Part shown: one piece after another, positions 1-55,789 of the stretch
Layout of the letters: each line of letters opens with the position of its first letter
Numbering within the stretch: the first letter of the stretch is position 1
IMG/VR virus record: IMGVR_UViG_3300024259_000042
Location: 1-55,789 of that record
Strand: one strand, 5' to 3'
Source of the DNA: a virus
Length of the DNA: 55,789 nucleotides
Program-made: the position numbers and the translations under genes
Notes under the pieces: model-generated
What the model saw: the letters and a program-made list of their open reading frames with translations, nothing else
The model's database searches: none
What the model was told of the DNA's origin: nothing

Positions 1-84
1 CTATTTGCTATATGCTCCCCGCTGCGTGACGATAAATCTATTATAACACATTTAAAGGAGAAGTAAACAATATAAAAAATAAAT

Positions 85-675
85 ATGGCAGATTTTAAAA
101 TAGCATATAATATTACATTAGGACATGAAGGTGGTTACTCCCATGATCCAGTTGATGCAGGTGGAGAAACTTATAAAGGTGTTACCAGAAGATTTGAAAA
201 GAATTGGACTGGATGGATTATAATTGATGGTTATAGAAATGATCCTAATTTCCCTAAATGTCTTGACTCCGATGAAGAATTACAAGAAAAGGTAAAAGAA
301 GTTTATAAAAAGAATTATTGGGATGCGTTCTGGGGTGATAGAATATTTAATCAGTTTATAACAAATGAAATGTTTGATACTGGTGTGAATATGGGTACTG
401 GTAGAGCAATAAAATTTCTTCAAAAATCTTTAAACCTACTAAACAGAAATCAAAAAAATTATAAAGATATTGGTGAAGATGGTGTTATAGGTATGAAAAC
501 ATTGAATATATTAAACTTTTTCTTAACATATCATACAAGGGATATACCTTACTTATTAAAGATGATGAATTTATTTCAAGGAATGCATTATATTAATTAT
601 ATGAATAAAAGCAGTAGACAGGAAAGATTTGCCCGTGGATGGTTAAATAGGGTTAGTATAGATGCTAGATTATAG
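85..675 (+). CDS. GH108-type lysozyme (endolysin)
   Basis: Predicted peptidoglycan N-acetylmuramidase used for lysis. Near the N terminus GHEGGYSHDPVDAGGETYKG (residues 13-32) is the glycosyl hydrolase 108 signature, with the catalytic Glu in HEGGY. The C-terminal half (GEDGVIGMKTLN, then an Arg-rich end) looks like the peptidoglycan-binding domain usual in this family, and 196 residues is a normal length. No signal peptide is seen, so release would need a holin. An in-frame stop lies just upstream, so this ATG is the first possible start, but the nearest good Shine-Dalgarno (AAGGAG near 55) is too far away; initiation may be weak. It overlaps the next gene by 14 bases. Confidence 0.88.
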   Translation: MADFKIAYNITLGHEGGYSHDPVDAGGETYKGVTRRFEKNWTGWIIIDGYRNDPNFPKCLDSDEELQEKVKEVYKKNYWDAFWGDRIFNQFITNEMFDTGVNMGTGRAIKFLQKSLNLLNRNQKNYKDIGEDGVIGMKTLNILNFFLTYHTRDIPYLLKMMNLFQGMHYINYMNKSSRQERFARGWLNRVSIDARL

Positions 676-952
676 AAAACTTCATGAAGATTCTGATAAA
701 AGACAGGGTAATGAAACACATGAAATAAATATAAATATAACAAGAGCATATGAATTTTTAAAGAAAACTTTTAAGAAAAAACCTAAGAAAGATTATGAAT
801 GGATATATGAATGTCAGTTACATCCATTATATAGAGATACTGATAAGTTTTGTATTCCTGATTTAGGGTTCAGATCAGAGCCTTATTGTAAGCATGGATA
901 TAGATTGATAAGGGTAGATAAAAACAGTGAAAAACAAGGAGGTGAATGGTAA
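662..952 (+). CDS. Hypothetical protein, 96 aa
   Basis: I do not recognise this protein. It is basic in the middle (FKKKPKKDY) and has three cysteines in the second half (YECQLH, KFCIPD, YCKHGY), which could form a small metal site, but the spacing matches no family I know. It starts inside the end of the lysozyme gene and its stop overlaps the ATG of the next gene, so it is probably translated from the same lysis-region transcript. No membrane segment is visible. Confidence 0.6.
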   Translation: MLDYRKLHEDSDKRQGNETHEININITRAYEFLKKTFKKKPKKDYEWIYECQLHPLYRDTDKFCIPDLGFRSEPYCKHGYRLIRVDKNSEKQGGEW

Positions 953-1179
953 TGGAATTTAAAGGATTGGTGCTAGATACTTTTGTAATGCCTTTTGTTA
1001 TTAATTTTATGAGTGAATTATTGACAAAAGAAAATTTTGCCCTTTATGGGGATAAATTATTTGACTTCATTGAGGAAATGGTGAAGAATAGTGAAACTAA
1101 ATGGGACGATAAAACAGTATTGCCTTTACTTGAAATGATAAGGGTGGCTACTGAAGTTCCTGATTTACCAGATAAATAA
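952..1179 (+). CDS. Hypothetical protein, 75 aa
   Basis: Unrecognised small protein. I chose ATG 952 (MEFKGLVLDTF) over the in-frame ATG at 946 because AGGAGG at 937-942 is 9 bases from 952 but only 3 from 946. The N-terminal third is hydrophobic (LVLDTFVMPFVINFM) but broken by charge and too short for a clear membrane helix; the rest is an acidic helical segment. A strong terminator follows, so this is the last gene of the lysis unit. A holin or antiholin role is possible from position only. Confidence 0.55.
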   Translation: MEFKGLVLDTFVMPFVINFMSELLTKENFALYGDKLFDFIEEMVKNSETKWDDKTVLPLLEMIRVATEVPDLPDK

Positions 1180-1189
1180 TTAAGAGAAG

Positions 1190-1220
1190 ATTATACCAGG
1201 ATATCCTGGTATAATTTTTT
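1190..1220 (+). terminator. Rho-independent terminator
   Basis: A perfect 11-base stem (ATTATACCAGG at 1190-1200, CCTGGTATAAT at 1205-1215) around a 4-base loop is followed directly by a run of T to 1220. It separates the lysozyme unit from the leader-bearing gene run that begins at 1274. The stem is almost perfectly palindromic, so it could also act on transcripts from the other strand, although the run of A on that side is weak. Confidence 0.9.
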
Positions 1221-1273
1221 AAGGATGAATCCTATTATTCATTTTTAAAGAATTATATCAAGGGAGAAATATA

Positions 1274-1651
1274 ATGAGATTGCAAAGATTTTTAAATGAA
1301 GAGGATATGATTAAAAAGGCATTAGCTATTGATGAACCTGAAGTTAATAACGAATATACAGAAGAGGAGATTGCAGCTAATAAGGAAATACTTCAAATTG
1401 CTATAGGTAAACAAACAGAAATTTTAAGTAAATTAAGAAAAGGTAGTAATAATGATGATCAATTAGATGCTGCTCGTGCTATAATGGCAGATTTAAAAGA
1501 TAAAGAAGAGAAATGGGATAATCCTGAAAAGGAAACAAAATCCCAAGGACCAAATCCTCCAGAAGCTATGGGTGGAGGAATGGAAGAGGAACCTGCAGAG
1601 GAACCACCCAAAGAAGAGGAAGAAGAGGAACCTGAAGAAGAAGAAAAATAA
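1274..1651 (+). CDS. Acidic protein with capsid-targeting-type leader
   Basis: 125 residues starting MRLQRFLNE|E; the bar marks a predicted prohead-protease cut after Glu9 (L-N-E). The body is helical and ends in a very acidic Pro/Glu tail (residues ~90-125, runs such as EEPPKEEEEEEP). Such tails occur in phage scaffold or internal head proteins, but I cannot assign a function. It has a good ribosome site (AAGGGAG) and is followed 18 bases later by a strongly basic protein, so the two may form a charge pair in the head core. First gene after the terminator. Confidence 0.65.
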   Translation: MRLQRFLNEEDMIKKALAIDEPEVNNEYTEEEIAANKEILQIAIGKQTEILSKLRKGSNNDDQLDAARAIMADLKDKEEKWDNPEKETKSQGPNPPEAMGGGMEEEPAEEPPKEEEEEEPEEEEK

Positions 1652-1669
1652 ATTTAAAGGAGAAGAATT

Positions 1670-1876
1670 ATGGACAGAATTGATGAATTACTCGAAAAGT
1701 ATTTAGATGAGAAGATTGGTGGACCAAAGAAGAAAAGAAAAAAAATGAAAGGTAAAGCCTTAAAGAAATCCAGACTTTATGCTAAGAAAAACAAGAAGGC
1801 TATTGCTAAGAAAGCAGCAAAGTATCGTAAGAAAAATAAGAATAAGTTAGCCGCAGCCGCAAAGAAGAGAAAATAA
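1670..1876 (+). CDS. Highly basic internal-head-type protein
   Basis: 68 residues. The leader MDRIDELLEKYLDE|K fits the second leader type (IDKYL-like, cut after Glu14, L-D-E). Everything after it is Lys/Arg/Ala (GGPKKKRKK, AKKNKKAIAKKAAKY), which resembles histone H1 or T4 internal proteins that bind packaged DNA. I infer DNA binding or condensation inside the capsid. A good ribosome site (AAAGGAG) precedes it and the next small ORF begins in a TAATG overlap. The low-complexity composition means homology searches would be weak. Confidence 0.75.
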   Translation: MDRIDELLEKYLDEKIGGPKKKRKKMKGKALKKSRLYAKKNKKAIAKKAAKYRKKNKNKLAAAAKKRK

Positions 1877-1995
1877 TGAGATTAACAGAACATGTGCATA
1901 TATGCTGGTTTGGTGACAGTAGATGGGATAAAACCCTATACAAATGTGAAGTATTTTATAGATTAGGACACATAGGTATTATAAGGAAATTATGA
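1876..1995 (+). CDS. Small ORF, 39 aa
   Basis: A short reading frame starting in a TAATG overlap with the basic protein and ending in an ATGA overlap with the next gene, an arrangement typical of real genes here. The product begins MRLTEHVHICWFG, which shares only MRL with the leader family and has no Glu cut site. It could instead be filler whose start merely resembles the leader, or a decayed leader gene. Two Cys and one His are too few to suggest a metal site. Confidence 0.4.
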   Translation: MRLTEHVHICWFGDSRWDKTLYKCEVFYRLGHIGIIRKL

Positions 1996-2426
1996 GACTT
2001 CAAAAGTATATAAATGAAGAATATTATACTAGATTTAGAGGCTTTAATGGTAAGTCTTTTGAAATCTTTAAGAATCCTTCAGCTAAAGAATTAAAAAGTA
2101 TTTCAAGAAATGAAGTTGGAAATAAATATGATTTAAGATTTATTGCTGATAATACTACTAAAGATACATATATGTGGTTATGGGACGCTATTAACCATGA
2201 TAATATGATTAAAAAGCATTTAAGTAAAGAATTTAAAGGTAAAAAATATGAGGATCCTTCATTATTTTTAGGTACTTCAGATGATAAAGGTAATGATACT
2301 TTAGAATGGTTTATGCATAATGAACTTGATTTAGAATATATTGATGGAATTACCAGTATAAGTTGGAATTGGGCTAAACCCTTTCAAATAATGAAATATT
2401 TAAAAAAGTTGAATATAATAAAATGA
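1992..2426 (+). CDS. Family A paralogue with capsid-targeting-type leader
   Basis: 144 residues, leader MRLQKYINE|E (cut after Glu9). The body belongs to a family found seven times in this window (here called A): an NPS-x-x-E segment (KNPSAKELK), then LRFIAD, then a W-containing DA-x-x-H block (LWDAINHD), ending in a lone helix. The other copies are at 7543, 10681, 37935, 38920 and 43599, plus more distant relatives. Function unknown. It is coupled to its neighbours by 4-base overlaps on both sides. Confidence 0.7.
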   Translation: MRLQKYINEEYYTRFRGFNGKSFEIFKNPSAKELKSISRNEVGNKYDLRFIADNTTKDTYMWLWDAINHDNMIKKHLSKEFKGKKYEDPSLFLGTSDDKGNDTLEWFMHNELDLEYIDGITSISWNWAKPFQIMKYLKKLNIIK

Positions 2427-3934
2427 GATTAAAACGATATATTAATGAGTATGATATACCATTATTATTAGAAAAAATTAATAAAAAAGAAATTACATCT
2501 ATGCTTAATAGTAATGATGTTCTTATTGGTGCGGAATTTGAGTTTATTGTTGATGATGCTGGTATTTCCGATGAATTACAAAGAATGTATGATAATGCTG
2601 TAAATGATCTTGAAAATTATAATGATAATGTTGAGAATTATCGTGAGGAATATGAAGAAATTAATGATAAAAGAGATAAACTTGAAGATGATGTTACTAA
2701 ACTTGAAGATGAAATAGATAGATTATCAACACTTGATTATGATGAAGATGAAGAATTATTAGACAATCTTGAAACAGAAAAGGAAGAAAAAGAAACTGAA
2801 TTAAAAGAAACTGAAACTGAATTAGAAGAATTATATCCACCTTCAATAGGAAGTGATTATGAAGATTATATGCATCAGATTGGATGGGATTCATATGTTG
2901 ATCCTGGACAAGAAGTTGATGAACCACCACATCCAGAAGATGCAAATGATACTAGTGAAATGGAGCCAGAACAAATAGAACAATGGATTGATAATGTTAA
3001 CCCAAGACCACCATTTACAGATTGGGAAGTAGGTGAATATGGTTATTCATCTCCAAGACCAGGTGATACTACATGGGGAGTTGAACCTGATTCATCATTA
3101 AATACAGGTGGTATTGAAATAAAATCTCCTCCATTACCTTTAAAAGAGTTTAAAAATATATGTAAACAAATGTTTGATTGGATTAAAGTGGTGGGTACTA
3201 CTGATAGTTCTTGTGGTTTTCATATTCATATGTCATTAAAGAATGTAAAGGATTTGAAATCCGAACTTGATTTGATGAAGCTTGTTCTTTTTACTGATGA
3301 ACAATATATTTTTCAACATTTTAAAGAAAGAAAAAATAATACATATACACAATCTATGAAAGAAAAGATAAAAGGGGGTACCCTTGAACTTAGTGATTGG
3401 TCCGCATTTATAGATACTAAAAAATTAAAAAGAATAGCAACCTCCGATCATTATAGTGGTATTAGTTTAGATGGTTTAAGTGATAATAAACAACATATAG
3501 AGTATAGATATCTAGGTGGTACTGATTATCATAGAAAATGGAATAAAGTTCAAGTTATTATTGCACAATATGCTTATAATCTTAATCTCGCCTGTAATAC
3601 ATCGTTTAAACATAAAGAATATATTTTAAAAACTCAAAGATTATTTAGAAAGGTTGAGAGTAATATAATGAGTGAGATATATAGAGTTATAGACAATATG
3701 ATTATATTGAATGATAAATTGATAGAAGATAATAAAGGTAGTGAAAAAGCTGGTAAATGGTTGAGAAAATTAAGAAAGACTGTAAATATTAGTGTTATAA
3801 ATAAAAAATGGACAAATTGGTCTAATTTTGTTTTACATGATATTATGGGTAAATGGTTGAAAATAATGGGATGGAAAGATTTTGGTATGGAAATAGATGA
3901 TTATAGTTTAATGAATGATAGATGGACTAAATAA
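2423..3934 (+). CDS. Amidoligase-like enzyme with capsid-targeting-type leader
   Basis: 503 residues, leader MRLKRYINE|Y. After a linker comes IGAEFEF (about residue 36), a long acidic coiled coil (~50-140), then WGVEPDSSLN, GGIEIKSPPLP and CGFHIHMSL (about residue 270). These are the hallmarks of the Amidoligase_2 / COOH-NH2 ligase fold, ATP-grasp-related to glutamine synthetase. Known relatives are thought to form amide or peptide bonds on peptidoglycan or proteins. The leader suggests delivery into the host at infection, perhaps to modify a host protein or the wall. The coiled-coil insertion between strand 1 and the core is unusual. Confidence 0.75.
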   Translation: MRLKRYINEYDIPLLLEKINKKEITSMLNSNDVLIGAEFEFIVDDAGISDELQRMYDNAVNDLENYNDNVENYREEYEEINDKRDKLEDDVTKLEDEIDRLSTLDYDEDEELLDNLETEKEEKETELKETETELEELYPPSIGSDYEDYMHQIGWDSYVDPGQEVDEPPHPEDANDTSEMEPEQIEQWIDNVNPRPPFTDWEVGEYGYSSPRPGDTTWGVEPDSSLNTGGIEIKSPPLPLKEFKNICKQMFDWIKVVGTTDSSCGFHIHMSLKNVKDLKSELDLMKLVLFTDEQYIFQHFKERKNNTYTQSMKEKIKGGTLELSDWSAFIDTKKLKRIATSDHYSGISLDGLSDNKQHIEYRYLGGTDYHRKWNKVQVIIAQYAYNLNLACNTSFKHKEYILKTQRLFRKVESNIMSEIYRVIDNMIILNDKLIEDNKGSEKAGKWLRKLRKTVNISVINKKWTNWSNFVLHDIMGKWLKIMGWKDFGMEIDDYSLMNDRWTK

Positions 3935-4233
3935 TGAGATGTTTTCAAACAACATATGATATGGATGATTTTGTTTATCTTAAAGGTGACGGTGAGCCAA
4001 AGATAAGAAGGAGTAGAATTAAAGGTATAAAAATAATTATAGGAAAACCTTATAAAACATTTGATGAAGAATTTGGTATGATTATTCACCATTCTGGAGT
4101 AGAAGTATATTATTTTGTAAATGTTAGAAGTGATGAGAATCATGTATATAGAGATTGGCGTAAAGAAGAGGAGTTATATAAAAGGAAAGAGGATATAAGT
4201 AAAGATAATGAGATTCCACAATTACATAAATGA
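3934..4233 (+). CDS. Hypothetical protein, 99 aa
   Basis: Unrecognised. Starts MRCFQTTYDMDDF, without the leader motif, in a TAATG overlap with the amidoligase gene. The fold looks like a small beta-rich domain (residues 10-75), followed by a charged helix (WRKEEELYKRKEDISKD). It overlaps the start of the CCA-enzyme gene by 26 bases, so the two are likely translationally coupled. Confidence 0.6.
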   Translation: MRCFQTTYDMDDFVYLKGDGEPKIRRSRIKGIKIIIGKPYKTFDEEFGMIIHHSGVEVYYFVNVRSDENHVYRDWRKEEELYKRKEDISKDNEIPQLHK

Positions 4234-5629
4234 ACAAGCATTGAAGGGTTGGAAAGACTATGTTAAATCCAATAAAATGCTTAAAGCCTCTATAAAAATC
4301 CTTGATAAGATTGAAAAGAAAGGATATAAAGCATGGGTGGTTGGAGGAAGTGTTAGGGATATTATCATAGGTAAAGAGCCTCATGATGTTGATATTGCCA
4401 CCACCTGTCCAATGGATGTCCTAGATAAAATATGGAAGACCTATGATATAGGTTCCTCTAAAGATTTTGGTATTGTTACTGTCAAAGAAAGTGGATATGA
4501 TTTTGAGATTGCACAACTTAGAGGGGAATCCAAGTATGATGGTCGTAAACCTGAATCAGTTAAGTTTAATGTTCAGTTGAAGGATGATTTAGGTAGAAGA
4601 GACTTGACAGTGAATGCTATGGCTATTGATAAGAATGGTAACATTATTGATAAGTTCAATGGTCAAAAAGCAATGAAAGATAAAGTATTGAAAACAGTAG
4701 GTAATCCATATGACAGGTTCTCGGAAGATTTTTTACGGATCATGCGTGTTGCACGATTTGCTGCTAAGCTTGGTTTTGACATTGATAAAGATACTAAGAA
4801 GGCTGCAACAAAGTTATCAGGCAATATCACTAAACTTTCACCAGAACGAATTAAAGAAGAAATACTGAAATCCGCTGGTCAGTCAGGAGATAAGTTCGCT
4901 AAGTATATCCTTTTACTTGATCAATTGAAGATACTTAAACATATATTACCTGAATTAAAACAGTTACAATATAGTAAAGAGAATCCAACGCATCATCCTG
5001 AAACTGTTGGGAAAGGTGGCTCTCCATTTGCTCATACTATTGAAGCATTGAAAGCAAGTAAGACAAAGGATCCATTGAAGAACTTGGCTATACTGTTACA
5101 TGATGTTGGTAAGGGTACATCGTTTAGTGATTCTACACCTGGTAAATCTTTTACATATTATGGACATGATAAGGATGCTATCAAACTTATTGAAACCATT
5201 GCTAAGAGACTAAAGATGTCTAATAGTGAAAAGGAAGCATTGTTATATACTGCTACACAACATATGAAACTAAACATATTGAAAGACATGAAACCATCTA
5301 AAATCTTTAAAATAGTCAATAATGATAATTGGGATATTCTTGTGGTAGTAGCCAAAGCGGATGAAATGAGTAGGGGTGAGACTTTTAAAACAGAAAAAGA
5401 ATTTGATGAGATGATTAAATATGCTGAAGATATAAAAAACAAATGGAGTTCTAAAAAAGTAAAAGAAATATTTTCAAAACAGGTTAATGGTAAACATATA
5501 ATGGAGTTATTAAATATAGGACCATCCAAAAAGGTTGGTAAAGTAAAGAAGAAAACGATTGAATGGATAATAAATACAGGTGAAACAAACCAAAAAAATA
5601 TAGATTCTTATATAATGGAATTTAAATAG
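4208..5629 (+). CDS. CCA-adding-type tRNA nucleotidyltransferase with HD domain and leader
   Basis: 473 residues, leader MRFHNYINE|Q. The head domain has VVGGSVRD (~43-50) and HDVDIA (~59-64, the metal-binding DxD), then the GRRDLTVNAMA and DRFSEDFLRIMRVARF motifs of class II CCA-adding enzymes / bacterial poly(A) polymerases. An HD phosphohydrolase domain follows (LLHDVGKG, ~296-303), as in the E. coli enzyme. The likely reaction is adding or repairing the CCA end of tRNA, with possible 2',3'-cyclic phosphate removal by the HD part. Poly(A) synthesis is the main alternative. The leader implies it is carried in the virion, which would let it act on tRNAs before any phage gene is expressed. 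Confidence 0.88.
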   Translation: MRFHNYINEQALKGWKDYVKSNKMLKASIKILDKIEKKGYKAWVVGGSVRDIIIGKEPHDVDIATTCPMDVLDKIWKTYDIGSSKDFGIVTVKESGYDFEIAQLRGESKYDGRKPESVKFNVQLKDDLGRRDLTVNAMAIDKNGNIIDKFNGQKAMKDKVLKTVGNPYDRFSEDFLRIMRVARFAAKLGFDIDKDTKKAATKLSGNITKLSPERIKEEILKSAGQSGDKFAKYILLLDQLKILKHILPELKQLQYSKENPTHHPETVGKGGSPFAHTIEALKASKTKDPLKNLAILLHDVGKGTSFSDSTPGKSFTYYGHDKDAIKLIETIAKRLKMSNSEKEALLYTATQHMKLNILKDMKPSKIFKIVNNDNWDILVVVAKADEMSRGETFKTEKEFDEMIKYAEDIKNKWSSKKVKEIFSKQVNGKHIMELLNIGPSKKVGKVKKKTIEWIINTGETNQKNIDSYIMEFK

Positions 5630-5685
5630 GAGGACAGGGCTTGATCACCTTGGTTGGATGCCTTCAACATCTGACCTTACTCCTA
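5627..5685 (+). ncRNA. Conserved putative structured RNA before HNH gene
   Basis: This 59-base element begins in the stop codon of the CCA gene and lies directly before the HNH endonuclease. Ends TAGGAG (5627-5632) and CTCCTA (5680-5685) pair perfectly, and inner pairs include GGC/GCC and ATC-ACC/GGT-GAT around a CCTTGG core. A clearly related element (44069-44125) sits before a GIY-YIG endonuclease. Shared blocks are TAGGAGGACAGGG, CCTTGGT, GGAT and CCTTACTCC. The function is not known to me. Confidence 0.55.
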
Positions 5686-5715
5686 ACAAAATAAAAACCT
5701 TTGAAGGAGGTAGTT

Positions 5716-6639
5716 ATGAAGATATGTTGGGATAATTTAGAAAATTTGAAACTAACTAGAAATGGTTACTTTAGAGATATTGTAAAACGAACTATATTTA
5801 GATATGTTGATGAATGTAAGACATGTAAAGAACCATTCTTAACGAGAACTAACACTAAAGGTATATACTGTTGTAACTGTTGTAAAAGGCTTACAGAAGA
5901 ATCTAAAAGGAAAGTAGGCGATTCACATAAAGGTAAAAGGTTATCAGAAGAACATAAGAAAAAAATAAGTGATGGCAATAAAGGAAGAAAATCATCAAAA
6001 TCAACAAGAGAGAAAATTAGAAAGTCAAAAATTGGTGAGAATAATCCTATGTATGGTAGGTATGGAAGAAAATCTGGTAATTGGAAAGGTGGATATACAT
6101 CTAAAAACATACCTACTTATGATACATATGCAACTCAATTAAAATGGACAGAGGAAGTTAGAAGAAATGAAAAGGACCCTAATATATTAGAAGTGAAATG
6201 CTTTAAATGTACTGAATGGTTTATACCAAAAGCATATGATGTATATAACAGAATACAATATTTAAAAGGTAATGATTTGTATTATGAAAATAGGTTTTAT
6301 TGTTCTAATGGGTGTAAACATACTTGTTCTGTATTTCGTAAATCTTATAATACTATAATGAAAGAAGATTCAATTAGAGCTGGCAGACTTACATGGTTAG
6401 AACTCAAACGGGAGATTCAACCCGAATTGAGACAAATGGTATTAGATCGTGATGAATATCAATGTGTTAAGTGTAGTTCAGATGAAAATCTTCAATGTCA
6501 TCATATCATGCCGGTTGTAGTAGAACCTCTACTAAGTGCGGATGTTGATAACTGTATAACATTATGCAAAGATTGTCATAAAGAAGCTCATAAACAAGAT
6601 GGATGTAGATATGGTCAGTTAAGAATAGAGGAGTGTTGA
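5716..6639 (+). CDS. HNH homing endonuclease
   Basis: 307 residues. I chose ATG 5716 because AAGGAGG (5704-5710) is correctly placed for it; the frame is open from a TTG at 5701. Order: a short zinc-ribbon (CKTCKEPF...CCNCC, ~26-46), NUMOD3-like DNA-binding repeats (HKGKRLSEEHKKKISDGNKG, SKIGENNPMYG), a second Cys cluster (CFKCTEWF, CSNGCKHTC), and the C-terminal HNH nuclease (CVKCSSDE, CHHIMP, DNCITLCKDCH). It inserts between two leader-bearing genes and has no virion leader itself. Its second half is closely similar to the HNH protein at 32210-33001. Selfish element; it likely spreads into phages lacking the insertion. Confidence 0.92.
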   Translation: MKICWDNLENLKLTRNGYFRDIVKRTIFRYVDECKTCKEPFLTRTNTKGIYCCNCCKRLTEESKRKVGDSHKGKRLSEEHKKKISDGNKGRKSSKSTREKIRKSKIGENNPMYGRYGRKSGNWKGGYTSKNIPTYDTYATQLKWTEEVRRNEKDPNILEVKCFKCTEWFIPKAYDVYNRIQYLKGNDLYYENRFYCSNGCKHTCSVFRKSYNTIMKEDSIRAGRLTWLELKREIQPELRQMVLDRDEYQCVKCSSDENLQCHHIMPVVVEPLLSADVDNCITLCKDCHKEAHKQDGCRYGQLRIEEC

Positions 6640-6640
6640 T

Positions 6641-6850
6641 ATGTCTAATTTAAAAAAATATTTAAATGAAAGAAAAGAAACTTTAGAATCTGTTGCAGAA
6701 TATGTAAATTCAGAAGGATTAGGATATGCTATACAAAGTGGTTTAAATTGGAAAGATATGGAAGATAAAAAATTAGCAAAATATTGGAAAATCGCAGAAA
6801 ATGCTATGAATGAAATAACAAATATTTTAGGAGATTCTTTAGAATATTAA
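6641..6850 (+). CDS. Small protein with capsid-targeting-type leader
   Basis: 69 residues starting MSNLKKYLNE|R (predicted cut after Glu10, L-N-E). The remainder is helical and mildly acidic and I do not recognise it. It starts 1 base after the HNH gene stop with AGGAG at a proper distance. Before the endonuclease insertion it would have followed the CCA enzyme directly, so the two may have been one unit. Confidence 0.6.
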   Translation: MSNLKKYLNERKETLESVAEYVNSEGLGYAIQSGLNWKDMEDKKLAKYWKIAENAMNEITNILGDSLEY

Positions 6851-6864
6851 AGGAGTATAAAGTT

Positions 6865-7122
6865 ATGTTATGGATAACACTAATAATTCAATTGATACCA
6901 GTTATAATGAAACTTATAGAGATTGCTGAGAAACTTTGGGTGGATGATGAAGGTGCTGGATCATCAAAGAAGAATATGGTAATGGTAGCTTCAAAGGAAA
7001 TGGTAATAGCTAAAAGTGATGAAGAAACCTGGGATAAAATAGAGGGAGCGGTTGGTGATATAGTTGATGCTTCCTGTAGAGTTGTAGTTCCTAATAAAGG
7101 TGAGGAAGTATATGCGGCTTAA
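6865..7122 (+). CDS. Small protein with N-terminal hydrophobic helix
   Basis: 85 residues. LWITLIIQLIPVIMKLIEIAEKLW (2-25) could be a membrane anchor or an amphipathic helix; the rest is soluble with one Cys. It has a clear ribosome site (AAAGGAG) and overlaps the next gene by 11 bases. No family recognised. A structural or lysis-accessory role is possible but unsupported. Confidence 0.55.
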   Translation: MLWITLIIQLIPVIMKLIEIAEKLWVDDEGAGSSKKNMVMVASKEMVIAKSDEETWDKIEGAVGDIVDASCRVVVPNKGEEVYAA

Positions 7123-7543
7123 ACAATACATAGTAAATGAACTCTTTGATACAGATGTTCTCATTAATACATCTATGAAAAGATATGATAAGCATTTATA
7201 TCGTTTTGGTATTGATGGTTTGCAATATAGATTTGATGCTATTTTTGATGAAGATGAAGGATGGCAAATATTTTTTGGTATAGAAAAAGGTAAAAAAATG
7301 GATGTTAGTATAACTAATACAGGCAATCAAAATAAAGTATTTGCTGCCGTTTTAAAATGTCTTAAAATATTCTTAAATAAAGTAAAACCAGATAGAATAT
7401 TCTTTACAGCAAAAGAACCTAGTAGACAAAAATTATATGATAGGATGTCTAAATTATTAACTAAAATGTTTCCATATAAAATAGATAGACAGGATATACA
7501 TAGATTTGATAAAAGTAAGTTTTATGGTTTTACGAGGTCATAA
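7112..7543 (+). CDS. Family B paralogue with leader (VNE-LFD)
   Basis: 143 residues from ATG 7112, chosen because the product then begins MRLKQYIVNE|LFDTDV like its paralogues (ATG 7100 adds only four residues). Family B (other copies at 7989, 9938, 10995 and, diverged, 43069) has a beta-rich first half, a middle ITNTGNQNKVFAAVLKCLKIFL helix, and a signature strand plus helix, FFTAKEPSRQKLYDR. The last part resembles the substrate-binding region of GNAT acetyltransferases by eye, but this is weak. Function unknown. Confidence 0.7.
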   Translation: MRLKQYIVNELFDTDVLINTSMKRYDKHLYRFGIDGLQYRFDAIFDEDEGWQIFFGIEKGKKMDVSITNTGNQNKVFAAVLKCLKIFLNKVKPDRIFFTAKEPSRQKLYDRMSKLLTKMFPYKIDRQDIHRFDKSKFYGFTRS

Positions 7544-7989
7544 TGAGACTTAAACAATACATAACAGAACTTTATATGAAGGATAGAGGTAAGAAATCTA
7601 TTGAGATACTTGAAAATCCCTCTAAAAAAGAAGTGAGTGATGTCATTAGAAATAGTAAAGGTGATAGTGTTAAATTCATTGCCTATAAGAAGGATATATA
7701 TTTATGGGATGCTTATTCTTCTATATTACATGATGATGTTTGGGTAAAACAAGGTAGAGACTTGGAGGATGATATAGCGGATACTATTATATTTCCAGGT
7801 TATGCTATTTGGAAGGGTGGTAAACTTGTAATGAATCAGGTTTCAGTATATTTAGAGGATCATTTATTAGATTGGGATAACGAAAAGGTATATACTGATA
7901 GATTGGATGCTTTTGAAAAGAAATTCAAATGGCTTAACACTTTCATAGACACATCATTTTTAAGAAGATCCATTGAGAGAAATTTCTAA
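7543..7989 (+). CDS. Family A paralogue with capsid-targeting-type leader
   Basis: 148 residues, leader MRLKQYITE|L. Family A signatures follow in order: LENPSKKEV, VKFIAYKKDIYLWDAY, LHDDVW, and a C-terminal KWLNTFIDTSFLRRS, the same ending as in the copies at 38920 and 43599. It overlaps family B genes by one base at each end (TAATG), so A and B members alternate in one translationally coupled run. Function unknown. Confidence 0.7.
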   Translation: MRLKQYITELYMKDRGKKSIEILENPSKKEVSDVIRNSKGDSVKFIAYKKDIYLWDAYSSILHDDVWVKQGRDLEDDIADTIIFPGYAIWKGGKLVMNQVSVYLEDHLLDWDNEKVYTDRLDAFEKKFKWLNTFIDTSFLRRSIERNF

Positions 7990-8465
7990 TGAGACTACAA
8001 CAATACATGATAACTGAACTCTTTGATACTAAGGTGCCTATTAAACTTAAAGAAAGGGATAAAAATCCATTTGGCGAAACATACTACTATGAATTCCTTA
8101 TAGATGATTATAAATATACATTCATTGGTGAATTCTTTAAGTATCCTGATAAGGAAGAATATAAAGAATCTTCAGTATTAACAGTAGAATTTCACCAAGC
8201 AGGTTTTTATGAAATAACTGATGCTGGTGACGCATTTAAAGTATTTTCTGCTGTGAAATCTTGCCTAATGGATTTATTGAAGAAATTACCTGAAAAACCT
8301 GATTCAATTTCTTTTAGTGGTACTGATAGTGAACCAAGTAGAATTAAATTATATGATAGATTTGCAAAGGTAATTCCAAGAATACTAAAGGGATATAAAT
8401 TTATAGGCAAAGAACATGAATTAGATGGTAAAAGTTATAAATTTAGAAGTAAAAAGAGGAGGTAA
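7989..8465 (+). CDS. Family B paralogue with capsid-targeting-type leader
   Basis: 158 residues, leader MRLQQYMITE|LFDTKVP (Glu10). The core keeps the family B helix (GDAFKVFSAVKSCLMDLLKKL) and the EPSRIKLYDRFAKV signature. It is slightly longer than its siblings because of an extra loop (KYPDKEEYKESS). The ITE-LFD junction matches the T4 Alt processing site as I remember it. Function unknown. Confidence 0.7.
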   Translation: MRLQQYMITELFDTKVPIKLKERDKNPFGETYYYEFLIDDYKYTFIGEFFKYPDKEEYKESSVLTVEFHQAGFYEITDAGDAFKVFSAVKSCLMDLLKKLPEKPDSISFSGTDSEPSRIKLYDRFAKVIPRILKGYKFIGKEHELDGKSYKFRSKKRR

Positions 8466-8470
8466 AGGTT

Positions 8471-8959
8471 ATGAAAATGTTATGGTTTTTAATTATTTCG
8501 TTGTTTCTGATGGTAGGTAATGTTAATGCAACTTACATAGATGATTTCAAAGGTAATGATAAAGACAATGTGGTTGACCAACTCCTTATAGATAATAATT
8601 GGACAAATATAACCCTTGGAAGTTTAGAATTACTTGGTAAATCAGATGAAGGTATTAATGTCGTTTTAAATGAGACAGATGGCACCTGGTCCTTAGATCC
8701 TTCAAATCAATTGAATATAAATGATATTGGATTCATATCAGTTAAAGCTGGTAATAATAGTTATGTATTCAGATCAAATGATTTCAATTATCTTTTTGGT
8801 ATTGACGGTTCCCCTGTGTTTACAAAGGATGTATCACATATAAGTTTTTGGAAAGGTGGAGGATATGAGGGTCCAGGTGGACAAGTACCTGAACCAATAA
8901 CATTATTCTTATTAGGATCAGGTTTACTATATATGAGTATTAGAAGGAAAATTAAATGA
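8471..8959 (+). CDS. Secreted protein with PEP-CTERM sorting signal
   Basis: 162 residues. The N terminus (MKMLWFLIISLFLMVGNVNA) is a signal peptide with likely cleavage after NVNA. The C terminus reads VPEPITLFLLGSGLLYMSIR followed by RK residues: a VPEP motif, a hydrophobic helix and a basic end, which is the textbook PEP-CTERM signal recognised by exosortase (EpsH/XrtA). The middle is an Asn/Asp-rich beta-type domain (HISFWKGGGYEGPG near the end). In bacteria these proteins are exported and sorted in exopolysaccharide-producing Gram-negatives. It lies in the leader-gene run with a good AGGAGG site. It may coat or alter the host surface late in infection, or be a captured host gene. Confidence 0.85.
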   Translation: MKMLWFLIISLFLMVGNVNATYIDDFKGNDKDNVVDQLLIDNNWTNITLGSLELLGKSDEGINVVLNETDGTWSLDPSNQLNINDIGFISVKAGNNSYVFRSNDFNYLFGIDGSPVFTKDVSHISFWKGGGYEGPGGQVPEPITLFLLGSGLLYMSIRRKIK

Positions 8960-9636
8960 GACTAGAGAAATATATAAATGAGATAACCAAGGTATCCGAT
9001 AGTTATACCAATAAAATAGTGGATGCTGGACTCATTAACTATAAGAATATCATGAAAAAGATCAAGATTAAAGCCTGGCCCATACAGTTGGCAGCCCTTG
9101 CATCTGCTTTTAAAGACTTCAATATAACCTTCATGATAAAAGATTACAAATGGATGAACAAATTCTTTAAGATTGATCAAGATGATATAGGCTCAACAAC
9201 AAAAGTCCAAGGTACACCTATACAAATAATACTCAAGAAAAAAGAATTGAAGAATATAACATCTGGTTTCATAAAGAAAAAAATATCTAAAGTTCTTACA
9301 CATGAGCTGGTGCATAGAAAACAATTTACTTCTATGGATCCAGAATTTATGAAATATTATAGCCTTAAAAATGCTGATATAACACAATATTTTTCACGAA
9401 AAGAGGAAATTGAAGCATACGCAAGGGATGCTATAAATGAATTAAAAGATGGTAAATCTGATATTGTGGATTCTTATTTTTATTGGATTAAGGGTATGTC
9501 TATGGAATTATGGAAAAGATTTCTAAAGAAATTATATCAATATCAGGATCTATATGGTGATGATATATCCAAGAAGAATTTAATAAAACAACTACCTGAA
9601 TTGGGAACTGAGGAGGAGGATGAGGATGAAATTTAA
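8956..9636 (+). CDS. Zincin metallopeptidase with capsid-targeting-type leader
   Basis: 226 residues, leader MRLEKYINE|I. The centre has THELVHRKQF (~115-124), a HExxH zinc site, and 25 residues later KEEIEAYA, where a Glu serves as third ligand, so this is a gluzincin-like layout. The C terminus is strongly acidic (TEEEDEDEI). Predicted to cut a protein, either inside the capsid during maturation or in the host after injection. The substrate is unknown. Overlaps the signal-peptide gene upstream by 4 bases. Confidence 0.75.
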   Translation: MRLEKYINEITKVSDSYTNKIVDAGLINYKNIMKKIKIKAWPIQLAALASAFKDFNITFMIKDYKWMNKFFKIDQDDIGSTTKVQGTPIQIILKKKELKNITSGFIKKKISKVLTHELVHRKQFTSMDPEFMKYYSLKNADITQYFSRKEEIEAYARDAINELKDGKSDIVDSYFYWIKGMSMELWKRFLKKLYQYQDLYGDDISKKNLIKQLPELGTEEEDEDEI

Positions 9637-9937
9637 AGACTTTGTAATAAATGAGGAAAGACTTGGGAAGAATGATAAGAAGTGGTTGAAGGATTATATT
9701 AAGAATCCTAAGAATGATACCTTTACAATACAATCCTTTAAGAATAAGTCTGAAGTGGATGTTAAGAAGATAAAGGATGGTGTTCAATTTCAATATGATT
9801 TAGATAATTATGAATTAACTAATGAATTGGTTGATTTAGTTGACAGTATGGGTGGATATAAGTTTAGCACAAAAAGTGAGAAAAGTATTAATGCTATGAA
9901 TTTTAAAGTTACATTAAAAACCCCTAAAGGAAGATAG
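9626..9937 (+). CDS. Small basic protein with capsid-targeting-type leader
   Basis: 103 residues from ATG 9626 (MKFKDFVINE|E); AGGAGG at 9611-9616 is 9 bases from this ATG and only 3 from the one at 9620. Lys-rich, alternating strands and helices, no recognised domain. The start lies inside the metallopeptidase gene's acidic tail codons (a GGAGGAGGATGAGGATG stretch serves both as coding sequence and ribosome site). Confidence 0.6.
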   Translation: MKFKDFVINEERLGKNDKKWLKDYIKNPKNDTFTIQSFKNKSEVDVKKIKDGVQFQYDLDNYELTNELVDLVDSMGGYKFSTKSEKSINAMNFKVTLKTPKGR

Positions 9938-10348
9938 ATGCGACTGCAACACTATATAACTGAACTATTTGATACTAAAGTTGATATAAAAATAGTAAAA
10001 CAAAATCCTTCTATGTGTATATATGAATTCACTATAAAGGAATTAAAATATTCCTTTAAAGCTGATAAATATAGAGGAACATGGGAAATATTATTCGTAA
10101 GTGATGTGGGAATAAGTATAACTGGAACAGGTAATGCTATACAAGTCTTTGCAGCAATTGCTAAATGTTTAGATATATTTTTAAAGAAATATAAACCCAT
10201 GGTGTTTTGGTTTAGTGCAAAAGAACCAAGTAGAAAGAAATTATATTTAAAAATGTCCAAACTTATTACAAAGAAATATTCTTATAAATTTAAAACTGAA
10301 AGTGAAGATATAGAAGATGACGAAATATATGTATTTAAGAGGAACTAA
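9938..10348 (+). CDS. Family B paralogue with capsid-targeting-type leader
   Basis: 136 residues, leader MRLQHYITE|LFDTKVDIK. It is closely similar to the copy at 10995 across the body: GTWEILFV, GISITGTGNAIQVFAAIAKC, FLKKYKPM, FWFSAKEPSRKKLY. The leader codons differ from those of 10995 mostly at third positions, which argues for selection on the peptide rather than recent DNA copying. Starts directly after the previous stop. Function unknown. Confidence 0.7.
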   Translation: MRLQHYITELFDTKVDIKIVKQNPSMCIYEFTIKELKYSFKADKYRGTWEILFVSDVGISITGTGNAIQVFAAIAKCLDIFLKKYKPMVFWFSAKEPSRKKLYLKMSKLITKKYSYKFKTESEDIEDDEIYVFKRN

Positions 10349-10681
10349 ATGAGTTTAACATATACAGCTAAAGGAACACCTGTAATGAAGATTGGAAAGT
10401 TTCAATTATCCCTTACCTCTACTGATGGAAGTAGTGATAAATGGAAGTGGTTAAGTGTATCTAATGGTAAGAACAAAGATATAGCTCCTTTAACTCTTTT
10501 AGGTTTGAAGCAAAAAGTTGTTCCTTTGAAAACTAGATATAAAATGCAAAAGGTCTTAAAGAAGTATATTAAAGATGGATATATCTATAAGAAGGATGTT
10601 GATAAATTATATAATGATTTAAAGATAATAGATGAAAGTATTACAACCCGTATAGACAATTTAATGGATTTATTATTATAA
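10349..10681 (+). CDS. Hypothetical protein, 110 aa
   Basis: Starts MSLTYTAKGTPVMKIG with no leader. The first half looks beta-rich (GKFQLSLTSTDGSS, WKWLSVSNG), the second is a helical pair (YKMQKVLKKYIKDGYIY...KLYNDLKIID). Unrecognised. It abuts its neighbours on both sides within the family A/B run. Confidence 0.55.
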   Translation: MSLTYTAKGTPVMKIGKFQLSLTSTDGSSDKWKWLSVSNGKNKDIAPLTLLGLKQKVVPLKTRYKMQKVLKKYIKDGYIYKKDVDKLYNDLKIIDESITTRIDNLMDLLL

Positions 10682-10983
10682 TGTCCGAGGGATCGTCTAT
10701 AACAGGACTGACAGATGTATGGGATAGTAAAAAATTTAAACCACTTGAAGTCTTTATAAATCCTTCTAGGAGTGTATTAAAAGAAATAGCACCTCATGTT
10801 AGATGTGTAATTGATGATAAAAGTAAAACACTTTATGCATGGGATGGTACAAGTGCATTACATTATGATGTATGGAAAAATATACTAAAGAAAGAGCTTA
10901 AAGATAAACGAAAATATGATGATGTTACATTAAGACGTAGTAATTACGAACACGGTGATCGCTATCCTGATCCTAATAGATAA
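10681..10983 (+). CDS. Family A paralogue lacking the leader
   Basis: 100 residues. It carries the family A core (FINPSRSVLKEI, VRCVIDDKSKTLYAWDG, SALHYDVWKNIL) but begins MSEGSSITGLTDVW, without MRLxxYxxE, and lacks the C-terminal KWLN...WLRR helix. It may be a truncated relic or a form that stays in the producing cell. Starts in a one-base TAATG overlap. Confidence 0.6.
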   Translation: MSEGSSITGLTDVWDSKKFKPLEVFINPSRSVLKEIAPHVRCVIDDKSKTLYAWDGTSALHYDVWKNILKKELKDKRKYDDVTLRRSNYEHGDRYPDPNR

Positions 10984-10994
10984 AAGGAAACATT

Positions 10995-11408
10995 ATGAGA
11001 CTACAACAATACATAACTGAACTATTTGATACTAAGGTTGATATAAAAGTAGAGAAGCAAACCATGTCGGCTGATATATACACTTTTGTTATAGATGATA
11101 TAGAATATTCATTCCATGCTAGAAATGAAAAAGGAACATGGGAAATAGCATTTTCACAATATGAAGGAATTGGTATAACTGGGAGTGGAAATGCACCACA
11201 AGTATTTGCAGCAATAAGTAAATGTTTAGATATGTTTTTAAAGAAATATAAGCCTATGGAGTTTTGGTTTAGTGCAAAAGAACCAAGTAGAAGAAAATTA
11301 TATAAGAGATTTGCTAAACTTATAACAAGAAAGTATCGCGCATATGATTTCAGAATGGACAAGGCTTATGACGGTGATGATGTCTTTATATTTTCAGATA
11401 AATCATAG
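10995..11408 (+). CDS. Family B paralogue with capsid-targeting-type leader
   Basis: 137 residues, leader MRLQQYITE|LFDTKVDIKV. Sister of the gene at 9938 (GTWEIAFS, GIGITGSGNAPQVFAAISKC, FWFSAKEPSRRKLYKRFAKL). It is the last plus-strand gene before the convergent UvsW gene and overlaps its end by 6 bases; I see no hairpin terminator at the junction, so convergent transcripts may run into each other. AAAGGAAAC precedes the start. Confidence 0.7.
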   Translation: MRLQQYITELFDTKVDIKVEKQTMSADIYTFVIDDIEYSFHARNEKGTWEIAFSQYEGIGITGSGNAPQVFAAISKCLDMFLKKYKPMEFWFSAKEPSRRKLYKRFAKLITRKYRAYDFRMDKAYDGDDVFIFSDKS

Positions 11409-12833
11409 TTCTATCTGATTACCCTCCTCCAATACTATTTCATCAGTTTCAAACCCTTCCACTCCATAATAACGAAACCTTACATTACCATGTTTACCCA
11501 AGTATTTAGTATGATCATGTATATCATATATTACAGCACCTTCCTTTTTATTAGCATGTTTCCTCAATGCCCTACCTATACTCTGTAACACTCTGATCTT
11601 ACTCTTAAATGGAGAACCAAATACAATATACTTCAAATTAGGTATGTTAATACCTTGTGCAAAGATACCATAGGTAGCAATCAATATAATATCCTTCCTC
11701 TTTAAACAAGCCTTACGCCATTTCTCTCGTTCCTCTATACTATCCCTACCAGATAAAAATACTATCTCCTTCTTGGTCACCCCTTGTAACCAATTCTTTA
11801 AATAATCTCCCTCCTTCTCAACCTTACCCACCAATATAAGAACATTATGATCCAATTTATTAACAACCTTCTTAATAACATTCAGTCTGTATTGATTAGT
11901 GAATACCAAATCCTTTACTTCATCATATGTACCCTCCAATACCTCCTGATACTCTATGTTAATAACCTTTACATTACATTTACTTATATAACCCTTCTCA
12001 GCAAGAAAACCTGAGCTGTAATTTGCTATAACAGGACCAAGATATGATTGGGTGTTCAGATTATCTAATTTTCCAGCATGTAGGGTTCCTGTAAATCCCA
12101 GTCTATAATCAGCATTGATTGACTTTACAAGGATTTTCTTCAAAGATAGTGCTTTTACAGAATGACATTCATCACATATTATACAATTATATAGTTTTAA
12201 TTTACTTGTATTTTTAATTAGTGTTTGCCAGGTTGATACCACAATATCTTTATCCCATTCCTTGGCCTTAGCATGGACCTTACCTACAGAATATTTCATA
12301 TCATATTCTTTCATATCATTATAAAATTGTTCTACTAAAGATTTATTAGGAACAATAATTATACACTGTTTTGCTTTTTTATTTTCCAATAATGTTTTTA
12401 GTATGTAAGCAATAATAAGGGATTTACCAGAAGCGGTTGCAGACCTAATGATACCTTTAGTATATTGTAGTGATTTTATTATGCAATCTTTTTGATAAGG
12501 ATATGGTTTCAAGGAAAGATTTTGTTTAATTTTTAAAGAAGAACCCTTAAACAAAGACTTTACACTATCATCAATTCTTAATATTACTCTCGGAAAGGAT
12601 ATTTTATTAATTCTTATTAACTCTGTTAGTAATCCATATGGTAAAAAACCATTGTTTTTTATTAAACAAATTTTACCGTCCCATCCTCCTGATTTATAGG
12701 CGGACATCCAATTATAACCATCAACTAAATAAGTAAATTCTTTTTTAAGAAGTTTTATATAATCCTCATCATCGGATTGTATTTGAATATGTAATTGATC
12801 ACCTTTTATTATATTTACTATATTATCCATCAT
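11403..12833 (-). CDS. uvsW: UvsW-type recombination helicase
   Basis: 476 residues, superfamily 2 helicase resembling T4 UvsW, which drives branch migration, fork regression and R-loop removal. The N-terminal UvsW-specific region (VDGYNWMSAYKSGGWDGKICL, ~30-50; FLPYGLL) matches T4's DGYRF...GNWDGRI and LLPFGLV. Helicase motifs: Y-Q-K-D Q-motif, ATASGKS Walker A, VSTWQT, CDECHS (DExH), GFTGT, and the C-terminal lobe with IATYGIFAQGIN and QSIGRALRKH. Length is close to T4's 503. The start overlaps the GIY-YIG gene stop in an ATGATGG arrangement; ATG 12830 is an equally possible start. Followed in T4 order by UvsY. Confidence 0.92.
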   Translation of the reverse strand: MMDNIVNIIKGDQLHIQIQSDDEDYIKLLKKEFTYLVDGYNWMSAYKSGGWDGKICLIKNNGFLPYGLLTELIRINKISFPRVILRIDDSVKSLFKGSSLKIKQNLSLKPYPYQKDCIIKSLQYTKGIIRSATASGKSLIIAYILKTLLENKKAKQCIIIVPNKSLVEQFYNDMKEYDMKYSVGKVHAKAKEWDKDIVVSTWQTLIKNTSKLKLYNCIICDECHSVKALSLKKILVKSINADYRLGFTGTLHAGKLDNLNTQSYLGPVIANYSSGFLAEKGYISKCNVKVINIEYQEVLEGTYDEVKDLVFTNQYRLNVIKKVVNKLDHNVLILVGKVEKEGDYLKNWLQGVTKKEIVFLSGRDSIEEREKWRKACLKRKDIILIATYGIFAQGINIPNLKYIVFGSPFKSKIRVLQSIGRALRKHANKKEGAVIYDIHDHTKYLGKHGNVRFRYYGVEGFETDEIVLEEGNQIEL

Positions 12834-13477
12834 ATTGTTATATGTTTCCACCGTTTATCGTTTTTTATATTATATATTACACATCTATTTACATTATATA
12901 TTTTAGCTATATCTATACCTTTTTCTCCTCTCTGTAATCTTTTCTTTATATCAATAATATTTTCATTTGTAAATTTTGCATTAGGATTATTTTCACCTTT
13001 GTTCATTTTACTCATTCGTTTACTCTGCATATCAACAAATTCAGGATTTTTCCATTGTTTTTCCATTTGGTTTTTTGATTGCACGGTTTTTATTTTTCTA
13101 TATTCATCGTTTTCCCATGTCCTTTTAATACTTTTACTGTTTGCTTTAGACATCTTCTTTTTAAATTCAGGATCTTTCCATTGTTTCTTTAAATCATCAC
13201 TGTTAAATCCTTGACCTCCAACTGTTAAATTATAATATTTTTTACTTTGTATTATATGGTTGGTTATTAATTTATTTTCATATCTATAGGACTCTTCTTC
13301 ACTACCAACAATAATAAGTATCTTTCTACCGAAATTTTTTCTACCATACATTTTGATATCCTCAAGTAATATCTTTCCGGATCCTAAATATCCATCGTCA
13401 ATATTAGTGGTAGAATGCTTACCAATATATTTTTTACCGTTTATTAAATTAGTGGTTTCATACACGAAATGTATCAT
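12830..13477 (-). CDS. GIY-YIG homing endonuclease
   Basis: 215 residues from ATG 13477, which overlaps the upstream gene's stop in TAATG and follows AAGGATGGGG. The N-terminal nuclease domain shows FVYETTNLINGKKYIGKHS (GIY-YIG motif), GSGKIL, the catalytic Arg/Glu region and N-x-x-x-GG (YYNLTVGGQG). NUMOD-type repeats (KKQWKDPEFKKKMSKANS, MEKQWKNPEFVDMQSKRMSK, KGENNPNAKF) and a C-terminal helix-turn-helix (IAKIYNVNRCVIYNIK) follow for DNA binding. It is inserted exactly between the uvsY-like and uvsW genes, coupled to both by start/stop overlap. Confidence 0.92.
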   Translation of the reverse strand: MIHFVYETTNLINGKKYIGKHSTTNIDDGYLGSGKILLEDIKMYGRKNFGRKILIIVGSEEESYRYENKLITNHIIQSKKYYNLTVGGQGFNSDDLKKQWKDPEFKKKMSKANSKSIKRTWENDEYRKIKTVQSKNQMEKQWKNPEFVDMQSKRMSKMNKGENNPNAKFTNENIIDIKKRLQRGEKGIDIAKIYNVNRCVIYNIKNDKRWKHITI

Positions 13478-13890
13478 TATAACCCCATCCTTTCGTTTTG
13501 TCCAAACTCTTTCATGTTCCATTTAACATCCTTCAATCCTTTGAAGCACATTTCAAAAAACTCCACTCTAATCATTTGATTCCTCATTAACTGTCGCATC
13601 TTCTTAATATATGGATCCTTTGGTAAATAATATTTCTCAATTTCAGTTTTCGTCAATGCTTTATCCTGTTCAAACCTAAAATGGTCATACCTCTTACCCA
13701 TCAATGCTTCCATTTTCTCCTCCATTTCCTCATATAACATTCTTTCCATGTTATATAAGTCTTGGTATTTGAGTGTAAGGAAAGTATTATCCTTCAATTT
13801 CTCCTGTAAATCCAACTCGTTAAAGGAAACCATTTCTAGGATTGGGTGTTCTTCCATCAATTTTTCTTGTATTATCTCACGTTCAGTCAT
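13477..13890 (-). CDS. UvsY-like recombination mediator
   Basis: 137 residues, the same length as T4 UvsY and next to UvsW as in T4 if the endonuclease is ignored. UvsY loads the UvsX recombinase on single-stranded DNA coated by gp32. The sequence is almost all helical and charged: QEKLKDNTFLTLKYQDLYNMERMLYE resembles the T4 stretch that ties to UvsX, and the KxxxRYDHFRFEQDKALTKTEIEKYYLP region parallels T4's Lys/Arg DNA-binding loop followed by SEMKTVLSAD. Assignment leans on length and context because the family is very divergent. Confidence 0.65.
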   Translation of the reverse strand: MTEREIIQEKLMEEHPILEMVSFNELDLQEKLKDNTFLTLKYQDLYNMERMLYEEMEEKMEALMGKRYDHFRFEQDKALTKTEIEKYYLPKDPYIKKMRQLMRNQMIRVEFFEMCFKGLKDVKWNMKEFGQNERMGL

Positions 13891-13899
13891 ACAGTTTCC

Positions 13900-14871
13900 T
13901 TATAGTTTTGTATATTGTCTATTTATTAACTCATATGCTTCTATAAAGGATGATTTTTCATTATCTATCCAACTAAAACCATGTTTCATAGCCTTAACAA
14001 CAGATTCTTTAAGTTCCTCTCCTCCTATTCTTTCAACAATATAATGTAGAACATCATAATCTGGTGTATCTGGTTGTTGACGGGACGTGATTTTAAAGTT
14101 ATTAATACCTAATGTTTTTAAATATTCTATATGTTTATTACTAATCTCTAATGATGTTGTATGTTTTAGAAAATCTTTTGGTGGTAACATATTTATAACC
14201 CTTTTATGTAATTGCTCCTCACACCAAAGTTTACCCATATCTTGATAGAAATTGGTATTTTTAACCCAATAATTTCTATTGGCTTCACTGACCCTTTTGT
14301 AATGTTCACTTCTGAATTGACAATCATGTAAGCACTTTTCGTTGGCAAATATTTCAAGTTTTTCAGGTCCTATTTGTTTAATAACATCTTCATTATAGTT
14401 CCATTCAGCCAATAGTACCATTACATCATATAAGTTTTTACGTTTTAAATAATAATCAACATTTGTATTATAGTGGGTACAAGAAAGAACCCGTTTATAT
14501 TTTGGATATTTTTCCCTTACATATTCAGCAAAGGTATCATTCAGTATAATTACACCGTTTAAATCATTATGGAATTTATCTAATATGAAATTTCCATCCT
14601 CATCGTTAATGTCTATTTCATGATTAGAGAATGTAAAATAAAAAGATATACCCCTCATGTTCAATGCTGTTATATAATCCACGAATTTATAAGGCTCTAA
14701 AAGAGGAGGCATATCTAACATTGATCTACCACCACTCCATTTAAGCATATAATTACTATCATATATACCAAACTGTATTCTATCCTGATAGCCAAATTTA
14801 TTTAATAAATTGTCAATCTCTATAATTGACGAAGCATTCATAATACCGCCAATCTTCCAATTTTCTTTCAT
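13900..14871 (-). CDS. Possible U32-like TIM-barrel protein
   Basis: 323 residues. ANEKCLHDCQFRSEHYKR (around residue 178) is like the Cys-x-x-x-Cys plus R-x-x-H segment of U32-type 'peptidases', many of which are iron-sulfur tRNA or quinone hydroxylases rather than proteases. Only two Cys lie in that segment; HTT...C-type partners are not obvious, so a cluster is doubtful. A TIM-barrel pattern of strands (IQFGIYDSNY, GISFYFTFSNHEI, GVIILND, VMVLLAEW) precedes it. AGGGAGG sits 5 bases before the ATG, with a strong promoter behind it. First gene of the UvsY-UvsW unit. Role in the phage unknown. Confidence 0.6.
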   Translation of the reverse strand: MKENWKIGGIMNASSIIEIDNLLNKFGYQDRIQFGIYDSNYMLKWSGGRSMLDMPPLLEPYKFVDYITALNMRGISFYFTFSNHEIDINDEDGNFILDKFHNDLNGVIILNDTFAEYVREKYPKYKRVLSCTHYNTNVDYYLKRKNLYDVMVLLAEWNYNEDVIKQIGPEKLEIFANEKCLHDCQFRSEHYKRVSEANRNYWVKNTNFYQDMGKLWCEEQLHKRVINMLPPKDFLKHTTSLEISNKHIEYLKTLGINNFKITSRQQPDTPDYDVLHYIVERIGGEELKESVVKAMKHGFSWIDNEKSSFIEAYELINRQYTKL

Positions 14872-14894
14872 TTGAACCTCCCTTTGTTTCTATT

Positions 14895-14923
14895 ATTCTA
14901 TCATACTAAATATAAAAAGTAAA
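14895..14923 (-). promoter_or_regulatory. Extended -10 promoter, leftward
   Basis: Read on the minus strand: TTTACT (-35), 17 bases, then TGA-TAGAAT (extended -10). It would drive the gene ending at 13900 and on through uvsY-like, GIY-YIG and uvsW. It lies back to back with the rightward promoter at 14928-14956, with only four bases between the -35 boxes. Confidence 0.7.
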
Positions 14924-14927
14924 CATA

Positions 14928-14956
14928 TTTACATTTCCAAGTTCCTGTGATATAAT
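14928..14956 (+). promoter_or_regulatory. Extended -10 promoter, rightward
   Basis: TTTACA, a 17-base spacer and TGA-TATAAT, close to the host sigma-70 consensus. It precedes the gene at 14984 with GAAAGGAG as ribosome site and would drive the helicase-dUTPase unit. The same box pair with 17-base spacing occurs at 18004 and 23409, so this is a promoter class of the phage, probably early. Confidence 0.85.
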
Positions 14957-14983
14957 GATACTATCTATTGAAAGGAGTTTATT

Positions 14984-15355
14984 ATGAAATTTGAGAATTA
15001 TGTGGTTGTCAAGGAGAATGGTAAGTGGATGGTTGGTAAGATCAAAGGATATAAGTTTACACCTTATCAGGATGTTAAGAAACTATCCGATGTTAAGGAT
15101 GTTAGTTCCTATATATCCCTTACACAATATATAAAGAAAAATAAATTTAAACCATCCTTAGCCAAGTTATTATTGAAGAAAACAGGATTACAAAGTATTT
15201 ATATATTAAGTAAACCTGCTTATCTGGATGAGGATGAATGGGATAATTACTGGTGGCACGACTATTGTAAAAAGTGTAGGTTATGTGCAAACAAATGTAA
15301 ACAAAGTCATTTTGCTGAGATTGTGGTATGTCCAGATTATAAAAGGAAGGAATAA
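14984..15355 (+). CDS. Hypothetical protein with C-terminal Cys cluster
   Basis: 123 residues. Starts MKFENYVVVKENGKWMVG, whose first six residues echo the leader type, but no hydrophobic-x-Glu cut follows and it is driven by an early-type promoter, so I do not count it. The C terminus has HDYCKKCRLCANKCKQS and a further VVCPDY, five Cys in 30 residues that could bind zinc or an iron-sulfur centre. Function unknown. Abuts the next gene (one-base overlap). Confidence 0.55.
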   Translation: MKFENYVVVKENGKWMVGKIKGYKFTPYQDVKKLSDVKDVSSYISLTQYIKKNKFKPSLAKLLLKKTGLQSIYILSKPAYLDEDEWDNYWWHDYCKKCRLCANKCKQSHFAEIVVCPDYKRKE

Positions 15356-15585
15356 TGAGTCAAGAACTAGCAGGATCAGTATTATGTATGAGTGGTGAAA
15401 GACATGTAAGTGTTAATGGTTTTGATTATTATTTTGATAAAGAAGGAGAACTTCATAGAACTGATGGTCCGGCAGTTTCAAATGGTGTTGGTGGGGAATC
15501 ATACTGGTTGCATGGTAAAATGGTAGAAAAGGGGGATATTAGATTGTTAAACAATAACGATATAGAGGAATTATTTACATTATGA
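15355..15585 (+). CDS. Small protein with HRxDGPA motif
   Basis: 76 residues. FDKEGELHRTDGPAVSNGVG followed by YWLHGKMV is one unit of the repeat (HRxDGPAxxxxxGxxxYWxxGK) seen, often in tandem, in many phage and bacterial proteins of unknown role. Only one unit is present here. It sits directly before the helicase gene (4-base overlap), which may mean only shared translation. Confidence 0.6.
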   Translation: MSQELAGSVLCMSGERHVSVNGFDYYFDKEGELHRTDGPAVSNGVGGESYWLHGKMVEKGDIRLLNNNDIEELFTL

Positions 15586-16967
15586 CAGAAAGATTAGATA
15601 GTGATTTCCTTGAGAAATTAATAATCAAAGGAATGTTAATAGATAAAAGGTACCTTGCCATTGTATCCTCTGTATTTGAACCTGAATATTTTGACAATTC
15701 CTCCGCATCCTCTATATTTGAATATACAGCAGGTTATTTAGAAGAGTATAACAGTATACCAGAGGAACAAGCAATTATCAACACTATGAAAGAGAATGAT
15801 AGACAGGAAATAAAAGATTTCTTCTCCGATGTCCATGCTGTTGATTTTGATATAACTAAATCTTATGATTATCTATTCACTGAAACTAACAAATATCTTA
15901 AAGAACAAGCAATTAAAAAAGCAATCATCTCATCAGTTGATATCATTGATCAAAAATCTGATCCTGAAGCCATTAGGGAAAAGATAGAGGCAGCCCTATC
16001 AAAGGATTTGAAGGTTGATCTTGGATTGAAATATTTTGAAGATTTAGGTGAAAGATTAAGAAGAGTATTTACAACAAGTACCATAAGGGTTCCCACATAC
16101 TTTCCTGTGTTTGATGAATTTATTGCTGGGGGTTTCCCACCCTTTACACTTTCAGTATTAGTGGCAAGGATTCATGGGTTTAAGAGTAATACACTTGCTA
16201 ATATAGCAGCAAGACAGGTGATGCATGGTAAAAATGTTGTATTAATGACACTAGAAATGGCACAGGACGCATTTGCTCAACGATTTGATAGTATTTTATC
16301 CCTTATGGATATCAATCGAATGTATATGTCAGATGAAAATAAAAGAAGATTGATGAAAAACCTTATAGAGATAAAGAAGAATGAGAATAGAGGAGAACTA
16401 TTTATTAAACAATTCCCCACGGGGGACGCTTCAGTGCGTGAGTTTAAGACATACCTAAGGGAATTAGAGATAAGAGGTGTAAAGCCCGATATATTAATGG
16501 CTGATTATATTAACCTTATGAAGGCAGCATCCAAAACAGGTGAGGGTATGTATTCATCTATTAAGAGAATTAGTGAGGAATTAAGATCATTGTCATTTGA
16601 GTTTGAAGTGCCTGTTGTATCAGTAAGTCAATTGAACAGAGAAGGTTCATTTGTAGGATTTGCAGAACTGGACTTCACATATATTGCGGAATCATTGGGA
16701 CTAGCAGCAACATCCGATTTTATGTCAATTTTAGGAACTAATGATGATGATATGGTGTATGAAAGTGAACTATGTGGAAAGATTGTGAAAAACAGATTAG
16801 GAGGTAGGGTAGGGGAGAACTTTACTATGTATTATGATAGCAGAACCTTAAAGATGTATGATGAAAGTGAAATGGATGTATGGTTAAATGATGCAGTTAT
16901 AACAGGTGATGAAAGGAACTTCTTTGAAGCTCCTGATAATAATAGGAGGAATAGGAATGGTTCTTAA
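15582..16967 (+). CDS. DnaB/gp41-type replicative helicase
   Basis: 461 residues. The N-terminal helical domain (1-160) is followed by the RecA core: PVFDEFIAGGFPPFTLSVLVARIHGFKSNT, with Walker A around residue 205 in a reduced form (HGFKS rather than GxxGxGKS), VVLMTLEMAQDAFAQR (motif H1a), DILMADYINLM (Walker B) and VSVSQLNREG. This is the T4 gp41 class that unwinds ahead of the polymerase; gp41 Walker A (VNVGKS) is similarly non-standard. Context with polymerase, dUTPase and UvsW/Y supports a replication role. No primase domain is fused and no separate primase is seen in the window. Confidence 0.9.
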   Translation: MTERLDSDFLEKLIIKGMLIDKRYLAIVSSVFEPEYFDNSSASSIFEYTAGYLEEYNSIPEEQAIINTMKENDRQEIKDFFSDVHAVDFDITKSYDYLFTETNKYLKEQAIKKAIISSVDIIDQKSDPEAIREKIEAALSKDLKVDLGLKYFEDLGERLRRVFTTSTIRVPTYFPVFDEFIAGGFPPFTLSVLVARIHGFKSNTLANIAARQVMHGKNVVLMTLEMAQDAFAQRFDSILSLMDINRMYMSDENKRRLMKNLIEIKKNENRGELFIKQFPTGDASVREFKTYLRELEIRGVKPDILMADYINLMKAASKTGEGMYSSIKRISEELRSLSFEFEVPVVSVSQLNREGSFVGFAELDFTYIAESLGLAATSDFMSILGTNDDDMVYESELCGKIVKNRLGGRVGENFTMYYDSRTLKMYDESEMDVWLNDAVITGDERNFFEAPDNNRRNRNGS

Positions 16968-17121
16968 TTGGAGGAAGATATTAGGATGGTGTATATTAAT
17001 ACCATTTATATTACTTATGTCATATGTTTTGTTTATGGTGATTATTGTTAAACCAATAGTTCTGGTCGGAATAGCAGGTGCAGGTATTTTCACACTTGGT
17101 ATACATTTAGTAGTAAGTTAA
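16957..17121 (+). CDS. Small membrane protein, 54 aa
   Basis: Start at ATG 16957 because AGGAGGA at 16943 is well placed; the frame is open further upstream inside the helicase gene. Two hydrophobic stretches: ILGWCILIPFILLMSYVLFMVIIV (residues ~8-31) and IVLVGIAGAGIFTLGIHLVV (~34-53), so probably two membrane helices with a tight turn. Function unknown; it is co-transcribed with replication genes. Confidence 0.6.
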   Translation: MVLNWRKILGWCILIPFILLMSYVLFMVIIVKPIVLVGIAGAGIFTLGIHLVVS

Positions 17122-17132
17122 GGAGGAGTGAA

Positions 17133-17357
17133 ATGGCAACAATTAGAGATATACTGATACATAATAAGGTTTATTCAATGGATTTGGAATTAGCCTTATT
17201 GAGACACCTTGATGGGTTAAGACAGAATCCAACTAAGCATTATATATGTCCAACCTGTCAAAGATTTGTAAAGGAAGGATTAGATAAATGTGATGATAAT
17301 TATAGACATTTTGGTAGAATAAATACATATCGTGGAGAAGGAGGAAATCCATTTTAA
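17133..17357 (+). CDS. Small zinc-finger-like protein
   Basis: 74 residues. HYICPTCQRFV with a later KCDDNYRHFG gives Cys-x-x-Cys, Cys and His in about 25 residues, a plausible single zinc site. Basic N-terminal helix. AGGAGGAG ribosome site and a TAATG overlap with the dUTPase gene. Family not recognised. Confidence 0.55.
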   Translation: MATIRDILIHNKVYSMDLELALLRHLDGLRQNPTKHYICPTCQRFVKEGLDKCDDNYRHFGRINTYRGEGGNPF

Positions 17358-18001
17358 TGAAAATACAAGATACAGAAATAATGTTTAGTAGTAATGAGAA
17401 TGAACCTGATATGGAATTTGATACAACATTAGAGTTTCGGAGTTTTTGGGATAGAGTTAGATTTGCCTATAATATATTGAAAGAAGATATTCAATTTAAT
17501 TCAAGTTTCAATTTTCCTGATGATAATGCGGTTAAGGATGCCATTGATATACTTAATGAAAAACTATCCATAGATTCCTTTAATGTTTCAAAATCCTTAG
17601 ATAATGCTATATTACCAACCAAAGCACATAAGAATGATGTTGGGTATGACTTACATACACCTATTGATTTTGTATTAAATCCTGGTGAAATGAAGAGAAT
17701 TGACTTTGGATTAATAATAGAGATTAAACCTGGATATGAGATACAAGTAAGGAATCGTTCAAGTGTGGTATGGAAATATAATACTATGATGTCATTAGGA
17801 ACAGGTACCATTGATTGTGATTATAGAGGTCATATAATGGCACCCTTTTATAACTTTGGAGTAGAACAAATGAGATTTCAAAGGGGTGATAGACTAGCAC
17901 AGATGGTTATTAAGAAAACAGAGGATATCACATTAAAAGAAGGATTGGTGAATATGACTACTGAACGAGGGACTGGAGGGTTTGGAAGTTCTGGTAAATA
18001 A
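17357..18001 (+). CDS. dut: dUTPase with N-terminal extension
   Basis: 214 residues. All five trimeric dUTPase motifs are present in order: AHKNDVGYDL (~93), QVRNRSS (~131), GTGTIDCDYRG (~150), RGDRLAQMVI (~175) and the P-loop-like RGTGGFGSSG at the C terminus. It hydrolyses dUTP to dUMP and pyrophosphate, keeping uracil out of phage DNA and feeding dTMP synthesis. The first ~80 residues (EFDTTLEFRSFWDRVRFAYNILKED...) are an added helical domain not found in minimal enzymes. Last gene of the 14984 unit; a new promoter follows. Confidence 0.95.
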   Translation: MKIQDTEIMFSSNENEPDMEFDTTLEFRSFWDRVRFAYNILKEDIQFNSSFNFPDDNAVKDAIDILNEKLSIDSFNVSKSLDNAILPTKAHKNDVGYDLHTPIDFVLNPGEMKRIDFGLIIEIKPGYEIQVRNRSSVVWKYNTMMSLGTGTIDCDYRGHIMAPFYNFGVEQMRFQRGDRLAQMVIKKTEDITLKEGLVNMTTERGTGGFGSSGK

Positions 18002-18003
18002 TA

Positions 18004-18032
18004 TTTACATATTAGTGATTATATAGTATAAT
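18004..18032 (+). promoter_or_regulatory. Sigma-70-type promoter
   Basis: TTTACA, 17 bases, TATAAT, directly after the dUTPase stop, with AGGAGAG and ATG 18046 close behind. There is no TG extension, unlike the two related promoters. It starts the accessory cluster NADAR - DUF4338 - PD-(D/E)XK and probably reaches the polymerase gene. Confidence 0.8.
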
Positions 18033-18045
18033 AGGAGAGTATAAC

Positions 18046-18489
18046 ATGATAGGAAAGGAGTTAAAACAAATAAAGTTCCATGGATATAAGCATCCATTAT
18101 CTAATTTTTATGAATCTGATTTTCGTATAGGTACATTCATTTATCCAACAGTTGAACATTATTATCAATCACAAAAAAGTGAAGATTCCTATGAACGAAT
18201 GGATATCTTAATGGCTGATACACCTAAAGATGCAAAAATAATGGGTAGAGATATTGAAGTGCCAAGAGTGGATTGGGAAGATAGAAGATTAGTATATATG
18301 TGGAAAGGGTTACATGCTAAGTTTACACAGAATATGGAATTAAAGAAATATTTATTGGATACTGATCCTGCTGAACTTATAGAGGATAGTCCTTGGGATT
18401 CTTATTGGGGCAGAGGTAAGGATTGGGATGGAGAGAATAAGTTAGGTAAAATGTTAATGAAGTTACGAAAGGATATTGGTGATGAGTGA
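18046..18489 (+). CDS. NADAR (YbiA-like) domain protein
   Basis: 147 residues, a complete single-domain NADAR protein. PLSNFYESDF (~18-27), YPTVEHYYQSQKSED (~35-49, with the catalytic Glu) and the C-terminal DSYWGRGKDWDGENKLGKMLMKLR are the family signature. NADAR enzymes act on ADP-ribose derivatives; some reverse guanine ADP-ribosylation of DNA and pair with DarT-type toxins. In a phage this suggests protection of its DNA from a host ADP-ribosylating defence, or NAD metabolism. That use is inference. Overlaps the DUF4338 gene by 8 bases. Confidence 0.88.
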   Translation: MIGKELKQIKFHGYKHPLSNFYESDFRIGTFIYPTVEHYYQSQKSEDSYERMDILMADTPKDAKIMGRDIEVPRVDWEDRRLVYMWKGLHAKFTQNMELKKYLLDTDPAELIEDSPWDSYWGRGKDWDGENKLGKMLMKLRKDIGDE

Positions 18490-19741
18490 AAGAATACCTA
18501 GTATAGAGGAACAAGATCATGATTATAAGAAATGGATATTAGATCAAGAATTCTCTAATATAGATGATGATAAGGTCAAATATACTATAATAGAGGAATT
18601 AAAGATACTTTCTCAAATGGATGTTAAAGAATACACATTATGGCAGAAGTATAATGAATTAAAAATAAAATATCCTATTGTTGATAACACTAATCTTTTC
18701 TTTCAGGGTGATAACACTAATTATTATCCTAAGTTAAATGAGTTAAAGAATAATATATGGATACCTGAATCCCCTGAAGATTATCTGAAATTGGAACCTG
18801 AACTCATATTAGCTAATGAACCATCACTTGTTAAGACTTGGAATACTTTAAGAGTGTTTATACATACCCAGCGTAATAATCCTAACATTGGCAGAAATAT
18901 GTTTTTTATAGTAAAGGATAAAATTACTGGGAAATTCTTAGGTCTTGTTTGTATTACAGGAGATTTTCTTGATTTAACTGTAAGGGATAAGTATATTGGA
19001 TGGACAAGAGAACAACGAACTGATGGTGGACGATTAAAATATACTTGTATAGGATCAACAATAGTGCCAACACAACCATTAGGATTTAATTTTGTTGGAG
19101 GTAAACTATTGGCATTGTTGGCTATTTCAAATGTTATTGAGGAACAATACAAAAAGAAATATGGAAATATAATAGCAGGTATAACCACAACAAGTTTATA
19201 TAGTTCATTTTCACAATATCAAAATTTAAGTTATTGGAATAAAAGGGGACACTCGGCGGGTTCCATTAGGTTTGAACCTTCCAAAAAAACTGTCCAACTG
19301 ATTAAAGATTGGATGAGATATAAACACCCTCGTAAGTATTGGGAATGGTGGGTTGCAACCCGTAAGAAAGGTTTAGAAAAAGGTAGTATGCCTTTAAAGA
19401 GAGATTATAAACAAAGAGCTTTATCATTCACATATAGTCAAATGAAGATACCTAAGGAATATATATCAACTAGTCACCAAAGAGGTATATACTTTTGTAG
19501 GTTATATGAGAATACCAATGAATTCCTTAGAGAGGAGATTGAAGAAAATAAACTTATAAAGAGATTTGATAATAGTGTGGAAGCATTGACTGATATATGG
19601 AAGGAGAAATATGCTAAGAAACGAATAACTAAGATGTTGAAGGAGGGTAAATATAATAAAAATACCCTATTTTATAATGATATGATTGGTAAATCCTGGG
19701 AAGAATGTAAAGAAATGTATTTAAGGGAGGTAGGTCGATGA
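18482..19741 (+). CDS. DUF4338 / DruA-like protein
   Basis: 419 residues from ATG 18482 (AAGGA eight bases upstream; the frame is also open from TTG 18476). The middle third (~150-260) reads GKFLGLVCITGDF, VRDKYIGWTREQR, STIVPTQPLG, GGKLLALLAISNVIEEQYKKKYG, ITTTSLYSSFSQYQNLSYWNKRG. By eye this follows the DUF4338 pattern of DruA from the Druantia anti-phage system (RDxxIGW, then asparagine-rich strand, LAS helix, pathogen-type NWxxLGxTxG). The C-terminal ~150 residues are basic helices. It may be a phage-borne defence or inter-phage competition factor; the family's biochemistry is unclear to me. Confidence 0.6.
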   Translation: MSERIPSIEEQDHDYKKWILDQEFSNIDDDKVKYTIIEELKILSQMDVKEYTLWQKYNELKIKYPIVDNTNLFFQGDNTNYYPKLNELKNNIWIPESPEDYLKLEPELILANEPSLVKTWNTLRVFIHTQRNNPNIGRNMFFIVKDKITGKFLGLVCITGDFLDLTVRDKYIGWTREQRTDGGRLKYTCIGSTIVPTQPLGFNFVGGKLLALLAISNVIEEQYKKKYGNIIAGITTTSLYSSFSQYQNLSYWNKRGHSAGSIRFEPSKKTVQLIKDWMRYKHPRKYWEWWVATRKKGLEKGSMPLKRDYKQRALSFTYSQMKIPKEYISTSHQRGIYFCRLYENTNEFLREEIEENKLIKRFDNSVEALTDIWKEKYAKKRITKMLKEGKYNKNTLFYNDMIGKSWEECKEMYLREVGR

Positions 19742-20268
19742 AATCAAAAGGATTGAAAAGAGAGAATATTTTAAACTCAATCATAGCAACACTTAAACAT
19801 AATGATATTTATAATACAATTGATTACAGAAATCAGAAGGAAGATAAGATCAAACAATTTTTGTATCCTCATTTACTGGATACTGTTACAAATTTATATA
19901 AAAAGCATAGTGATATTAGTGATAAAACTGCAAGAAAAAATGCTAAAGAAAGTTTGTTATGGGAGGGTAATGTTAATACCACTGTATCTAATAGACTGTT
20001 TATGGGCACTAACCATAGACCCGATTTTGTTGTGGAATTCAAAGGGTTAAGTATTGCTATTGAAATTAAGAGGGGTAGTAAGGGTTCAAGTCTAAGGGAA
20101 TCCATTGGTCAATCTCAAGTCTATAGTAATCTATATGATTTCACAATCTCTTTATTTATTGATACAAGTAAGGATAAGAGAATTCTAAATGCTAGCACAA
20201 GTAATGAGGAGAAAAAATTCATTAAAAAGTTATGGGCTAAGAATAATGTGAGGTTTGAGGTTGTGTAA
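19738..20268 (+). CDS. PD-(D/E)XK nuclease-like protein
   Basis: 176 residues. HRPDFVVEFKGLSIAIEIKRG (~97-116) has the PD...ExK catalytic layout of restriction-type nucleases, with a following helix (SLRESIGQSQVYSNLYDFTISLFID) and the Q-x-x-x-Y seen in many Mrr/VRR-type folds. Likely a DNA endonuclease. Coupled by a 4-base ATGA overlap to the DUF4338 gene, so the two products may work together. Confidence 0.75.
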   Translation: MKSKGLKRENILNSIIATLKHNDIYNTIDYRNQKEDKIKQFLYPHLLDTVTNLYKKHSDISDKTARKNAKESLLWEGNVNTTVSNRLFMGTNHRPDFVVEFKGLSIAIEIKRGSKGSSLRESIGQSQVYSNLYDFTISLFIDTSKDKRILNASTSNEEKKFIKKLWAKNNVRFEVV

Positions 20269-20567
20269 TGAAATTAAGACTGAAAACCATAGAAGCATTG
20301 AAGAAGGAATTTGACTGTTCTGTTCATGGTTGGGGAATGAGACTGAAAAATTGTAATGGTATAGGTATTGTTAATGAAATGTATTGGATGTTTGATGGTA
20401 AAGAAAGATATGTTGAAGCTGACGATAGAGGAAACTCTTGGTATATACTTATAAGACATGATAAAACACGAAATAAAGATGAATGGCAAATCCATAAAAA
20501 GTGGATAGACAATTCCATACCTATATGTTATACTGAGATTGATAATATGTTTAAGGAACCACTATGA
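20268..20567 (+). CDS. Tandem paralogue 1, unknown
   Basis: 99 residues. MKLRLKTIEALKKEF...GIGIVNEMYWMFDGKERYVE...HKKWIDNSIPICYTEIDNMFKEPL. The next gene shares the same N-terminal helix, the VNEMxWxFxGxExxVE strand pair and the same ending FKEPL, so the two arose by tandem duplication. A mixed alpha-beta domain; no family recognised. Confidence 0.6.
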   Translation: MKLRLKTIEALKKEFDCSVHGWGMRLKNCNGIGIVNEMYWMFDGKERYVEADDRGNSWYILIRHDKTRNKDEWQIHKKWIDNSIPICYTEIDNMFKEPL

Positions 20568-20857
20568 AAATGAGATTTAAAACAATTAAAGCATTGAAAA
20601 AGGAATTAGGTATACGAGAAGAGTATTCTGGTATTTTGGTTTTTAAAGGTCAGGATTATGGTATAATTAATGAAATGCTTTGGTTATTTAATGGAGAAGA
20701 ACATGAAGTGGAAATCCTCGGAAATGGTCCAGTTGGTTACATGGAAATATTTATAAGATCATCTGGTGATACATACCATTTTCATAAGAATTGGATAGAC
20801 AACTCACCACAAGTATGTTATAATGATATAGATACTTTGTTTAAGGAACCACTATAA
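20564..20857 (+). CDS. Tandem paralogue 2, unknown
   Basis: 97 residues; duplicate of the preceding gene (MKMRFKTIKALKKEL...YGIINEMLWLFNGEEHEVE...HKNWIDNSPQVCYNDIDTLFKEPL). The two differ most in the region between the first helix and the NEM strand. 4-base overlap with its partner and an AGGAGG ribosome site for the polymerase right after its stop. Function unknown. Confidence 0.6.
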   Translation: MKMRFKTIKALKKELGIREEYSGILVFKGQDYGIINEMLWLFNGEEHEVEILGNGPVGYMEIFIRSSGDTYHFHKNWIDNSPQVCYNDIDTLFKEPL

Positions 20858-20869
20858 GGAGGCTATAGA

Positions 20870-23404
20870 TTGTTTATAAATTCATTTTACGAATCCAAGA
20901 ACTCCATTATGCATATTTGGGGTCAGAAGGATAATGAGAATTACCACACTAAAACTCCTTGGACTCCTTATGTGTATATTGAGGCACCCACAGGTAAAGT
21001 TCATACCATAGAAGGAAAGTCAGCCACAAAAAGAGAATTTCCTAACTATAATGATTACTATGGTTTCTGTAAGAATTTCCATGATAATATATTAGAAGAT
21101 AAGGTAAGACCTGAAATACAATACCTTACTGAGAAATATCATGACATTCCCGATAAGGACATACCCACCCCTAAACTTAAAATATATTATATAGATATCG
21201 AAGTTCATAGTGAGAAGGGGTTTCCTCATGCTTATTTGGCTGAACATCCTGTATGTTTAATAACAATAAGGAACAGTCTTAACAGTAAAAACATAACATT
21301 TGGAGAGAAGGAATACAATGGTGATAGTGACACCATATACATACAATGTAAAGATGAAAAGGAATTATTAAGAAAGTTCTTTAGTTATATGAACAAGTAT
21401 CCACCTGATGTCTTTTCTGGATGGAATGTATGGGGATTTGATATACCATACTTGATTAATCGGGATAAGAAGATTAATAAAGGTAAGTATTACAAGGGTT
21501 TATCACCTATCAATATCGTAAGAACCTGGAACAGTAAAAAGGATAATAGTTTAAATGTTGATATAGCAGGTGTTGTTATACTTGACTATATGGATATATA
21601 TAAGTGGTATAGCCCTAACAATCTTGAACGATACAGTTTAGAATATGTTTCACAGTTTGAATTGGGTGAAGGAAAGTTAGATTATTCAGAGGATGCGGAG
21701 GATTTAAGGGAATTATATTACACTAATTGGGATAAGTATGTTGATTATAATATAATAGATTGTAAGAGGGTACATGACCTGGGTATAAAGCTAGGATATA
21801 TTAGACTTATCCAATCAATCTCATTATTAACAAGAGTTCCCATGCGTTATTACAATACAATGACTAATTTAATAGAAGGGTTACTATTAGTTCATTACAG
21901 AAGGAATAATTTATGTGCTCCCCAACTGATAGGGGGTACACAAGAGAAATTTGAAGCTGCATATGTAAAGGAACCACAAAAAGGAATGTGGAAGTGGTTA
22001 TTTTCTGTTGATATTCAAAGTTCATATCCTAGTCATATCATCACATTAAATATGAGTACGGAGACCTACTACGGTAGGATAATGAACTTAACAGAAGATA
22101 GAATTATTGAATGTATGAAAACCCAAGAATATCCACCTTTTAGACTGTTAAAGAATACTGGCCCTGTTAATATAAAGGGTAAGAGTTTAGAAGGTTTTAA
22201 TAAAGCAATGAAAAGGAAATTATTTTCTATTGCTCCTTGTGGTACATTATTCATTAATGGTAAAAATGGTGTTATATCAACTGTTGAGAGAAATATATTT
22301 GAGAAACGAATTGAGATTAAGAAATTAAAAAGTCAATCAGAGGGAGAGGAAAAGCAACGATATCATACATTTCAATGGGCATTAAAGATTCTATTAAATG
22401 CGGTCTTTGGTATAACGGCAGTTCCCTATTCCAGGTATTTTAATGTTGATATAGCAGAAGCAATAACAAGTTGTGGCAGATATACTATTAAATCTGGTGT
22501 GAAATACACTAATGAATTAATGAATGAGTCTGCTGGTACTGATAAGGATTATGTTATATATGGTGATACTGATAGTTGTTATATTGCAGTTGATGAATGG
22601 ATGAATGATGTATCAGAAGAATGGAAAGATAAGGATGATGCTGGTAAGATTGAATTGATTAAAGAAACCTCTGATAGAGTATTACACTATATAAATGAAG
22701 AGACTTATAATACTGTTCAATTAGAAATGTATAACTCAATCGTAGAGGATTTTCGTATAAAGTTTGCTAAGGAGAAGATTGCCAAGTCAGGGTTATTTGT
22801 AGCAAAGAAGAAATATTGCACAAGATCATTATGGATTGAAGGGGATTATGTTGATAAGATTTCTATAACTGGCTTGGAGGTAGTAAGGGGTGATAGTAGT
22901 GAAGCAATTAGACATCGTTTAAAGGATATTATGTATATGATTCTAAAGGACTTACCTGAGGATGATATACAAAAGAAGATTGGTAAATATAAGAAGGAAT
23001 TGATGAAGGTACATCCAATGGATCTAGCCGCTAATATAGGTGTATCAAATATTTACAAATGGATATCTAAGGATGGAAACGCTATTAAAGGTACACCATG
23101 GCATGTTAAAGGTGTTATCAATTATACGAAACTGTTAAAGACATTAGACATAGAAGATAAATATGAAGAAATAACTGAAGGTGCCAAGGTAAAGGTAGTG
23201 TATATAAAGCCTAATCCATATAACATGGAAACAATTTCCTTTTACAAATGGCCTAAAGAGTTTGAAGATGTCATACAAGTGGATATGAGTAAAATGATTG
23301 ACAAATTCTTTTTGAATAAGGTTGGCATACTATTAGAACCCATGAATAAAATGTATATGTTATCAATGGAATCAGAGGAAGTACTGGGACTATTCTTTTC
23401 ATAG
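20870..23404 (+). CDS. Family B DNA polymerase, T4 gp43-like
   Basis: 844 residues, the replicative polymerase. It starts at TTG, eight bases after AGGAGG; no ATG lies in a better position. 3'-5' exonuclease motifs: YYIDIEVHS (~106), FSGWNVWGFDIPYL (~183), YVDYNIIDCKRVHDL (~287). Polymerase motifs: VDIQSSYPSHI (A, ~380), LLNAVFGITAVPYSRYF (B, ~505), YGDTDSCY (C, ~563) and KKKYC. All catalytic Asp and Glu appear intact. It lacks an obvious gp45 clamp-binding tail I can confirm, ending LGLFFS; such a C-terminal hydrophobic peptide would fit one (T4 ends similarly). Last gene before the next promoter. Confidence 0.95.
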   Translation: MFINSFYESKNSIMHIWGQKDNENYHTKTPWTPYVYIEAPTGKVHTIEGKSATKREFPNYNDYYGFCKNFHDNILEDKVRPEIQYLTEKYHDIPDKDIPTPKLKIYYIDIEVHSEKGFPHAYLAEHPVCLITIRNSLNSKNITFGEKEYNGDSDTIYIQCKDEKELLRKFFSYMNKYPPDVFSGWNVWGFDIPYLINRDKKINKGKYYKGLSPINIVRTWNSKKDNSLNVDIAGVVILDYMDIYKWYSPNNLERYSLEYVSQFELGEGKLDYSEDAEDLRELYYTNWDKYVDYNIIDCKRVHDLGIKLGYIRLIQSISLLTRVPMRYYNTMTNLIEGLLLVHYRRNNLCAPQLIGGTQEKFEAAYVKEPQKGMWKWLFSVDIQSSYPSHIITLNMSTETYYGRIMNLTEDRIIECMKTQEYPPFRLLKNTGPVNIKGKSLEGFNKAMKRKLFSIAPCGTLFINGKNGVISTVERNIFEKRIEIKKLKSQSEGEEKQRYHTFQWALKILLNAVFGITAVPYSRYFNVDIAEAITSCGRYTIKSGVKYTNELMNESAGTDKDYVIYGDTDSCYIAVDEWMNDVSEEWKDKDDAGKIELIKETSDRVLHYINEETYNTVQLEMYNSIVEDFRIKFAKEKIAKSGLFVAKKKYCTRSLWIEGDYVDKISITGLEVVRGDSSEAIRHRLKDIMYMILKDLPEDDIQKKIGKYKKELMKVHPMDLAANIGVSNIYKWISKDGNAIKGTPWHVKGVINYTKLLKTLDIEDKYEEITEGAKVKVVYIKPNPYNMETISFYKWPKEFEDVIQVDMSKMIDKFFLNKVGILLEPMNKMYMLSMESEEVLGLFFS

Positions 23405-23408
23405 AATG

Positions 23409-23437
23409 TTTACATATGGATATTAATGTGTTATAAT
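23409..23437 (+). promoter_or_regulatory. Extended -10 promoter before clpP-like gene
   Basis: TTTACA at 23409-23414, a 17-base spacer, TGT then TATAAT at 23432-23437. It starts five bases after the polymerase stop and precedes GAAAGGAA and ATG 23474. Same design as the promoter at 14928, so the ClpP-like to transglycosylase genes form their own unit. Confidence 0.85.
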
Positions 23438-23473
23438 AAAGGACAAATAAACCATTGTGAAAGGAAATAATAC

Positions 23474-24055
23474 ATGAAAAAGAGTGATGTTCTACTGGCA
23501 TTGGATAAGGATAAAGGTAAGGATAATAATCTTTCAACGAATGATAAGGATAGATTTATCTACTTGAGTGGATTCATTGAGGAAGAAAAAGCAAAGGATA
23601 TTATTGAACGATTACTTGAGTTACAGAATAATGATCCTTTGGATGAAATCACTATAATCATCAACTGTATGGGCGGTGAAATCTATTCTATGTTTGCCAT
23701 TACTGATATGATGGATATTATGCATGCACCTATTAGAACTGTTTGTTTAGGTACCGCAATGTCTGCTGCGCAATTCATTTTTACTTGTGGTACACCAGGT
23801 AAACGATATATGACTAAACATTCAAGTCTTATGATGCATCAAGTAAGTGGTGCTGCTGGTGGAACTGTTAAAGATGTTGATACACAAGTGGATGAAATGA
23901 GATATCTTCAAAAAGAAATGATTAAGGAAATTTCAAATAGAAGTGAACTTACAGTTGAAGAGATTAAAAAGTTTATTGATAGGGATTTTTATATAAGACC
24001 TGAACAGGCTATTGAGTTTGGTCTATGTGATGGTATTATAGGAAGGTTAATCTAA
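23474..24055 (+). CDS. ClpP-like serine protease
   Basis: 193 residues, normal ClpP length. FIYLSGFIEEEKAKDIIERLLELQ, IIINCMGGEIYSMFAITDMM (oxyanion glycines ~73), GTAMSAAQFIF (nucleophile Ser ~97), MMHQ (His ~122) and KKFIDRDFYI (Asp ~169-171) give the ClpP order and full catalytic triad. The Ser motif GTAMSA replaces the usual GQAASM. It needs an unfoldase for large substrates; none is seen here, so it may recruit host ClpX/ClpA or act alone. Its early-type promoter and place among non-structural genes argue against a prohead protease, though phage ClpP-fold proteins do take that role elsewhere. Confidence 0.9.
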   Translation: MKKSDVLLALDKDKGKDNNLSTNDKDRFIYLSGFIEEEKAKDIIERLLELQNNDPLDEITIIINCMGGEIYSMFAITDMMDIMHAPIRTVCLGTAMSAAQFIFTCGTPGKRYMTKHSSLMMHQVSGAAGGTVKDVDTQVDEMRYLQKEMIKEISNRSELTVEEIKKFIDRDFYIRPEQAIEFGLCDGIIGRLI

Positions 24056-24258
24056 TGTTAGTTATTAAACCGTTTGTTAATTATAGAAGTATTGATGATG
24101 AAATCTGGATCCATAATACTGGATTAGAGACTAATGATATTTATGAATATAAAATTAGAAAACCAGAAGGTTATGAGCATCTTGTTATATATCATAAAAG
24201 AACTGATGGATGGAGAGTTTTAACTGAAAAAGCATTAAGGATATTGAACAATGGATAA
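24055..24258 (+). CDS. Hypothetical protein, 67 aa
   Basis: Starts in a TAATG overlap with the ClpP-like gene. Compact beta-rich sequence (IWIHNTG, YEYKIRKPEGYEHLVIYHK, GWRVLTEKALRIL). No family recognised; it overlaps the next gene by 8 bases. Confidence 0.55.
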   Translation: MLVIKPFVNYRSIDDEIWIHNTGLETNDIYEYKIRKPEGYEHLVIYHKRTDGWRVLTEKALRILNNG

Positions 24259-24652
24259 TGATAACTTGAGAAAAATGTTTCATTTATTATGTAATGGAAA
24301 TGAACTTAAAATTGAGAGTTTATTAACCTTATATGATGAGTATTATCATGCTGGATATGAAGAGGGCATTGATGCTGGCTATAAGAAATTAATGGAAGAG
24401 GAAAGATATGATGAAAATAATGAAGCCGGACAAGATGCTGCATATGATGAGGGTTTAGAGGAAGGAAGAGAAGAAGGCTTTAATAATGGTTATGAATCAG
24501 GATTAGATCAAGGATATCAAAATGGCTTGGAAGAGAGTCAAGATGGAATATTTAATAATGGCAAGGTAGAGGGATATGAGGAAGGACGAGAAGATGGATA
24601 TAATAATGGATATGAAGATGGACAAAGAGAAGCCGGAGAAATCAGTTTATAG
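24251..24652 (+). CDS. GxxxG tetrad-repeat protein
   Basis: 133 residues. From residue ~33 on, the chain is a run of four-residue units with Gly at one position and acidic or aromatic residues between: AGYEEGIDAGYKK, DEGLEEGREEGFNNGYES, EGYEEGREDGYNNGYEDG. This pattern, seen in Yae1-type and surface proteins, usually forms a long helix with a glycine face for packing or dimerisation. Strongly acidic. Function unknown. Confidence 0.6.
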   Translation: MDNDNLRKMFHLLCNGNELKIESLLTLYDEYYHAGYEEGIDAGYKKLMEEERYDENNEAGQDAAYDEGLEEGREEGFNNGYESGLDQGYQNGLEESQDGIFNNGKVEGYEEGREDGYNNGYEDGQREAGEISL

Positions 24653-24830
24653 TAATTTTATAAGGGATTGTATAAACAATAAACTTCCAATGGATAAAGT
24701 TATGAAAACTGAAATAGAGTTTTTACTTAAAACATATTCAATGGAAAGGTTTATAGATATAATGGTATATGATTTTATACCATCATTACATCATGAAGCC
24801 AATAGTATAAAGGAGAATAATGATAGATAA
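24576..24830 (+). CDS. Hypothetical protein, start uncertain
   Basis: Up to 84 residues. The first part overlaps the repeat gene's end, where the other frame is rich in chance Met codons (MDIIMDMKMDKEK), so the true start may be ATG 24618 (70 aa) or nearby. The region outside the overlap (NFIRDCINNKLPMDKVMKTEIEFLLKTYSMERFIDIMVYDF) is a helical domain with no recognised family. It overlaps the transglycosylase gene by 11 bases. Confidence 0.5.
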   Translation: MRKDEKMDIIMDMKMDKEKPEKSVYSNFIRDCINNKLPMDKVMKTEIEFLLKTYSMERFIDIMVYDFIPSLHHEANSIKENNDR

Positions 24831-25416
24831 TACATATAAAGTAGCAATAATTATATTAATTATTATGGGATTACTTAGTGCTATAGGTTTAATCTATAGT
24901 GATTCACAACAACCAGAAAAAGTAATAGTAGATGAAGTGGTAAAGATTGAAGAAGTTAAAGAGGTTGAGAAGGTAGTTGAAGTTAAACAATTACCTAAAT
25001 CAAGTGAAACAGTATCTATGATAATGGGACTGAATCCTAAAGTAGATAAGCAAGTAGCTGGAATTATTGCTAGTTCAGTAGAGAAGTATTCTAAGCAATA
25101 TAGCTTGTCTATACCATTAGTACTAGCATTGATGAATAAAGAGAGTGGTTTCAGACCAATTGTAACAAGTAAAGCTCTTTGTGTTGGATTAATGCAAATC
25201 AATCCTAAATCACATCCAGAGAAGATAAAAGGATATAAACACAGTGAATTATATCATATTGATGTGAATGTTAGTATTGGATGTCAGATATTGAGGGAGT
25301 ATTTGGACAAAAAGAAAACCATTAAAGGTGCTCTCCAGAGTTATCTAGGAGCACACAATAATAGTTATATGATGGATATACTGTCTACTACGGTTGAATT
25401 AGGTATTAAGAACTAG
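24820..25416 (+). CDS. Membrane-anchored lytic transglycosylase (SLT)
   Basis: 198 residues. One membrane helix near the N terminus (VAIIILIIMGLLSAIGLIY, ~8-26), a charged Val/Glu spacer (~35-58), then the goose-type/SLT lysozyme domain: VLALMNKESGFRPIVTSK (catalytic Glu ~108) and CVGLMQINPKSH. Cuts peptidoglycan glycan strands to 1,6-anhydro ends. Anchored, likely facing the periplasm, unlike the soluble GH108 lysozyme at 85-675, so two wall enzymes of different class are present. Expression with early-type genes suggests a role before lysis, for example superinfection control or virion export; that is inference. Confidence 0.85.
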   Translation: MIDNTYKVAIIILIIMGLLSAIGLIYSDSQQPEKVIVDEVVKIEEVKEVEKVVEVKQLPKSSETVSMIMGLNPKVDKQVAGIIASSVEKYSKQYSLSIPLVLALMNKESGFRPIVTSKALCVGLMQINPKSHPEKIKGYKHSELYHIDVNVSIGCQILREYLDKKKTIKGALQSYLGAHNNSYMMDILSTTVELGIKN

Positions 25417-25475
25417 GACATAATTAAAGAAAATAGATATAAGCAATATAAAATGAATGTTACTATGTATCTCAT

Positions 25476-25766
25476 TTAGTATTTTTTTTCAATAATAGCG
25501 TCAATAATAATTTCAATATTATGACCTAAACTTTCTTCACCCATTTTTTGAACCCAATAGTAAATCTGATATTTAACATCTTCCATTTCATTTTCAGTTA
25601 TATCATTAGACATACTTATAGCCTTTTTACCTATTGTATCAAAAAGATCAGCACGAAGTTTCTTGGTTTTAACCATATAACCTTTAACCATCTTTTTAAT
25701 GGAGGCTACATCAGAACTAACATTCCTTTCTTCATCTAATATATATTTACCCAGTTTACTTTTCAA
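25476..25766 (-). CDS. Helical protein with capsid-targeting-type leader
   Basis: 96 residues, leader MKSKLGKYILDE|E (L-D-E at residues 10-12). The body is basic then acidic helices (SVASIKK-like, YMVKTKKLRADLFDTIGKKA, YWVQKMGEESLGHNIEIIIDAI). Unrecognised. Last gene of the leftward late region (its 3' end at 25476 faces the transglycosylase gene); no hairpin is visible in the 60-base gap, only a T-rich run on the plus strand at 25485-25492. Overlaps the upstream gene by 11 bases. Confidence 0.6.
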   Translation of the reverse strand: MKSKLGKYILDEERNVSSDVASIKKMVKGYMVKTKKLRADLFDTIGKKAISMSNDITENEMEDVKYQIYYWVQKMGEESLGHNIEIIIDAIIEKKY

Positions 25767-26196
25767 GTTCTTCCTCCTTCTTTTTATCTTGTTCAGTATC
25801 CACTACATCCCTTACATCTTCTTCATCACCATCTTTTGCTTCCTCTGGTTTCTCATCAAAAGGTTGCCCTTTAGCATGCGCTCTTGTTTGAGGAATAATA
25901 CTTGCTTTCTTACCTATAACCTGAACTATTTGTCTAAGAGCTAATACATATTCACCTTGTTCTTTCTCCATATTAGCAAGCATAAGACCGATTTTATATT
26001 GAAATGAAGGATTATCTTCTATTTTATCAATCTCAGATTCAATCATTTCAACGAAGGTATCCATATGATCGTCTAATTTGATTAATTCCTTTTTTAATAC
26101 AACCTTGGATTTCTTACGAGTAGCATCTTCTGCTTTAACCTTCTTCTTCTCATCATCCGTCATATCCATTTCATTCATAAAATCTTGTAATCTCAT
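25756..26196 (-). CDS. Acidic-tailed protein with capsid-targeting-type leader
   Basis: 146 residues, leader MRLQDFMNE|M (Glu9). Helical, with a central coiled-coil-like part (LIKLDDHMDTFVEMIESEIDKIEDN) and a charged C-terminal tail (EEAKDGDEEDVRDVVDTEQDKKKEEELEK), much like the protein at 1274-1651. Possibly a head-core or scaffold-like internal protein. Function not assigned. Confidence 0.6.
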   Translation of the reverse strand: MRLQDFMNEMDMTDDEKKKVKAEDATRKKSKVVLKKELIKLDDHMDTFVEMIESEIDKIEDNPSFQYKIGLMLANMEKEQGEYVLALRQIVQVIGKKASIIPQTRAHAKGQPFDEKPEEAKDGDEEDVRDVVDTEQDKKKEEELEK

Positions 26197-26200
26197 TGTA

Positions 26201-26455
26201 TCATTCCCCTTTAAGAATATCTATTGTTGGTATAATCTCTTTAAACATAATATTCTTTTTAGTTTTCTTATTATATTTAACATTATAATTATCCTCTTTC
26301 AATTGAGTGATAATTACCTTAGTGTTATTTATATTAAACTGTAAACTTTTGCCTAAAGCAGCAACATCCTTTGCATTCCATCTATCAAAACATTGTGGAT
26401 CTATTGATCTTAAACCATTCATTATTTCTAACCCTACAGATTTTGGTATTTTCAT
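26201..26455 (-). CDS. Hypothetical protein, 84 aa
   Basis: Start placed at 26455 (MKIPKSVGLEIMNGL): on the minus strand GGAG follows the upstream stop and lies 6 bases before this ATG. The longer frame to 26533 runs into the repeat gene. A small alpha-beta domain (LGKSLQFNINNTKVIITQLKED) with a basic stretch (YNKKTKKN). No leader and no family recognised. Confidence 0.6.
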   Translation of the reverse strand: MKIPKSVGLEIMNGLRSIDPQCFDRWNAKDVAALGKSLQFNINNTKVIITQLKEDNYNVKYNKKTKKNIMFKEIIPTIDILKGE

Positions 26456-26465
26456 TAGTTTCTCC

Positions 26466-27770
26466 TTATATATCATCCCACAAGTCAGGTGAATCTCCTT
26501 CATCATGGAAATTACCCTTTCTATCACGACCACCTTTCCATTTGCCTAATATCCATTTACCACCTTGCCAGAGTCCACCATCAAAAACCCCACCTTCCCA
26601 TCTTCCATCCTTCCAAACACCACCTTTAAAGGTTCCATCTTCAAATGTTCCATCCCACCAGATTCCATCTTTCCACTCACCATCTTTCCACTCACCATCA
26701 AACCATTCACCTTTTTCCCATGTTCCATTATGCCATAAACCATTATCCCATTGACCATCTTGCCAGATGCCATCTTTCCAAACACCATAATACCAATTAC
26801 CATTCACCCATGTACCATTATGCCAGATACCTTCATCCCAAGTGCCATCATGCCAGATACCTTGAAAATGTTCACCATCTTCCCACTCACCATCATTCCA
26901 TTCACCATTTAACCAATTACCATTACGCCATCTACCATTGTTCCATATTCCTCGTATCCATTGACCATCTTTCCATACACCATCTTGCCAGACTCCATTC
27001 ATCCATGTTCCTTTATGCCATACACCATTCATCCACATTCCATCTAGCCATACACCATCACGCCATATACCATCTTGCCATTTTACGAATTCATCATTAG
27101 CGACATCATATACCGCATCAATGGTTTTTGCTTTATCAACAAATGAAGGTTTACGACCAAAATGTTTTTTATGTATTTCACTATATAACCTTTCCATTTT
27201 ACTATTATTTAATTTATTGATATTAAGGTCTGGTATATCATTAACAGCTTTATCATTAGAATCAAACATTTCATACATACCACTTGCATCAGGATATACA
27301 GCAACAGCATATTTGGTATCAGTACCTATAAGATATATAAGGGTTACGCCTCTATCTAATACATAATCATCCCAATATTGTTGGTCTTTTTGGTAGGCTG
27401 TGCACCATCTACCTTCACATCCACCTATATCCTTTGATGCTATGAATTTTGATGCTTCCCAAGATAAAGGTATATAAGCGTTATAATTTTTTGAAACATT
27501 TTTCAATTCTATATAATCCTTATTTTTCTTGAGTCCTTTGATGCCTTGCTTTTTAACACCTTTACTTATAGACCTTTTAGAACGATAATCTAATACTGAC
27601 TTGAAATCACTAAAAGTAAGTTTTTTATTATTCCAATCAATCATCGCTTCAAGTTTGGGATTATTAGAGGAGAATAGAGGCATAAGGATATCTTTCTCTT
27701 CCTTGGAAAGATTCTTTAATCTCTTTATAATATGGTCTTTCTTCTCTAGTAGGTAGTGTTGGAATCTCAT
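26466..27770 (-). CDS. WxDGxW repeat protein with capsid-targeting-type leader
   Basis: 434 residues, leader MRFQHYLLE|K (L-L-E). Residues ~10-225 form a globular domain with a GGCEGRWCTAYQKDQQYWDDY segment and LIYLIGTDTKYAVAVYPD, a motif found in other phage proteins of unknown role. From ~235 to ~415 the chain is about 36 units of five residues, mostly W-x-D/N/G-G-x, such as WKDGQWIRG and WFDGEWKDGEWKDG. Such periodicity suggests a beta-solenoid or beta-stack with a tryptophan ladder, MORN-like in principle. If injected, it could act as a DNA mimic, a scaffold or a sugar binder; none is proven. Confidence 0.8.
   Translation of the reverse strand: MRFQHYLLEKKDHIIKRLKNLSKEEKDILMPLFSSNNPKLEAMIDWNNKKLTFSDFKSVLDYRSKRSISKGVKKQGIKGLKKNKDYIELKNVSKNYNAYIPLSWEASKFIASKDIGGCEGRWCTAYQKDQQYWDDYVLDRGVTLIYLIGTDTKYAVAVYPDASGMYEMFDSNDKAVNDIPDLNINKLNNSKMERLYSEIHKKHFGRKPSFVDKAKTIDAVYDVANDEFVKWQDGIWRDGVWLDGMWMNGVWHKGTWMNGVWQDGVWKDGQWIRGIWNNGRWRNGNWLNGEWNDGEWEDGEHFQGIWHDGTWDEGIWHNGTWVNGNWYYGVWKDGIWQDGQWDNGLWHNGTWEKGEWFDGEWKDGEWKDGIWWDGTFEDGTFKGGVWKDGRWEGGVFDGGLWQGGKWILGKWKGGRDRKGNFHDEGDSPDLWDDI
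26525..27080 (-). repeat. 15-base coding repeat (WxxGx units)
   Basis: Read on the minus strand, a TGG-N6-GGN-N3 unit of about 15 bases recurs some 36 times without spacers, coding for the Trp/Gly pentads of the gene above. Units vary at the x positions and at third bases, so the array is old rather than freshly expanded. Slippage or unequal crossing-over could still change copy number. Confidence 0.85.
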
Positions 27771-28031
27771 TTATTTCCAGCCTTTTAATTCTTTATCTAA
27801 TACTCCTTCAACCCATTTCTTTGCTTCAATTCTTTTTGGATCATTTGAATTGCCAAAGAATGTATTAGCTAAATCTGTACGAATTACTTCACTGCTATGT
27901 CCATATTCTTTTCCGCCTTTTACAACAGCTTTTACTAAAAGTTTTATAGCAGTTCTTTTGATGATACCTAAACCACCCTTATCTTTACCTTCACTAACCA
28001 AATACTTATCAATCTTTTCATTAATATCCAT
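27771..28031 (-). CDS. Small protein with second-type leader (IDKYLVSE)
   Basis: 86 residues starting MDINEKIDKYLVSE|G (V-S-E, Glu14), the clearest example of the second leader form M-x-x-x-E-K-I-D-K-Y-L. The body is basic (IIKRTAIKLLVKAVVKGGKEYG) then a helix-loop region (DPKRIEAKKWVEGVLDKELKGW). Unrecognised. It abuts the WxDGxW gene with no gap. Confidence 0.6.
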   Translation of the reverse strand: MDINEKIDKYLVSEGKDKGGLGIIKRTAIKLLVKAVVKGGKEYGHSSEVIRTDLANTFFGNSNDPKRIEAKKWVEGVLDKELKGWK

Positions 28032-28035
28032 TTTA

Positions 28036-29457
28036 TTAATCCTCCAATTCCTTATCCATCATTTGTTTAACTATTTCATATTGAATGTCTCGCATGAAAT
28101 CAGTGAATCCTTTACCATAAAAGTTCAATCCACTCACATTAGTTATATCTTTATGACCACCTGATTGACTCATCACTAAATCCCATAAATTGATACTTAC
28201 CTTCTTCAGTATTGCCTTCTGTTTCTTTGATAAGTATTTATATGGTTTATTAGTTATATCTTCAATCATACCTTGCCACTTATCACTACCATCAAGTCCT
28301 TTCAGTTTACCCTTAAATAATGCAAGGAGATCCTTGAAGGTAAATCCCATTGAATCCTTATCAAAAGACTTATCATTCTCAAAGGTCCACTTGATGTAAT
28401 CCAGTGTTACATTAATTTTCTTCATCTTACCTTTGAATTTAGGCATAACTTTCTTCATTACTATATCACCTAAATGGTAGGGGTTCTTACCTTTAAAGGG
28501 ATTTTTACTTAATTGAACTAAACCCATAGGCCAAACTATTGTATAGAAGTCGGAAGTTGGATGGTTTTTAAATGGTGTATATCTATCATAAAGATTTCCT
28601 CTACCCATTGCTCCTCCACCATATTGAACAATAGTGGTACCTATAAGAGTTGAAGAACCACTTTTTAATTTATATACATCCTTGGGTCCTCCTTGCTTTA
28701 ATATCTTACCTTTGACTTGTTCAGTATATTTTCCTTGTTCTATCTCTAATTGTTCTGGTGGTCTATAACCAGACTTTTCAGCCAATTTAATAGTTGTATT
28801 ATATATAGACATTAAAGAAGGCTTTGCTTGCATTACTAATTGTTCAAGGAAACCTTTTTTATTCTTATGTGCTAATACTAACTTATTGGTGGCAAACCCC
28901 ATCATTTGATGATTAACCTTACCACTCTTCCTCTTATCAACCTTGAATACAGCCCTCATTATATCATCAGGTGTTAAGCCTTGTGAACCAAAATCAGCGG
29001 AATCAACTGTTGATATAATCTTAGCATCCTTTGGAGGAAATAGGTCGGAGGGTGATAATACTTGTGATATATAAGCAGCATTGGATGGTGTCTTAACGAA
29101 TGAGGTTGAGGTACCTTTTTCAACACCTATCTGACCTTCATGGTGATCAGTATGAATATTCATTACTGGCTTCCCGTGTGCGAAATCAACCAATACAGCT
29201 AAAACTTTATTTTTAGGCTTGGGTACAGCATACTCTTCACCACCATATTGTATGGGATGAGCTGCAATGGTCTTAATACCATAATTTCTTAGATAGGTTT
29301 TCATACCTATAGCAGAGGTTATGCCATCAAGGTCTTTGTGGAAATAGATTTCAGCCTTTTTATATTCTTTAGCTAACTTAGTTATATTGCGGAGACCTGA
29401 CTCATCAAGTCTATGCTCTATTGCTTCTATTTCATTAATTTTATCTAAAATGTTCAT
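28036..29457 (-). CDS. DHH-family phosphoesterase with leader
   Basis: 473 residues. Leader MNILDKINE|I; a second candidate cut lies after HRLDE (residue 19) before Ser-Gly. The DHH domain follows: IYFHKDLDGITSA (~36-48), VLVDFAHGK (~87), NIHTDHHEGQ (~99-108, the name-giving DHH), STVDSADFG. A GGGAMGRGN loop (~283) resembles the glycine loop of the DHHA1 substrate domain. Relatives cleave nanoRNA, cyclic di-AMP or pAp, or act as RecJ exonucleases. If injected it could degrade a signalling nucleotide of the host (c-di-AMP or CBASS-type products); the substrate cannot be told from sequence. Confidence 0.82.
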   Translation of the reverse strand: MNILDKINEIEAIEHRLDESGLRNITKLAKEYKKAEIYFHKDLDGITSAIGMKTYLRNYGIKTIAAHPIQYGGEEYAVPKPKNKVLAVLVDFAHGKPVMNIHTDHHEGQIGVEKGTSTSFVKTPSNAAYISQVLSPSDLFPPKDAKIISTVDSADFGSQGLTPDDIMRAVFKVDKRKSGKVNHQMMGFATNKLVLAHKNKKGFLEQLVMQAKPSLMSIYNTTIKLAEKSGYRPPEQLEIEQGKYTEQVKGKILKQGGPKDVYKLKSGSSTLIGTTIVQYGGGAMGRGNLYDRYTPFKNHPTSDFYTIVWPMGLVQLSKNPFKGKNPYHLGDIVMKKVMPKFKGKMKKINVTLDYIKWTFENDKSFDKDSMGFTFKDLLALFKGKLKGLDGSDKWQGMIEDITNKPYKYLSKKQKAILKKVSINLWDLVMSQSGGHKDITNVSGLNFYGKGFTDFMRDIQYEIVKQMMDKELED

Positions 29458-29458
29458 A

Positions 29459-29704
29459 TTACCTCTTCTGTTTCATAAATTTTGTTAATTCAGTTTCAAT
29501 ATTATATACTGCTGCTTCGGCATTTAAAATGGCTTGATCCAATTTATATGATATTTTTTTATCTTCAGATTTAATGTATGATTGTATTGACTTTTTAAAC
29601 TTATCAATCTCCATTATTAAATTGACTTTTGTCCAATGGAAATTCTTTAAGACATTGACTATTACCTCATCTAAATGTTTATCTATTTTCTCTTCAATTC
29701 GCAT
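29459..29704 (-). CDS. Small helical protein with second-type leader
   Basis: 81 residues, MRIEEKIDKHLDE|V (L-D-E, Glu13), an intermediate between the MRL and IDKYL leader forms. The rest is one long helix set (VNVLKNFHWTKVNLIMEIDKFKKSIQ; LDQAILNAEAAVYNIETELTKFMKQ). Unrecognised. Two bases separate it from the DHH gene. Confidence 0.6.
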   Translation of the reverse strand: MRIEEKIDKHLDEVIVNVLKNFHWTKVNLIMEIDKFKKSIQSYIKSEDKKISYKLDQAILNAEAAVYNIETELTKFMKQKR

Positions 29705-29705
29705 G

Positions 29706-30209
29706 TTAATCCTCCAAGGTCATTCCAAACTTTGATTTAGGTTTAACTTTAACAACCTTCTTAGGTTCTTCTTTGACTGTAGTTTCCAATATATTCTTAA
29801 CTGATATAGACATCTTTTCCTTTTCTTCTATTGTAGTTGTTTCAGTAACAGTAGCTTCCACCGCAACAGGTACTTCAACATTAATAGTATCTTCCCAAGG
29901 AACCATATAAGTATCACCAGCAATAATCTCTAATTTAGCTTTCAATACACTACCATCCATTAGTTCTTTTTTAATGAATTCATCCAAAGGTGGTATTACA
30001 GCCTCTACAGTATTATCTGTATTAATCTTAACTGGTAAACCATATTCGATATTATTAACAGTAGCAATGGATTTCACTTCTGCTTCTGACATATTTGCTT
30101 GAAAAGGTCTAATCTTCAATTTACCTTTCAATTCTGCTAGATCAGTACCAGCAATTGCTATATCAAACTTAATAGATTTTTTTTCATTGGTACTCATTTT
30201 TAAAGCCAT
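29706..30209 (-). CDS. Hypothetical protein, 167 aa
   Basis: Starts MALKMSTNEKKSIKFDIAIAG, no leader. The first ~110 residues look like a beta domain (LAELKGKLKIRPF, GLPVKINTDNTVEAVIPPLDEFIK, VLKAKLEIIAGDTYMVPWEDTINVEV), then a Thr/Val/Glu linker and a basic tail (PKKVVKVKPKSKFGMTLED). Perhaps a virion or decoration protein, given the neighbours. No family recognised. Confidence 0.55.
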   Translation of the reverse strand: MALKMSTNEKKSIKFDIAIAGTDLAELKGKLKIRPFQANMSEAEVKSIATVNNIEYGLPVKINTDNTVEAVIPPLDEFIKKELMDGSVLKAKLEIIAGDTYMVPWEDTINVEVPVAVEATVTETTTIEEKEKMSISVKNILETTVKEEPKKVVKVKPKSKFGMTLED

Positions 30210-30210
30210 A

Positions 30211-30417
30211 TTATTTCTCCTGTATTCCTATTACTGTAACTCGTTTAGGCCCCACGTTATGATATTTAACTCTTGATACTGTTATTAAAGGTTTTCTAGG
30301 TTGCACTTGTGTAAATCCACCACCCGCAGCACCGCCTACAATAGTGGTTGTATCACCACTAGAACTTCCTGATGGTCCACAAAACTTCCCTCCTGTGGCT
30401 ATACATATACTCCCCAT
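30211..30417 (-). CDS. Small Gly/Ser-rich protein
   Basis: 68 residues: MGSICIATGGKFCGPSGSSS, a GGAAGGGF turn, then beta strands (PLITVSRVKYHNVGPKRVTVIGI). A late-type promoter (TATAAATA on the minus strand, 30438-30431) lies 14 bases upstream. Probably a small virion component by context; the family is unknown to me. Confidence 0.55.
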   Translation of the reverse strand: MGSICIATGGKFCGPSGSSSGDTTTIVGGAAGGGFTQVQPRKPLITVSRVKYHNVGPKRVTVIGIQEK

Positions 30418-30430
30418 AAAATTATATCCT

Positions 30431-30438
30431 TATTTATA
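30431..30438 (-). promoter_or_regulatory. T4-type late promoter
   Basis: TATAAATA on the minus strand, between the collagen-like gene and the small Gly-rich gene, exactly the T4 gp55-dependent late box. Placed to drive genes from 30417 leftward. In such AT-rich DNA single matches can be chance; its intergenic position supports it. Confidence 0.55.
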
Positions 30439-30442
30439 TATT

Positions 30443-31006
30443 TTAATCGGCTATAACAATTCTTATACTAACTGTATCAACTGGCATCCAAACCCTTAAA
30501 AGTGTTGAACTTACAGCACTTACTTGATATGGTAAGATAGCTTCATTATTATCATTATCATAACATTGATAATGGACGAATTGAGTTCCTATGGATGCTG
30601 TATTAACATCTCCATAATATAGTTCACTACCTGAAGCAGACCAAGAATTTACAACAGTTGAAAGACCTACAAATGATGTTCCTGAACTTCCAGAGGTTCC
30701 ACTGCTTCCTGAAGTTCCAGAGGTTCCTGATGTCCCGGAACTTCCTGATGTTCCACTGGTTCCAGAAGTTCCGCTTGTACCTGAACTTCCTGAACTACCA
30801 GAGGTTCCTGTTGTACCAGATGTTCCTGAAGTACCGGAGGTTCCACTGCTTCCTGAACTACCAGAACTACCCGATGTCCCGGAACTTCCAGAGGTTCCCG
30901 AACCCGCACCCTCAATAGTAACATTAGATATAGTATAACCGCCAAAATCAACATTATCATCAATCTCTATATCGGATATCCTATCAACTACCCTGCCTGT
31001 TGTCAT
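30443..31006 (-). CDS. Collagen-like (GSS/GTS) repeat virion protein
   Basis: 187 residues from ATG 31006, which overlaps the upstream stop as ATGA (the frame stays open to 31024). After an N-terminal domain (DNVDFGGYTISNVTIEGAGS), residues ~37-117 are uninterrupted Gly-x-x triplets, nearly all GTS or GSS (SGTSGSSGTSG). A C-terminal beta domain follows (GSELYYGDVNTASIGTQFVHYQC, ending IRIVIAD). Collagen-like triplets in phage proteins form trimeric rods on fibres or head spikes. No proline, so the rod would be loose. Confidence 0.75.
   Translation of the reverse strand: MTTGRVVDRISDIEIDDNVDFGGYTISNVTIEGAGSGTSGSSGTSGSSGSSGSSGTSGTSGTSGTTGTSGSSGSSGTSGTSGTSGTSGSSGTSGTSGTSGSSGTSGSSGTSFVGLSTVVNSWSASGSELYYGDVNTASIGTQFVHYQCYDNDNNEAILPYQVSAVSSTLLRVWMPVDTVSIRIVIAD
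30663..30905 (-). repeat. 9-base collagen-like coding repeat
   Basis: On the minus strand, near-perfect copies of GGAACTTCN / GGAAGCAGN-type 9-base units code for the Gly-Thr/Ser-Ser triplets of the gene above, about 27 triplets in a row. Slippage-prone, so copy number may vary between isolates. Confidence 0.8.
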
Positions 31007-32199
31007 GATGCCACCTGTTGCCAAGAACTAAACTTACCGGCACCATCTCCAGCAGAAGTTATAGTATATGTACTAATAACATCATCTGTTGTTCCCACAC
31101 TTGCAGCAGCAGAATATATCCTTACCCTCAGAGATGTCAAATTATCATCACTATCATATCCAGGGTTGTCCATATAAATGTTCTCATGTACTAATCCTAA
31201 TATCTTTTCAACATCTGTGTTAATATCAGTTATGAACTTGAACGCATTACCATTAAAATCTTCACTAGCCCATGCCCTATTATCATCTCCTGTATCCCAC
31301 AATATGGAACCATGCCAATCATCATCAAATGTTATATTAGCACCATAACATCCACCACTTGTTCCTATCGTATATACACCTGTTTCTGTTCTTGCTCTAT
31401 ATTCCCCACCATCAGCATTAAGTAATGTATAACCAACTGTTGATAAACTAGACTTACCATTACCAAAATTAACAGTCCTTACTAAAGCACCAGATGTTGT
31501 GGTTGTTTCTGTACTTGCCGTTACGGAAGAACTATATATACTTGATAATAACCATCCTGTAGATAGTTCAGTATCATGGTCACTTGCTATTTCATCCCAG
31601 ACATCATCAGTTATTTCCGCAGAAGTAGGTAAACCACTTACATCTGCTTTATATTGATCAGGATTGTCAAGGTCTGCTTGTATTGTATTTAACCTTGTGT
31701 TATATTCACCACTTGGAGCAAGACTTGATACATCTGCTTTATATTGATCAGGATTATCTAAATCTGCTTGAACAGTTACTACTTGAGCAGATGTAGCTAA
31801 TGTGGTTGTATCTGCTTTATACTGGTCAGGATTATCAAGGTCTGTTTGTATTGCATCAATCTTAGCTTCTTGCGCAGCAGTCAATCCACTACCTGAAGAA
31901 GCATCTGTGGATACTGAAAAATCTTCAATTAAATTAGTAGCAAACAGGTCAGTATCACTTATATTCCACTTTAATACATAATTACCAATACTTTGATCTG
32001 TCCAATCAGTACTTACATCCAATTCATCATAATAACAATTGAAAGTATCATTCCAAGTGGCTGTTTGTGCTGATACAGAACAAGTTGTTAGGTCGGATTC
32101 ATATATGTCATATGTAACTGTAGCATCTTCATCATATGTATTATCGGACTTAATAAGTTGGATCGAAATTGGTATGTTTTTACCTTTAATAAATTGCAT
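31003..32199 (-). CDS. Virion protein with coiled repeats (BppU-like N terminus)
   Basis: 398 residues. The N-terminal domain (MQFIKGKNIPISIQLIKSDNT, TVTYDIYESD..., YVLKWNI) resembles the Ig-like N-terminal domain of baseplate or fibre proteins, and matches in style the small protein at 46197-46508. Then four copies of an Asp/Gln-rich unit, QADLDNPDQYKADVS (~130-195), probably a trimeric stalk, and a C-terminal beta domain with a GDGAGKFSSWQ end. Likely a fibre or spike. The start codons ATG-CAA-TT are repeated at the start of the HNH gene upstream. Confidence 0.65.
   Translation of the reverse strand: MQFIKGKNIPISIQLIKSDNTYDEDATVTYDIYESDLTTCSVSAQTATWNDTFNCYYDELDVSTDWTDQSIGNYVLKWNISDTDLFATNLIEDFSVSTDASSGSGLTAAQEAKIDAIQTDLDNPDQYKADTTTLATSAQVVTVQADLDNPDQYKADVSSLAPSGEYNTRLNTIQADLDNPDQYKADVSGLPTSAEITDDVWDEIASDHDTELSTGWLLSSIYSSSVTASTETTTTSGALVRTVNFGNGKSSLSTVGYTLLNADGGEYRARTETGVYTIGTSGGCYGANITFDDDWHGSILWDTGDDNRAWASEDFNGNAFKFITDINTDVEKILGLVHENIYMDNPGYDSDDNLTSLRVRIYSAAASVGTTDDVISTYTITSAGDGAGKFSSWQQVAS
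31641..31850 (-). repeat. Direct coding repeat, four degenerate copies
   Basis: Copies near 31641-31680, 31731-31770 and 31810-31850, plus a partial one, share a 38-base run coding for (I/V)QxDLDNPDQYKAD on the minus strand. Bases are about 90 percent alike by eye between copies, consistent with fairly recent stalk expansion. Confidence 0.7.
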
Positions 32200-32209
32200 T
32201 GATTATTCC

Positions 32210-33001
32210 CTATTCTATACAAATATTTAATTGGTTATATTGGCATCCATCTTTTTGGTGCACTTTTTTATGACAATCTATGCAAAGTGTGATACAATTA
32301 TCAATATCTGTTGATTCTAATGGATTGGTCGAAACTGGATAAATGTGGTGACAATGTAAAGGCTCTTCCGAACCACATTTAACACATTTATATCCATCCC
32401 TTTCCAACACCAATTTCCTTAATTCTGATTGTACTTCTCTTGTTAGTTCTAGCCAAGGTAATCTTCCTGCTCTTATTGCATCTTCCTTTATAAGTGTTTC
32501 GGGTGTTTTACCAAATATTGAGCAAGAGTTTTTACATTTCTTGGAACAATAAAAATGAGATTCACTATTATAATTACCTTTGATATGTTGTATTCTACCA
32601 TTTACATTATTCAAAGAAGGAATATACCATTCATTACATTTGAAACATTTTACTTCAAGTATATTTGAGTCCTGTTCACTTCTTCTAACTTCTTCTGTCC
32701 ATTCTATTTGGTGTGCAAATGTATTATACATTGGAATATCTTTCTTATTATAACCACCTTTCCATTGAGGATGATTTTTTCCTATAGTTTTTCCTTTACG
32801 ACCAATACTCATCTTTTCTTTTGATTTATCTGTATGTTTGACTATAACTACATTATGTCCTCTAATATATACATTCCACTTATTTTTATGTTTATTCCAT
32901 TTAACATATTCACCACAACCACAATTACATAGTAGTTGATGTTTTTTCAATTCATTAATTTCTTCTTTTGTTCTTCTATTCCTTTTTTGTATGAATTGCA
33001 T
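32210..33001 (-). CDS. HNH homing endonuclease
   Basis: 263 residues. N-terminal Cys pair (CNCGCGEY), one NUMOD3-like unit (SIGRKGKTIGKNHPQWKGG), then regions closely matching the HNH protein at 5716-6639: TFAHQIEWTEEVRRSE, NILEVKCFKCNEWYIP, CSKKCKNSCSIF, IKEDAIRAGRLPWLELTRE, and the HNH core CVKCGSEE, CHHIYP, DNCITLCIDCHKK. It lacks the upstream RNA element of its relative. It is inserted ten bases before the structural gene at 32199, and its first codons (ATG-CAA-TTC) copy that gene's start (ATG-CAA-TTT). Confidence 0.92.
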   Translation of the reverse strand: MQFIQKRNRRTKEEINELKKHQLLCNCGCGEYVKWNKHKNKWNVYIRGHNVVIVKHTDKSKEKMSIGRKGKTIGKNHPQWKGGYNKKDIPMYNTFAHQIEWTEEVRRSEQDSNILEVKCFKCNEWYIPSLNNVNGRIQHIKGNYNSESHFYCSKKCKNSCSIFGKTPETLIKEDAIRAGRLPWLELTREVQSELRKLVLERDGYKCVKCGSEEPLHCHHIYPVSTNPLESTDIDNCITLCIDCHKKVHQKDGCQYNQLNICIE

Positions 33002-33026
33002 TTAAATTTCCTTTATATTAATGTAG

Positions 33027-34139
33027 TCAGTTTAAACTTCCATTTCTATATTCTAATTTACATCCTGCTGATATTCTTAATCTCAATAATCCACTCAAAT
33101 TATCAGTTACTAAAAAACTTATCTCATCTTCATCTTCACCTTTTAATAATAAAGGTTCTGTATGAACAGCTTCTAATGTAACCCATGTGTTTGTACCATC
33201 ACTACCACTACCTGTTATGCTTGTATTAGGTAATTGTAAAAAATCTAACAAATTTAAAATATTAACACTAAAAATAGTTTTATTACTTATCACTCTTCTA
33301 TAAATAATACCAGAGGTCAATGAAACATCAAGAAAACTATCATAAGGTATTTTTGGCATTGAAGCATTTCCTAATGTGCTGTCATAAGCATCCGCAAAAG
33401 ATATGGTATATGAATAAATATGAAGCCATGTACCGAGATTAGGTTGTATAGAGAATTTAATAGGTGTTCCTGTTTGTTCTAATTGAATAGTATCTAAATA
33501 GAATTTAGGAGATTTAGCTTCAGCGGCAATTATTCGTATTCTAAAGGCATCAAGTATTGTACTTGCGTATAAGTCACCAAAATCTGTTAATGGTATAAGT
33601 ATTTGATGCCATGTGTCAAATGTATTCCAAGAGAAATAATCTTGTAAATATGCAGTAGTTCCGACTTGAGTATTAGTATCAGTATCCCAACCATAAATTG
33701 ATATACTATCACCATTTTTCCAATCCTTATCAACATTTATCCACATAGTCAAACTTACATAATTACTACAATTTACATCACTACCTTTAGCTAATTGAAA
33801 TACATCATTTACAGGAGAATTATCAACCTTGATACTTTGATCATCTTCATAACTTCGATCACTACTATTGAAAGTAGTTTTGCCACCACCAACAATATCA
33901 GATGCAGTCCATAAACTTGAATCTATTCCATCATGAATCTTATCCGGTGTACCTCCGGCAGCAGCATTTTGATTCATATCAGTACCATATACATCACTTG
34001 TAAAGAATTTAATCTCATTTTTATATGATTTCAATGGTCTGGTAGCTACTACTAATCCATGAGGTTCATGATCGGTTGAACCATGATCAACAACGGCTCC
34101 AATTCCAGTTGATGGATCAATTATATGTGATTTTATCAT
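33027..34139 (-). CDS. Virion structural protein, jelly-roll type
   Basis: 370 residues. The centre (~95-230) reads like a carbohydrate-binding jelly roll: SIKVDNSPVNDVFQLA, VSLTMWINVDKDWKNGDSISIYGWD, WHQILIPLTDFGDL, AFRIRIIAAEAKSPKFYLDTIQLEQ. The C terminus is a second beta domain (GSDGTNTWVTLEAVHTEPLLL, LRISAGCKLEYRNG). Probably a surface decoration or fibre protein. It lies at the head of the leftward structural set; exact role unknown. Confidence 0.6.
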   Translation of the reverse strand: MIKSHIIDPSTGIGAVVDHGSTDHEPHGLVVATRPLKSYKNEIKFFTSDVYGTDMNQNAAAGGTPDKIHDGIDSSLWTASDIVGGGKTTFNSSDRSYEDDQSIKVDNSPVNDVFQLAKGSDVNCSNYVSLTMWINVDKDWKNGDSISIYGWDTDTNTQVGTTAYLQDYFSWNTFDTWHQILIPLTDFGDLYASTILDAFRIRIIAAEAKSPKFYLDTIQLEQTGTPIKFSIQPNLGTWLHIYSYTISFADAYDSTLGNASMPKIPYDSFLDVSLTSGIIYRRVISNKTIFSVNILNLLDFLQLPNTSITGSGSDGTNTWVTLEAVHTEPLLLKGEDEDEISFLVTDNLSGLLRLRISAGCKLEYRNGSLN

Positions 34140-34141
34140 TA

Positions 34142-34696
34142 TTAAATCAACCTATGAAATGAGATTCCCATTCCTATCATAACAGCAATACCACCTGTAG
34201 TTACATAACCTGTAATAGTTTTATTTTTAGGAATTATGAAACCTGATAATGGTGCAATTCTAACACTTGTATCACCGCCATTCAAATACATAGACATAAC
34301 TGCACTACCACCAGCAAGTCCTGTAATATCAACACCATACAATGCAGTTACATCAGCTTCATTACCACTTCCAGCATTTCTATTTACAGGTGTTCCAGTT
34401 GATCCACCTATAGGAGTTCCAGTATCACCTAACTTAAAAGTAATGGTTTCATTTGTTGCTGCTCTCAACATAAATTCAGACACTATCATATCAACATCAT
34501 TATTATTTTTCAAATATAAGAAACAATCACCTGCGCCAGTAGGAGTCACTGATACTCCATAACTATATGATTGTCCATTATGATGATTAATCTCATGTTC
34601 TCTTGTTTGCATTGTTGAAGCTACTAATAATCTATTTTCACTATCAACAGCAGCAGCATAACCATTACCTGATCCACCCTCTATTTGTATTCCCAT
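34142..34696 (-). CDS. Virion surface paralogue 1
   Basis: 184 residues. MGIQIEGGSGNGYAAAVDSENRLLV matches the openings of the next two genes (short Asp/Gly turn, then A-x-VDS/TDxxxRL). A middle strand FLYLKNNNDVDMIVSEFMLRA and a loop GSTGTPVNRNAGSGNEADVTA are shared with the second copy. The C terminus is hydrophobic beta (GYVTTGGIAVMIGMGISFH). Three side-by-side copies suggest a set of alternative virion decoration proteins. Confidence 0.65.
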   Translation of the reverse strand: MGIQIEGGSGNGYAAAVDSENRLLVASTMQTREHEINHHNGQSYSYGVSVTPTGAGDCFLYLKNNNDVDMIVSEFMLRAATNETITFKLGDTGTPIGGSTGTPVNRNAGSGNEADVTALYGVDITGLAGGSAVMSMYLNGGDTSVRIAPLSGFIIPKNKTITGYVTTGGIAVMIGMGISFHRLI

Positions 34697-34699
34697 AAT

Positions 34700-35281
34700 T
34701 TAACTCCCTATTATAAATGATATTCTTGCATATATTGTTCCACCTGTTCTATCTCCAACATATGATACTTCCATTGTTTGATTAGGTGGTATAATAAGTG
34801 CACCTTCTTTATTAAATGTATTCATATCACCATCTGATTTGGTATACCATCTATCAATTTCTTGTGCTGTTCCTGCTAATGTTGGTCCACTTTGATATGC
34901 TGTTACTTCTGCTGTATTACCACTTCCCCCGAAAACATTTACAGGTGTTGCTGTACTTCCACCACTTGCATATGTTCTAGTCAATCCAACAGTGAAATAA
35001 TTAGATGTATTAGGAAAACTTGTTCCACCAGTAGCACCAACAACTTGATGTCTCAAATATGTAATTACCATGTTACTATTTGATGATGTATTTTTCATAT
35101 GTAATACAGTAACAGTACCAGAACTTAATGTAGCTGTACCTATAATTTGATATGCTTGTTCTTCATGTTCACTGACAACATGTTGAATTGATGCACTTTT
35201 TGAATATGTTCGTAAACGATTGTCACTATCAACCTTTGCTTTGTATCCTTTACCTTTTCCATCTAATATCATATCTGGCAT
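34700..35281 (-). CDS. Virion surface paralogue 2
   Basis: 193 residues, MPDMILDGKGKGYKAKVDSDNRLRT then a variable middle with HMKNTSSNSNMVITYLRHQ, STATPVNVFGGSGNTAEVTAYQS, and an ending VSYVGDRTGGTIYARISFIIGS parallel to paralogue 1. Middle regions differ more than the ends, as expected for surface-exposed loops under diversification. Confidence 0.65.
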   Translation of the reverse strand: MPDMILDGKGKGYKAKVDSDNRLRTYSKSASIQHVVSEHEEQAYQIIGTATLSSGTVTVLHMKNTSSNSNMVITYLRHQVVGATGGTSFPNTSNYFTVGLTRTYASGGSTATPVNVFGGSGNTAEVTAYQSGPTLAGTAQEIDRWYTKSDGDMNTFNKEGALIIPPNQTMEVSYVGDRTGGTIYARISFIIGS

Positions 35282-35295
35282 TATATACTATCTCC

Positions 35296-35874
35296 CTATA
35301 CTAATTCGGCATTAAAGTAATAAAATGCTATATTTATTGAGACAATCATACTTGTATTACCAGTTGGTGCAGCAATAGTTATAGCATGATTACCATTTGC
35401 AGGAAGAACCATTTTACCTTCCTCTAAAGCAGCAGAAGTTTTATCAGTAACATAGGCAGTCCACCATTCGGTTCCTGAAATAGATGTTAAACTTTTCTTA
35501 AATGTACCTTCAGCAGTTTGTGCTGATCCATAATATGTACAATTTGGTACAATATCTGTTCCACCTGTTATTGTGCAATCTTTGTAATATCGTAAGATTC
35601 CATCTGCGCCTGAACCATCAGTAGATGTCCATAAATCATAAAACACTCTATCAATCACTAATACTTTATCAGAATTAGTATTTTTGATATAGATGATACC
35701 AGTTTCAACTGCATCAGTTAAGGTTATTCTACCTGTAGTTGCTTCAAAATAATTTTCATCTAATGCACTTTTCATTCTTTGTTCAACTGAAACGGCTCTT
35801 GTTACTAACTGTCCATCAGTATTTACATGAGCAAGATTGCTAGTACCACGCCCATCCTTTATCATATCTGGCAT
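35296..35874 (-). CDS. Virion surface paralogue 3
   Basis: 192 residues, MPDMIKDGRGTSNLAHVNTDGQLVTRA, then IIYIKNTNSDKVLVIDRVFYDL and an ending NHAITIAAPTGNTSMIVSINIAFYYF, again the family layout. The most diverged of the three. Its start overlaps the stop of the small gene upstream (TAATG). Confidence 0.65.
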   Translation of the reverse strand: MPDMIKDGRGTSNLAHVNTDGQLVTRAVSVEQRMKSALDENYFEATTGRITLTDAVETGIIYIKNTNSDKVLVIDRVFYDLWTSTDGSGADGILRYYKDCTITGGTDIVPNCTYYGSAQTAEGTFKKSLTSISGTEWWTAYVTDKTSAALEEGKMVLPANGNHAITIAAPTGNTSMIVSINIAFYYFNAELV

Positions 35875-36050
35875 TATACTTCTACCTCCGTATTCTCTAT
35901 AACAGTATCAGTCATTATCATATTATGAAGGTTAGCTTTTTTCAATTCCTTCAACATATCAGTAAGCAATGCTTGTGTATCCCAATCACTTACAATAGCT
36001 TCTTGTTGTCCTCCATCTGTTACAGTTGGTATGTTACTATAAACTATCAT
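35874..36050 (-). CDS. Small protein, 58 aa
   Basis: A short gene with start and stop overlapping both neighbours (ATGA at 36047-36050, TAATG at 35872-35876). Product begins MIVYSNIPTVTDGGQQEAIV and ends MTDTVIENTEVEV; a Lys/Leu helix (DMLKELKKANLHNMIM) lies in between. The complete gene-end coupling argues it is real; function unknown, likely virion-associated by position. Confidence 0.6.
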   Translation of the reverse strand: MIVYSNIPTVTDGGQQEAIVSDWDTQALLTDMLKELKKANLHNMIMTDTVIENTEVEV

Positions 36051-36424
36051 TTTTTTATCCTTATAGCATTTATACTATTTTTAACAATAACCAAATCATC
36101 ATTTAATCTATTTATTTTATATTTTGTTTTTATATCAGTTGGACAACCTGTTAATTTTTCTTCTAACATCCATAAATATTGTTCTAAGGATAATTTTCTA
36201 ACATCTAATATTTCTAATCTTGTTTTATCACCAGAATTATTTATTATACTTACTATAGAATTCTTTTCATATTGAAATTTACTTTCAGTAAGAAATATTT
36301 GCATTAAGTAATAGGTGGCTATAACACCAACCACAATAAAAATAAGTGCCATTAATGTCTTTTTATTAAATATATCATTTAAAGCACCCCACAATCCATT
36401 CACTTCTCTTTTATTAATAGTCAT
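36047..36424 (-). CDS. Membrane protein, 125 aa
   Basis: Start placed at 36424 (MTINKREVNGLWG) since the earlier ATG at 36436 touches its AAGGA site. One clear membrane helix, TLMALIFIVVGVIATYYLMQIF (~24-45), then a soluble helical part of about 80 residues with a Cys. Topology probably N-in with a periplasmic C-terminal domain. Could be a holin partner, a spanin-like or a superinfection protein; no family recognised. Confidence 0.55.
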   Translation of the reverse strand: MTINKREVNGLWGALNDIFNKKTLMALIFIVVGVIATYYLMQIFLTESKFQYEKNSIVSIINNSGDKTRLEILDVRKLSLEQYLWMLEEKLTGCPTDIKTKYKINRLNDDLVIVKNSINAIRIKK

Positions 36425-36428
36425 TGTA

Positions 36429-37127
36429 TTATGCATTCCTTTTGTTACCTATTGCATCACCATATGATTTCGTTAAAGGTAATAATTTCTTTAATGGTAA
36501 ATCAATCATAAGTGCATTAACTTGAATACTAGGATCAATTAGCATGGCAGATAAGAACCTATGATGTCCATCTATGATATATTTATCTTTACTAATTATA
36601 AAGAAGGACTTATTTTTGATGAAATTCATACTACCTTTAACTCCATTCTCTATGGTTGAACCCATTGATTTATCAAAATATATTTGCTTCTGTATAGGCT
36701 TCAATTCATTAACCTTTACCTTAGTAATATTAACATCAATTTGATCATCTTTTATAGATCCATCCTTTAAGCCATTCTCTAAGAAGGATTGAGCTGATAA
36801 TCCACTCAACCCCTCTGGAAATGGATTCTTTACACTTGTTTCATCAGCAAATGGTTTATTGATGTCAATATTACCTTTCTTCAATCTTGCTTGTAGCTTA
36901 CGAACATCTTCAGTTTCAATTACAGGCATATCAACTCTTTTAGTCCATCCCTTTTTAGCTTTATCTTTGGCGGCTTCAAAATGTTCCTCAAATCCAGGAA
37001 TATCTGAAATATCAAAATTCTTTTTACTGGCAAAATCTAATGCCTGCTTGATATTCATCTTATGGATTTCCATCTTACCGGATTCTTCACCACCTGCCTC
37101 ATCTATGATATATTGTTGAAATCTCAT
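36429..37127 (-). CDS. ParB/Srx-fold protein with capsid-targeting-type leader
   Basis: 232 residues from ATG 37127, overlapping the upstream stop, giving leader MRFQQYIIDE|A (I-D-E, Glu10). The C-terminal third has IYFDKSMGST and KYIIDGHHRFLSAMLIDPSIQVNALMID, the GHHR core of the ParB / sulfiredoxin-like fold that binds CTP or ATP and acts as nuclease or phosphotransferase in some members. The first ~130 residues are helical and basic. Injected with the DNA it could protect or process it; the activity is not predictable from this. Confidence 0.75.
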   Translation of the reverse strand: MRFQQYIIDEAGGEESGKMEIHKMNIKQALDFASKKNFDISDIPGFEEHFEAAKDKAKKGWTKRVDMPVIETEDVRKLQARLKKGNIDINKPFADETSVKNPFPEGLSGLSAQSFLENGLKDGSIKDDQIDVNITKVKVNELKPIQKQIYFDKSMGSTIENGVKGSMNFIKNKSFFIISKDKYIIDGHHRFLSAMLIDPSIQVNALMIDLPLKKLLPLTKSYGDAIGNKRNA

Positions 37128-37270
37128 TATCCGCAACCTCCCCCACAACCACCGCAACTACCTTTATCATCTTCACAATCGCAATCATCTTCAGTTATAA
37201 TAGTTTCTTCAGTTACAGTATATTCCCTTTCAATATCTTCTAATAGATCATTAATATCAGTCATTTTCAT
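37127..37270 (-). CDS. Small protein with Cys/Gly-rich tail
   Basis: 47 residues from ATG 37270, which sits 9 bases after AGGAGG and overlaps the upstream gene's end. An acidic helix (MKMTDINDLLEDIEREYTV) is followed by TEDDCDCEDDKGSCGGCGGGCG: six Cys within 18 residues, ending CGGCGGGCG. This may bind metal or a metal cluster, or form disulfide links in the virion. No known family. Confidence 0.6.
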   Translation of the reverse strand: MKMTDINDLLEDIEREYTVTEETIITEDDCDCEDDKGSCGGCGGGCG

Positions 37271-37514
37271 TTTCTTCCACCTCCTCTTCATCATCCTCCA
37301 CATTCTTTTTCTTTTTTTTAGGTTTACCAATTAAATCAACTTCACCTTGTGCTTTATTAACAGCAATATCTCCTACACAAGTAGAATCACCTATAGTAAA
37401 TAATTCCAATTTTTTCATTAAATTATTTGTAGAAGATTCCTCCAATTGAAGAAGGATATTCTTATCAACCTTAGTATGCATCTTTGCTCTTTTAGTGAAT
37501 ATATTCTTTTTCAT
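37257..37514 (-). CDS. Hypothetical protein with acidic tail, 85 aa
   Basis: Start chosen at 37514 (MKKNIFTKRAK), one base after the upstream stop; a start at 37538 is also open. Short beta-alpha domain (LELFTIGDSTCVGDIAV) with a basic patch (GKPKKKKK) and then VEDDEEEVEENEND. The basic-then-acidic end is like other possible core proteins here. Unrecognised. Confidence 0.5.
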   Translation of the reverse strand: MKKNIFTKRAKMHTKVDKNILLQLEESSTNNLMKKLELFTIGDSTCVGDIAVNKAQGEVDLIGKPKKKKKNVEDDEEEVEENEND

Positions 37515-37515
37515 A

Positions 37516-37935
37516 CTACCATGGCCCCCATGTCTCATTTAATGCTATAGATTTTCTTGCTTCTTCAAATTTAAATCGTTTCTTAACCTTTGGTAAATAT
37601 ACTTTATAGTATTCTTCTTTATCATAAAACATATCAAATACTGCTTCATATACTATTTTACCTTTTTCAGACCAAGCATGCTCATAATTACTACCTTCAT
37701 GTGGTCCTAATGGTGGATTTAATATACCATGACATAGTGACCATCCTTTGTTATATAATACAAACTCTCCAGATAGCATATAACATTCACCTTGTCTTTG
37801 TTTTAATGTATTTATATTAACACCTGATGGTTTCTTTAATGGTTTCATTGTAAGAGCCATCATTTTTCTTTGAAATAGATCCTGTCCCTCAGGTGGAAAC
37901 ATTTTCTTTAGGTCTTCCATTTCTTTTTTATTCAT
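37516..37935 (-). CDS. Possible papain-fold protein
   Basis: 139 residues. QGECYMLSGEFVLYNKGWSLCHG (~48-70) and YEHAWSEKGKIVYEAVFD (~83-100) give Cys, then His in HAW, then an acidic residue, the order of a cysteine-peptidase/transglutaminase-like fold seen in several small phage proteins with a G-x-C-Y...HAW pattern. Catalysis is not certain. One base overlap with the next leader gene. Confidence 0.45.
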   Translation of the reverse strand: MNKKEMEDLKKMFPPEGQDLFQRKMMALTMKPLKKPSGVNINTLKQRQGECYMLSGEFVLYNKGWSLCHGILNPPLGPHEGSNYEHAWSEKGKIVYEAVFDMFYDKEEYYKVYLPKVKKRFKFEEARKSIALNETWGPW

Positions 37936-38366
37936 TAAAACCCATCCTCATAATAATCACCTGATTTCAATAATCCTATAAAATGTTTAATATCTATATA
38001 ACTATTAGCCCATAAGAATTTATTCAATACATTCTTAATAACCTCTTCATATTCTCTATTATTATATCTTATATATGTCATTACTTCATCTGAATTAACC
38101 ATTGACCATTTACCTTTAACTCTTTGAGCCATTCCAAATAAAGTTTTACCAGTTATATGAAGTTTATTATAAACTGTTTGATGTATTGCTTTTGAAGCAT
38201 CCCATACATATACATTCTTTTTTGAACCATCTAATATAAATCTTCCATACATAGATGCTTTAAGAAGTTTATTTATTTCACTTGTAGATGGATTCTTTAA
38301 AACCTCATATTTATTACCTATATAAGTTTCCATCCATTCTTCATTTATGTATTGTTTAAATCTCAT
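37935..38366 (-). CDS. Family A paralogue with capsid-targeting-type leader
   Basis: 143 residues, leader MRFKQYINE|E. Family A core: VLKNPSTSEINKL, GRFILDGSKKNVYVWDAS, AIHQTVY, then KFLWANSYIDIKHFIG at the end. Far from the plus-strand copies (1992-10983) and on the opposite strand, so the family is spread through both late regions. Function unknown. Confidence 0.7.
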   Translation of the reverse strand: MRFKQYINEEWMETYIGNKYEVLKNPSTSEINKLLKASMYGRFILDGSKKNVYVWDASKAIHQTVYNKLHITGKTLFGMAQRVKGKWSMVNSDEVMTYIRYNNREYEEVIKNVLNKFLWANSYIDIKHFIGLLKSGDYYEDGF

Positions 38367-38920
38367 TATGATACTAATCCTTGTAAAGACCTTTCAAATT
38401 TAGCTAATGCTTGTAATTCTGCATCTGTATCACCCATACGTTTTAAAGTTATTTTCATATCCTTTAGAGTATTTGATATATATTCAGCATCCTTTAACCA
38501 ATTGGTATAGGATGTTACTTCAATACCAAAAGCTGATTGAAATATATGTCTTATATGTGAGGATACACCAACAGTAGATTTATCTATTTGTAACAACATG
38601 TTAGTTACATCTTTTTTCTTAATTCTTTTAAATACTTGTTTGGCATCTTGTGTGAGTTCCTTTCTGGAGGCATTATCTTTTATATCAGTAAGCATGAATA
38701 GAGCAGCATATCTTAATAAATCTTCCACACCTGTATTGATACCTTTAAAATAGTCAACTAAAGACTTTGATCTTTTAACTTTAAATCCTATTTTTTTACC
38801 AGCTTGTGACAATTTCTTTAATGTATCATCCTTTAATTCATTTAGTTCTAATGATTCACATAAAACTAAATAATCCTTTAAAAAGGAAGATTTATCATTT
38901 AAATAATTCTCAAATCTCAT
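38366..38920 (-). CDS. Helical protein with degenerate leader
   Basis: 184 residues from ATG 38920 (overlapping the upstream stop as TAATG). It starts MRFENYLND|K, where Asp replaces the Glu of the cut site, so processing may fail. All-helical: LKKLSQAGKKIGFKVKRSKSLVDYF, YAALFMLTDIKDNASRKELTQDAKQVFKRIKK, WLKDAEYISNTLKDMKITLKRMG. No family recognised; a late box lies just upstream at 38949-38956. Confidence 0.6.
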   Translation of the reverse strand: MRFENYLNDKSSFLKDYLVLCESLELNELKDDTLKKLSQAGKKIGFKVKRSKSLVDYFKGINTGVEDLLRYAALFMLTDIKDNASRKELTQDAKQVFKRIKKKDVTNMLLQIDKSTVGVSSHIRHIFQSAFGIEVTSYTNWLKDAEYISNTLKDMKITLKRMGDTDAELQALAKFERSLQGLVS

Positions 38921-39420
38921 TACGAATGTCTCCTTAACCATTTTGTTATATTTATATATCTATTCAGCCATTTAAAGTTTTCTGAAATTTTATTAAAATC
39001 CACTGTACCATAATTCTTATCATCATAACTTACACCATTTGGGTTAGGTTTAGATAATTTTATTTGTTGATTGTTCATACCACTCAGTTCATCACTTGAA
39101 TCCATTACCCATTTAGAGCCTTGTTTTTCAGCAACACCCCAGATCAATTCATTAGTAGCCATTAAATCCATGTCTTCCCTGTTTTTCCCAACAAATTTTT
39201 TCTTATACCATACATCACTATGAAGTGCCGCATCAGCATCCCAAACCCATAAATCTTCATCATCATAATCAGCAATGAATCTTATTGGATCACCGTTGGC
39301 AGCATCTTGTAAGTCTTTTAATTCAATAGGTTGACCAAACAATTCAAAAGTATCCCTACTTCTACCTATTCTAGGCATTCTGGATATATATTCTTCATTT
39401 ATATATTTTAATAATCTCAT
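38920..39420 (-). CDS. Family A paralogue with capsid-targeting-type leader
   Basis: 166 residues, leader MRLLKYINE|E. Full-length family A: FELFGQPIELKDLQDAANG, IRFIADYDDEDLWVWDADAALHSDVWYKK, LIWGVAEKQGSKWVMDSSDE and ending KWLNRYINITKWLRRHS. Closest to 43599-44063 in the WGVAxKxxGKW segment. Function unknown. Confidence 0.72.
   Translation of the reverse strand: MRLLKYINEEYISRMPRIGRSRDTFELFGQPIELKDLQDAANGDPIRFIADYDDEDLWVWDADAALHSDVWYKKKFVGKNREDMDLMATNELIWGVAEKQGSKWVMDSSDELSGMNNQQIKLSKPNPNGVSYDDKNYGTVDFNKISENFKWLNRYINITKWLRRHS
38949..38956 (-). promoter_or_regulatory. Possible late promoter
   Basis: TATAAATA on the minus strand inside the last codons of the family A gene, about 29 bases before ATG 38920. 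Spacing fits a late start site, but a chance match within coding DNA cannot be excluded. Confidence 0.35.
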
Positions 39421-40001
39421 TATTCTTTTTCCATATGATCATCAAGTTTCTTATTTAATTTATTTATTAGTTCTTTAATTTGATCAGGTTTTGTTAATAG
39501 TTGGTTATGATCCTTATTAAATATAACCATTTCATTATTAATCATAGTCTCAATAGAATGACTTACAATAAAATATGCTCCACCCATCAAACCAGCAGCA
39601 ATAACTACAACATATATCATTTTTGTTACTTTTTTAGATACAGAATCAACCGTATCTTTAATCTCAGTCAATAAAACTTTAGAATCTTTAATCTTAGTTC
39701 TCGCAGGTGTACTAGTTTTTTCATGTGTATCCAAATCTGTATGAATAACTTCCAATTTATCCTTAATATCCCTCATACCACCAGCAGGATTCACAGTTAA
39801 GATTTGTTTATCATGTTCATCCAACGCAGATTGCAACTCTCTTATTAAATCTTCAATTTCTTGATGACTAGGTGAGGAAGCACTATCCAATAAACTTCTA
39901 ACCACAGAAGATAAATCCTCTATTTGTTTATCTGTCTTATCACAAGAAGATTTGACTTGATCAAATAATTTCATGACAATTTGTATATTATTATTATCCA
40001 T
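39420..40001 (-). CDS. Coiled-coil membrane protein
   Basis: 193 residues. A long N-terminal coiled coil (LFDQVKSSCDKTDKQIEDLSSVVRSLL...IEDLIRELQSALDEHDKQ, ~10-125), one membrane helix (MIYVVVIAAGLMGGAYFIVS, ~133-152), then a short charged C-terminal helix. Resembles spanin-like or tape-associated anchors only in general shape. It sits right after the PAS/response-regulator pair, so it may be their membrane partner, an idea based on position only. Confidence 0.6.
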   Translation of the reverse strand: MDNNNIQIVMKLFDQVKSSCDKTDKQIEDLSSVVRSLLDSASSPSHQEIEDLIRELQSALDEHDKQILTVNPAGGMRDIKDKLEVIHTDLDTHEKTSTPARTKIKDSKVLLTEIKDTVDSVSKKVTKMIYVVVIAAGLMGGAYFIVSHSIETMINNEMVIFNKDHNQLLTKPDQIKELINKLNKKLDDHMEKE

Positions 40002-40010
40002 ATATCCTTT

Positions 40011-40418
40011 TTAGTTACAGTCAGCTATAGAGTTCAATGTTATTAATAGTAATTGGAGATCAATTGGTTTAGAATATAATGCGACAATACCTAATTTATT
40101 TGCTTTTACTTTAATATCAGGTGATGAATATCCACTAACAACTATTGTTTTACATGGAATTAAATGAGTTTCTATTATATCAAATCCTTCAAATTTATTA
40201 ACCTTTGTAAGTCCTTCTTCTGATGATGAAGGTACACATAAATCTACTATAAAGCAATCCCAATAATCAACACCTTTCTCATCTATTGCTTTTTTAGCAG
40301 AATATATATCATTAAAACAATCAACGTCATATTTACGTTCATATGTTTCCAAGAATCTTTTGTATATATCACATAATTCTGCCATATCTTCTAATATTAA
40401 TACTTTTTTATTTCCCAT
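40011..40418 (-). CDS. Response-regulator receiver (CheY-like) protein
   Basis: 135 residues, a stand-alone REC domain. VLILEDMAEL (acidic pair, ~5-14), CFIVDLCVPS (phospho-acceptor Asp ~59), TIVVSGYSSPD (Ser/Thr switch, ~93-103) and ALYSKPIDL (conserved Lys-Pro, ~113) are in the right places, so it should accept phosphate. There is no output domain. It begins in a one-base overlap with the PAS gene. No histidine kinase is present in the window, so a host kinase would have to be used. Confidence 0.88.
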   Translation of the reverse strand: MGNKKVLILEDMAELCDIYKRFLETYERKYDVDCFNDIYSAKKAIDEKGVDYWDCFIVDLCVPSSSEEGLTKVNKFEGFDIIETHLIPCKTIVVSGYSSPDIKVKANKLGIVALYSKPIDLQLLLITLNSIADCN

Positions 40419-40885
40419 TATACCATTGCTCCATTTATATCTAAATTGAGCATTTCATACATTTCTTTATTGTTCTGTTCTAACTTTAATGCTCGTATAT
40501 CTTGTTCCTTCTTCCACGCATCTATCTTTCCATCTATTATCTTTGATACTTCATTACCCTTTATTCTCCTTTCAGTTATATCTGAAGCTATAACTAGGGT
40601 TCCTTCAAATAATGAATTACCTGTAAATATAGGCATACTGGAATATTGTAACCATATTTCATTATCATCCACTTGTATCTTCGTGGTTTTATCCTCCTCA
40701 TATCCTTCTATTTCTATGGGACATTTAATGTCACCATTTTTTCTCATTTTCTTAAAAAAATCAAATGCCAAGCTATTAGCAAAAATAAGATTGTTATATC
40801 TATCCTTTACCCATACTAAATGATTAATATCATCAATAACCTTTGATATATATTCACATCTTTCAAGTCCTTTTAATAGAGGCAT
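40418..40885 (-). CDS. PAS-domain sensor-like protein
   Basis: 155 residues. The PAS fold is evident: VIDDINHLVWVKDRYNNLIFANSLAFDFF (~16-44), a loop, IWLQYSSMPIFTGNSLFEGTLVIASDITERR (~77-108; the DITERR end is the usual PAS-to-helix junction). A C-terminal helix (EVSKIIDGKIDAWKKEQDIRALKLEQ) would be the signalling helix, but no histidine-kinase domain follows. It may bind a small ligand or host partner. Coupled to the response regulator gene. Confidence 0.85.
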   Translation of the reverse strand: MPLLKGLERCEYISKVIDDINHLVWVKDRYNNLIFANSLAFDFFKKMRKNGDIKCPIEIEGYEEDKTTKIQVDDNEIWLQYSSMPIFTGNSLFEGTLVIASDITERRIKGNEVSKIIDGKIDAWKKEQDIRALKLEQNNKEMYEMLNLDINGAMV

Positions 40886-41557
40886 TTATTTAATCTCCTT
40901 TAGTTTTCCTGATGGTAGTACCAATAATCCATAGAAGGATATAATAGGTAATTGCTCATCATCTTGTATATTATGTTTATCTTTCACCCTGTCTAAAATT
41001 GTTTGAGGTATTGTATGCTTAATGGTAAGAAATTCTTTAATATTTGCTAAATGATCATCTATAAGTCTAACCCTTCTATAATCACCAGATTTCAAATACT
41101 TTAAGATTATTTTTTTCTTTTTTTGTGCTGTTGAGCCATCCTTTACATTTCCTGCTCTTTCAACATACATATTATCAATAGGTATATTATGGTCTCTGAA
41201 TGTATTTAGAAATTCTTTCTTATTATCGAAGTCAGTCCTAGCGGTTAAAATCATTATTTTTGATTCTCTTTTATCTATATTCTTAATCATTCGTTTTATT
41301 CTATTAACTGTTTGAGGTATTGGTATGGCTGTTTTTCTAAAGATTTCAGCACTTCTAAATTCACCAAAATTGAATTTTTCACCAGGTTCCAATTTATATG
41401 AATTAAATTCTTGGTTGGTTAACTTTTTAGTAATCTTATTATCCTTCAGAACATATATTTTTGAAAAGGTTTTAAATATAGTTTCATCCAAGTCAATGAA
41501 TGTTATACCTTTCCCATAATCAGATGATAATTCGTTTAAAAAATTCTGCAATCTCAT
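40886..41557 (-). CDS. HAD-family phosphatase with capsid-targeting-type leader
   Basis: 223 residues, leader MRLQNFLNE|L. HAD motifs: TFIDLDETIF (~20-29, nucleophile Asp and general acid), MILTARTDF (~102-110, Thr), a Lys-rich segment (KKKKIILKYL, ~145) and RVRLIDDHLANI (~161-172, DD metal ligands). Similar small HAD proteins occur in T4-like phages. It could act on polynucleotide ends or nucleotides as T4 Pnkp's phosphatase half does; substrate unknown. First gene left of the divergent late promoters. Confidence 0.8.
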   Translation of the reverse strand: MRLQNFLNELSSDYGKGITFIDLDETIFKTFSKIYVLKDNKITKKLTNQEFNSYKLEPGEKFNFGEFRSAEIFRKTAIPIPQTVNRIKRMIKNIDKRESKIMILTARTDFDNKKEFLNTFRDHNIPIDNMYVERAGNVKDGSTAQKKKKIILKYLKSGDYRRVRLIDDHLANIKEFLTIKHTIPQTILDRVKDKHNIQDDEQLPIISFYGLLVLPSGKLKEIK

Positions 41558-41591
41558 ATACTAAACTCCTTTAAATAATTTTCCTCAATAG

Positions 41592-41599
41592 TATTTATA
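41592..41599 (-). promoter_or_regulatory. T4-type late promoter, leftward
   Basis: TATAAATA on the minus strand, 35 bases before the HAD gene start. With the rightward boxes at 41616-41635 it forms the divergent late control point between the minus-strand block (41557 down to 25476) and the plus-strand block to the right. Confidence 0.75.
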
Positions 41600-41615
41600 T
41601 TTATTTGTCTAAATA

Positions 41616-41635
41616 TATAAATAGATATATAAATA
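41616..41635 (+). promoter_or_regulatory. Tandem T4-type late promoters, rightward
   Basis: Two TATAAATA boxes, 41616-41623 and 41628-41635, in tandem before GGAGGG and ATG 41651. The first leaves normal spacing for a transcript carrying the ribosome site; the second would start almost at it. Matches the box used by T4 gp55 with gp45/gp33. Confidence 0.75.
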
Positions 41636-41650
41636 TAGTTGGAGGGAACT

Positions 41651-42190
41651 ATGACAAGATTAAAACAATATATGGTTGATGAATCTGCCGCATCTGGTGG
41701 TGTTCAAAAATACTTCAAAAAGTTAGTTAAAATGAAACCAGGTAAAGCTGAAAAACTTATGAAAAAAAGTTGGAGTGATTTGAGTACCATATTGAAATCA
41801 AGACTATTAGAAGATGATGCGGTAAAGATTATAAATAAACATCTTGGTACAAAGTTTAGACGTTTAATAGAAATTGATAAAGCTGCCATAGCATCACTTC
41901 CCTCTGTTAGAATGAATGAAGATTTAAAACATTATTGGGATTTTATTAAAGGTGAAGCATTTCCAGCTTTATCATTTTATCCCGCATTGACTGCTTGGAT
42001 GGAACTTGATAAATTAATAAGTTCTACTGGTGATTTCGATGGTACAAAATTTGGAGTATATGCTCTATTTTGGGTGATATTATTAAGTAGTAAGTTTTTA
42101 AATTTATGGAAAAAATGGAAAAAGAATAATCCTAAAGAATTTGAAAAGGAAGGTTCACGAAGAAATCCATTTGCTGTAGGTAAGAAATAA
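41651..42190 (+). CDS. Virion-targeted helical protein with leader
   Basis: 179 residues from ATG 41651 after GGAGGG (a TTG at 41639 is also in frame). Leader MTRLKQYMVDE|S (V-D-E, Glu11). Helical basic body (KYFKKLVKMKPGKAEKLMKKSW), then a hydrophobic segment GVYALFWVILLSSKFL (~148-163), then a basic tail KKWKKNNPKEFEKEGSRRN. One possible membrane helix near the C terminus could insert in the host envelope after injection. Family unknown. Confidence 0.65.
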   Translation: MTRLKQYMVDESAASGGVQKYFKKLVKMKPGKAEKLMKKSWSDLSTILKSRLLEDDAVKIINKHLGTKFRRLIEIDKAAIASLPSVRMNEDLKHYWDFIKGEAFPALSFYPALTAWMELDKLISSTGDFDGTKFGVYALFWVILLSSKFLNLWKKWKKNNPKEFEKEGSRRNPFAVGKK

Positions 42191-42387
42191 TGGACCTATT
42201 AGAACATTTAGATAAATATATTAAGCATTCAGATATAGTAGACACTGTTAATACTATAGGTATAATGGATATGAATGAAATTGTCGAATATATTGCCAAT
42301 GGTGGTGATAAGGATTTGATATTATCCAATGTGGATATAGATAAAAGAAAGGAAATTGAGGAATTGATAGAAGGAGGAATTTTATAA
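42190..42387 (+). CDS. Small acidic protein, 65 aa
   Basis: MDLLEHLDKYIKHSDIVDTV resembles the second leader type in its LDKYI but lacks a clear cut-site Glu. Acidic helices (DKDLILSNVDIDKRKEIEELIEGG). TAATG overlap upstream and a good GGAGG for the next gene in its last codons. Unrecognised. Confidence 0.55.
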   Translation: MDLLEHLDKYIKHSDIVDTVNTIGIMDMNEIVEYIANGGDKDLILSNVDIDKRKEIEELIEGGIL

Positions 42388-42602
42388 TGGCTGGTGAAAT
42401 ATTACAACAATTATCAACATTATTTGGTGGAGCTACAGATGATGGTATGTTCGGCACCAAACCAGTATTTGAAGAAGCGATGTTCGATAAGATGTTTCAT
42501 TTCATTGTATCTTTGAATCCTGAACAACTTTCAGAAGAACAAAAAGAAAATATCTTTAATATGCTTGAAGAAATAGAAATCGAATATGATGATATAGATT
42601 AA
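42387..42602 (+). CDS. Small acidic protein, 71 aa
   Basis: MAGEILQQLSTLFGGATDDG then helical acid-rich (LNPEQLSEEQKENIFNMLEEIEIEYDDID). TAATG overlap with the preceding gene and two bases before the gp4-like gene, so probably a head-assembly co-factor by context. Unrecognised. Confidence 0.55.
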   Translation: MAGEILQQLSTLFGGATDDGMFGTKPVFEEAMFDKMFHFIVSLNPEQLSEEQKENIFNMLEEIEIEYDDID

Positions 42603-42604
42603 TT

Positions 42605-43057
42605 ATGCATAATATAAAAGATGTAAGAGGTAAACAACAATATATACCTCGTGATCCTGTTAAGTATGTAGGTAAATACCCTATTATAATTAGAAGTTCC
42701 TATGAAAGGAAGTTCTTCCAATGGTGTGATGCTAATCCTAAGGTATTAGAATGGAGTTCTGAATCTATAGTTATACAATACTTTGACCCTGTTAAGAATA
42801 AAAGGAGAAGATATTATCCTGATGTATATATGCTGGTGAAGGGTAGAGAGAAAAACCAACAATTCGTAATTGAAATAAAACCATTTAAAGAGACCCATCC
42901 ACCTATAAATAGAGGAAAGAAAAAGAAGAAAACTCTATTATATGAAGAAAGAACATTTGCAACTAATAATGCTAAATGGAAGGCAGCTATCAACTGGTGC
43001 AGCAAAATGGGAATGGTATTTAAGATTATTACTGAAAGGGAATTGTTTGGGAAATAA
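42605..43057 (+). CDS. gp4-like head completion protein
   Basis: 150 residues, the same length as T4 gp4 (also called gp50/65). VKYVGKYPIIIRSSYERKFFQWCDANPKVLEWSSESIVIQYFDPVKNKRRRYYPDVYMLV (~17-77) follows the T4 pattern PxKYxGDPxxIxYRSxxERKFMxWCD...W.SE...IPY.SPVD...HRYF.D. The YYPDVY...FVIEIKPFKE part has the PD...ExK layout of a nuclease fold. In T4 it finishes full heads before tail joining. Good evidence that this block is late head-assembly. Confidence 0.85.
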   Translation: MHNIKDVRGKQQYIPRDPVKYVGKYPIIIRSSYERKFFQWCDANPKVLEWSSESIVIQYFDPVKNKRRRYYPDVYMLVKGREKNQQFVIEIKPFKETHPPINRGKKKKKTLLYEERTFATNNAKWKAAINWCSKMGMVFKIITERELFGK

Positions 43058-43068
43058 AGGATTGTTAT

Positions 43069-43602
43069 ATGAAATTTAATGAGTGGATGGAATGTGAATT
43101 AATATTTGAAATTACTATAAATATTAATGATCCTAATATTAAGAAATTGAAAAGAGGTCTATGGGAGATTAGGTTTAAAGGTGATATATACCATTTCATT
43201 GTAGATCCTTTAAGATTACTTGATGGTACTGGAGGATTTAAAATTGAATGGGGTTTACTTAAAGATAATGGTGAATTAAGTACAGATATTGTAGGCGGTA
43301 CAAAAAATATGGTAGGCCTTTTTAGTAAAATAGGTTCTTGTATGGCTTTATTTATAAGGTATGAAAAACCTAAAGCATTTGTAATGTATGCCCATAGAAA
43401 ATTAGCTAGAATATATGATACTATGTGGGGTAAGTATAACAAGACAGATGTTTTTGGTGGATATTTTCTTAGAGATAGGAAAAAGTATAAAAAACCTAAT
43501 GGTGAAGATATGTATGCCTATCATTATTATAAAAAAATTGATGATTATATGAATGAAAGTCAATGGATTGAAGTGTTAAAATTATTTGGTAGTGGAAAAT
43601 GA
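43069..43602 (+). CDS. Diverged family B protein
   Basis: 177 residues. Shares the family B plan (GLWEIRFKGDIYHF, KNMVGLFSKIGSCMALFIRYEKPKAFVMYAHRKLARIYDTMW), with AHRKLARIYD in place of AKEPSRxKLYDR. The start MKFNEWMECE|L is only a weak leader match. Extra C-terminal segment DRKKYKKPNGEDMYAYHYYKK. Overlaps the next gene by 4 bases. Function unknown. Confidence 0.55.
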   Translation: MKFNEWMECELIFEITININDPNIKKLKRGLWEIRFKGDIYHFIVDPLRLLDGTGGFKIEWGLLKDNGELSTDIVGGTKNMVGLFSKIGSCMALFIRYEKPKAFVMYAHRKLARIYDTMWGKYNKTDVFGGYFLRDRKKYKKPNGEDMYAYHYYKKIDDYMNESQWIEVLKLFGSGK

Positions 43603-44063
43603 TTGATTTATTAATAGAAAAATATCTAGGTAGAGCAGAAACAGGTATGGGTTGGAAAGAAAGTCCTGGTGGTGAAGTGTTTGTTAATCCATCTAATTCT
43701 GAACTCAATGATGCTGGTGGTTCTGATAAGATAGTAAGATTTATTGCTGATAGTAAAGCAAAAAAACTATATGTATGGTATTATAAGGGCGGATATCATC
43801 AAGATGTAGATGAAGAATTTGCAGGTAGTACAGAATCAGGTTTAGATGATTTTGATGCTCTATGGGGTGTTGCTAAAAAAGAAAAGGGAAAATGGTATTT
43901 TTTTGTAAGTGATTCACAAGGTTTTCCTACAGGTTCCATACATTCTGACAATATAAAAAAATGGACTGATAAATATAAATGGTTACAATCCAATTTTAAT
44001 GTTACAAGATGGTTTACAGATAGTGATTGGAGAAAGGAAATGAAAAGAGGTAAATGGGTATAA
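43599..44063 (+). CDS. Family A paralogue with second-type leader
   Basis: 154 residues. The start MIDLLIEKYLGRAE resembles the IDKYL leader (possible cut after Glu14, but the preceding residue pattern R-A-E is poor). Family A core: EVFVNPSNSELNDA, IVRFIADSKAKKLYVWYYK, YHQDVDEEF, LWGVAKKEKGKWYFFVSD, ending KYKWLQSNFNVTRWFTDSDW. The stop codon overlaps a late box and is followed by the RNA-like element and a homing endonuclease. Function unknown. Confidence 0.65.
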   Translation: MIDLLIEKYLGRAETGMGWKESPGGEVFVNPSNSELNDAGGSDKIVRFIADSKAKKLYVWYYKGGYHQDVDEEFAGSTESGLDDFDALWGVAKKEKGKWYFFVSDSQGFPTGSIHSDNIKKWTDKYKWLQSNFNVTRWFTDSDWRKEMKRGKWV

Positions 44064-44066
44064 ATA
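44059..44066 (+). promoter_or_regulatory. T4-type late promoter
   Basis: TATAAATA overlapping the stop codon of the family A gene, 3 bases before the conserved RNA-like element. Its predicted start would fall inside that element, so the endonuclease could be made from a late transcript beginning with part of the element. Confidence 0.55.
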
Positions 44067-44068
44067 AA

Positions 44069-44125
44069 TAGGAGGACAGGGGGTTGCTCCCTTGGTGGGA
44101 TACTTTATCTATTCTACCTTACTCC
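44069..44125 (+). ncRNA. Conserved putative structured RNA before GIY-YIG gene
   Basis: Second copy of the element at 5627-5685, 57 bases. Identical outer blocks TAGGAGGACAGGG and CCTTACTCC; shared inner CCTTGGT and GGAT-x-C. Here the inner hairpin is TCCC-TTGGT-GGGA, while the first copy pairs ATC-ACC with GGT-x-GAT, so the stem changes but stays paired. GGAG pairs with CTCC at the base. Confidence 0.55.
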
Positions 44126-44153
44126 AAATAAATCTTGATAAAGGAGATTAATT

Positions 44154-44969
44154 ATGATAATATATAAAGCTACAAATAAAATTAATGGTAAATGTTATAT
44201 AGGTAAAACTACAAAAAATTTGAAAACTAGAAAAAAGCAACATATCCAAGATTCAAAAAAGAGTAAATATTATTTTCACAGAGCCATAAATAAATACGGT
44301 TCTGATAATTTTCAATGGGAAATAATAGAAAAATGTAAAAATGAGAGTAAATTATCAGAAAGGGAGGAATTTTGGATAGAAAAGAATGGTGATTATAATA
44401 TCATAAAAACATCAAGAGGTCCAGGATGCAATGGATATAAAAATAATCCGAGAATAGATGAAATTAAAGAAACTATAAGTAAAGGTGTATTAAAAGCTTT
44501 AGAAGATGATCCTTCTATAAGACAAAGAATAAGTGAAGGTAGAAAAAAAGCTATGTTGGAACCTGGTGTAAGAGAAAGATATAAAAAAGCGGCTAAAAAA
44601 AGATGTAATACAAAAGAATGGAAAGAAAAACAATCTATAATAGCTAAAAAACAAATGACGGATGAGAAAAAGAAGCTAATGTTAAATGGCCTTAAAAAGA
44701 AATATGCCGATAAACAATTTTTGGATTATTTGGATAAAAAACAGAGAGAACCTGGCGGAGCATATAGTAAGGAAGTAATCAGAAAGAGATCAAATAGTAA
44801 AGCTGAAGATTGGTTTATATGGAATGATAAAGGTGAGGAATATACAATAAAAAATCTGAGTAATTTTTGTAAAGAACATAATCTTTCAAATTCATCTATG
44901 AGTATGATTGCATCAGGAAAAAGAAATGTTCACAAAGGATGGAAATGTAGGAAATTGAATGGCTATTAG
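44154..44969 (+). CDS. GIY-YIG homing endonuclease
   Basis: 271 residues. N-terminal nuclease: MIIYKATNKINGKCYIGKTT (GIY-YIG), TRKKQHIQDS (Arg), SEREEFWIEKNGDYNI (catalytic Glu region). Then NUMOD3-like basic helices (RQRISEGRKKAMLEPGVRERYKKAA, KKQMTDEKKKLMLNGLKKKY) and a C-terminal NUMOD1-type helix-turn-helix (IKNLSNFCKEHNLSNSSMSMIASGKRNVHKGW). AAAGGAG ribosome site. Inserted between a family A gene and the gene at 44959, which it overlaps by 11 bases. Not close to the GIY-YIG protein at 12830. Confidence 0.93.
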   Translation: MIIYKATNKINGKCYIGKTTKNLKTRKKQHIQDSKKSKYYFHRAINKYGSDNFQWEIIEKCKNESKLSEREEFWIEKNGDYNIIKTSRGPGCNGYKNNPRIDEIKETISKGVLKALEDDPSIRQRISEGRKKAMLEPGVRERYKKAAKKRCNTKEWKEKQSIIAKKQMTDEKKKLMLNGLKKKYADKQFLDYLDKKQREPGGAYSKEVIRKRSNSKAEDWFIWNDKGEEYTIKNLSNFCKEHNLSNSSMSMIASGKRNVHKGWKCRKLNGY

Positions 44970-45471
44970 ACGAATCTATAGGAAGAAATTCCATGGTGTA
45001 ATGTTGAAGAGTGGCTATATCTATACCTTTAAATATCAAGCCTGGGCTAACGATCCTACCCCAGTTATAATTTTTATGTATAGCCTAGAAGGTAATCATC
45101 CTAACACAGGCCACCAGTTTCGTTTCCTACAAGCAATCAATTTTACCTATATTCCTAAATCAATGAGAAGGACATTTGCTAATGAATGGGCTAGAGTATT
45201 TGAAGCAACTAATGGTAATGTTAGATTTACTTGGGATATAGTTAAAAGAAGATATCCCTATCTGAAACATGCTGTAAGACGATACTTCATTAAGCCTAAC
45301 TATTATATAAGTAAATTACAAGAGATTCCATTTGAAGATATGGAGAAGGTAATAGTATCAACGTGGAGTAAAGATTTTAGTAAGAAAGTTAAGGTATCCT
45401 TATTACAAAAATTCCGTTCAGCTATGAGGGGTAGAAAAGAAATAAAAAGAAAAGCAAGAAGATGGATATAA
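44959..45471 (+). CDS. Conserved T4-like virion-type protein, unknown
   Basis: 170 residues, basic. The pattern KSGYIYTFKYQAW, PVIIFMYS, HQFRFLQAINFTYIPKSMRRTF, YFIKPNYYISKLQEIPFEDMEKVIV resembles a family in T4-like cyanophages (LxPGxIYTFxY...DxxPLVI...GxNLHYLPxRxR...) that lies among baseplate and head genes. I recognise the pattern but not its assigned role. Late promoter overlaps its stop codon. Confidence 0.55.
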   Translation: MAIRRIYRKKFHGVMLKSGYIYTFKYQAWANDPTPVIIFMYSLEGNHPNTGHQFRFLQAINFTYIPKSMRRTFANEWARVFEATNGNVRFTWDIVKRRYPYLKHAVRRYFIKPNYYISKLQEIPFEDMEKVIVSTWSKDFSKKVKVSLLQKFRSAMRGRKEIKRKARRWI

Positions 45472-45474
45472 ATA
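45467..45474 (+). promoter_or_regulatory. T4-type late promoter 1 before 45532
   Basis: TATAAATA over the stop codon of the upstream gene. A second copy lies at 45499-45506; both are inside a near-repeat of GATGGATATAAATA-type sequence, so the promoter region appears duplicated. Confidence 0.7.
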
Positions 45475-45498
45475 GAGGAAGGAGATAACAATTATGGA

Positions 45499-45506
45499 TA
45501 TAAATA
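45499..45506 (+). promoter_or_regulatory. T4-type late promoter 2 before 45532
   Basis: TATAAATA, 26 bases before ATG 45532 with GAAGGAG in between, an ideal late layout. The ATG at 45494 in the repeat starts only a 23-codon frame that I treat as non-coding. Confidence 0.75.
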
Positions 45507-45531
45507 ATAAAACAGAAGGAGAAAAACCCAA

Positions 45532-45984
45532 ATGCCTACATATACAAATAGTTCCGCAGGTTTAGTTCAATTCGGTGATGTAACTTTTGGTGGTAATGAA
45601 GTTAAAGGATTATATAGTTACCTAGACCTTAGCAAAGAAACATCAGGATACATTAGTTTAACAAGTGCTACACCATATTTTAACCCAGCTAATTGGACCC
45701 ATTCACCTACTTCAGCAGAAGCTAGTATTACATTAGTGAGTTGGCAAGAAACTGAAGGTGTGGAAATATATAACACAAGTGCTAATCTTATCACTGTATT
45801 TTTAACTGAAACTGCTAATACACCAGGTATTGTTGTACCTGCTAATTCAGTAAGATATATATGGGGATTCAAAGGTGGAGTAAAAACAATTGCATTTACA
45901 TATAGTGGTGCGGTGAATGCTGGTGAGATGTATGTTACTGAATTAAGAAATAGGGATAATCTTAGTTTAAAAATGGTGAGTTAA
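45532..45984 (+). CDS. Virion structural protein, 150 aa
   Basis: MPTYTNSSAGLVQFGDVTFGGNEVKGLYSYLDL, then beta-rich (SITLVSWQETEGVEIYNTSANLITVFLTE, IVVPANSVRYIWGFKGGVKTIAFTYSG). Resembles a small virion beta-sandwich or neck protein. Driven by two late promoters. No precise family. Confidence 0.6.
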   Translation: MPTYTNSSAGLVQFGDVTFGGNEVKGLYSYLDLSKETSGYISLTSATPYFNPANWTHSPTSAEASITLVSWQETEGVEIYNTSANLITVFLTETANTPGIVVPANSVRYIWGFKGGVKTIAFTYSGAVNAGEMYVTELRNRDNLSLKMVS

Positions 45985-45985
45985 A

Positions 45986-46207
45986 ATGGCTAATGTTTTC
46001 CTCCAATTTCTTGAGGAAGATAACGGTAATCTAAGTGCTATGAGGTTACTTGTTTCATTGATACTAGTGGTTGTTTTATTTAATTGGACCTATATAACTA
46101 TATTGACGGGTAACTTTGTGGGTTTAAATGTTGCTGATATAATGTTAATACTGGGTCCTTTACTTGCTAAATCATATCAAAAAGGAAAAGAAGAGAATGT
46201 TGGATAA
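45986..46207 (+). CDS. Holin-like small membrane protein
   Basis: 73 residues with two membrane helices: MRLLVSLILVVVLFNWTYITIL (~19-40) and VADIMLILGPLLAKSY (~51-66), and a charged C-terminal tail (QKGKEENVG). This SAMRL...NW...GxxxAKxxQKxxE layout is common in small phage proteins annotated as holins. Late promoter upstream and the next gene overlapping by 11 bases. A holin role would pair it with the GH108 lysozyme, though the two are 45 kb apart. Confidence 0.6.
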   Translation: MANVFLQFLEEDNGNLSAMRLLVSLILVVVLFNWTYITILTGNFVGLNVADIMLILGPLLAKSYQKGKEENVG

Positions 46208-46508
46208 TACTACACAAACACTGACACAAGGTGAATATAGAGCAATTACCATAACTGTATTAGATCAGGACAATACTGCGGTTATACCTACTAGTGCTTC
46301 CACATTTAAGGTTACTGATGCTAATGGCGTTGAGGTATTAACTGAAGCTAATGCAACTGTAAGTAGTAATGATATGACTGGTGTAATTACAACTGCTGTG
46401 ACTGGAACGGTGGGTAAATACTATTTGATATGGAAGATATATGATAGTGATGGTTATATTTATTATCATAAGACTTTGCTACAGGTTGTAAGTTTATTAG
46501 CAACATAA
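46197..46508 (+). CDS. Ig-like virion domain protein (BppU-N-like)
   Basis: 103 residues from ATG 46197 (the frame is open further upstream inside the holin-like gene). TLTQGEYRAITITVLDQDNTAVIPTSASTFKV, TGTVGKYYLIWKIYDSDGYIYYHKTLLQV form one Ig-like beta sandwich as in baseplate-upper-protein N-terminal domains, and similar to residues 1-105 of the protein at 31003-32199. Probably a baseplate or fibre attachment piece. Confidence 0.6.
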   Translation: MLDNTTQTLTQGEYRAITITVLDQDNTAVIPTSASTFKVTDANGVEVLTEANATVSSNDMTGVITTAVTGTVGKYYLIWKIYDSDGYIYYHKTLLQVVSLLAT

Positions 46509-46511
46509 AAA

Positions 46512-46529
46512 TATAAATAGGTATAAATA
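46512..46529 (+). promoter_or_regulatory. Tandem T4-type late promoters
   Basis: TATAAATA at 46512-46519 and again at 46522-46529, ten bases apart, before the duplicated peptide ORF and the first long fibre gene. Two boxes close together are also found at 41616 and 45467, so doubling seems a habit of strong late units here. Confidence 0.75.
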
Positions 46530-46534
46530 GATAT

Positions 46535-46651
46535 ATGAAAAAACTAAATATATATATTAGCTCAAGGAGATTAAGACCTTATAACAATAGTAAGAAACTG
46601 AATGTATATATTAGCTCAAGAAGGTTGAGACCTTATACAGAGAGGGGATAA
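46535..46651 (+). CDS. 38-aa peptide with tandem 15-residue duplication
   Basis: The product holds two copies of KKLN(I/V)YISSRRLRPY separated by NNS and followed by TERG. Comparing the two coding copies, the six base differences give five synonymous changes and one Ile/Val change, a sign of selection on the peptide. It abuts the fibre gene (TAA-ATG with no gap) and follows late promoters. No strong ribosome site is visible (only AGG in the promoter region), so translation is uncertain. Basic, possibly nucleic-acid-binding, or a fibre-linked peptide. Confidence 0.55.
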   Translation: MKKLNIYISSRRLRPYNNSKKLNVYISSRRLRPYTERG

Positions 46652-48622
46652 ATGGCAAAATTTAGTGTTTCCAATTTAGATAGTTTAACTGTAACTGGTG
46701 GAAGTATTACTGGTATTACAGATTTAGTTGTTGCTGATGGTGGTACTGGAGTAAGTACATTAACTGATGGAGGTATATTAGTTGGTAGTGGTGTAGGTCC
46801 AATTACTGCTCTTGGTGTTGCTGCTAATGGTGAGATTCCTATTGGAGATGGAACTACTGATCCTACTCTTGGAACAATTACTGCTGGAGATGGTATAGAC
46901 GTTACTAATGCTGCTGGAACTATTACGGTTGATACGGATTTGAAATCTGAGGGTGGTATTGTCATTGAAAGTGGTGAATTGGCAATGGATTTAGATGGTT
47001 CAAATATAACTGGGACATTAGCAGTTAGTGGTGGTGGAACCGGACTCACAGCCTCACCCATAACCGTGCCTTTGGGTGGCACAGGAGCCACGACATTAAC
47101 GGACCACGGGGTTGTCCTGGGTAGCGGGACTGCAGCTGTGAGTATTACGGATTCAGGTGCCAACGGTGAGGTGCTGGTGAGCAACGGAAGTGCGGCTGAC
47201 CCTGATTGGGAGTATCAGCCGAAACAAAATCTTTTAGGAAATAGTGGTTTCGGAGTTTGGAGTAATTCGGAGGATTTATACACTACTGCGGGGACTGCCG
47301 TTGGAGATGCTACGGTTGAAGATGCTACTGATTTGATTCTCAATGGTAATATGGGAAGCTGGCAAGGTGTTGACCCTGATTATCCTGTTGGGTGGTCTAT
47401 TAATGGAGCTGACGCTGGAGAAGTATCTGACGGTGGTGGGGTTATGCACCTCCATACGGATGCTGGAAATGAAGGAGTTGCTACAAACACCTATACTTTA
47501 ACAGCAGGTAAACTTTACGAATTTAGTGGTAGTTTTACAAGGGTGTCCGGAAATATTGTATTAAGAATACACACTGGTGCTGGAGGACTTCATGAAGCAG
47601 TAACTTTAACAGCTACAGATACAACCTTTTCATATGTGTTTGAAAATACATCCACAGGAGCTTCTGGTTACATAATAATCTGGTCATCTGGTGCAGCAGA
47701 ATGGAACATCGACAAAGTACAACTCCAAGAAGTCACCCCAGGGATTGTGAGTGCTACAAGCCTTGGACCAGATGGATGGTATGTTGAAACAGCAGCCGAT
47801 TGTTGGAGAGAACAATGGGATATGACAGCAAATCATTTTGGAGGAACTTATAATGTTTATGGTGGAAGTATATATTCTTTAAAAGTTACACCTAACGCCC
47901 AAAATGATAGAGTATTTTGTAAACTTGTAAACGGTAATTATAGTAGTCCTAATATGGCTGCAATGCAAGCAGGTAGAACCTTTACTTTTGGCGCCTGGGT
48001 TAAAGCATCAGTAGCTTCAGATGTAAAGTTAATGTTATATAATGATGTTGATGGTTATGTGTATTCAAATAATTATGGAATTTTAGATACATGGACATGG
48101 TTAGAAGTTACATCAACAATGAGTAGTACGAGTCCAACTCAAAATTTTTGGTCAGGATTTAGATTTTTAAATGCATCTCCAGGAACCACCTATATTTCAT
48201 CTCCGATGTTGGTCTTTGGATCAAGTATAGGAGAGGGGAACTATGTGCAACCTCCTGGTGAGTGGGTGTATTTGGATGACCAAACTGGAAGTAATTCTTT
48301 GATATATAATGCAGCATCAATAAACGAAGCCGCTGGGGCAATTGTTTATATCGAAACTCTTACAGAGGGTAGGATACCTAAAGGTATTAAATCTTTAAAT
48401 TTAAGACTTGGAGGGAGAACCGCTACAGCAGAAAAATATCTTAATTTTCGTATAGCAAGTGGTTCTAATCAAGGAGCACCAACATATGCTCAAGTTGCAG
48501 ATAAATATATCACACACAATTTTATTATACCATGTGATGCAAATGGAAATATAAATGTTATAACAAATAATGCTTGGACAGATGTAAGCTTGCGGGTTAT
48601 AGCCGTCCAAATAGCCTCATAA
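46652..48622 (+). CDS. Long fibre protein 1
   Basis: 656 residues. The N-terminal half has short GGTGxSTLTDGG / LGSGT repeats (residues ~30-180; ADGGTGVSTLTDGGILVGSG, LGGTGATTLTDHGVVLGSG), typical of trimeric phage fibre shafts. A shared module NSGFGVWSNSEDLY (~195) begins a block also in fibres 2 and 3; then a jelly-roll (GKLYEFSGSF...NIDKVQLQEVTPGIVS), the GPDGWYVE junction, a second jelly-roll (GRTFTFGAWVKAS...SSPMLVFGSSIGEGNY) and a C-terminal receptor-type domain ending IAVQIAS. Base composition jumps to GC-rich at about 47040-47230. Likely host-receptor recognition. Confidence 0.85.
   Translation: MAKFSVSNLDSLTVTGGSITGITDLVVADGGTGVSTLTDGGILVGSGVGPITALGVAANGEIPIGDGTTDPTLGTITAGDGIDVTNAAGTITVDTDLKSEGGIVIESGELAMDLDGSNITGTLAVSGGGTGLTASPITVPLGGTGATTLTDHGVVLGSGTAAVSITDSGANGEVLVSNGSAADPDWEYQPKQNLLGNSGFGVWSNSEDLYTTAGTAVGDATVEDATDLILNGNMGSWQGVDPDYPVGWSINGADAGEVSDGGGVMHLHTDAGNEGVATNTYTLTAGKLYEFSGSFTRVSGNIVLRIHTGAGGLHEAVTLTATDTTFSYVFENTSTGASGYIIIWSSGAAEWNIDKVQLQEVTPGIVSATSLGPDGWYVETAADCWREQWDMTANHFGGTYNVYGGSIYSLKVTPNAQNDRVFCKLVNGNYSSPNMAAMQAGRTFTFGAWVKASVASDVKLMLYNDVDGYVYSNNYGILDTWTWLEVTSTMSSTSPTQNFWSGFRFLNASPGTTYISSPMLVFGSSIGEGNYVQPPGEWVYLDDQTGSNSLIYNAASINEAAGAIVYIETLTEGRIPKGIKSLNLRLGGRTATAEKYLNFRIASGSNQGAPTYAQVADKYITHNFIIPCDANGNINVITNNAWTDVSLRVIAVQIAS
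47084..47300 (+). repeat. Fibre module repeat, copy 1
   Basis: Coding block TLTDHGVxLGSGTAAVS...SAADPDWEYxPKQNLL...NSGFGVWSNSE, repeated at 52926-53120 (copy 3) and, from the NSGFG part, at 50871-50940 (copy 2). This copy is GC-rich from 47084 to about 47225 and then returns to phage-like AT content. Module exchange between the three fibre genes is the likely cause. Confidence 0.8.
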
Positions 48623-48658
48623 CAAACATAAATATAAACATAAGGAGAATATAAAACA

Positions 48659-49531
48659 ATGGCAACAATAGTAAATAATGTTAAAGACATAGACGGAACA
48701 AAACAATGGGTCTATATCACCCTGACAGTGGATGGTGACACTTGTGCTTACGTTACCGTGCAACCGTGGAACACAGCTACACCTGTTCTTAATGGCACAG
48801 ACCTGCAAGCCTTCTGTGACAACAGAGAAGCCACCTATCAAGTTGAGGTATTAAAAGGTATGTACCCTAATGCTCGCTACCAAGATTCCGCTGGTGACAC
48901 AGAATTAGAGAAGTTTACCCAATGGATCACAGATGGGAATACCAACTCCGCATACTGTAAATCAGGTAGTCCTTATTGTACTATAGCAAGTGCAGAAGCA
49001 TATTGTGATGGAGCAGAAGGAAATGACCAAGCTACTTGTGAACTTAATGAAGGTATTTGGGTTCCAGCAGTTACTTCCCCAGCCACACAAGAAGCATGTG
49101 AAACAGCAGATGGTACCTGGGTTACAACTTTTGACACAGCAGAAAAAGCTGCCCTAGCCAATGGTCAATGGATTGCAGAAGAAGTAATCACTAAGGTTCC
49201 TTTTGAAGGTTCCCACACCTACACTGGTGATATGAGAACAAGGAAATTAGAGGAATTAAATACTGACCTTCAGACCTACCTTTATACTAAATACGATGTA
49301 GGTACTCAAATCTCCTTCCAAGCTATTGAAACAAGAGTAGATACACCAGAAGTAGTTAAGACTGCCCTAGGAACCTTATTTACATGGATTTCAGGAGTGA
49401 TGAATTATTACTATGCAAGAAAGATAGCAATAAGAGATGGTGAAGGATGGCAGGAAGAAACATGGGATTATACTACATTTGATGCAACTGATCCTGAAAT
49501 TTCACTTGAAGCATTGATGGGGCCACAATAA
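48659..49531 (+). CDS. Fibre-associated (chaperone/assembly-type) protein 1
   Basis: 290 residues. N-terminal KQWVYITLTVDGDTCAYVTV, then FCDNREATYQVEVLKGMYP, an inserted Cys-rich stretch (CKSGSPYC, YCDGAEGN...CELNEG, ACETADGTW, ~105-165), then HTYTGDMRTRKLEELNTDLQTYLYTKYDVGTQ and an end RDGEGWQEETWDYTTFDATDPE. It pairs with fibre 1 as 54482-55171 pairs with fibre 3, and shares the HTGDMRTRKLEELN...MNYYY region with it. Position after a fibre gene suggests fibre folding or attachment. No known domain by eye. Confidence 0.65.
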   Translation: MATIVNNVKDIDGTKQWVYITLTVDGDTCAYVTVQPWNTATPVLNGTDLQAFCDNREATYQVEVLKGMYPNARYQDSAGDTELEKFTQWITDGNTNSAYCKSGSPYCTIASAEAYCDGAEGNDQATCELNEGIWVPAVTSPATQEACETADGTWVTTFDTAEKAALANGQWIAEEVITKVPFEGSHTYTGDMRTRKLEELNTDLQTYLYTKYDVGTQISFQAIETRVDTPEVVKTALGTLFTWISGVMNYYYARKIAIRDGEGWQEETWDYTTFDATDPEISLEALMGPQ

Positions 49532-49532
49532 G

Positions 49533-49540
49533 TATAAATA
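49533..49540 (+). promoter_or_regulatory. T4-type late promoter
   Basis: TATAAATA two bases after the stop of assembly protein 1, leading into the second long fibre gene with AGAGGAG and GTG 49606. A 14-codon frame at 49559 lies between but is too short to support. Confidence 0.7.
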
Positions 49541-49605
49541 AGGAAGTATACCAAGAAGATGTATGCAGGTATGAGGACAATTAAGAATAAAGAGGAGTGC
49601 TAATA

Positions 49606-52221
49606 GTGTCAATTATAAAAGAAACAAGCACAGGTGAAAATTACCTACAAAAGACAACTACAACTGCTGATAGTCCTGGACATTCTGCTGTTCAATTATA
49701 TGAGAGTCAGAATGGTAGTGAAGGTACTTCCAGTAATACAATATATACATTAACCTTAGGTACTTATGTAACTGGTAGTAATACATTAATGGTATTTATT
49801 AATGGACAGAAATGTGAAAGAATGGATAGTCCGTTAAATGCTACTCAATATAGTGAAACTAATAGTACCACAGTGACGTTTGGTGCTACCTTACAAGATG
49901 CTGATTTTGTAGAGTTTGTTGTTGCTGGTGCATATCTACTGGATGGTACTGATGTCAATGACTTAAAAAGGTTCTGGTATATCATTAGTGTTGATACCAA
50001 TGCCACAGTATTTGGTGGTTACTTAATTGATGCCTCTGGAGGTAATGTAACATTAACCTTACCTATTGCTCCAAGTGTTGGTGATTATGTTGGTGTATGT
50101 GACTATAGGGATCAAGCGGAGATTAATGTAATAACAGTTGCTAGGAATGGTAAGTTAATTGAAAGTGCTTCAGAGGATCTGGTGGTTGATGTTGCTGGTT
50201 CCAGTTTTGATTTAATCTATACTGATGCTGCAAGAGGTTGGCAAGTATTAAGTTTAACTGGTACAAGTGGTATTGCATTAACTGATATAGTGGATGATTT
50301 AACACCTCAACTGGGTGGGGATCTGGATGCTAATGGTAATGATATAACCATTGATAATCTAACTGCAAGTAAGCCAGTATTTACAGATGCTAGTAAGGTT
50401 CTGGTAAGTACAGGAACTTTAGGTGTGGATCAAGGTGGAACTGGTGCAACTACAGCCTCATCCGCTAGGGATAATATAGGATTAGGGGATTTAAGTACAT
50501 TAAATAGTCCACTACAAGTTGTTAGTGGTGGAACTGGTGCGGTTAGTTTAACTGATGGAGGGTTATTGTTAGGAAGTGGAACAGATGCTATAACCGCTCT
50601 TGGTGCTGCATCTAATGGTGAGATTCCAATAGGGGATGGAACAACTGATCCACAATTAGGGACAATAACTGCTGGTGAAGGTATTGATATAACTAATGGT
50701 GCAGGAAGTATCACTGTGGCTGGTGAGGATGCAAGTGCTACAAATAAAGGTGTAGTTGAACTAGCTACTGGAGCGGAAAGTCTTACAGGTACAAGTGGAA
50801 CATTATCAGTGACTCCGAGTGCTATGGACTATGTGCTGGACAATCGTAATCCTAATATGGTGAATTTATTAGGGAATAGTGGATTTGGGGTTTGGAGTAA
50901 TTCGGAGGATTTGTATACGACTGCTGGGACTGTGCCGAGTGTTGGTGATGGGTATGATTTAATAACTTATGGTAACATGGAAGCGGGTACAGGCGACCCT
51001 TGGCTACCTACTAATTGGACTAAATATGCTGGAACAGAAGGAACAGGTGAGTTAGCTGAAGATACAAGTGATAAGCATAGTGGATCTGCTTCCCTAAAAA
51101 TAAATGTGTCATCTGCTAGTGAGGGTATTAATAGCGAACCTGGAACTTATGAAGCAGGAAAACTTTATGAAATATCCGCATGGATAAAACGTACAAGTGG
51201 GACATTAGTTGTCGGTGTTTATGATAATGGAGTTATCCCAAGGGTAACTATATCGAGTGGATATGCAACATGGACACAATTGACATTTGTTCATGAAGCG
51301 TTAGATACATCATTCCTGGTTCAATTTGCATCTAGCGGAGGCGCAGCAGTATTTGGTATTGATGATGTCAGCGTCCACGAAGTCACCCCCGGCATCGTGA
51401 GCGGGACCGCTGGGCCGGATGGGTGGTATAAGTCTGCCGGGTTATATGTTTATAGAGAACATGATGGGGCTAATACTAAAGATGGCTCTTTTTATTCATT
51501 AAAAATCTACAATCCCACAGGTTCGGCAGAAACATTTCTATGGAATGGCGGTCAACTTGGAGTAAATGTAGATTTCTGCCGAAATTTAAATGGGAGAACA
51601 CTTGCCGCTGGAGCATGGGTTAAGGCTGACGGAGCTTCTAAAGTAAAATTGAAGCATCTAACGAATGGTGCTACATATGCAGATACATCTACACTAAATG
51701 TAGGAACTGATTATGAGTGGCTTGAGGGTAGTTTTGTGGTTGATACAGACGTTATAGACGTAAGGCCGTTTGCGCTAGACATTGCAGCTGGAGCTACCGC
51801 CTACATATCCCAGCCAATGCTGGTCTTCGGCTCAAGCATCGGGGAGGGGAACTTTTGCGCTCCGGTGGGGGAGGTGGTTTGGTTGGAGGATACAAATAAT
51901 TTCCCTACTGGATGGAACAACTCCAGCCTAACTACCGGGGATAGTTTTGGTCTAGAAGTCATTACTTCAGGACAATTACCGAAAGGAGTGGTTGCCTTTT
52001 TTGCCATGATAGAAGCAACCGCTGATGCTGCAAGCCGGTATCTATTCTTGAAAGCCACTGGTGTTACTGATAGGAGTTTACGAATAAGTAGTGCTGGAAA
52101 TGTAGCATGCTCTGCACAGGGGTGGGTAATTCTTGGCAGTAACGGTAATTTTATAGTGGAAACATCTGGAGCATGGACAACCGGATATATACGCATTGTG
52201 GCAGCCCAAGTATCCCCATAA
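49606..52221 (+). CDS. Long fibre protein 2
   Basis: 871 residues from GTG 49606, eight bases after AGAGGAG (a GTG at 49597 lies inside that site). N-terminal ~220 residues (IKETSTGENYLQKTTTTADSPGHSAVQLYES..., FVEFVVAGAYLLDGTD, RFWYIISVDTNATVF) are not in fibres 1 and 3 and look like a virion-attachment domain. Then DLTPQLGGDLDANGNDITIDNLTASKP, GGTGAxT repeats, the NSGFGVWSNSEDLYTTAGT module (~425), jelly-roll (AGKLYEISAWIKRTSG), VTPGIVSGTAGPDGWYK, and MLVFGSSIGEGNFCAP. The receptor-end differs from the other two fibres. Long blocks near 51361-51430 and 51780-51900 are GC-rich. Confidence 0.85.
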   Translation: MSIIKETSTGENYLQKTTTTADSPGHSAVQLYESQNGSEGTSSNTIYTLTLGTYVTGSNTLMVFINGQKCERMDSPLNATQYSETNSTTVTFGATLQDADFVEFVVAGAYLLDGTDVNDLKRFWYIISVDTNATVFGGYLIDASGGNVTLTLPIAPSVGDYVGVCDYRDQAEINVITVARNGKLIESASEDLVVDVAGSSFDLIYTDAARGWQVLSLTGTSGIALTDIVDDLTPQLGGDLDANGNDITIDNLTASKPVFTDASKVLVSTGTLGVDQGGTGATTASSARDNIGLGDLSTLNSPLQVVSGGTGAVSLTDGGLLLGSGTDAITALGAASNGEIPIGDGTTDPQLGTITAGEGIDITNGAGSITVAGEDASATNKGVVELATGAESLTGTSGTLSVTPSAMDYVLDNRNPNMVNLLGNSGFGVWSNSEDLYTTAGTVPSVGDGYDLITYGNMEAGTGDPWLPTNWTKYAGTEGTGELAEDTSDKHSGSASLKINVSSASEGINSEPGTYEAGKLYEISAWIKRTSGTLVVGVYDNGVIPRVTISSGYATWTQLTFVHEALDTSFLVQFASSGGAAVFGIDDVSVHEVTPGIVSGTAGPDGWYKSAGLYVYREHDGANTKDGSFYSLKIYNPTGSAETFLWNGGQLGVNVDFCRNLNGRTLAAGAWVKADGASKVKLKHLTNGATYADTSTLNVGTDYEWLEGSFVVDTDVIDVRPFALDIAAGATAYISQPMLVFGSSIGEGNFCAPVGEVVWLEDTNNFPTGWNNSSLTTGDSFGLEVITSGQLPKGVVAFFAMIEATADAASRYLFLKATGVTDRSLRISSAGNVACSAQGWVILGSNGNFIVETSGAWTTGYIRIVAAQVSP
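50871..50940 (+). repeat. Fibre module repeat, copy 2
   Basis: NSGFGVWSNSEDLYTTAGTV coding block, matching copy 1 (47231-47300) and copy 3 (53076-53120). Here it lies in an ordinary-composition region. Confidence 0.75.
51375..51403 (+). repeat. Exact 29-base GC-rich match to fibre 3
   Basis: Codes HEVTPGIVS. The same bases recur without change at 53594-53622, while the flanks have diverged. GC content is far above the surrounding DNA, which suggests recent exchange between fibres 2 and 3. Confidence 0.7.
51808..51851 (+). repeat. Exact 44-base GC-rich match to fibre 3
   Basis: Codes SQPMLVFGSSIGEG. Same bases at 54040-54083; the equivalent region of fibre 1 (48199-48240) codes the same peptide with different, AT-rich codons. 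Copies 2 and 3 were therefore copied from one another or from a common donor long after fibre 1 split off. Confidence 0.8.
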
Positions 52222-52233
52222 GGAGAAACCAAA

Positions 52234-52341
52234 ATGATTATCAACAATGCAAAACTTGTCAATCGAACAGATGACCCGATTAAGCAGTGGGTTTATATCA
52301 CACTCACGGTTGATGAGGATGAATGTCGCACCACCAAATGA
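52234..52341 (+). pseudogene. Truncated fibre-assembly gene remnant
   Basis: 35 codons after AGGAGA, starting MIINNAKLVN and continuing KQWVYITLTVDEDECRTTK then stop. KQWVYITLTVDxDxC matches the start of assembly protein 1 (48659), and the location right after fibre 2 is where the partner gene would lie. The rest is missing, so fibre 2 has lost its partner's remaining sequence. Confidence 0.7.
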
Positions 52342-52392
52342 CCCAAAGATTATAAGCAATAGAAGTATAACAGTTTAAGGAGTATAATATAA

Positions 52393-54468
52393 ATGACAAA
52401 TTTATCAACTTTATATGCAGCAATAAATTTAGCAGGTGATACAACTCCGCAATTAGGTGGAAACCTTGATGCTAATGGAAATGATATTACTATTGATAAT
52501 TTAACAGCTAATAAACCTGTTGTTACTGATATTAATAAAACTTTAGTTAGCACAAATACTATCCCTGTTAGTTCAGGTGGTACTGGTGTTAGTACCTTAA
52601 CTGATGGAGGAATTCTACTAGGAAGTGGTACTGATAATATAACTGCAACTGCTGTATTAAGTGCAGGTGAAATGATTGTTGGAGATGGGAGTGGGGATCC
52701 AACTACACTAAGAAGTGGTCAAACTGATGAAATCTTGGTTGGAGGGGAAACAGTCCCTACTTGGACGGTAGCAACTGGAAGTGGTGCTCCTGTTAGAACA
52801 ACAAGCCCAACCCTGGTTGCACCTGCTATTGGAACTCCAGCAAGTGGTGTTCTTACTAATACTACTGGACTCCCTTTAACAACAGGGGTTACAGGAACTT
52901 TACCAGTGGAGAATGGAGGAACTGAAACCACAAGTTTAACGGATCACGGGGTAATGCTAGGAAGTGGGACTGCTGCTGTATCGGTTACTGATAGTGGATT
53001 GGATGGAGAGGTGCTAGTTTCTAATGGTTCTGCGGCTGATCCCGATTGGGAGTATATGCCGAAACAGAACCTTTTGACTAATAGTGGATTTGGGGTTTGG
53101 AGTAATTCGGAGGGGCTTTATGATCCGAGTACGGGGGCTGTGCCTGCTGCTGGGGATGCTACTGATTTAGTCACGAATGGTACAGCGTGGACAGGTGCTA
53201 CAGGAGCAACACCTCCAACTGGTTGGAATACAAATATTGCTGGAACATGGACTATATTTGATTCTGGAGATGGTGCTCCATATGATGTATGTTTGAAATT
53301 TGCAGTAAATTCTACTCCAGTGGCAGTGCCAACATTAAGAACAACTGTTACGACAGAAGTAGGAAAACTATATGAATACTCATTTGCATATAAACAAGGT
53401 GATGCAGCTGCATTGAACTGGACTATTGACGAAGGAGCTTATGGTGATGGAGATTATGGTTCCGGACAAGTAACAGATGCCACATGGACAACACATACAA
53501 CAATTTTTGAGGCCACCTCTACAACTTGTTATATATTTTTTCAAATTAATGATGCAGATGCAAACCAATATTGTTTACTTGATTCCGTTCAACTCCACGA
53601 AGTCACCCCCGGCATCGTGAGCGCCGCTAGCACTGGGCCGGATGGGTGGTTTAAAGATGGCGCTGACCTTGATATTTTCAGAATGCACAGTGATGGGAAC
53701 ACTGAAGATATTACAAAATTAGGTAGTTTTTATGCAGTAAAGTTAGTTCCAAGCTCTGCCACACAAAGTCTTATGTGGCAAGGCAATGGCAAGTATTCAT
53801 CCGTAAAAGCAATGGAGTTTGCTGGAAGAACGATAACAGTTGGTGCTTGGGTGAAAACTGCAACTGGAACCCATGCAAGATTGATGGTGTGGGCTTATGC
53901 TGTTGCAAATGTTTATAGTGATTATCATACTGGCGGAGGAGATTGGGAATGGTTAGAATATACCTATACTGTGCCTGACACTATTACTGGATTTGCTGTT
54001 GGTATAGTATTAACTCAATCATCTGGAACCGCCTACATCTCCCAGCCAATGCTGGTCTTCGGCTCAAGCATCGGGGAGGGGAATTATGTGGCTCCGGTGG
54101 GGGAGATTGTTTGGTTGGAGTCCCGTGTACGAATAGGTGCTGATATCACCCCGGCTTCAACTGATGATAAAACATTAAATATCGAAGCATTGTCGGAAGG
54201 CAAAATACCTAAAGCAGCTAAATCGTTACTATTGGATTTGCAAGTGACCAATTCAGCAGTCACAAATAACCAAGGCGTTGTATTAAGCAGAGGTTCTGCG
54301 TTAACCTATTCGTCTCTTGTTTGCAATCCTACAGTAGCTAATTTTACACAACGAGTTCTTGGGACAGTAGAATGTGATAGTAACGGTGATATTTATCAGA
54401 CAATCACTGAGACGGATGAAACATTGAGTACTTACTATGTATTTACTTATGCGGTCCAAGTCTCATAA
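52393..54468 (+). CDS. Long fibre protein 3
   Basis: 691 residues. Starts MTNLSTLYAAINLAGDTTPQ, then the same QLGGNLDANGNDITIDNLTANKP shaft start as fibre 2, GGTGVSTLTDGG repeats and a unique stretch TSPTLVAPAIGTPASGVLTNTTGLPLTT (pectin/fibre-type beta spiral). The DHGVMLGSGTAAVSVTDSG - SAADPDWEYMPKQNLL - NSGFGVWSNSEGLYD module, jelly-roll (GKLYEYSFAYKQGDAAALNW), VTPGIVSAASTGPDGWFK, second jelly-roll (GRTITVGAWVKTATG), MLVFGSSIGEGNYVAP and a third receptor-end (LESRVRIGADITPASTDD...). Likely a third receptor-binding fibre of the same phage. Confidence 0.85.
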   Translation: MTNLSTLYAAINLAGDTTPQLGGNLDANGNDITIDNLTANKPVVTDINKTLVSTNTIPVSSGGTGVSTLTDGGILLGSGTDNITATAVLSAGEMIVGDGSGDPTTLRSGQTDEILVGGETVPTWTVATGSGAPVRTTSPTLVAPAIGTPASGVLTNTTGLPLTTGVTGTLPVENGGTETTSLTDHGVMLGSGTAAVSVTDSGLDGEVLVSNGSAADPDWEYMPKQNLLTNSGFGVWSNSEGLYDPSTGAVPAAGDATDLVTNGTAWTGATGATPPTGWNTNIAGTWTIFDSGDGAPYDVCLKFAVNSTPVAVPTLRTTVTTEVGKLYEYSFAYKQGDAAALNWTIDEGAYGDGDYGSGQVTDATWTTHTTIFEATSTTCYIFFQINDADANQYCLLDSVQLHEVTPGIVSAASTGPDGWFKDGADLDIFRMHSDGNTEDITKLGSFYAVKLVPSSATQSLMWQGNGKYSSVKAMEFAGRTITVGAWVKTATGTHARLMVWAYAVANVYSDYHTGGGDWEWLEYTYTVPDTITGFAVGIVLTQSSGTAYISQPMLVFGSSIGEGNYVAPVGEIVWLESRVRIGADITPASTDDKTLNIEALSEGKIPKAAKSLLLDLQVTNSAVTNNQGVVLSRGSALTYSSLVCNPTVANFTQRVLGTVECDSNGDIYQTITETDETLSTYYVFTYAVQVS
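52926..53120 (+). repeat. Fibre module repeat, copy 3
   Basis: Block coding LTDHGVMLGSGTAAVS to NSGFGVWSNSEG, homologous to 47084-47280. Less GC-rich than copy 1, showing that the two were exchanged some time ago or came from different donors. Confidence 0.75.
53594..53622 (+). repeat. Exact 29-base GC-rich match to fibre 2
   Basis: Second copy of the block at 51375-51403, coding HEVTPGIVS. The next codons differ (fibre 3 carries an extra Ala-Ala-Ser-Thr). Confidence 0.7.
54040..54083 (+). repeat. Exact 44-base GC-rich match to fibre 2
   Basis: Second copy of 51808-51851. The similarity continues at a lower level through the PVGE and WLE codons to about 54120. Confidence 0.8.
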
Positions 54469-54481
54469 AAGGAGGTAGAAA

Positions 54482-55171
54482 ATGAGCATAGAAATAAATG
54501 GAACAAGATACGTCAATGAAGAAATCCAACTCTGCTTCCTGACGATAACTTATGATGGAACGGATTATAAATACAACGCCAACACCCCTGTTCTTGAAGG
54601 GTCGGCACTGCAAGCGCATTGTGACAGTAAAGAACCTCAGTGGACGTACAGCATCGTGTACCAGGAATATCCCGGTGCAAGGTTTAAGCAGTTGGAAGGT
54701 AATTCTGATTTTGAGAAGCTGTTGGCATGGGTTTCAGCAGGAGCAACCAACACCGCCTACTGTTCAATAGCTGAACACGACACCGAGGAAACGTGCCTGG
54801 AAGCAGGGGGTAAGTGGACACCTGAACAAGTAATCCAAAAGGTTCCTTTCCAAGATTCCCACACCCATACAGGTGACATGAGAACCAGGAAGCTAGAAGA
54901 ACTAAACCAAGCAGTCCAAACCTATATCTATACTAAATATGACATAGGAACCCAAGCATCATTACAAGCAATTTACACTCAACCAGGAACACTACAAGCA
55001 GTTAAAGACCAGTTTGACCTACTGTTTACCTGGATTGCTTCAGTTATGAACTACTATTATACCAAAAAGGCAACAATAAGAGATACAGAAGAATGGGAAG
55101 CTACAACATGGGATTTTACCACTTTCAATGCAACTGATCCAGATGTTTCACTTGAATCCTATATGGGATAA
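54482..55171 (+). CDS. Fibre-associated (chaperone/assembly-type) protein 2
   Basis: 229 residues, AAAAGGAGG before ATG. INGTRYVNEEIQLCFLTITYDG, LQAHCDSKEPQWTYSIVYQEYPGARF, a shortened Cys segment (CSIAEHDTEETCLEAGG), then HTHTGDMRTRKLEELNQAVQTYIYTKYDIGTQASLQAI and MNYYYTKKATIRDTEEWEATTWDFTTFNATDPDVSLE. Homologous to 48659-49531 from the WTYS/YPxAR region on. It follows fibre 3, so each fibre seems to have had its own partner. GC content is higher in the first half. Confidence 0.65.
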   Translation: MSIEINGTRYVNEEIQLCFLTITYDGTDYKYNANTPVLEGSALQAHCDSKEPQWTYSIVYQEYPGARFKQLEGNSDFEKLLAWVSAGATNTAYCSIAEHDTEETCLEAGGKWTPEQVIQKVPFQDSHTHTGDMRTRKLEELNQAVQTYIYTKYDIGTQASLQAIYTQPGTLQAVKDQFDLLFTWIASVMNYYYTKKATIRDTEEWEATTWDFTTFNATDPDVSLESYMG

Positions 55172-55195
55172 ATAAATAGAAAGGAGTATAACAAT

Positions 55196-55789
55196 ATGAA
55201 AAAAATTCTTAAATATATTTTAATGATTACATTATGCTTATGTATGTATTCCATAGCAAATGCTGAAATAAAATATAAAGGAGTGATTTATCCACAAAAT
55301 GCAACCAATGGATATTTCTTGTATTACACTACTGCTGGTGGATTGGTTAATAGTCCTTTAAGTAGTGATGGGGTGAATGTTACTAATACTGGAACCTTTA
55401 CAAGCGGAACCTTAACCATTGGAAGTGGAAGCATTACAGATAGTTCAGGTAACATAACCTTTGTAAATGAGAATTTGGTGACTACTGGAACATTGGGTGC
55501 TGGTGCTTCAACACTTGGAGTAATCACGGAGAGTGGTAATGCGGTTCCTAATGCAACTGATGGACTGGACTTCTTTGCTGCTACCACAAGTGCTGAATTA
55601 TATGGGGTATTGAGTGATGAAACTGGAACGGGAGTTGCTGTGTTTGGAACTGCTCCTACATTCACTACTAAGATTACAACCCCTGAAGTTGAAAATACTG
55701 GTGCTGTTGTAATTGACAGTACGGGAGCGGGTGTAAATGTCACGACCCATAGTGATGCTACGGATGATTTCACGGTGAATACAACTGCT
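55196..55789 (+). CDS. Secreted fibre-like protein (partial, runs off the window)
   Basis: 198 codons visible, no stop before the end. MKKILKYILMITLCLCMYSIANA is a signal peptide (cleavage after ANA). The mature part is beta-repeat-like: ATNGYFLYYTTAGG, TGTFTSGTLTIGSGSITDSSGN, TTGTLGAGASTLGVITESG, VENTGAVVIDSTGAGVNVTTHS. This is the style of phage fibre shafts, yet fibres are not normally exported, so either the protein acts on the host surface or the signal is a chance hydrophobic start. AGGAG lies well before the ATG. Confidence 0.7.
   Translation, partial: MKKILKYILMITLCLCMYSIANAEIKYKGVIYPQNATNGYFLYYTTAGGLVNSPLSSDGVNVTNTGTFTSGTLTIGSGSITDSSGNITFVNENLVTTGTLGAGASTLGVITESGNAVPNATDGLDFFAATTSAELYGVLSDETGTGVAVFGTAPTFTTKITTPEVENTGAVVIDSTGAGVNVTTHSDATDDFTVNTTA

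Follow-up and report, generated by a model that had tools for sequence, protein, structure and literature searches.

The closest described systems are the internal head proteins of phage T4 on one side and the CCA-adding enzymes of bacteria and phages on the other. In T4, several unrelated proteins (IPI, IPII, IPIII and Alt) carry at their N-terminus a propeptide, about 9-10 residues in length, with L/I-x-E at its end. The ipII and ipIII genes start MKTYQEFIAE/A (the slash marks the cleavage position), ipI has ITE/A at 19, and Alt starts MELITE/LFD. The first 10 residues of IPIII are enough for packaging, and the protease gp21 cleaves after L/I-x-E (PMC9026906). The internal proteins are injected, and they can be anti-defence factors (PMC9391042). 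Bacterial class II CCA enzymes, including those of Planococcus halocryophilus (6qy6) and Geobacillus stearothermophilus (1miv) and E. coli Cca, have a head and neck fold, motifs A, B and D and a flexible loop, with no N-terminal leader. E. coli Cca has an HD-type domain. The phage tRNA nucleotidyltransferases (phrog_2244) of Escherichia phage Av-05, Klebsiella KpS8 and Sinorhizobium phiN3 begin straight at the catalytic domain (MKVYLVGG...). Phage repair of tRNA is known as a matter of expression after entry, through kinase and ligase, CCA enzymes and variant tRNAs.

The window, that is, the whole stretch of DNA analysed here, is a linear virus record of 55,789 bases with 85 predicted genes. 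Its sequence marks it as part of a T4-like phage genome: many gp43 records of cyanophages and other T4-type phages are among the best matches of its family B DNA polymerase, and it encodes a gp4-type head closure protein and a gp2-type DNA end protector. We propose that one of its genes (Table 1) encodes a CCA-adding enzyme with a T4-type capsid-targeting propeptide, which is probably packaged, cleaved and injected and would then repair tRNA 3′ ends. A preliminary description had given this reading frame class II nucleotidyltransferase and HD domains and the leader MRFHNYINE; Pfam and the motifs bear this out, the HD domain being weak by Pfam but with its residues invariant. Since the frame is open for just 3 codons 5′ of the ATG, the start of the gene is secure; its first 10-12 codons are MRFHNYINEQAL. 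The T4 late promoter TATAAATA has 27 matches in the window versus 17 expected, none of them just upstream of the CCA gene, which counts against the proposal. A non-exhaustive search of the open-access literature found no paper that reports a virion-borne CCA enzyme for any phage.

Table 1. Positions of the CCA gene, its parts, the other leader-bearing genes and two T4-type genes without leader in the window.
Feature	Position	Strand	Basis
CCA-type class II tRNA nucleotidyltransferase gene, 473 aa	4208..5629	+	
Leader MRFHNYINE, predicted T4-type capsid-targeting sequence	4208..4234	+	census, conservation, pLDDT, T4 comparison
Predicted gp21-type cleavage after E9, I-N-E/Q	between 4234 and 4235	+	T4 analogy
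Catalytic head domain PolyA_pol, residues 42-161	4331..4690	+	Pfam E 7e-30
Motif A, G46-G47..D60-x-D62; motif B, R130-R131-D132	inside 4331..4690	+	catalytic head
Flexible loop region, residues 105-121, RGESKYDGRKPESVKFN, invariant R113	4520..4570	+	alignment, homologue conservation
Motif D, E173-D174-x-x-R177	4724..4738	+	alignment, homologue conservation
PolyA_pol RNA-binding (neck) domain, residues 189-251	4772..4960	+	Pfam E 1.6e-12
HD phosphohydrolase-type domain, residues 293-358	5084..5281	+	weak Pfam, H298-D299 invariant
ORF MRLQRFLNE	1274..1651	+	motif census
ORF MRLQKYINE, A2 family (five window copies)	1992..2426	+	motif census
Amidoligase-like, MRLKRYINE	2423..3934	+	Pfam Amidoligase_2 E 4e-10, motif census
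MRLKQYIVNE, DUF6934-like family A1	7112..7543	+	Pfam, motif census
ORF MRLKQYITE, A2 family	7543..7989	+	motif census
MRLQQYMITELFDT, A1 family	7989..8465	+	motif census
ORF MRLEKYINE	8956..9636	+	motif census
ORF MKFKDFVINE, from ATG at 9626	9620..9937	+	motif census
MRLQHYITELFDT, A1 family	9938..10348	+	motif census
MRLQQYITELFDT, A1 family	10995..11408	+	distant homologue comparison, PA5oct
ORF MRLQDFMNE	25756..26196	-	motif census
WxxG repeat protein, MRFQHYLLE	26466..27770	-	motif census
ORF MRFQQYIIDE	36429..37127	-	motif census
ORF MRFKQYINE, A2 family	37935..38366	-	motif census
ORF MRLLKYINE, A2 family	38920..39420	-	motif census
HAD-like protein, MRLQNFLNE	40886..41557	-	weak Pfam match, motif census
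T4 gp4-type head closure protein, no leader	42605..43057	+	phrog_218 E 2e-48
T4 gp2-type DNA end protector, no leader	44959..45471	+	phrog_429 E 3e-9

The assignment to the CCA-adding type, also made in the preliminary description, is well supported by Pfam, the best NCBIfam model, the motifs, invariant residues and the fold, and we regard membership of this class as very likely, with CCA addition as the predicted activity. Family and motifs are evident in the translation. The residues G46, G47, R50, D51, D60, D62, R130, R131 and D132 of motifs A and B, E173, D174 and R177 of EDxxR and R113 of the loop are invariant across 26 homologues, as are H276, H298, D299, H320 and H352 of the HD domain, which in Pfam reaches only E 0.0015 (19.3 bits versus a cut-off of 22) and is shared with E. 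coli Cca. Motif D is presumably the amino-acid template for CTP and ATP. The head and neck fold, the three motifs and the loop are common to the window enzyme and the bacterial enzymes; the loop aligns over its full length, with DGR, to E. coli Cca, PcnB and bacterial and phage enzymes. Class II enzymes with such features are known to add CCA. In the AlphaFold model (mean pLDDT 88.9, pTM 0.86), the nearest solved folds are the CCA-adding enzymes 6qy6 and 1miv (E 2.5e-18).

One could suppose that the enzyme is virion-borne but has another activity: it might be a poly(A) polymerase, add only CC or only A, or serve mainly as an HD phosphohydrolase on RNA ends. The invariance of the HD residues would suit the last of these. 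The best NCBIfam model is the CCA tRNA nucleotidyltransferase PRK13299 (245 bits; pcnB, 131 bits), and its score lies below the equivalog cut-off of 290, although this cut-off was made for naming bacterial and archaeal proteins and a divergent phage enzyme may score below it. Activities can also diverge, as CC-adding enzymes, which in bacteria are without the flexible loop, are thought to have descended from CCA-adding ones through loop loss (PMC7014341). However, the PAP I signature [LIV][LIV]G[RK][RK]Fx[LIV]h[HQL][LIV] (PMC8208693) is absent from the window enzyme and present in the positive control, E. coli PcnB, which speaks against a poly(A) polymerase. The presence of the loop with its invariant arginine, missing in bacterial CC-adding enzymes (PMC8208693, PMC7014341), speaks against CC addition, and the nearest folds are those of CCA-adding enzymes; the signature, loop and fold tests do not discriminate against an A-adding enzyme. 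The human enzyme cannot add A without its loop arginine, R105, for which a salt bridge to the EDxxR glutamate has been proposed (PMC11784652); R113 may be its counterpart. Taking both sides together, we consider a different activity quite improbable.

The leader is not confined to the CCA gene. The start-anchored motif M[RK][FL]xx[YF](x)[LIVM]xE stands at the beginning of 17 of the 85 predicted window genes and at none of 274 internal methionines; shuffling the N-termini 2000 times gave 0.025 such starts on average and never more than 1. The tagged proteins, which include amidoligase-like, HAD-like and DUF6934-like ones among others, are mutually unrelated save for two paralogous families. In relatives, the leader is also found on a zeta-type kinase, C39 peptidases, a RimK-type ATP-grasp protein and a NUDIX protein; it is absent from replication proteins and from all six RNA ligases checked in these phages. 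With similar numbers of tagged proteins in some relatives, the leader constitutes a readable tag, from which one can predict, in a form open to test, the proteins that uncultivated T4-like phages inject. Residues 1-8 are the sole stretch of the model with a pLDDT below 50, so that removal of the leader should leave the fold undisturbed.

Alternatively, the protein could be an ordinary phage enzyme for tRNA maturation or repair, made during infection, whose leader has another role (for example, in translation or in protein stability through the N-terminus) or leads to packaging only incidentally. The sharing of one amino-acid pattern by many unrelated proteins, and its absence from replication proteins and the checked RNA ligases, argue against this, and so does the agreement of the leader with the T4 capsid-targeting sequence down to L/I-x-E (PMC9026906). 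As in T4, the propeptide is found on several unrelated proteins of the window, although it is mostly 9 residues long, as opposed to 10 in T4, and is present on 17 proteins in a 56-kb fragment, enzymes among them, compared with four well-known ones in T4. Neither T4 nor PA5oct encodes a PolyA_pol-family protein, whereas the window tags one.

Because the leader of ipII and ipIII is one residue longer, the T4 internal proteins are missed by a profile built without gaps from the phage leaders, and a gapped pattern was used for T4. In the whole T4 DNA, the pattern M-K/R-x(3-4)-[YF]-hydrophobic-x-E coincides with the start of a real gene in three places, ipII, ipIII and 61.1; three of the other four matches begin frames of just 10-18 residues, and the fourth could not be assigned as a start. 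Gene 61.1 (NC_000866.4 18966-19130; L241, L248), a short hypothetical gene adjoining 61.2 (adfA), starts MKTFKEFIKEDM, near the capsid-targeting sequence of ipII and ipIII, and may encode an unrecognised internal protein.

The protease and substrate that such a leader calls for are matched in relatives and not in the window itself, neither a gp21-type (S77) prohead protease nor a gp23 capsid gene being present in the 55.8-kb fragment. One 204-kb contig (G004; L034) combines a CCA gene that bears the leader with an S77 prohead protease and a gp23 with DISE/A, upstream of a conserved VRRTFP stretch and at about the position of LTE/A in T4 gp23. A protease and a gp23 of this kind also occur in four other relatives (G005, G006, G007 and G009), with SINE/A in G009 and SLNE/A in G007. 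In form, these gp23 sites agree with the ends of the leaders. The preliminary description had predicted that the enzyme travels in the virion. The T4 match, the conserved leader, its recurrence on other proteins and these protease and capsid genes support this prediction comparatively, and we predict that the CCA enzyme is an internal head protein. In G004, the gp21-type protease frame (L092/L093; G004:C1:198943-200448, - strand; 576 aa) seems to be split by an intein-like insert starting CIFGDNEILTKDGWKEIQN.

The same description held CCA enzymes to be rare in phages, which is incorrect, as a homologue is found in 460 of 50,697 GenBank phage records. This breadth, with no leader on any of the GenBank phage CCA proteins checked, is what one would expect of an ordinary enzyme. 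Vibrio phage D479 likewise encodes a PolyA_pol-family protein without leader. The enzymes of Av-05, KpS8 and phiN3 belong to the same family as the window enzyme and, unlike it, have no leader; the two such phage enzymes placed in the tree, those of Av-05 and Tunturi_5, are not part of the clade with leaders. Viral contigs scanned with a profile gave 80 loci; the sole match of a single-protein scan (L002) was false, the matched peptide lying within a 3414-aa ORF. The leader is kept on the CCA gene at 15 of the loci, counting the partial L022 and L027, with L015 and L016 identical and the N-terminus the same in L022 and L043. Examples are MKFENYINEA (L009), MRLTRYLNEA (L014), MRFKRYLNEA (L017) and MKFIQYINES (L034). 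In 13 aligned leader-bearing CCA proteins, M1, Y6 and E9 are invariant, positions 2, 3 and 7 are R/K, F/L and I/L, respectively, and positions 4, 5, 8, 10 and 11 are variable.

The leader-bearing enzymes share about 49-56% identity with that of the window, and in a quick maximum-likelihood tree they lie inside a virus-only clade of 33 rows (SH-aLRT 99). No leader was seen on bacterial CCA homologues; the window enzyme differs from the bacterial enzymes both in its leader and in its place in that clade. On the tree, the leader needs three changes, two of them forced by starred branches, and its gain or loss must therefore have happened repeatedly. Within the viral clade, several members (L024, L033, L035-L037) are without it, so the leader is not essential to the enzyme. 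These leaderless members also count in favour of an ordinary enzyme, a reading that we nonetheless regard as unlikely.

We infer packaging, cleavage, injection and activity. Late in infection, the leader would direct the protein to the core of the prohead. Cleavage behind E9 by the phage's gp21-type protease would leave the mature form, which begins at Q10, inside the head; this form would enter the next infected cell alongside the DNA and could rebuild tRNA 3′ CCA ends from CTP and ATP ahead of phage gene expression. Packaging in the head appears quite likely and injection probable. Delivered in this way, the enzyme would be at work from time zero, the moment at which first-response defences operate.

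What would such an enzyme be for? In seven related contigs, at least 100 of the 121 tRNA genes have the terminal CCA exactly 3′, and it is clearly absent in 7; thus, maturation of phage tRNAs mostly needs no CCA enzyme. Maturation as the main need is disfavoured on this ground and by the lack of tRNA genes in the window fragment, on which Rfam gave no match, and we favour repair or upkeep of tRNA ends as likelier. The large tRNA arrays and RNA ligases of the relatives would accord with an ordinary maturation or repair enzyme made during infection, whereas the CCA already encoded in their tRNAs does not. In one relative (L119; G005 9212-9763), ARAGORN identifies a tmRNA gene within an array of 30-plus tRNAs.

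The preliminary description had also proposed the repair of tRNA 3′ ends damaged by host defence nucleases. The CCA-encoding tRNAs of the relatives make this plausible, and so does Cas12a3, which cleaves tRNA CCA tails as antiviral immunity (PMC12851939). According to its authors, viral resistance would require means yet unknown, and a head-borne CCA enzyme would be a candidate answer to defences that cut CCA tails, for which they knew of no counter-measure (PMC12851939). No link was found from the CCA gene or its phage to Cas12a3 or any particular nuclease. The other target suggested there, damage by anticodon toxins, is a poor fit. A cut anticodon needs a kinase and a ligase, and a CCA enzyme cannot rejoin such a break. 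The undoing of tRNA 3′-end damage by host defence or stress nucleases is the most speculative part of our proposal. It is possible, rather than probable, that repair of defence-inflicted tRNA damage is the purpose, and only tentatively do we suggest a pre-emptive, injected counter-defence in which the virion-delivered enzyme restores 3′ ends cut by Cas12a3-like immunity or toxins.

A quite different purpose would be that of a takeover weapon, the injected enzyme disabling host tRNAs (for instance, by CCACCA tagging for decay) and shifting translation to phage tRNAs. Other leader proteins resemble host-takeover effectors (zeta-type kinase, C39 peptidase, NUDIX and RimK-like), and the tRNA arrays of the relatives would serve such a shift. 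However, every core motif expected of a faithful CCA enzyme is intact and the sequence has no sign of a harmful variant, and we consider a weapon of this kind very improbable. Runs of leader genes with ART-like xYRGx, zeta-type kinases and a C39 peptidase occur in two relatives (L101-L102, G004 18523-29472; L141, G003 105185-108914) and are predicted to be islands of injected effectors. By eye, several leader proteins of relatives are ADP-ribosyltransferase-like (xYRGx), with no confirmation by Pfam.

The two paralogous families of the window deserve mention. A1 comprises four DUF6934-like paralogues in 7112-11408 (+ strand), three with ITELFDT and one with VNELFDT, and this N-terminus (..ITELFDT) resembles those of T4 Alt (ITELFDE) and alt.-1. 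A distant A1 homologue in phage PA5oct, starting MHLFELFDQ, is recorded as an ESI-MS/MS structural protein. A scan with the DUF6934-like family as query found no relative. A2 (the "NPS" proteins) comprises five divergent paralogues, four with the leader, the fifth copy being at 43599-44063; the family is too variable for use as a scan query. Similar-looking leader-bearing proteins (MKFSDLLNEKYFKTV...FVNPSSDEV) are found in G005.

Among the other genes, the amidoligase-like one has a detectable homologue in just 9 GenBank phage records, and the protein with many WxxG repeats has no Pfam match. Two similar HNH homing-endonuclease-like genes lie at 5701-6639 (+ strand, with NUMOD3 motifs), directly after the CCA gene, and at 32210-33001 (- strand). 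A long GTSGSSGTSG repeat at 30443-31024 (- strand) lies in an apparent tail or fibre gene region.

Follow-up and report, generated by a model that had tools for sequence, protein, structure and literature searches.

A PEP-CTERM protein gene in a T4-like phage, a candidate substrate for host exosortase

Environmental bacteria, and those that form flocs and biofilms, are rich in proteins with a PEP-CTERM sorting signal. The signal acts there as an address label for the sticky outer coat, and most of these proteins, to our knowledge, have no known function. The locus described here raises the question of what a gene for such a protein is doing in a phage. It lies on the plus strand of a viral contig of 55,789 bases, the whole of which is referred to as the window, at positions 8471–8959.

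The open reading frame encodes a product of 162 amino acids that is matched by PF07589 and TIGR02595 above their curated cut-offs. The Sec-type signal peptide (residues 1–20, MKMLWFLIISLFLMVGNVNA; 8471–8530), predicted from hydrophobicity and sequence, is a hydrophobic N terminus, with the cleavage site after VNA (next residues TYIDD) placed by eye. It is followed by a mature ectodomain with no detectable homologue (residues 21–138; 8531–8884), a VPEP motif (residues 139–142; 8885–8896), a hydrophobic C-terminal helix (residues 143–157, ITLFLLGSGLLYMSI; 8897–8941) and a basic tail, RRKIK (residues 158–162; 8942–8956), all on the plus strand, with GGQVPEPITLFLLGSGLLYMSIRRKIK forming the extreme C terminus of the translated product. 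PF07589 scores 23.3 bits over residues 138–160 (E = 6.5e-5; Pfam gathering cut-off 20.7), and TIGR02595 scores 23.2 bits over residues 139–162 (NCBIfam cut-off 16) in a match that begins at 8885 and covers the full length of the profile (1–24 of 24). The AlphaFold model, predicted from the single sequence, has any confidence only in the terminal helices at residues 3–24 and 142–161, and with a pLDDT of 44 it was too poor for a fold search, leaving the ectodomain without a confident fold. A sequence-only reading of the locus had proposed a signal peptide together with a C-terminal VPEP, helix and basic end, and the analysis confirms this bipartite signal.

The gene is a genuine gene of a T4-like phage, because its composition is phage-like, its Shine-Dalgarno sequence is strong and its end is shared, in an ATGA, with the start of the gene that follows. 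The Shine-Dalgarno sequence GAGGAGG (8456–8462, +) lies 8 nt before the ATG, within the end of the upstream gene (7989–8465, +), which starts with the leader MRLQQYMITE and weakly resembles DUF6934. The stop codon overlaps the start of the downstream gene (8956–9636, +), which has the leader MRLEKYINE and an HELVH (HExxH) motif and belongs to no Pfam family. The G+C content of 0.31 (0.21 at third codon positions) is the same as that of the neighbours. The sequence-only reading was right both on base composition and in placing the gene among others that start with an MRLxxYIxE-like leader. The contig also encodes a T4-like family B polymerase (PolB), about 30% identical to cyanophage and Methylophilales phage enzymes, a DnaB-like helicase, a dUTPase and a tRNA nucleotidyltransferase, as well as polynucleotide-kinase-like, tail-fibre and virion proteins.

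Several features of the surroundings were observed in passing. About 20 genes of the window start with an MRLxxYIxE-like sequence (1274–11408, +; 25476–41557, −), including tRNA nucleotidyltransferase, amidoligase-like and kinase-like genes. Four leader-bearing genes around the PEP-CTERM gene are similar to one another (7100–7543, 7989–8465, 9938–10348 and 10995–11408), and three of these four resemble DUF6934 (best E = 9.4e-8). The leaders resemble the T4 capsid-targeting propeptide, which is the first 10 residues of IPIII (PMC9026906), and by this resemblance alone the leader-bearing genes may encode proteins that are packaged and injected. The PEP-CTERM protein itself was rejected as a capsid-targeted internal protein of the T4 type, a signal peptide taking the place of the propeptide. 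The HELVH motif of the downstream gene suggests a zinc metalloprotease; an HExxH-bearing neighbour of a PEP-CTERM gene in another record (L084, 6415–6927) is not homologous to it. Toward the end of the window, a tail-region protein (52393–54468) gave a sub-threshold choice-of-anchor C match (18.1 bits against a cut-off of 120), and a gene running off the contig end (55196–55789) has a signal-peptide-like start, MKKILKYILMITLCLCMYSIANA, and a match to a virion structural PHROG. In a further record (L007), about 1.2 kb at 5762–6928 breaks the PolB match relative to the window polymerase, possibly an intron, an intein or a homing-endonuclease insertion.

Comparison with a 29 kb relative (G002), which has 59–82% identity to the window over core genes and is syntenic on both sides of the locus, shows that the PEP-CTERM gene is accessory. 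Between the tRNA nucleotidyltransferase gene of G002 (3297–4709) and the homologue of window 9620–9937 there is no PEP-CTERM gene, the interval being filled by other leader-bearing genes. This absence is not an assembly error, since a 10.9 kb contig from a second metagenome is 100% identical to G002 from 4829 on; it indicates that the gene is dispensable, and it is compatible with either gain in the phage of the window or loss in the relative. It also fits the earlier suggestion that a host gene had been captured.

That suggestion came with the statement that few PEP-CTERM proteins occur in phages, which proved wrong. A search for the C-terminal motif in other phages, which the same reading had called for, showed such genes to be frequent in phage contigs: scanning IMG/VR with one narrow DNA pattern gave matches in at least 120 stretches, and 77 of the 81 matches read, among the matches listed, are PEP-CTERM C termini at the end of an open reading frame. 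TIGR02595 confirmed all 50 records tested among these matches, the records having been chosen by the pattern. Besides the window, 29 of 47 PEP-CTERM-bearing records among the matches listed encode a terminase large subunit, as does a 228 kb record (G055) outside this count. Many of the soil records with high G+C content may be prophages or carry flanking host DNA. The genes occupy various positions: one ends directly before a portal gene, with a major head gene downstream (L016), one lies shortly before the large terminase gene and follows the gene of a helix-turn-helix protein, possibly the small terminase (L063), and one, for a protein of 124 amino acids, overlaps a UvsW-like helicase gene in a 114 kb phage (L079). 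A fixed position beside the portal gene holds for L016 only. Two PEP-CTERM genes are found in one 228 kb phage (L084), and two different ones lie close together in six soil viral contigs (L074, L075, L090, L097, L104 and L116). L016, L042, L063, L079, L084 and others combine a signal peptide with a PEP-CTERM signal in records without exosortase, as in the window, and their ectodomains are unrelated to that of the window protein. Isolated phages yielded no homologue of either the L016 or the L042 family, and a match of one L084 ectodomain to Variovorax phage VBv52 (E = 0.03) was dropped, the phage protein having no PEP-CTERM signal.

Among the matches listed, the phage PEP-CTERM ectodomains form families of 28 and 16 members and several small ones. 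Pairwise dN/dS values in the two large families, which exclude the window protein, are 0.13–0.54 where not saturated, indicating that these families are maintained by selection. These values bear on whether the window gene is a host PEP-CTERM gene acquired in passing and expressed with no particular use to the phage. The syntenic relative without the gene and the lack of a homologue in related phages would agree with such a passenger. However, the gene already has a phage-like composition and close coupling to the genes around it, which suggests that the phage has probably retained it for a while, and PEP-CTERM genes recur in unrelated phages, with two families under purifying selection; we therefore regard an idle passenger as unlikely.

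Evidence that the C-terminal signal is one read by exosortase came from bacteria. Sixteen bacterial loci, retrieved with a seed pattern made from the window sequence and one other, had the C termini most like that of the window protein; they belong to Nitrospirota, Desulfobacterota, Acidobacteriota and other groups. Exosortase (PF09721) is encoded by 12 of 15 genomes with the nearest C termini compared with 1 of 14 controls (an archaeon), a difference that supports reading the window signal as an exosortase signal and is not a host identification. Together with the profile scores above cut-off, it supports the earlier proposal of an exosortase-type substrate in a phage. The enzyme itself was not found in the 55.8 kb window fragment or in any of 48 other PEP-CTERM-bearing viral records among the matches listed. 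Window positions 1–20000, searched with CRISPR spacers from 395 genomes of a single phylum chosen around a Desulfobacteraceae genome, had short matches at chance level only.

A signal peptide and a C-terminal helix alone would hold a protein in the inner membrane, and the helix might thus be a mere anchor, PEP-like by chance, of a bitopic inner-membrane protein such as a local superinfection or lysis factor. This is improbable, since the motif of 24 positions is present in full length, at the C terminus and above two curated cut-offs. In addition, a six-frame TIGR02595 search gave a single match in the window (26.7 bits, E = 8e-7) and zero in 14 control genomes, and a degenerate PEP-CTERM DNA pattern matched the window once against 0.00 matches expected from 100 shuffles.

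The ectodomain offers less guidance. Full-length homologues of the window protein were not found in INPHARED phages or in the contigs of IMG/VR and of GTDB species-representative genomes, the two contig scans detecting close relatives only. The ectodomain has no PHROG match and remained a singleton when the phage PEP-CTERM ectodomains were clustered. Membership in the flocculation PEP-CTERM family floc_PepA (NF033554) was rejected, as the weak alignment over residues 42–160 scores 24.1 bits where the cut-off is 80; the sorting signal is what the window protein has in common with that family. That the protein is a decoy, with which the phage swamps host exosortase, blocks the sorting of host PEP-CTERM proteins and weakens the matrix, is very improbable: the substrate does occur in phages without the enzyme, with a constant signal and widely variable ectodomains, but in the two large families the ectodomains are conserved and purifying selection acts on them, which would be needless for a pure decoy.

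The reading we prefer, and consider rather probable, is that the phage makes a substrate that is processed by host exosortase and whose ectodomain changes the surface or matrix of the host. In an infected cell the host Sec system would export the protein and the signal peptide would be removed, the VPEP motif, helix and basic tail would retain it in the inner membrane, and a host exosortase of the EpsH/Xrt type would cut near the PEP motif, passing an ectodomain of about 120 residues to the cell surface or the exopolysaccharide matrix. The surface of the infected cell would most likely be altered: phage receptors could be masked or crowded, giving superinfection exclusion, or matrix and aggregation could change; exclusion or a change of coat would be the most economical benefit to the phage. 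Processing by the host, the final location and the benefit are what we infer from the bipartite signal, the phage operon, the lack of exosortase in the records and the recurrence of such genes, all of which support a host-exosortase substrate; the absence from G002 and an ectodomain with neither homologue nor confident fold count against it. The functional reading of the window protein is, on this balance, plausible.

The protein itself joins the known PEP-CTERM class, and the interesting part is the presumed recurrent phage use of the host exosortase pathway. Phages of exosortase-bearing bacteria might commonly install proteins of their own in the host surface or matrix through the host sorting enzyme, a proposal we make tentatively. 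With similar reserve, this route could be a general and largely undescribed way of remodelling the host surface, of which the T4-like phage would be one example. The phage copies, lacking the enzyme, provide small and compact candidate substrates. Superinfection exclusion or matrix change, if true, would supply a function for part of the PEP-CTERM class. It would also provide a marker by which uncultured phages could be linked to exosortase-bearing hosts, and would mean that phages have a new route to the surface of Gram-negative cells.

In the open full text, with subscription papers mostly outside it, no dedicated study of phage PEP-CTERM proteins was found. A paper on Yellowstone hot-spring viruses mentions in passing, as transferred genes, 13 TIGR03118 proteins that have a putative domain for interaction with exosortase (PMC11003980); they are likened to the window protein by description, no mechanism being given there. 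In Aquincola, PepA, a PEP-CTERM protein, attaches exopolysaccharide to the cells when overexpressed (PMC9850573), which counts in favour of the preferred reading. The closest comparison is with the substrates of the PEP-CTERM/EpsH model, in which proteins are exported by Sec, held in the membrane by the C-terminal helix and recognised by EpsH at the PEP motif (Haft 2006, PMC1569441). Like these, the window protein has a signal peptide, a C-terminal VPEP-helix-basic tail and an ectodomain without homologues; unlike them, it has no exosortase found alongside it in the fragment, is encoded by a phage and is present in one copy in this record, compared with many per genome in bacteria.
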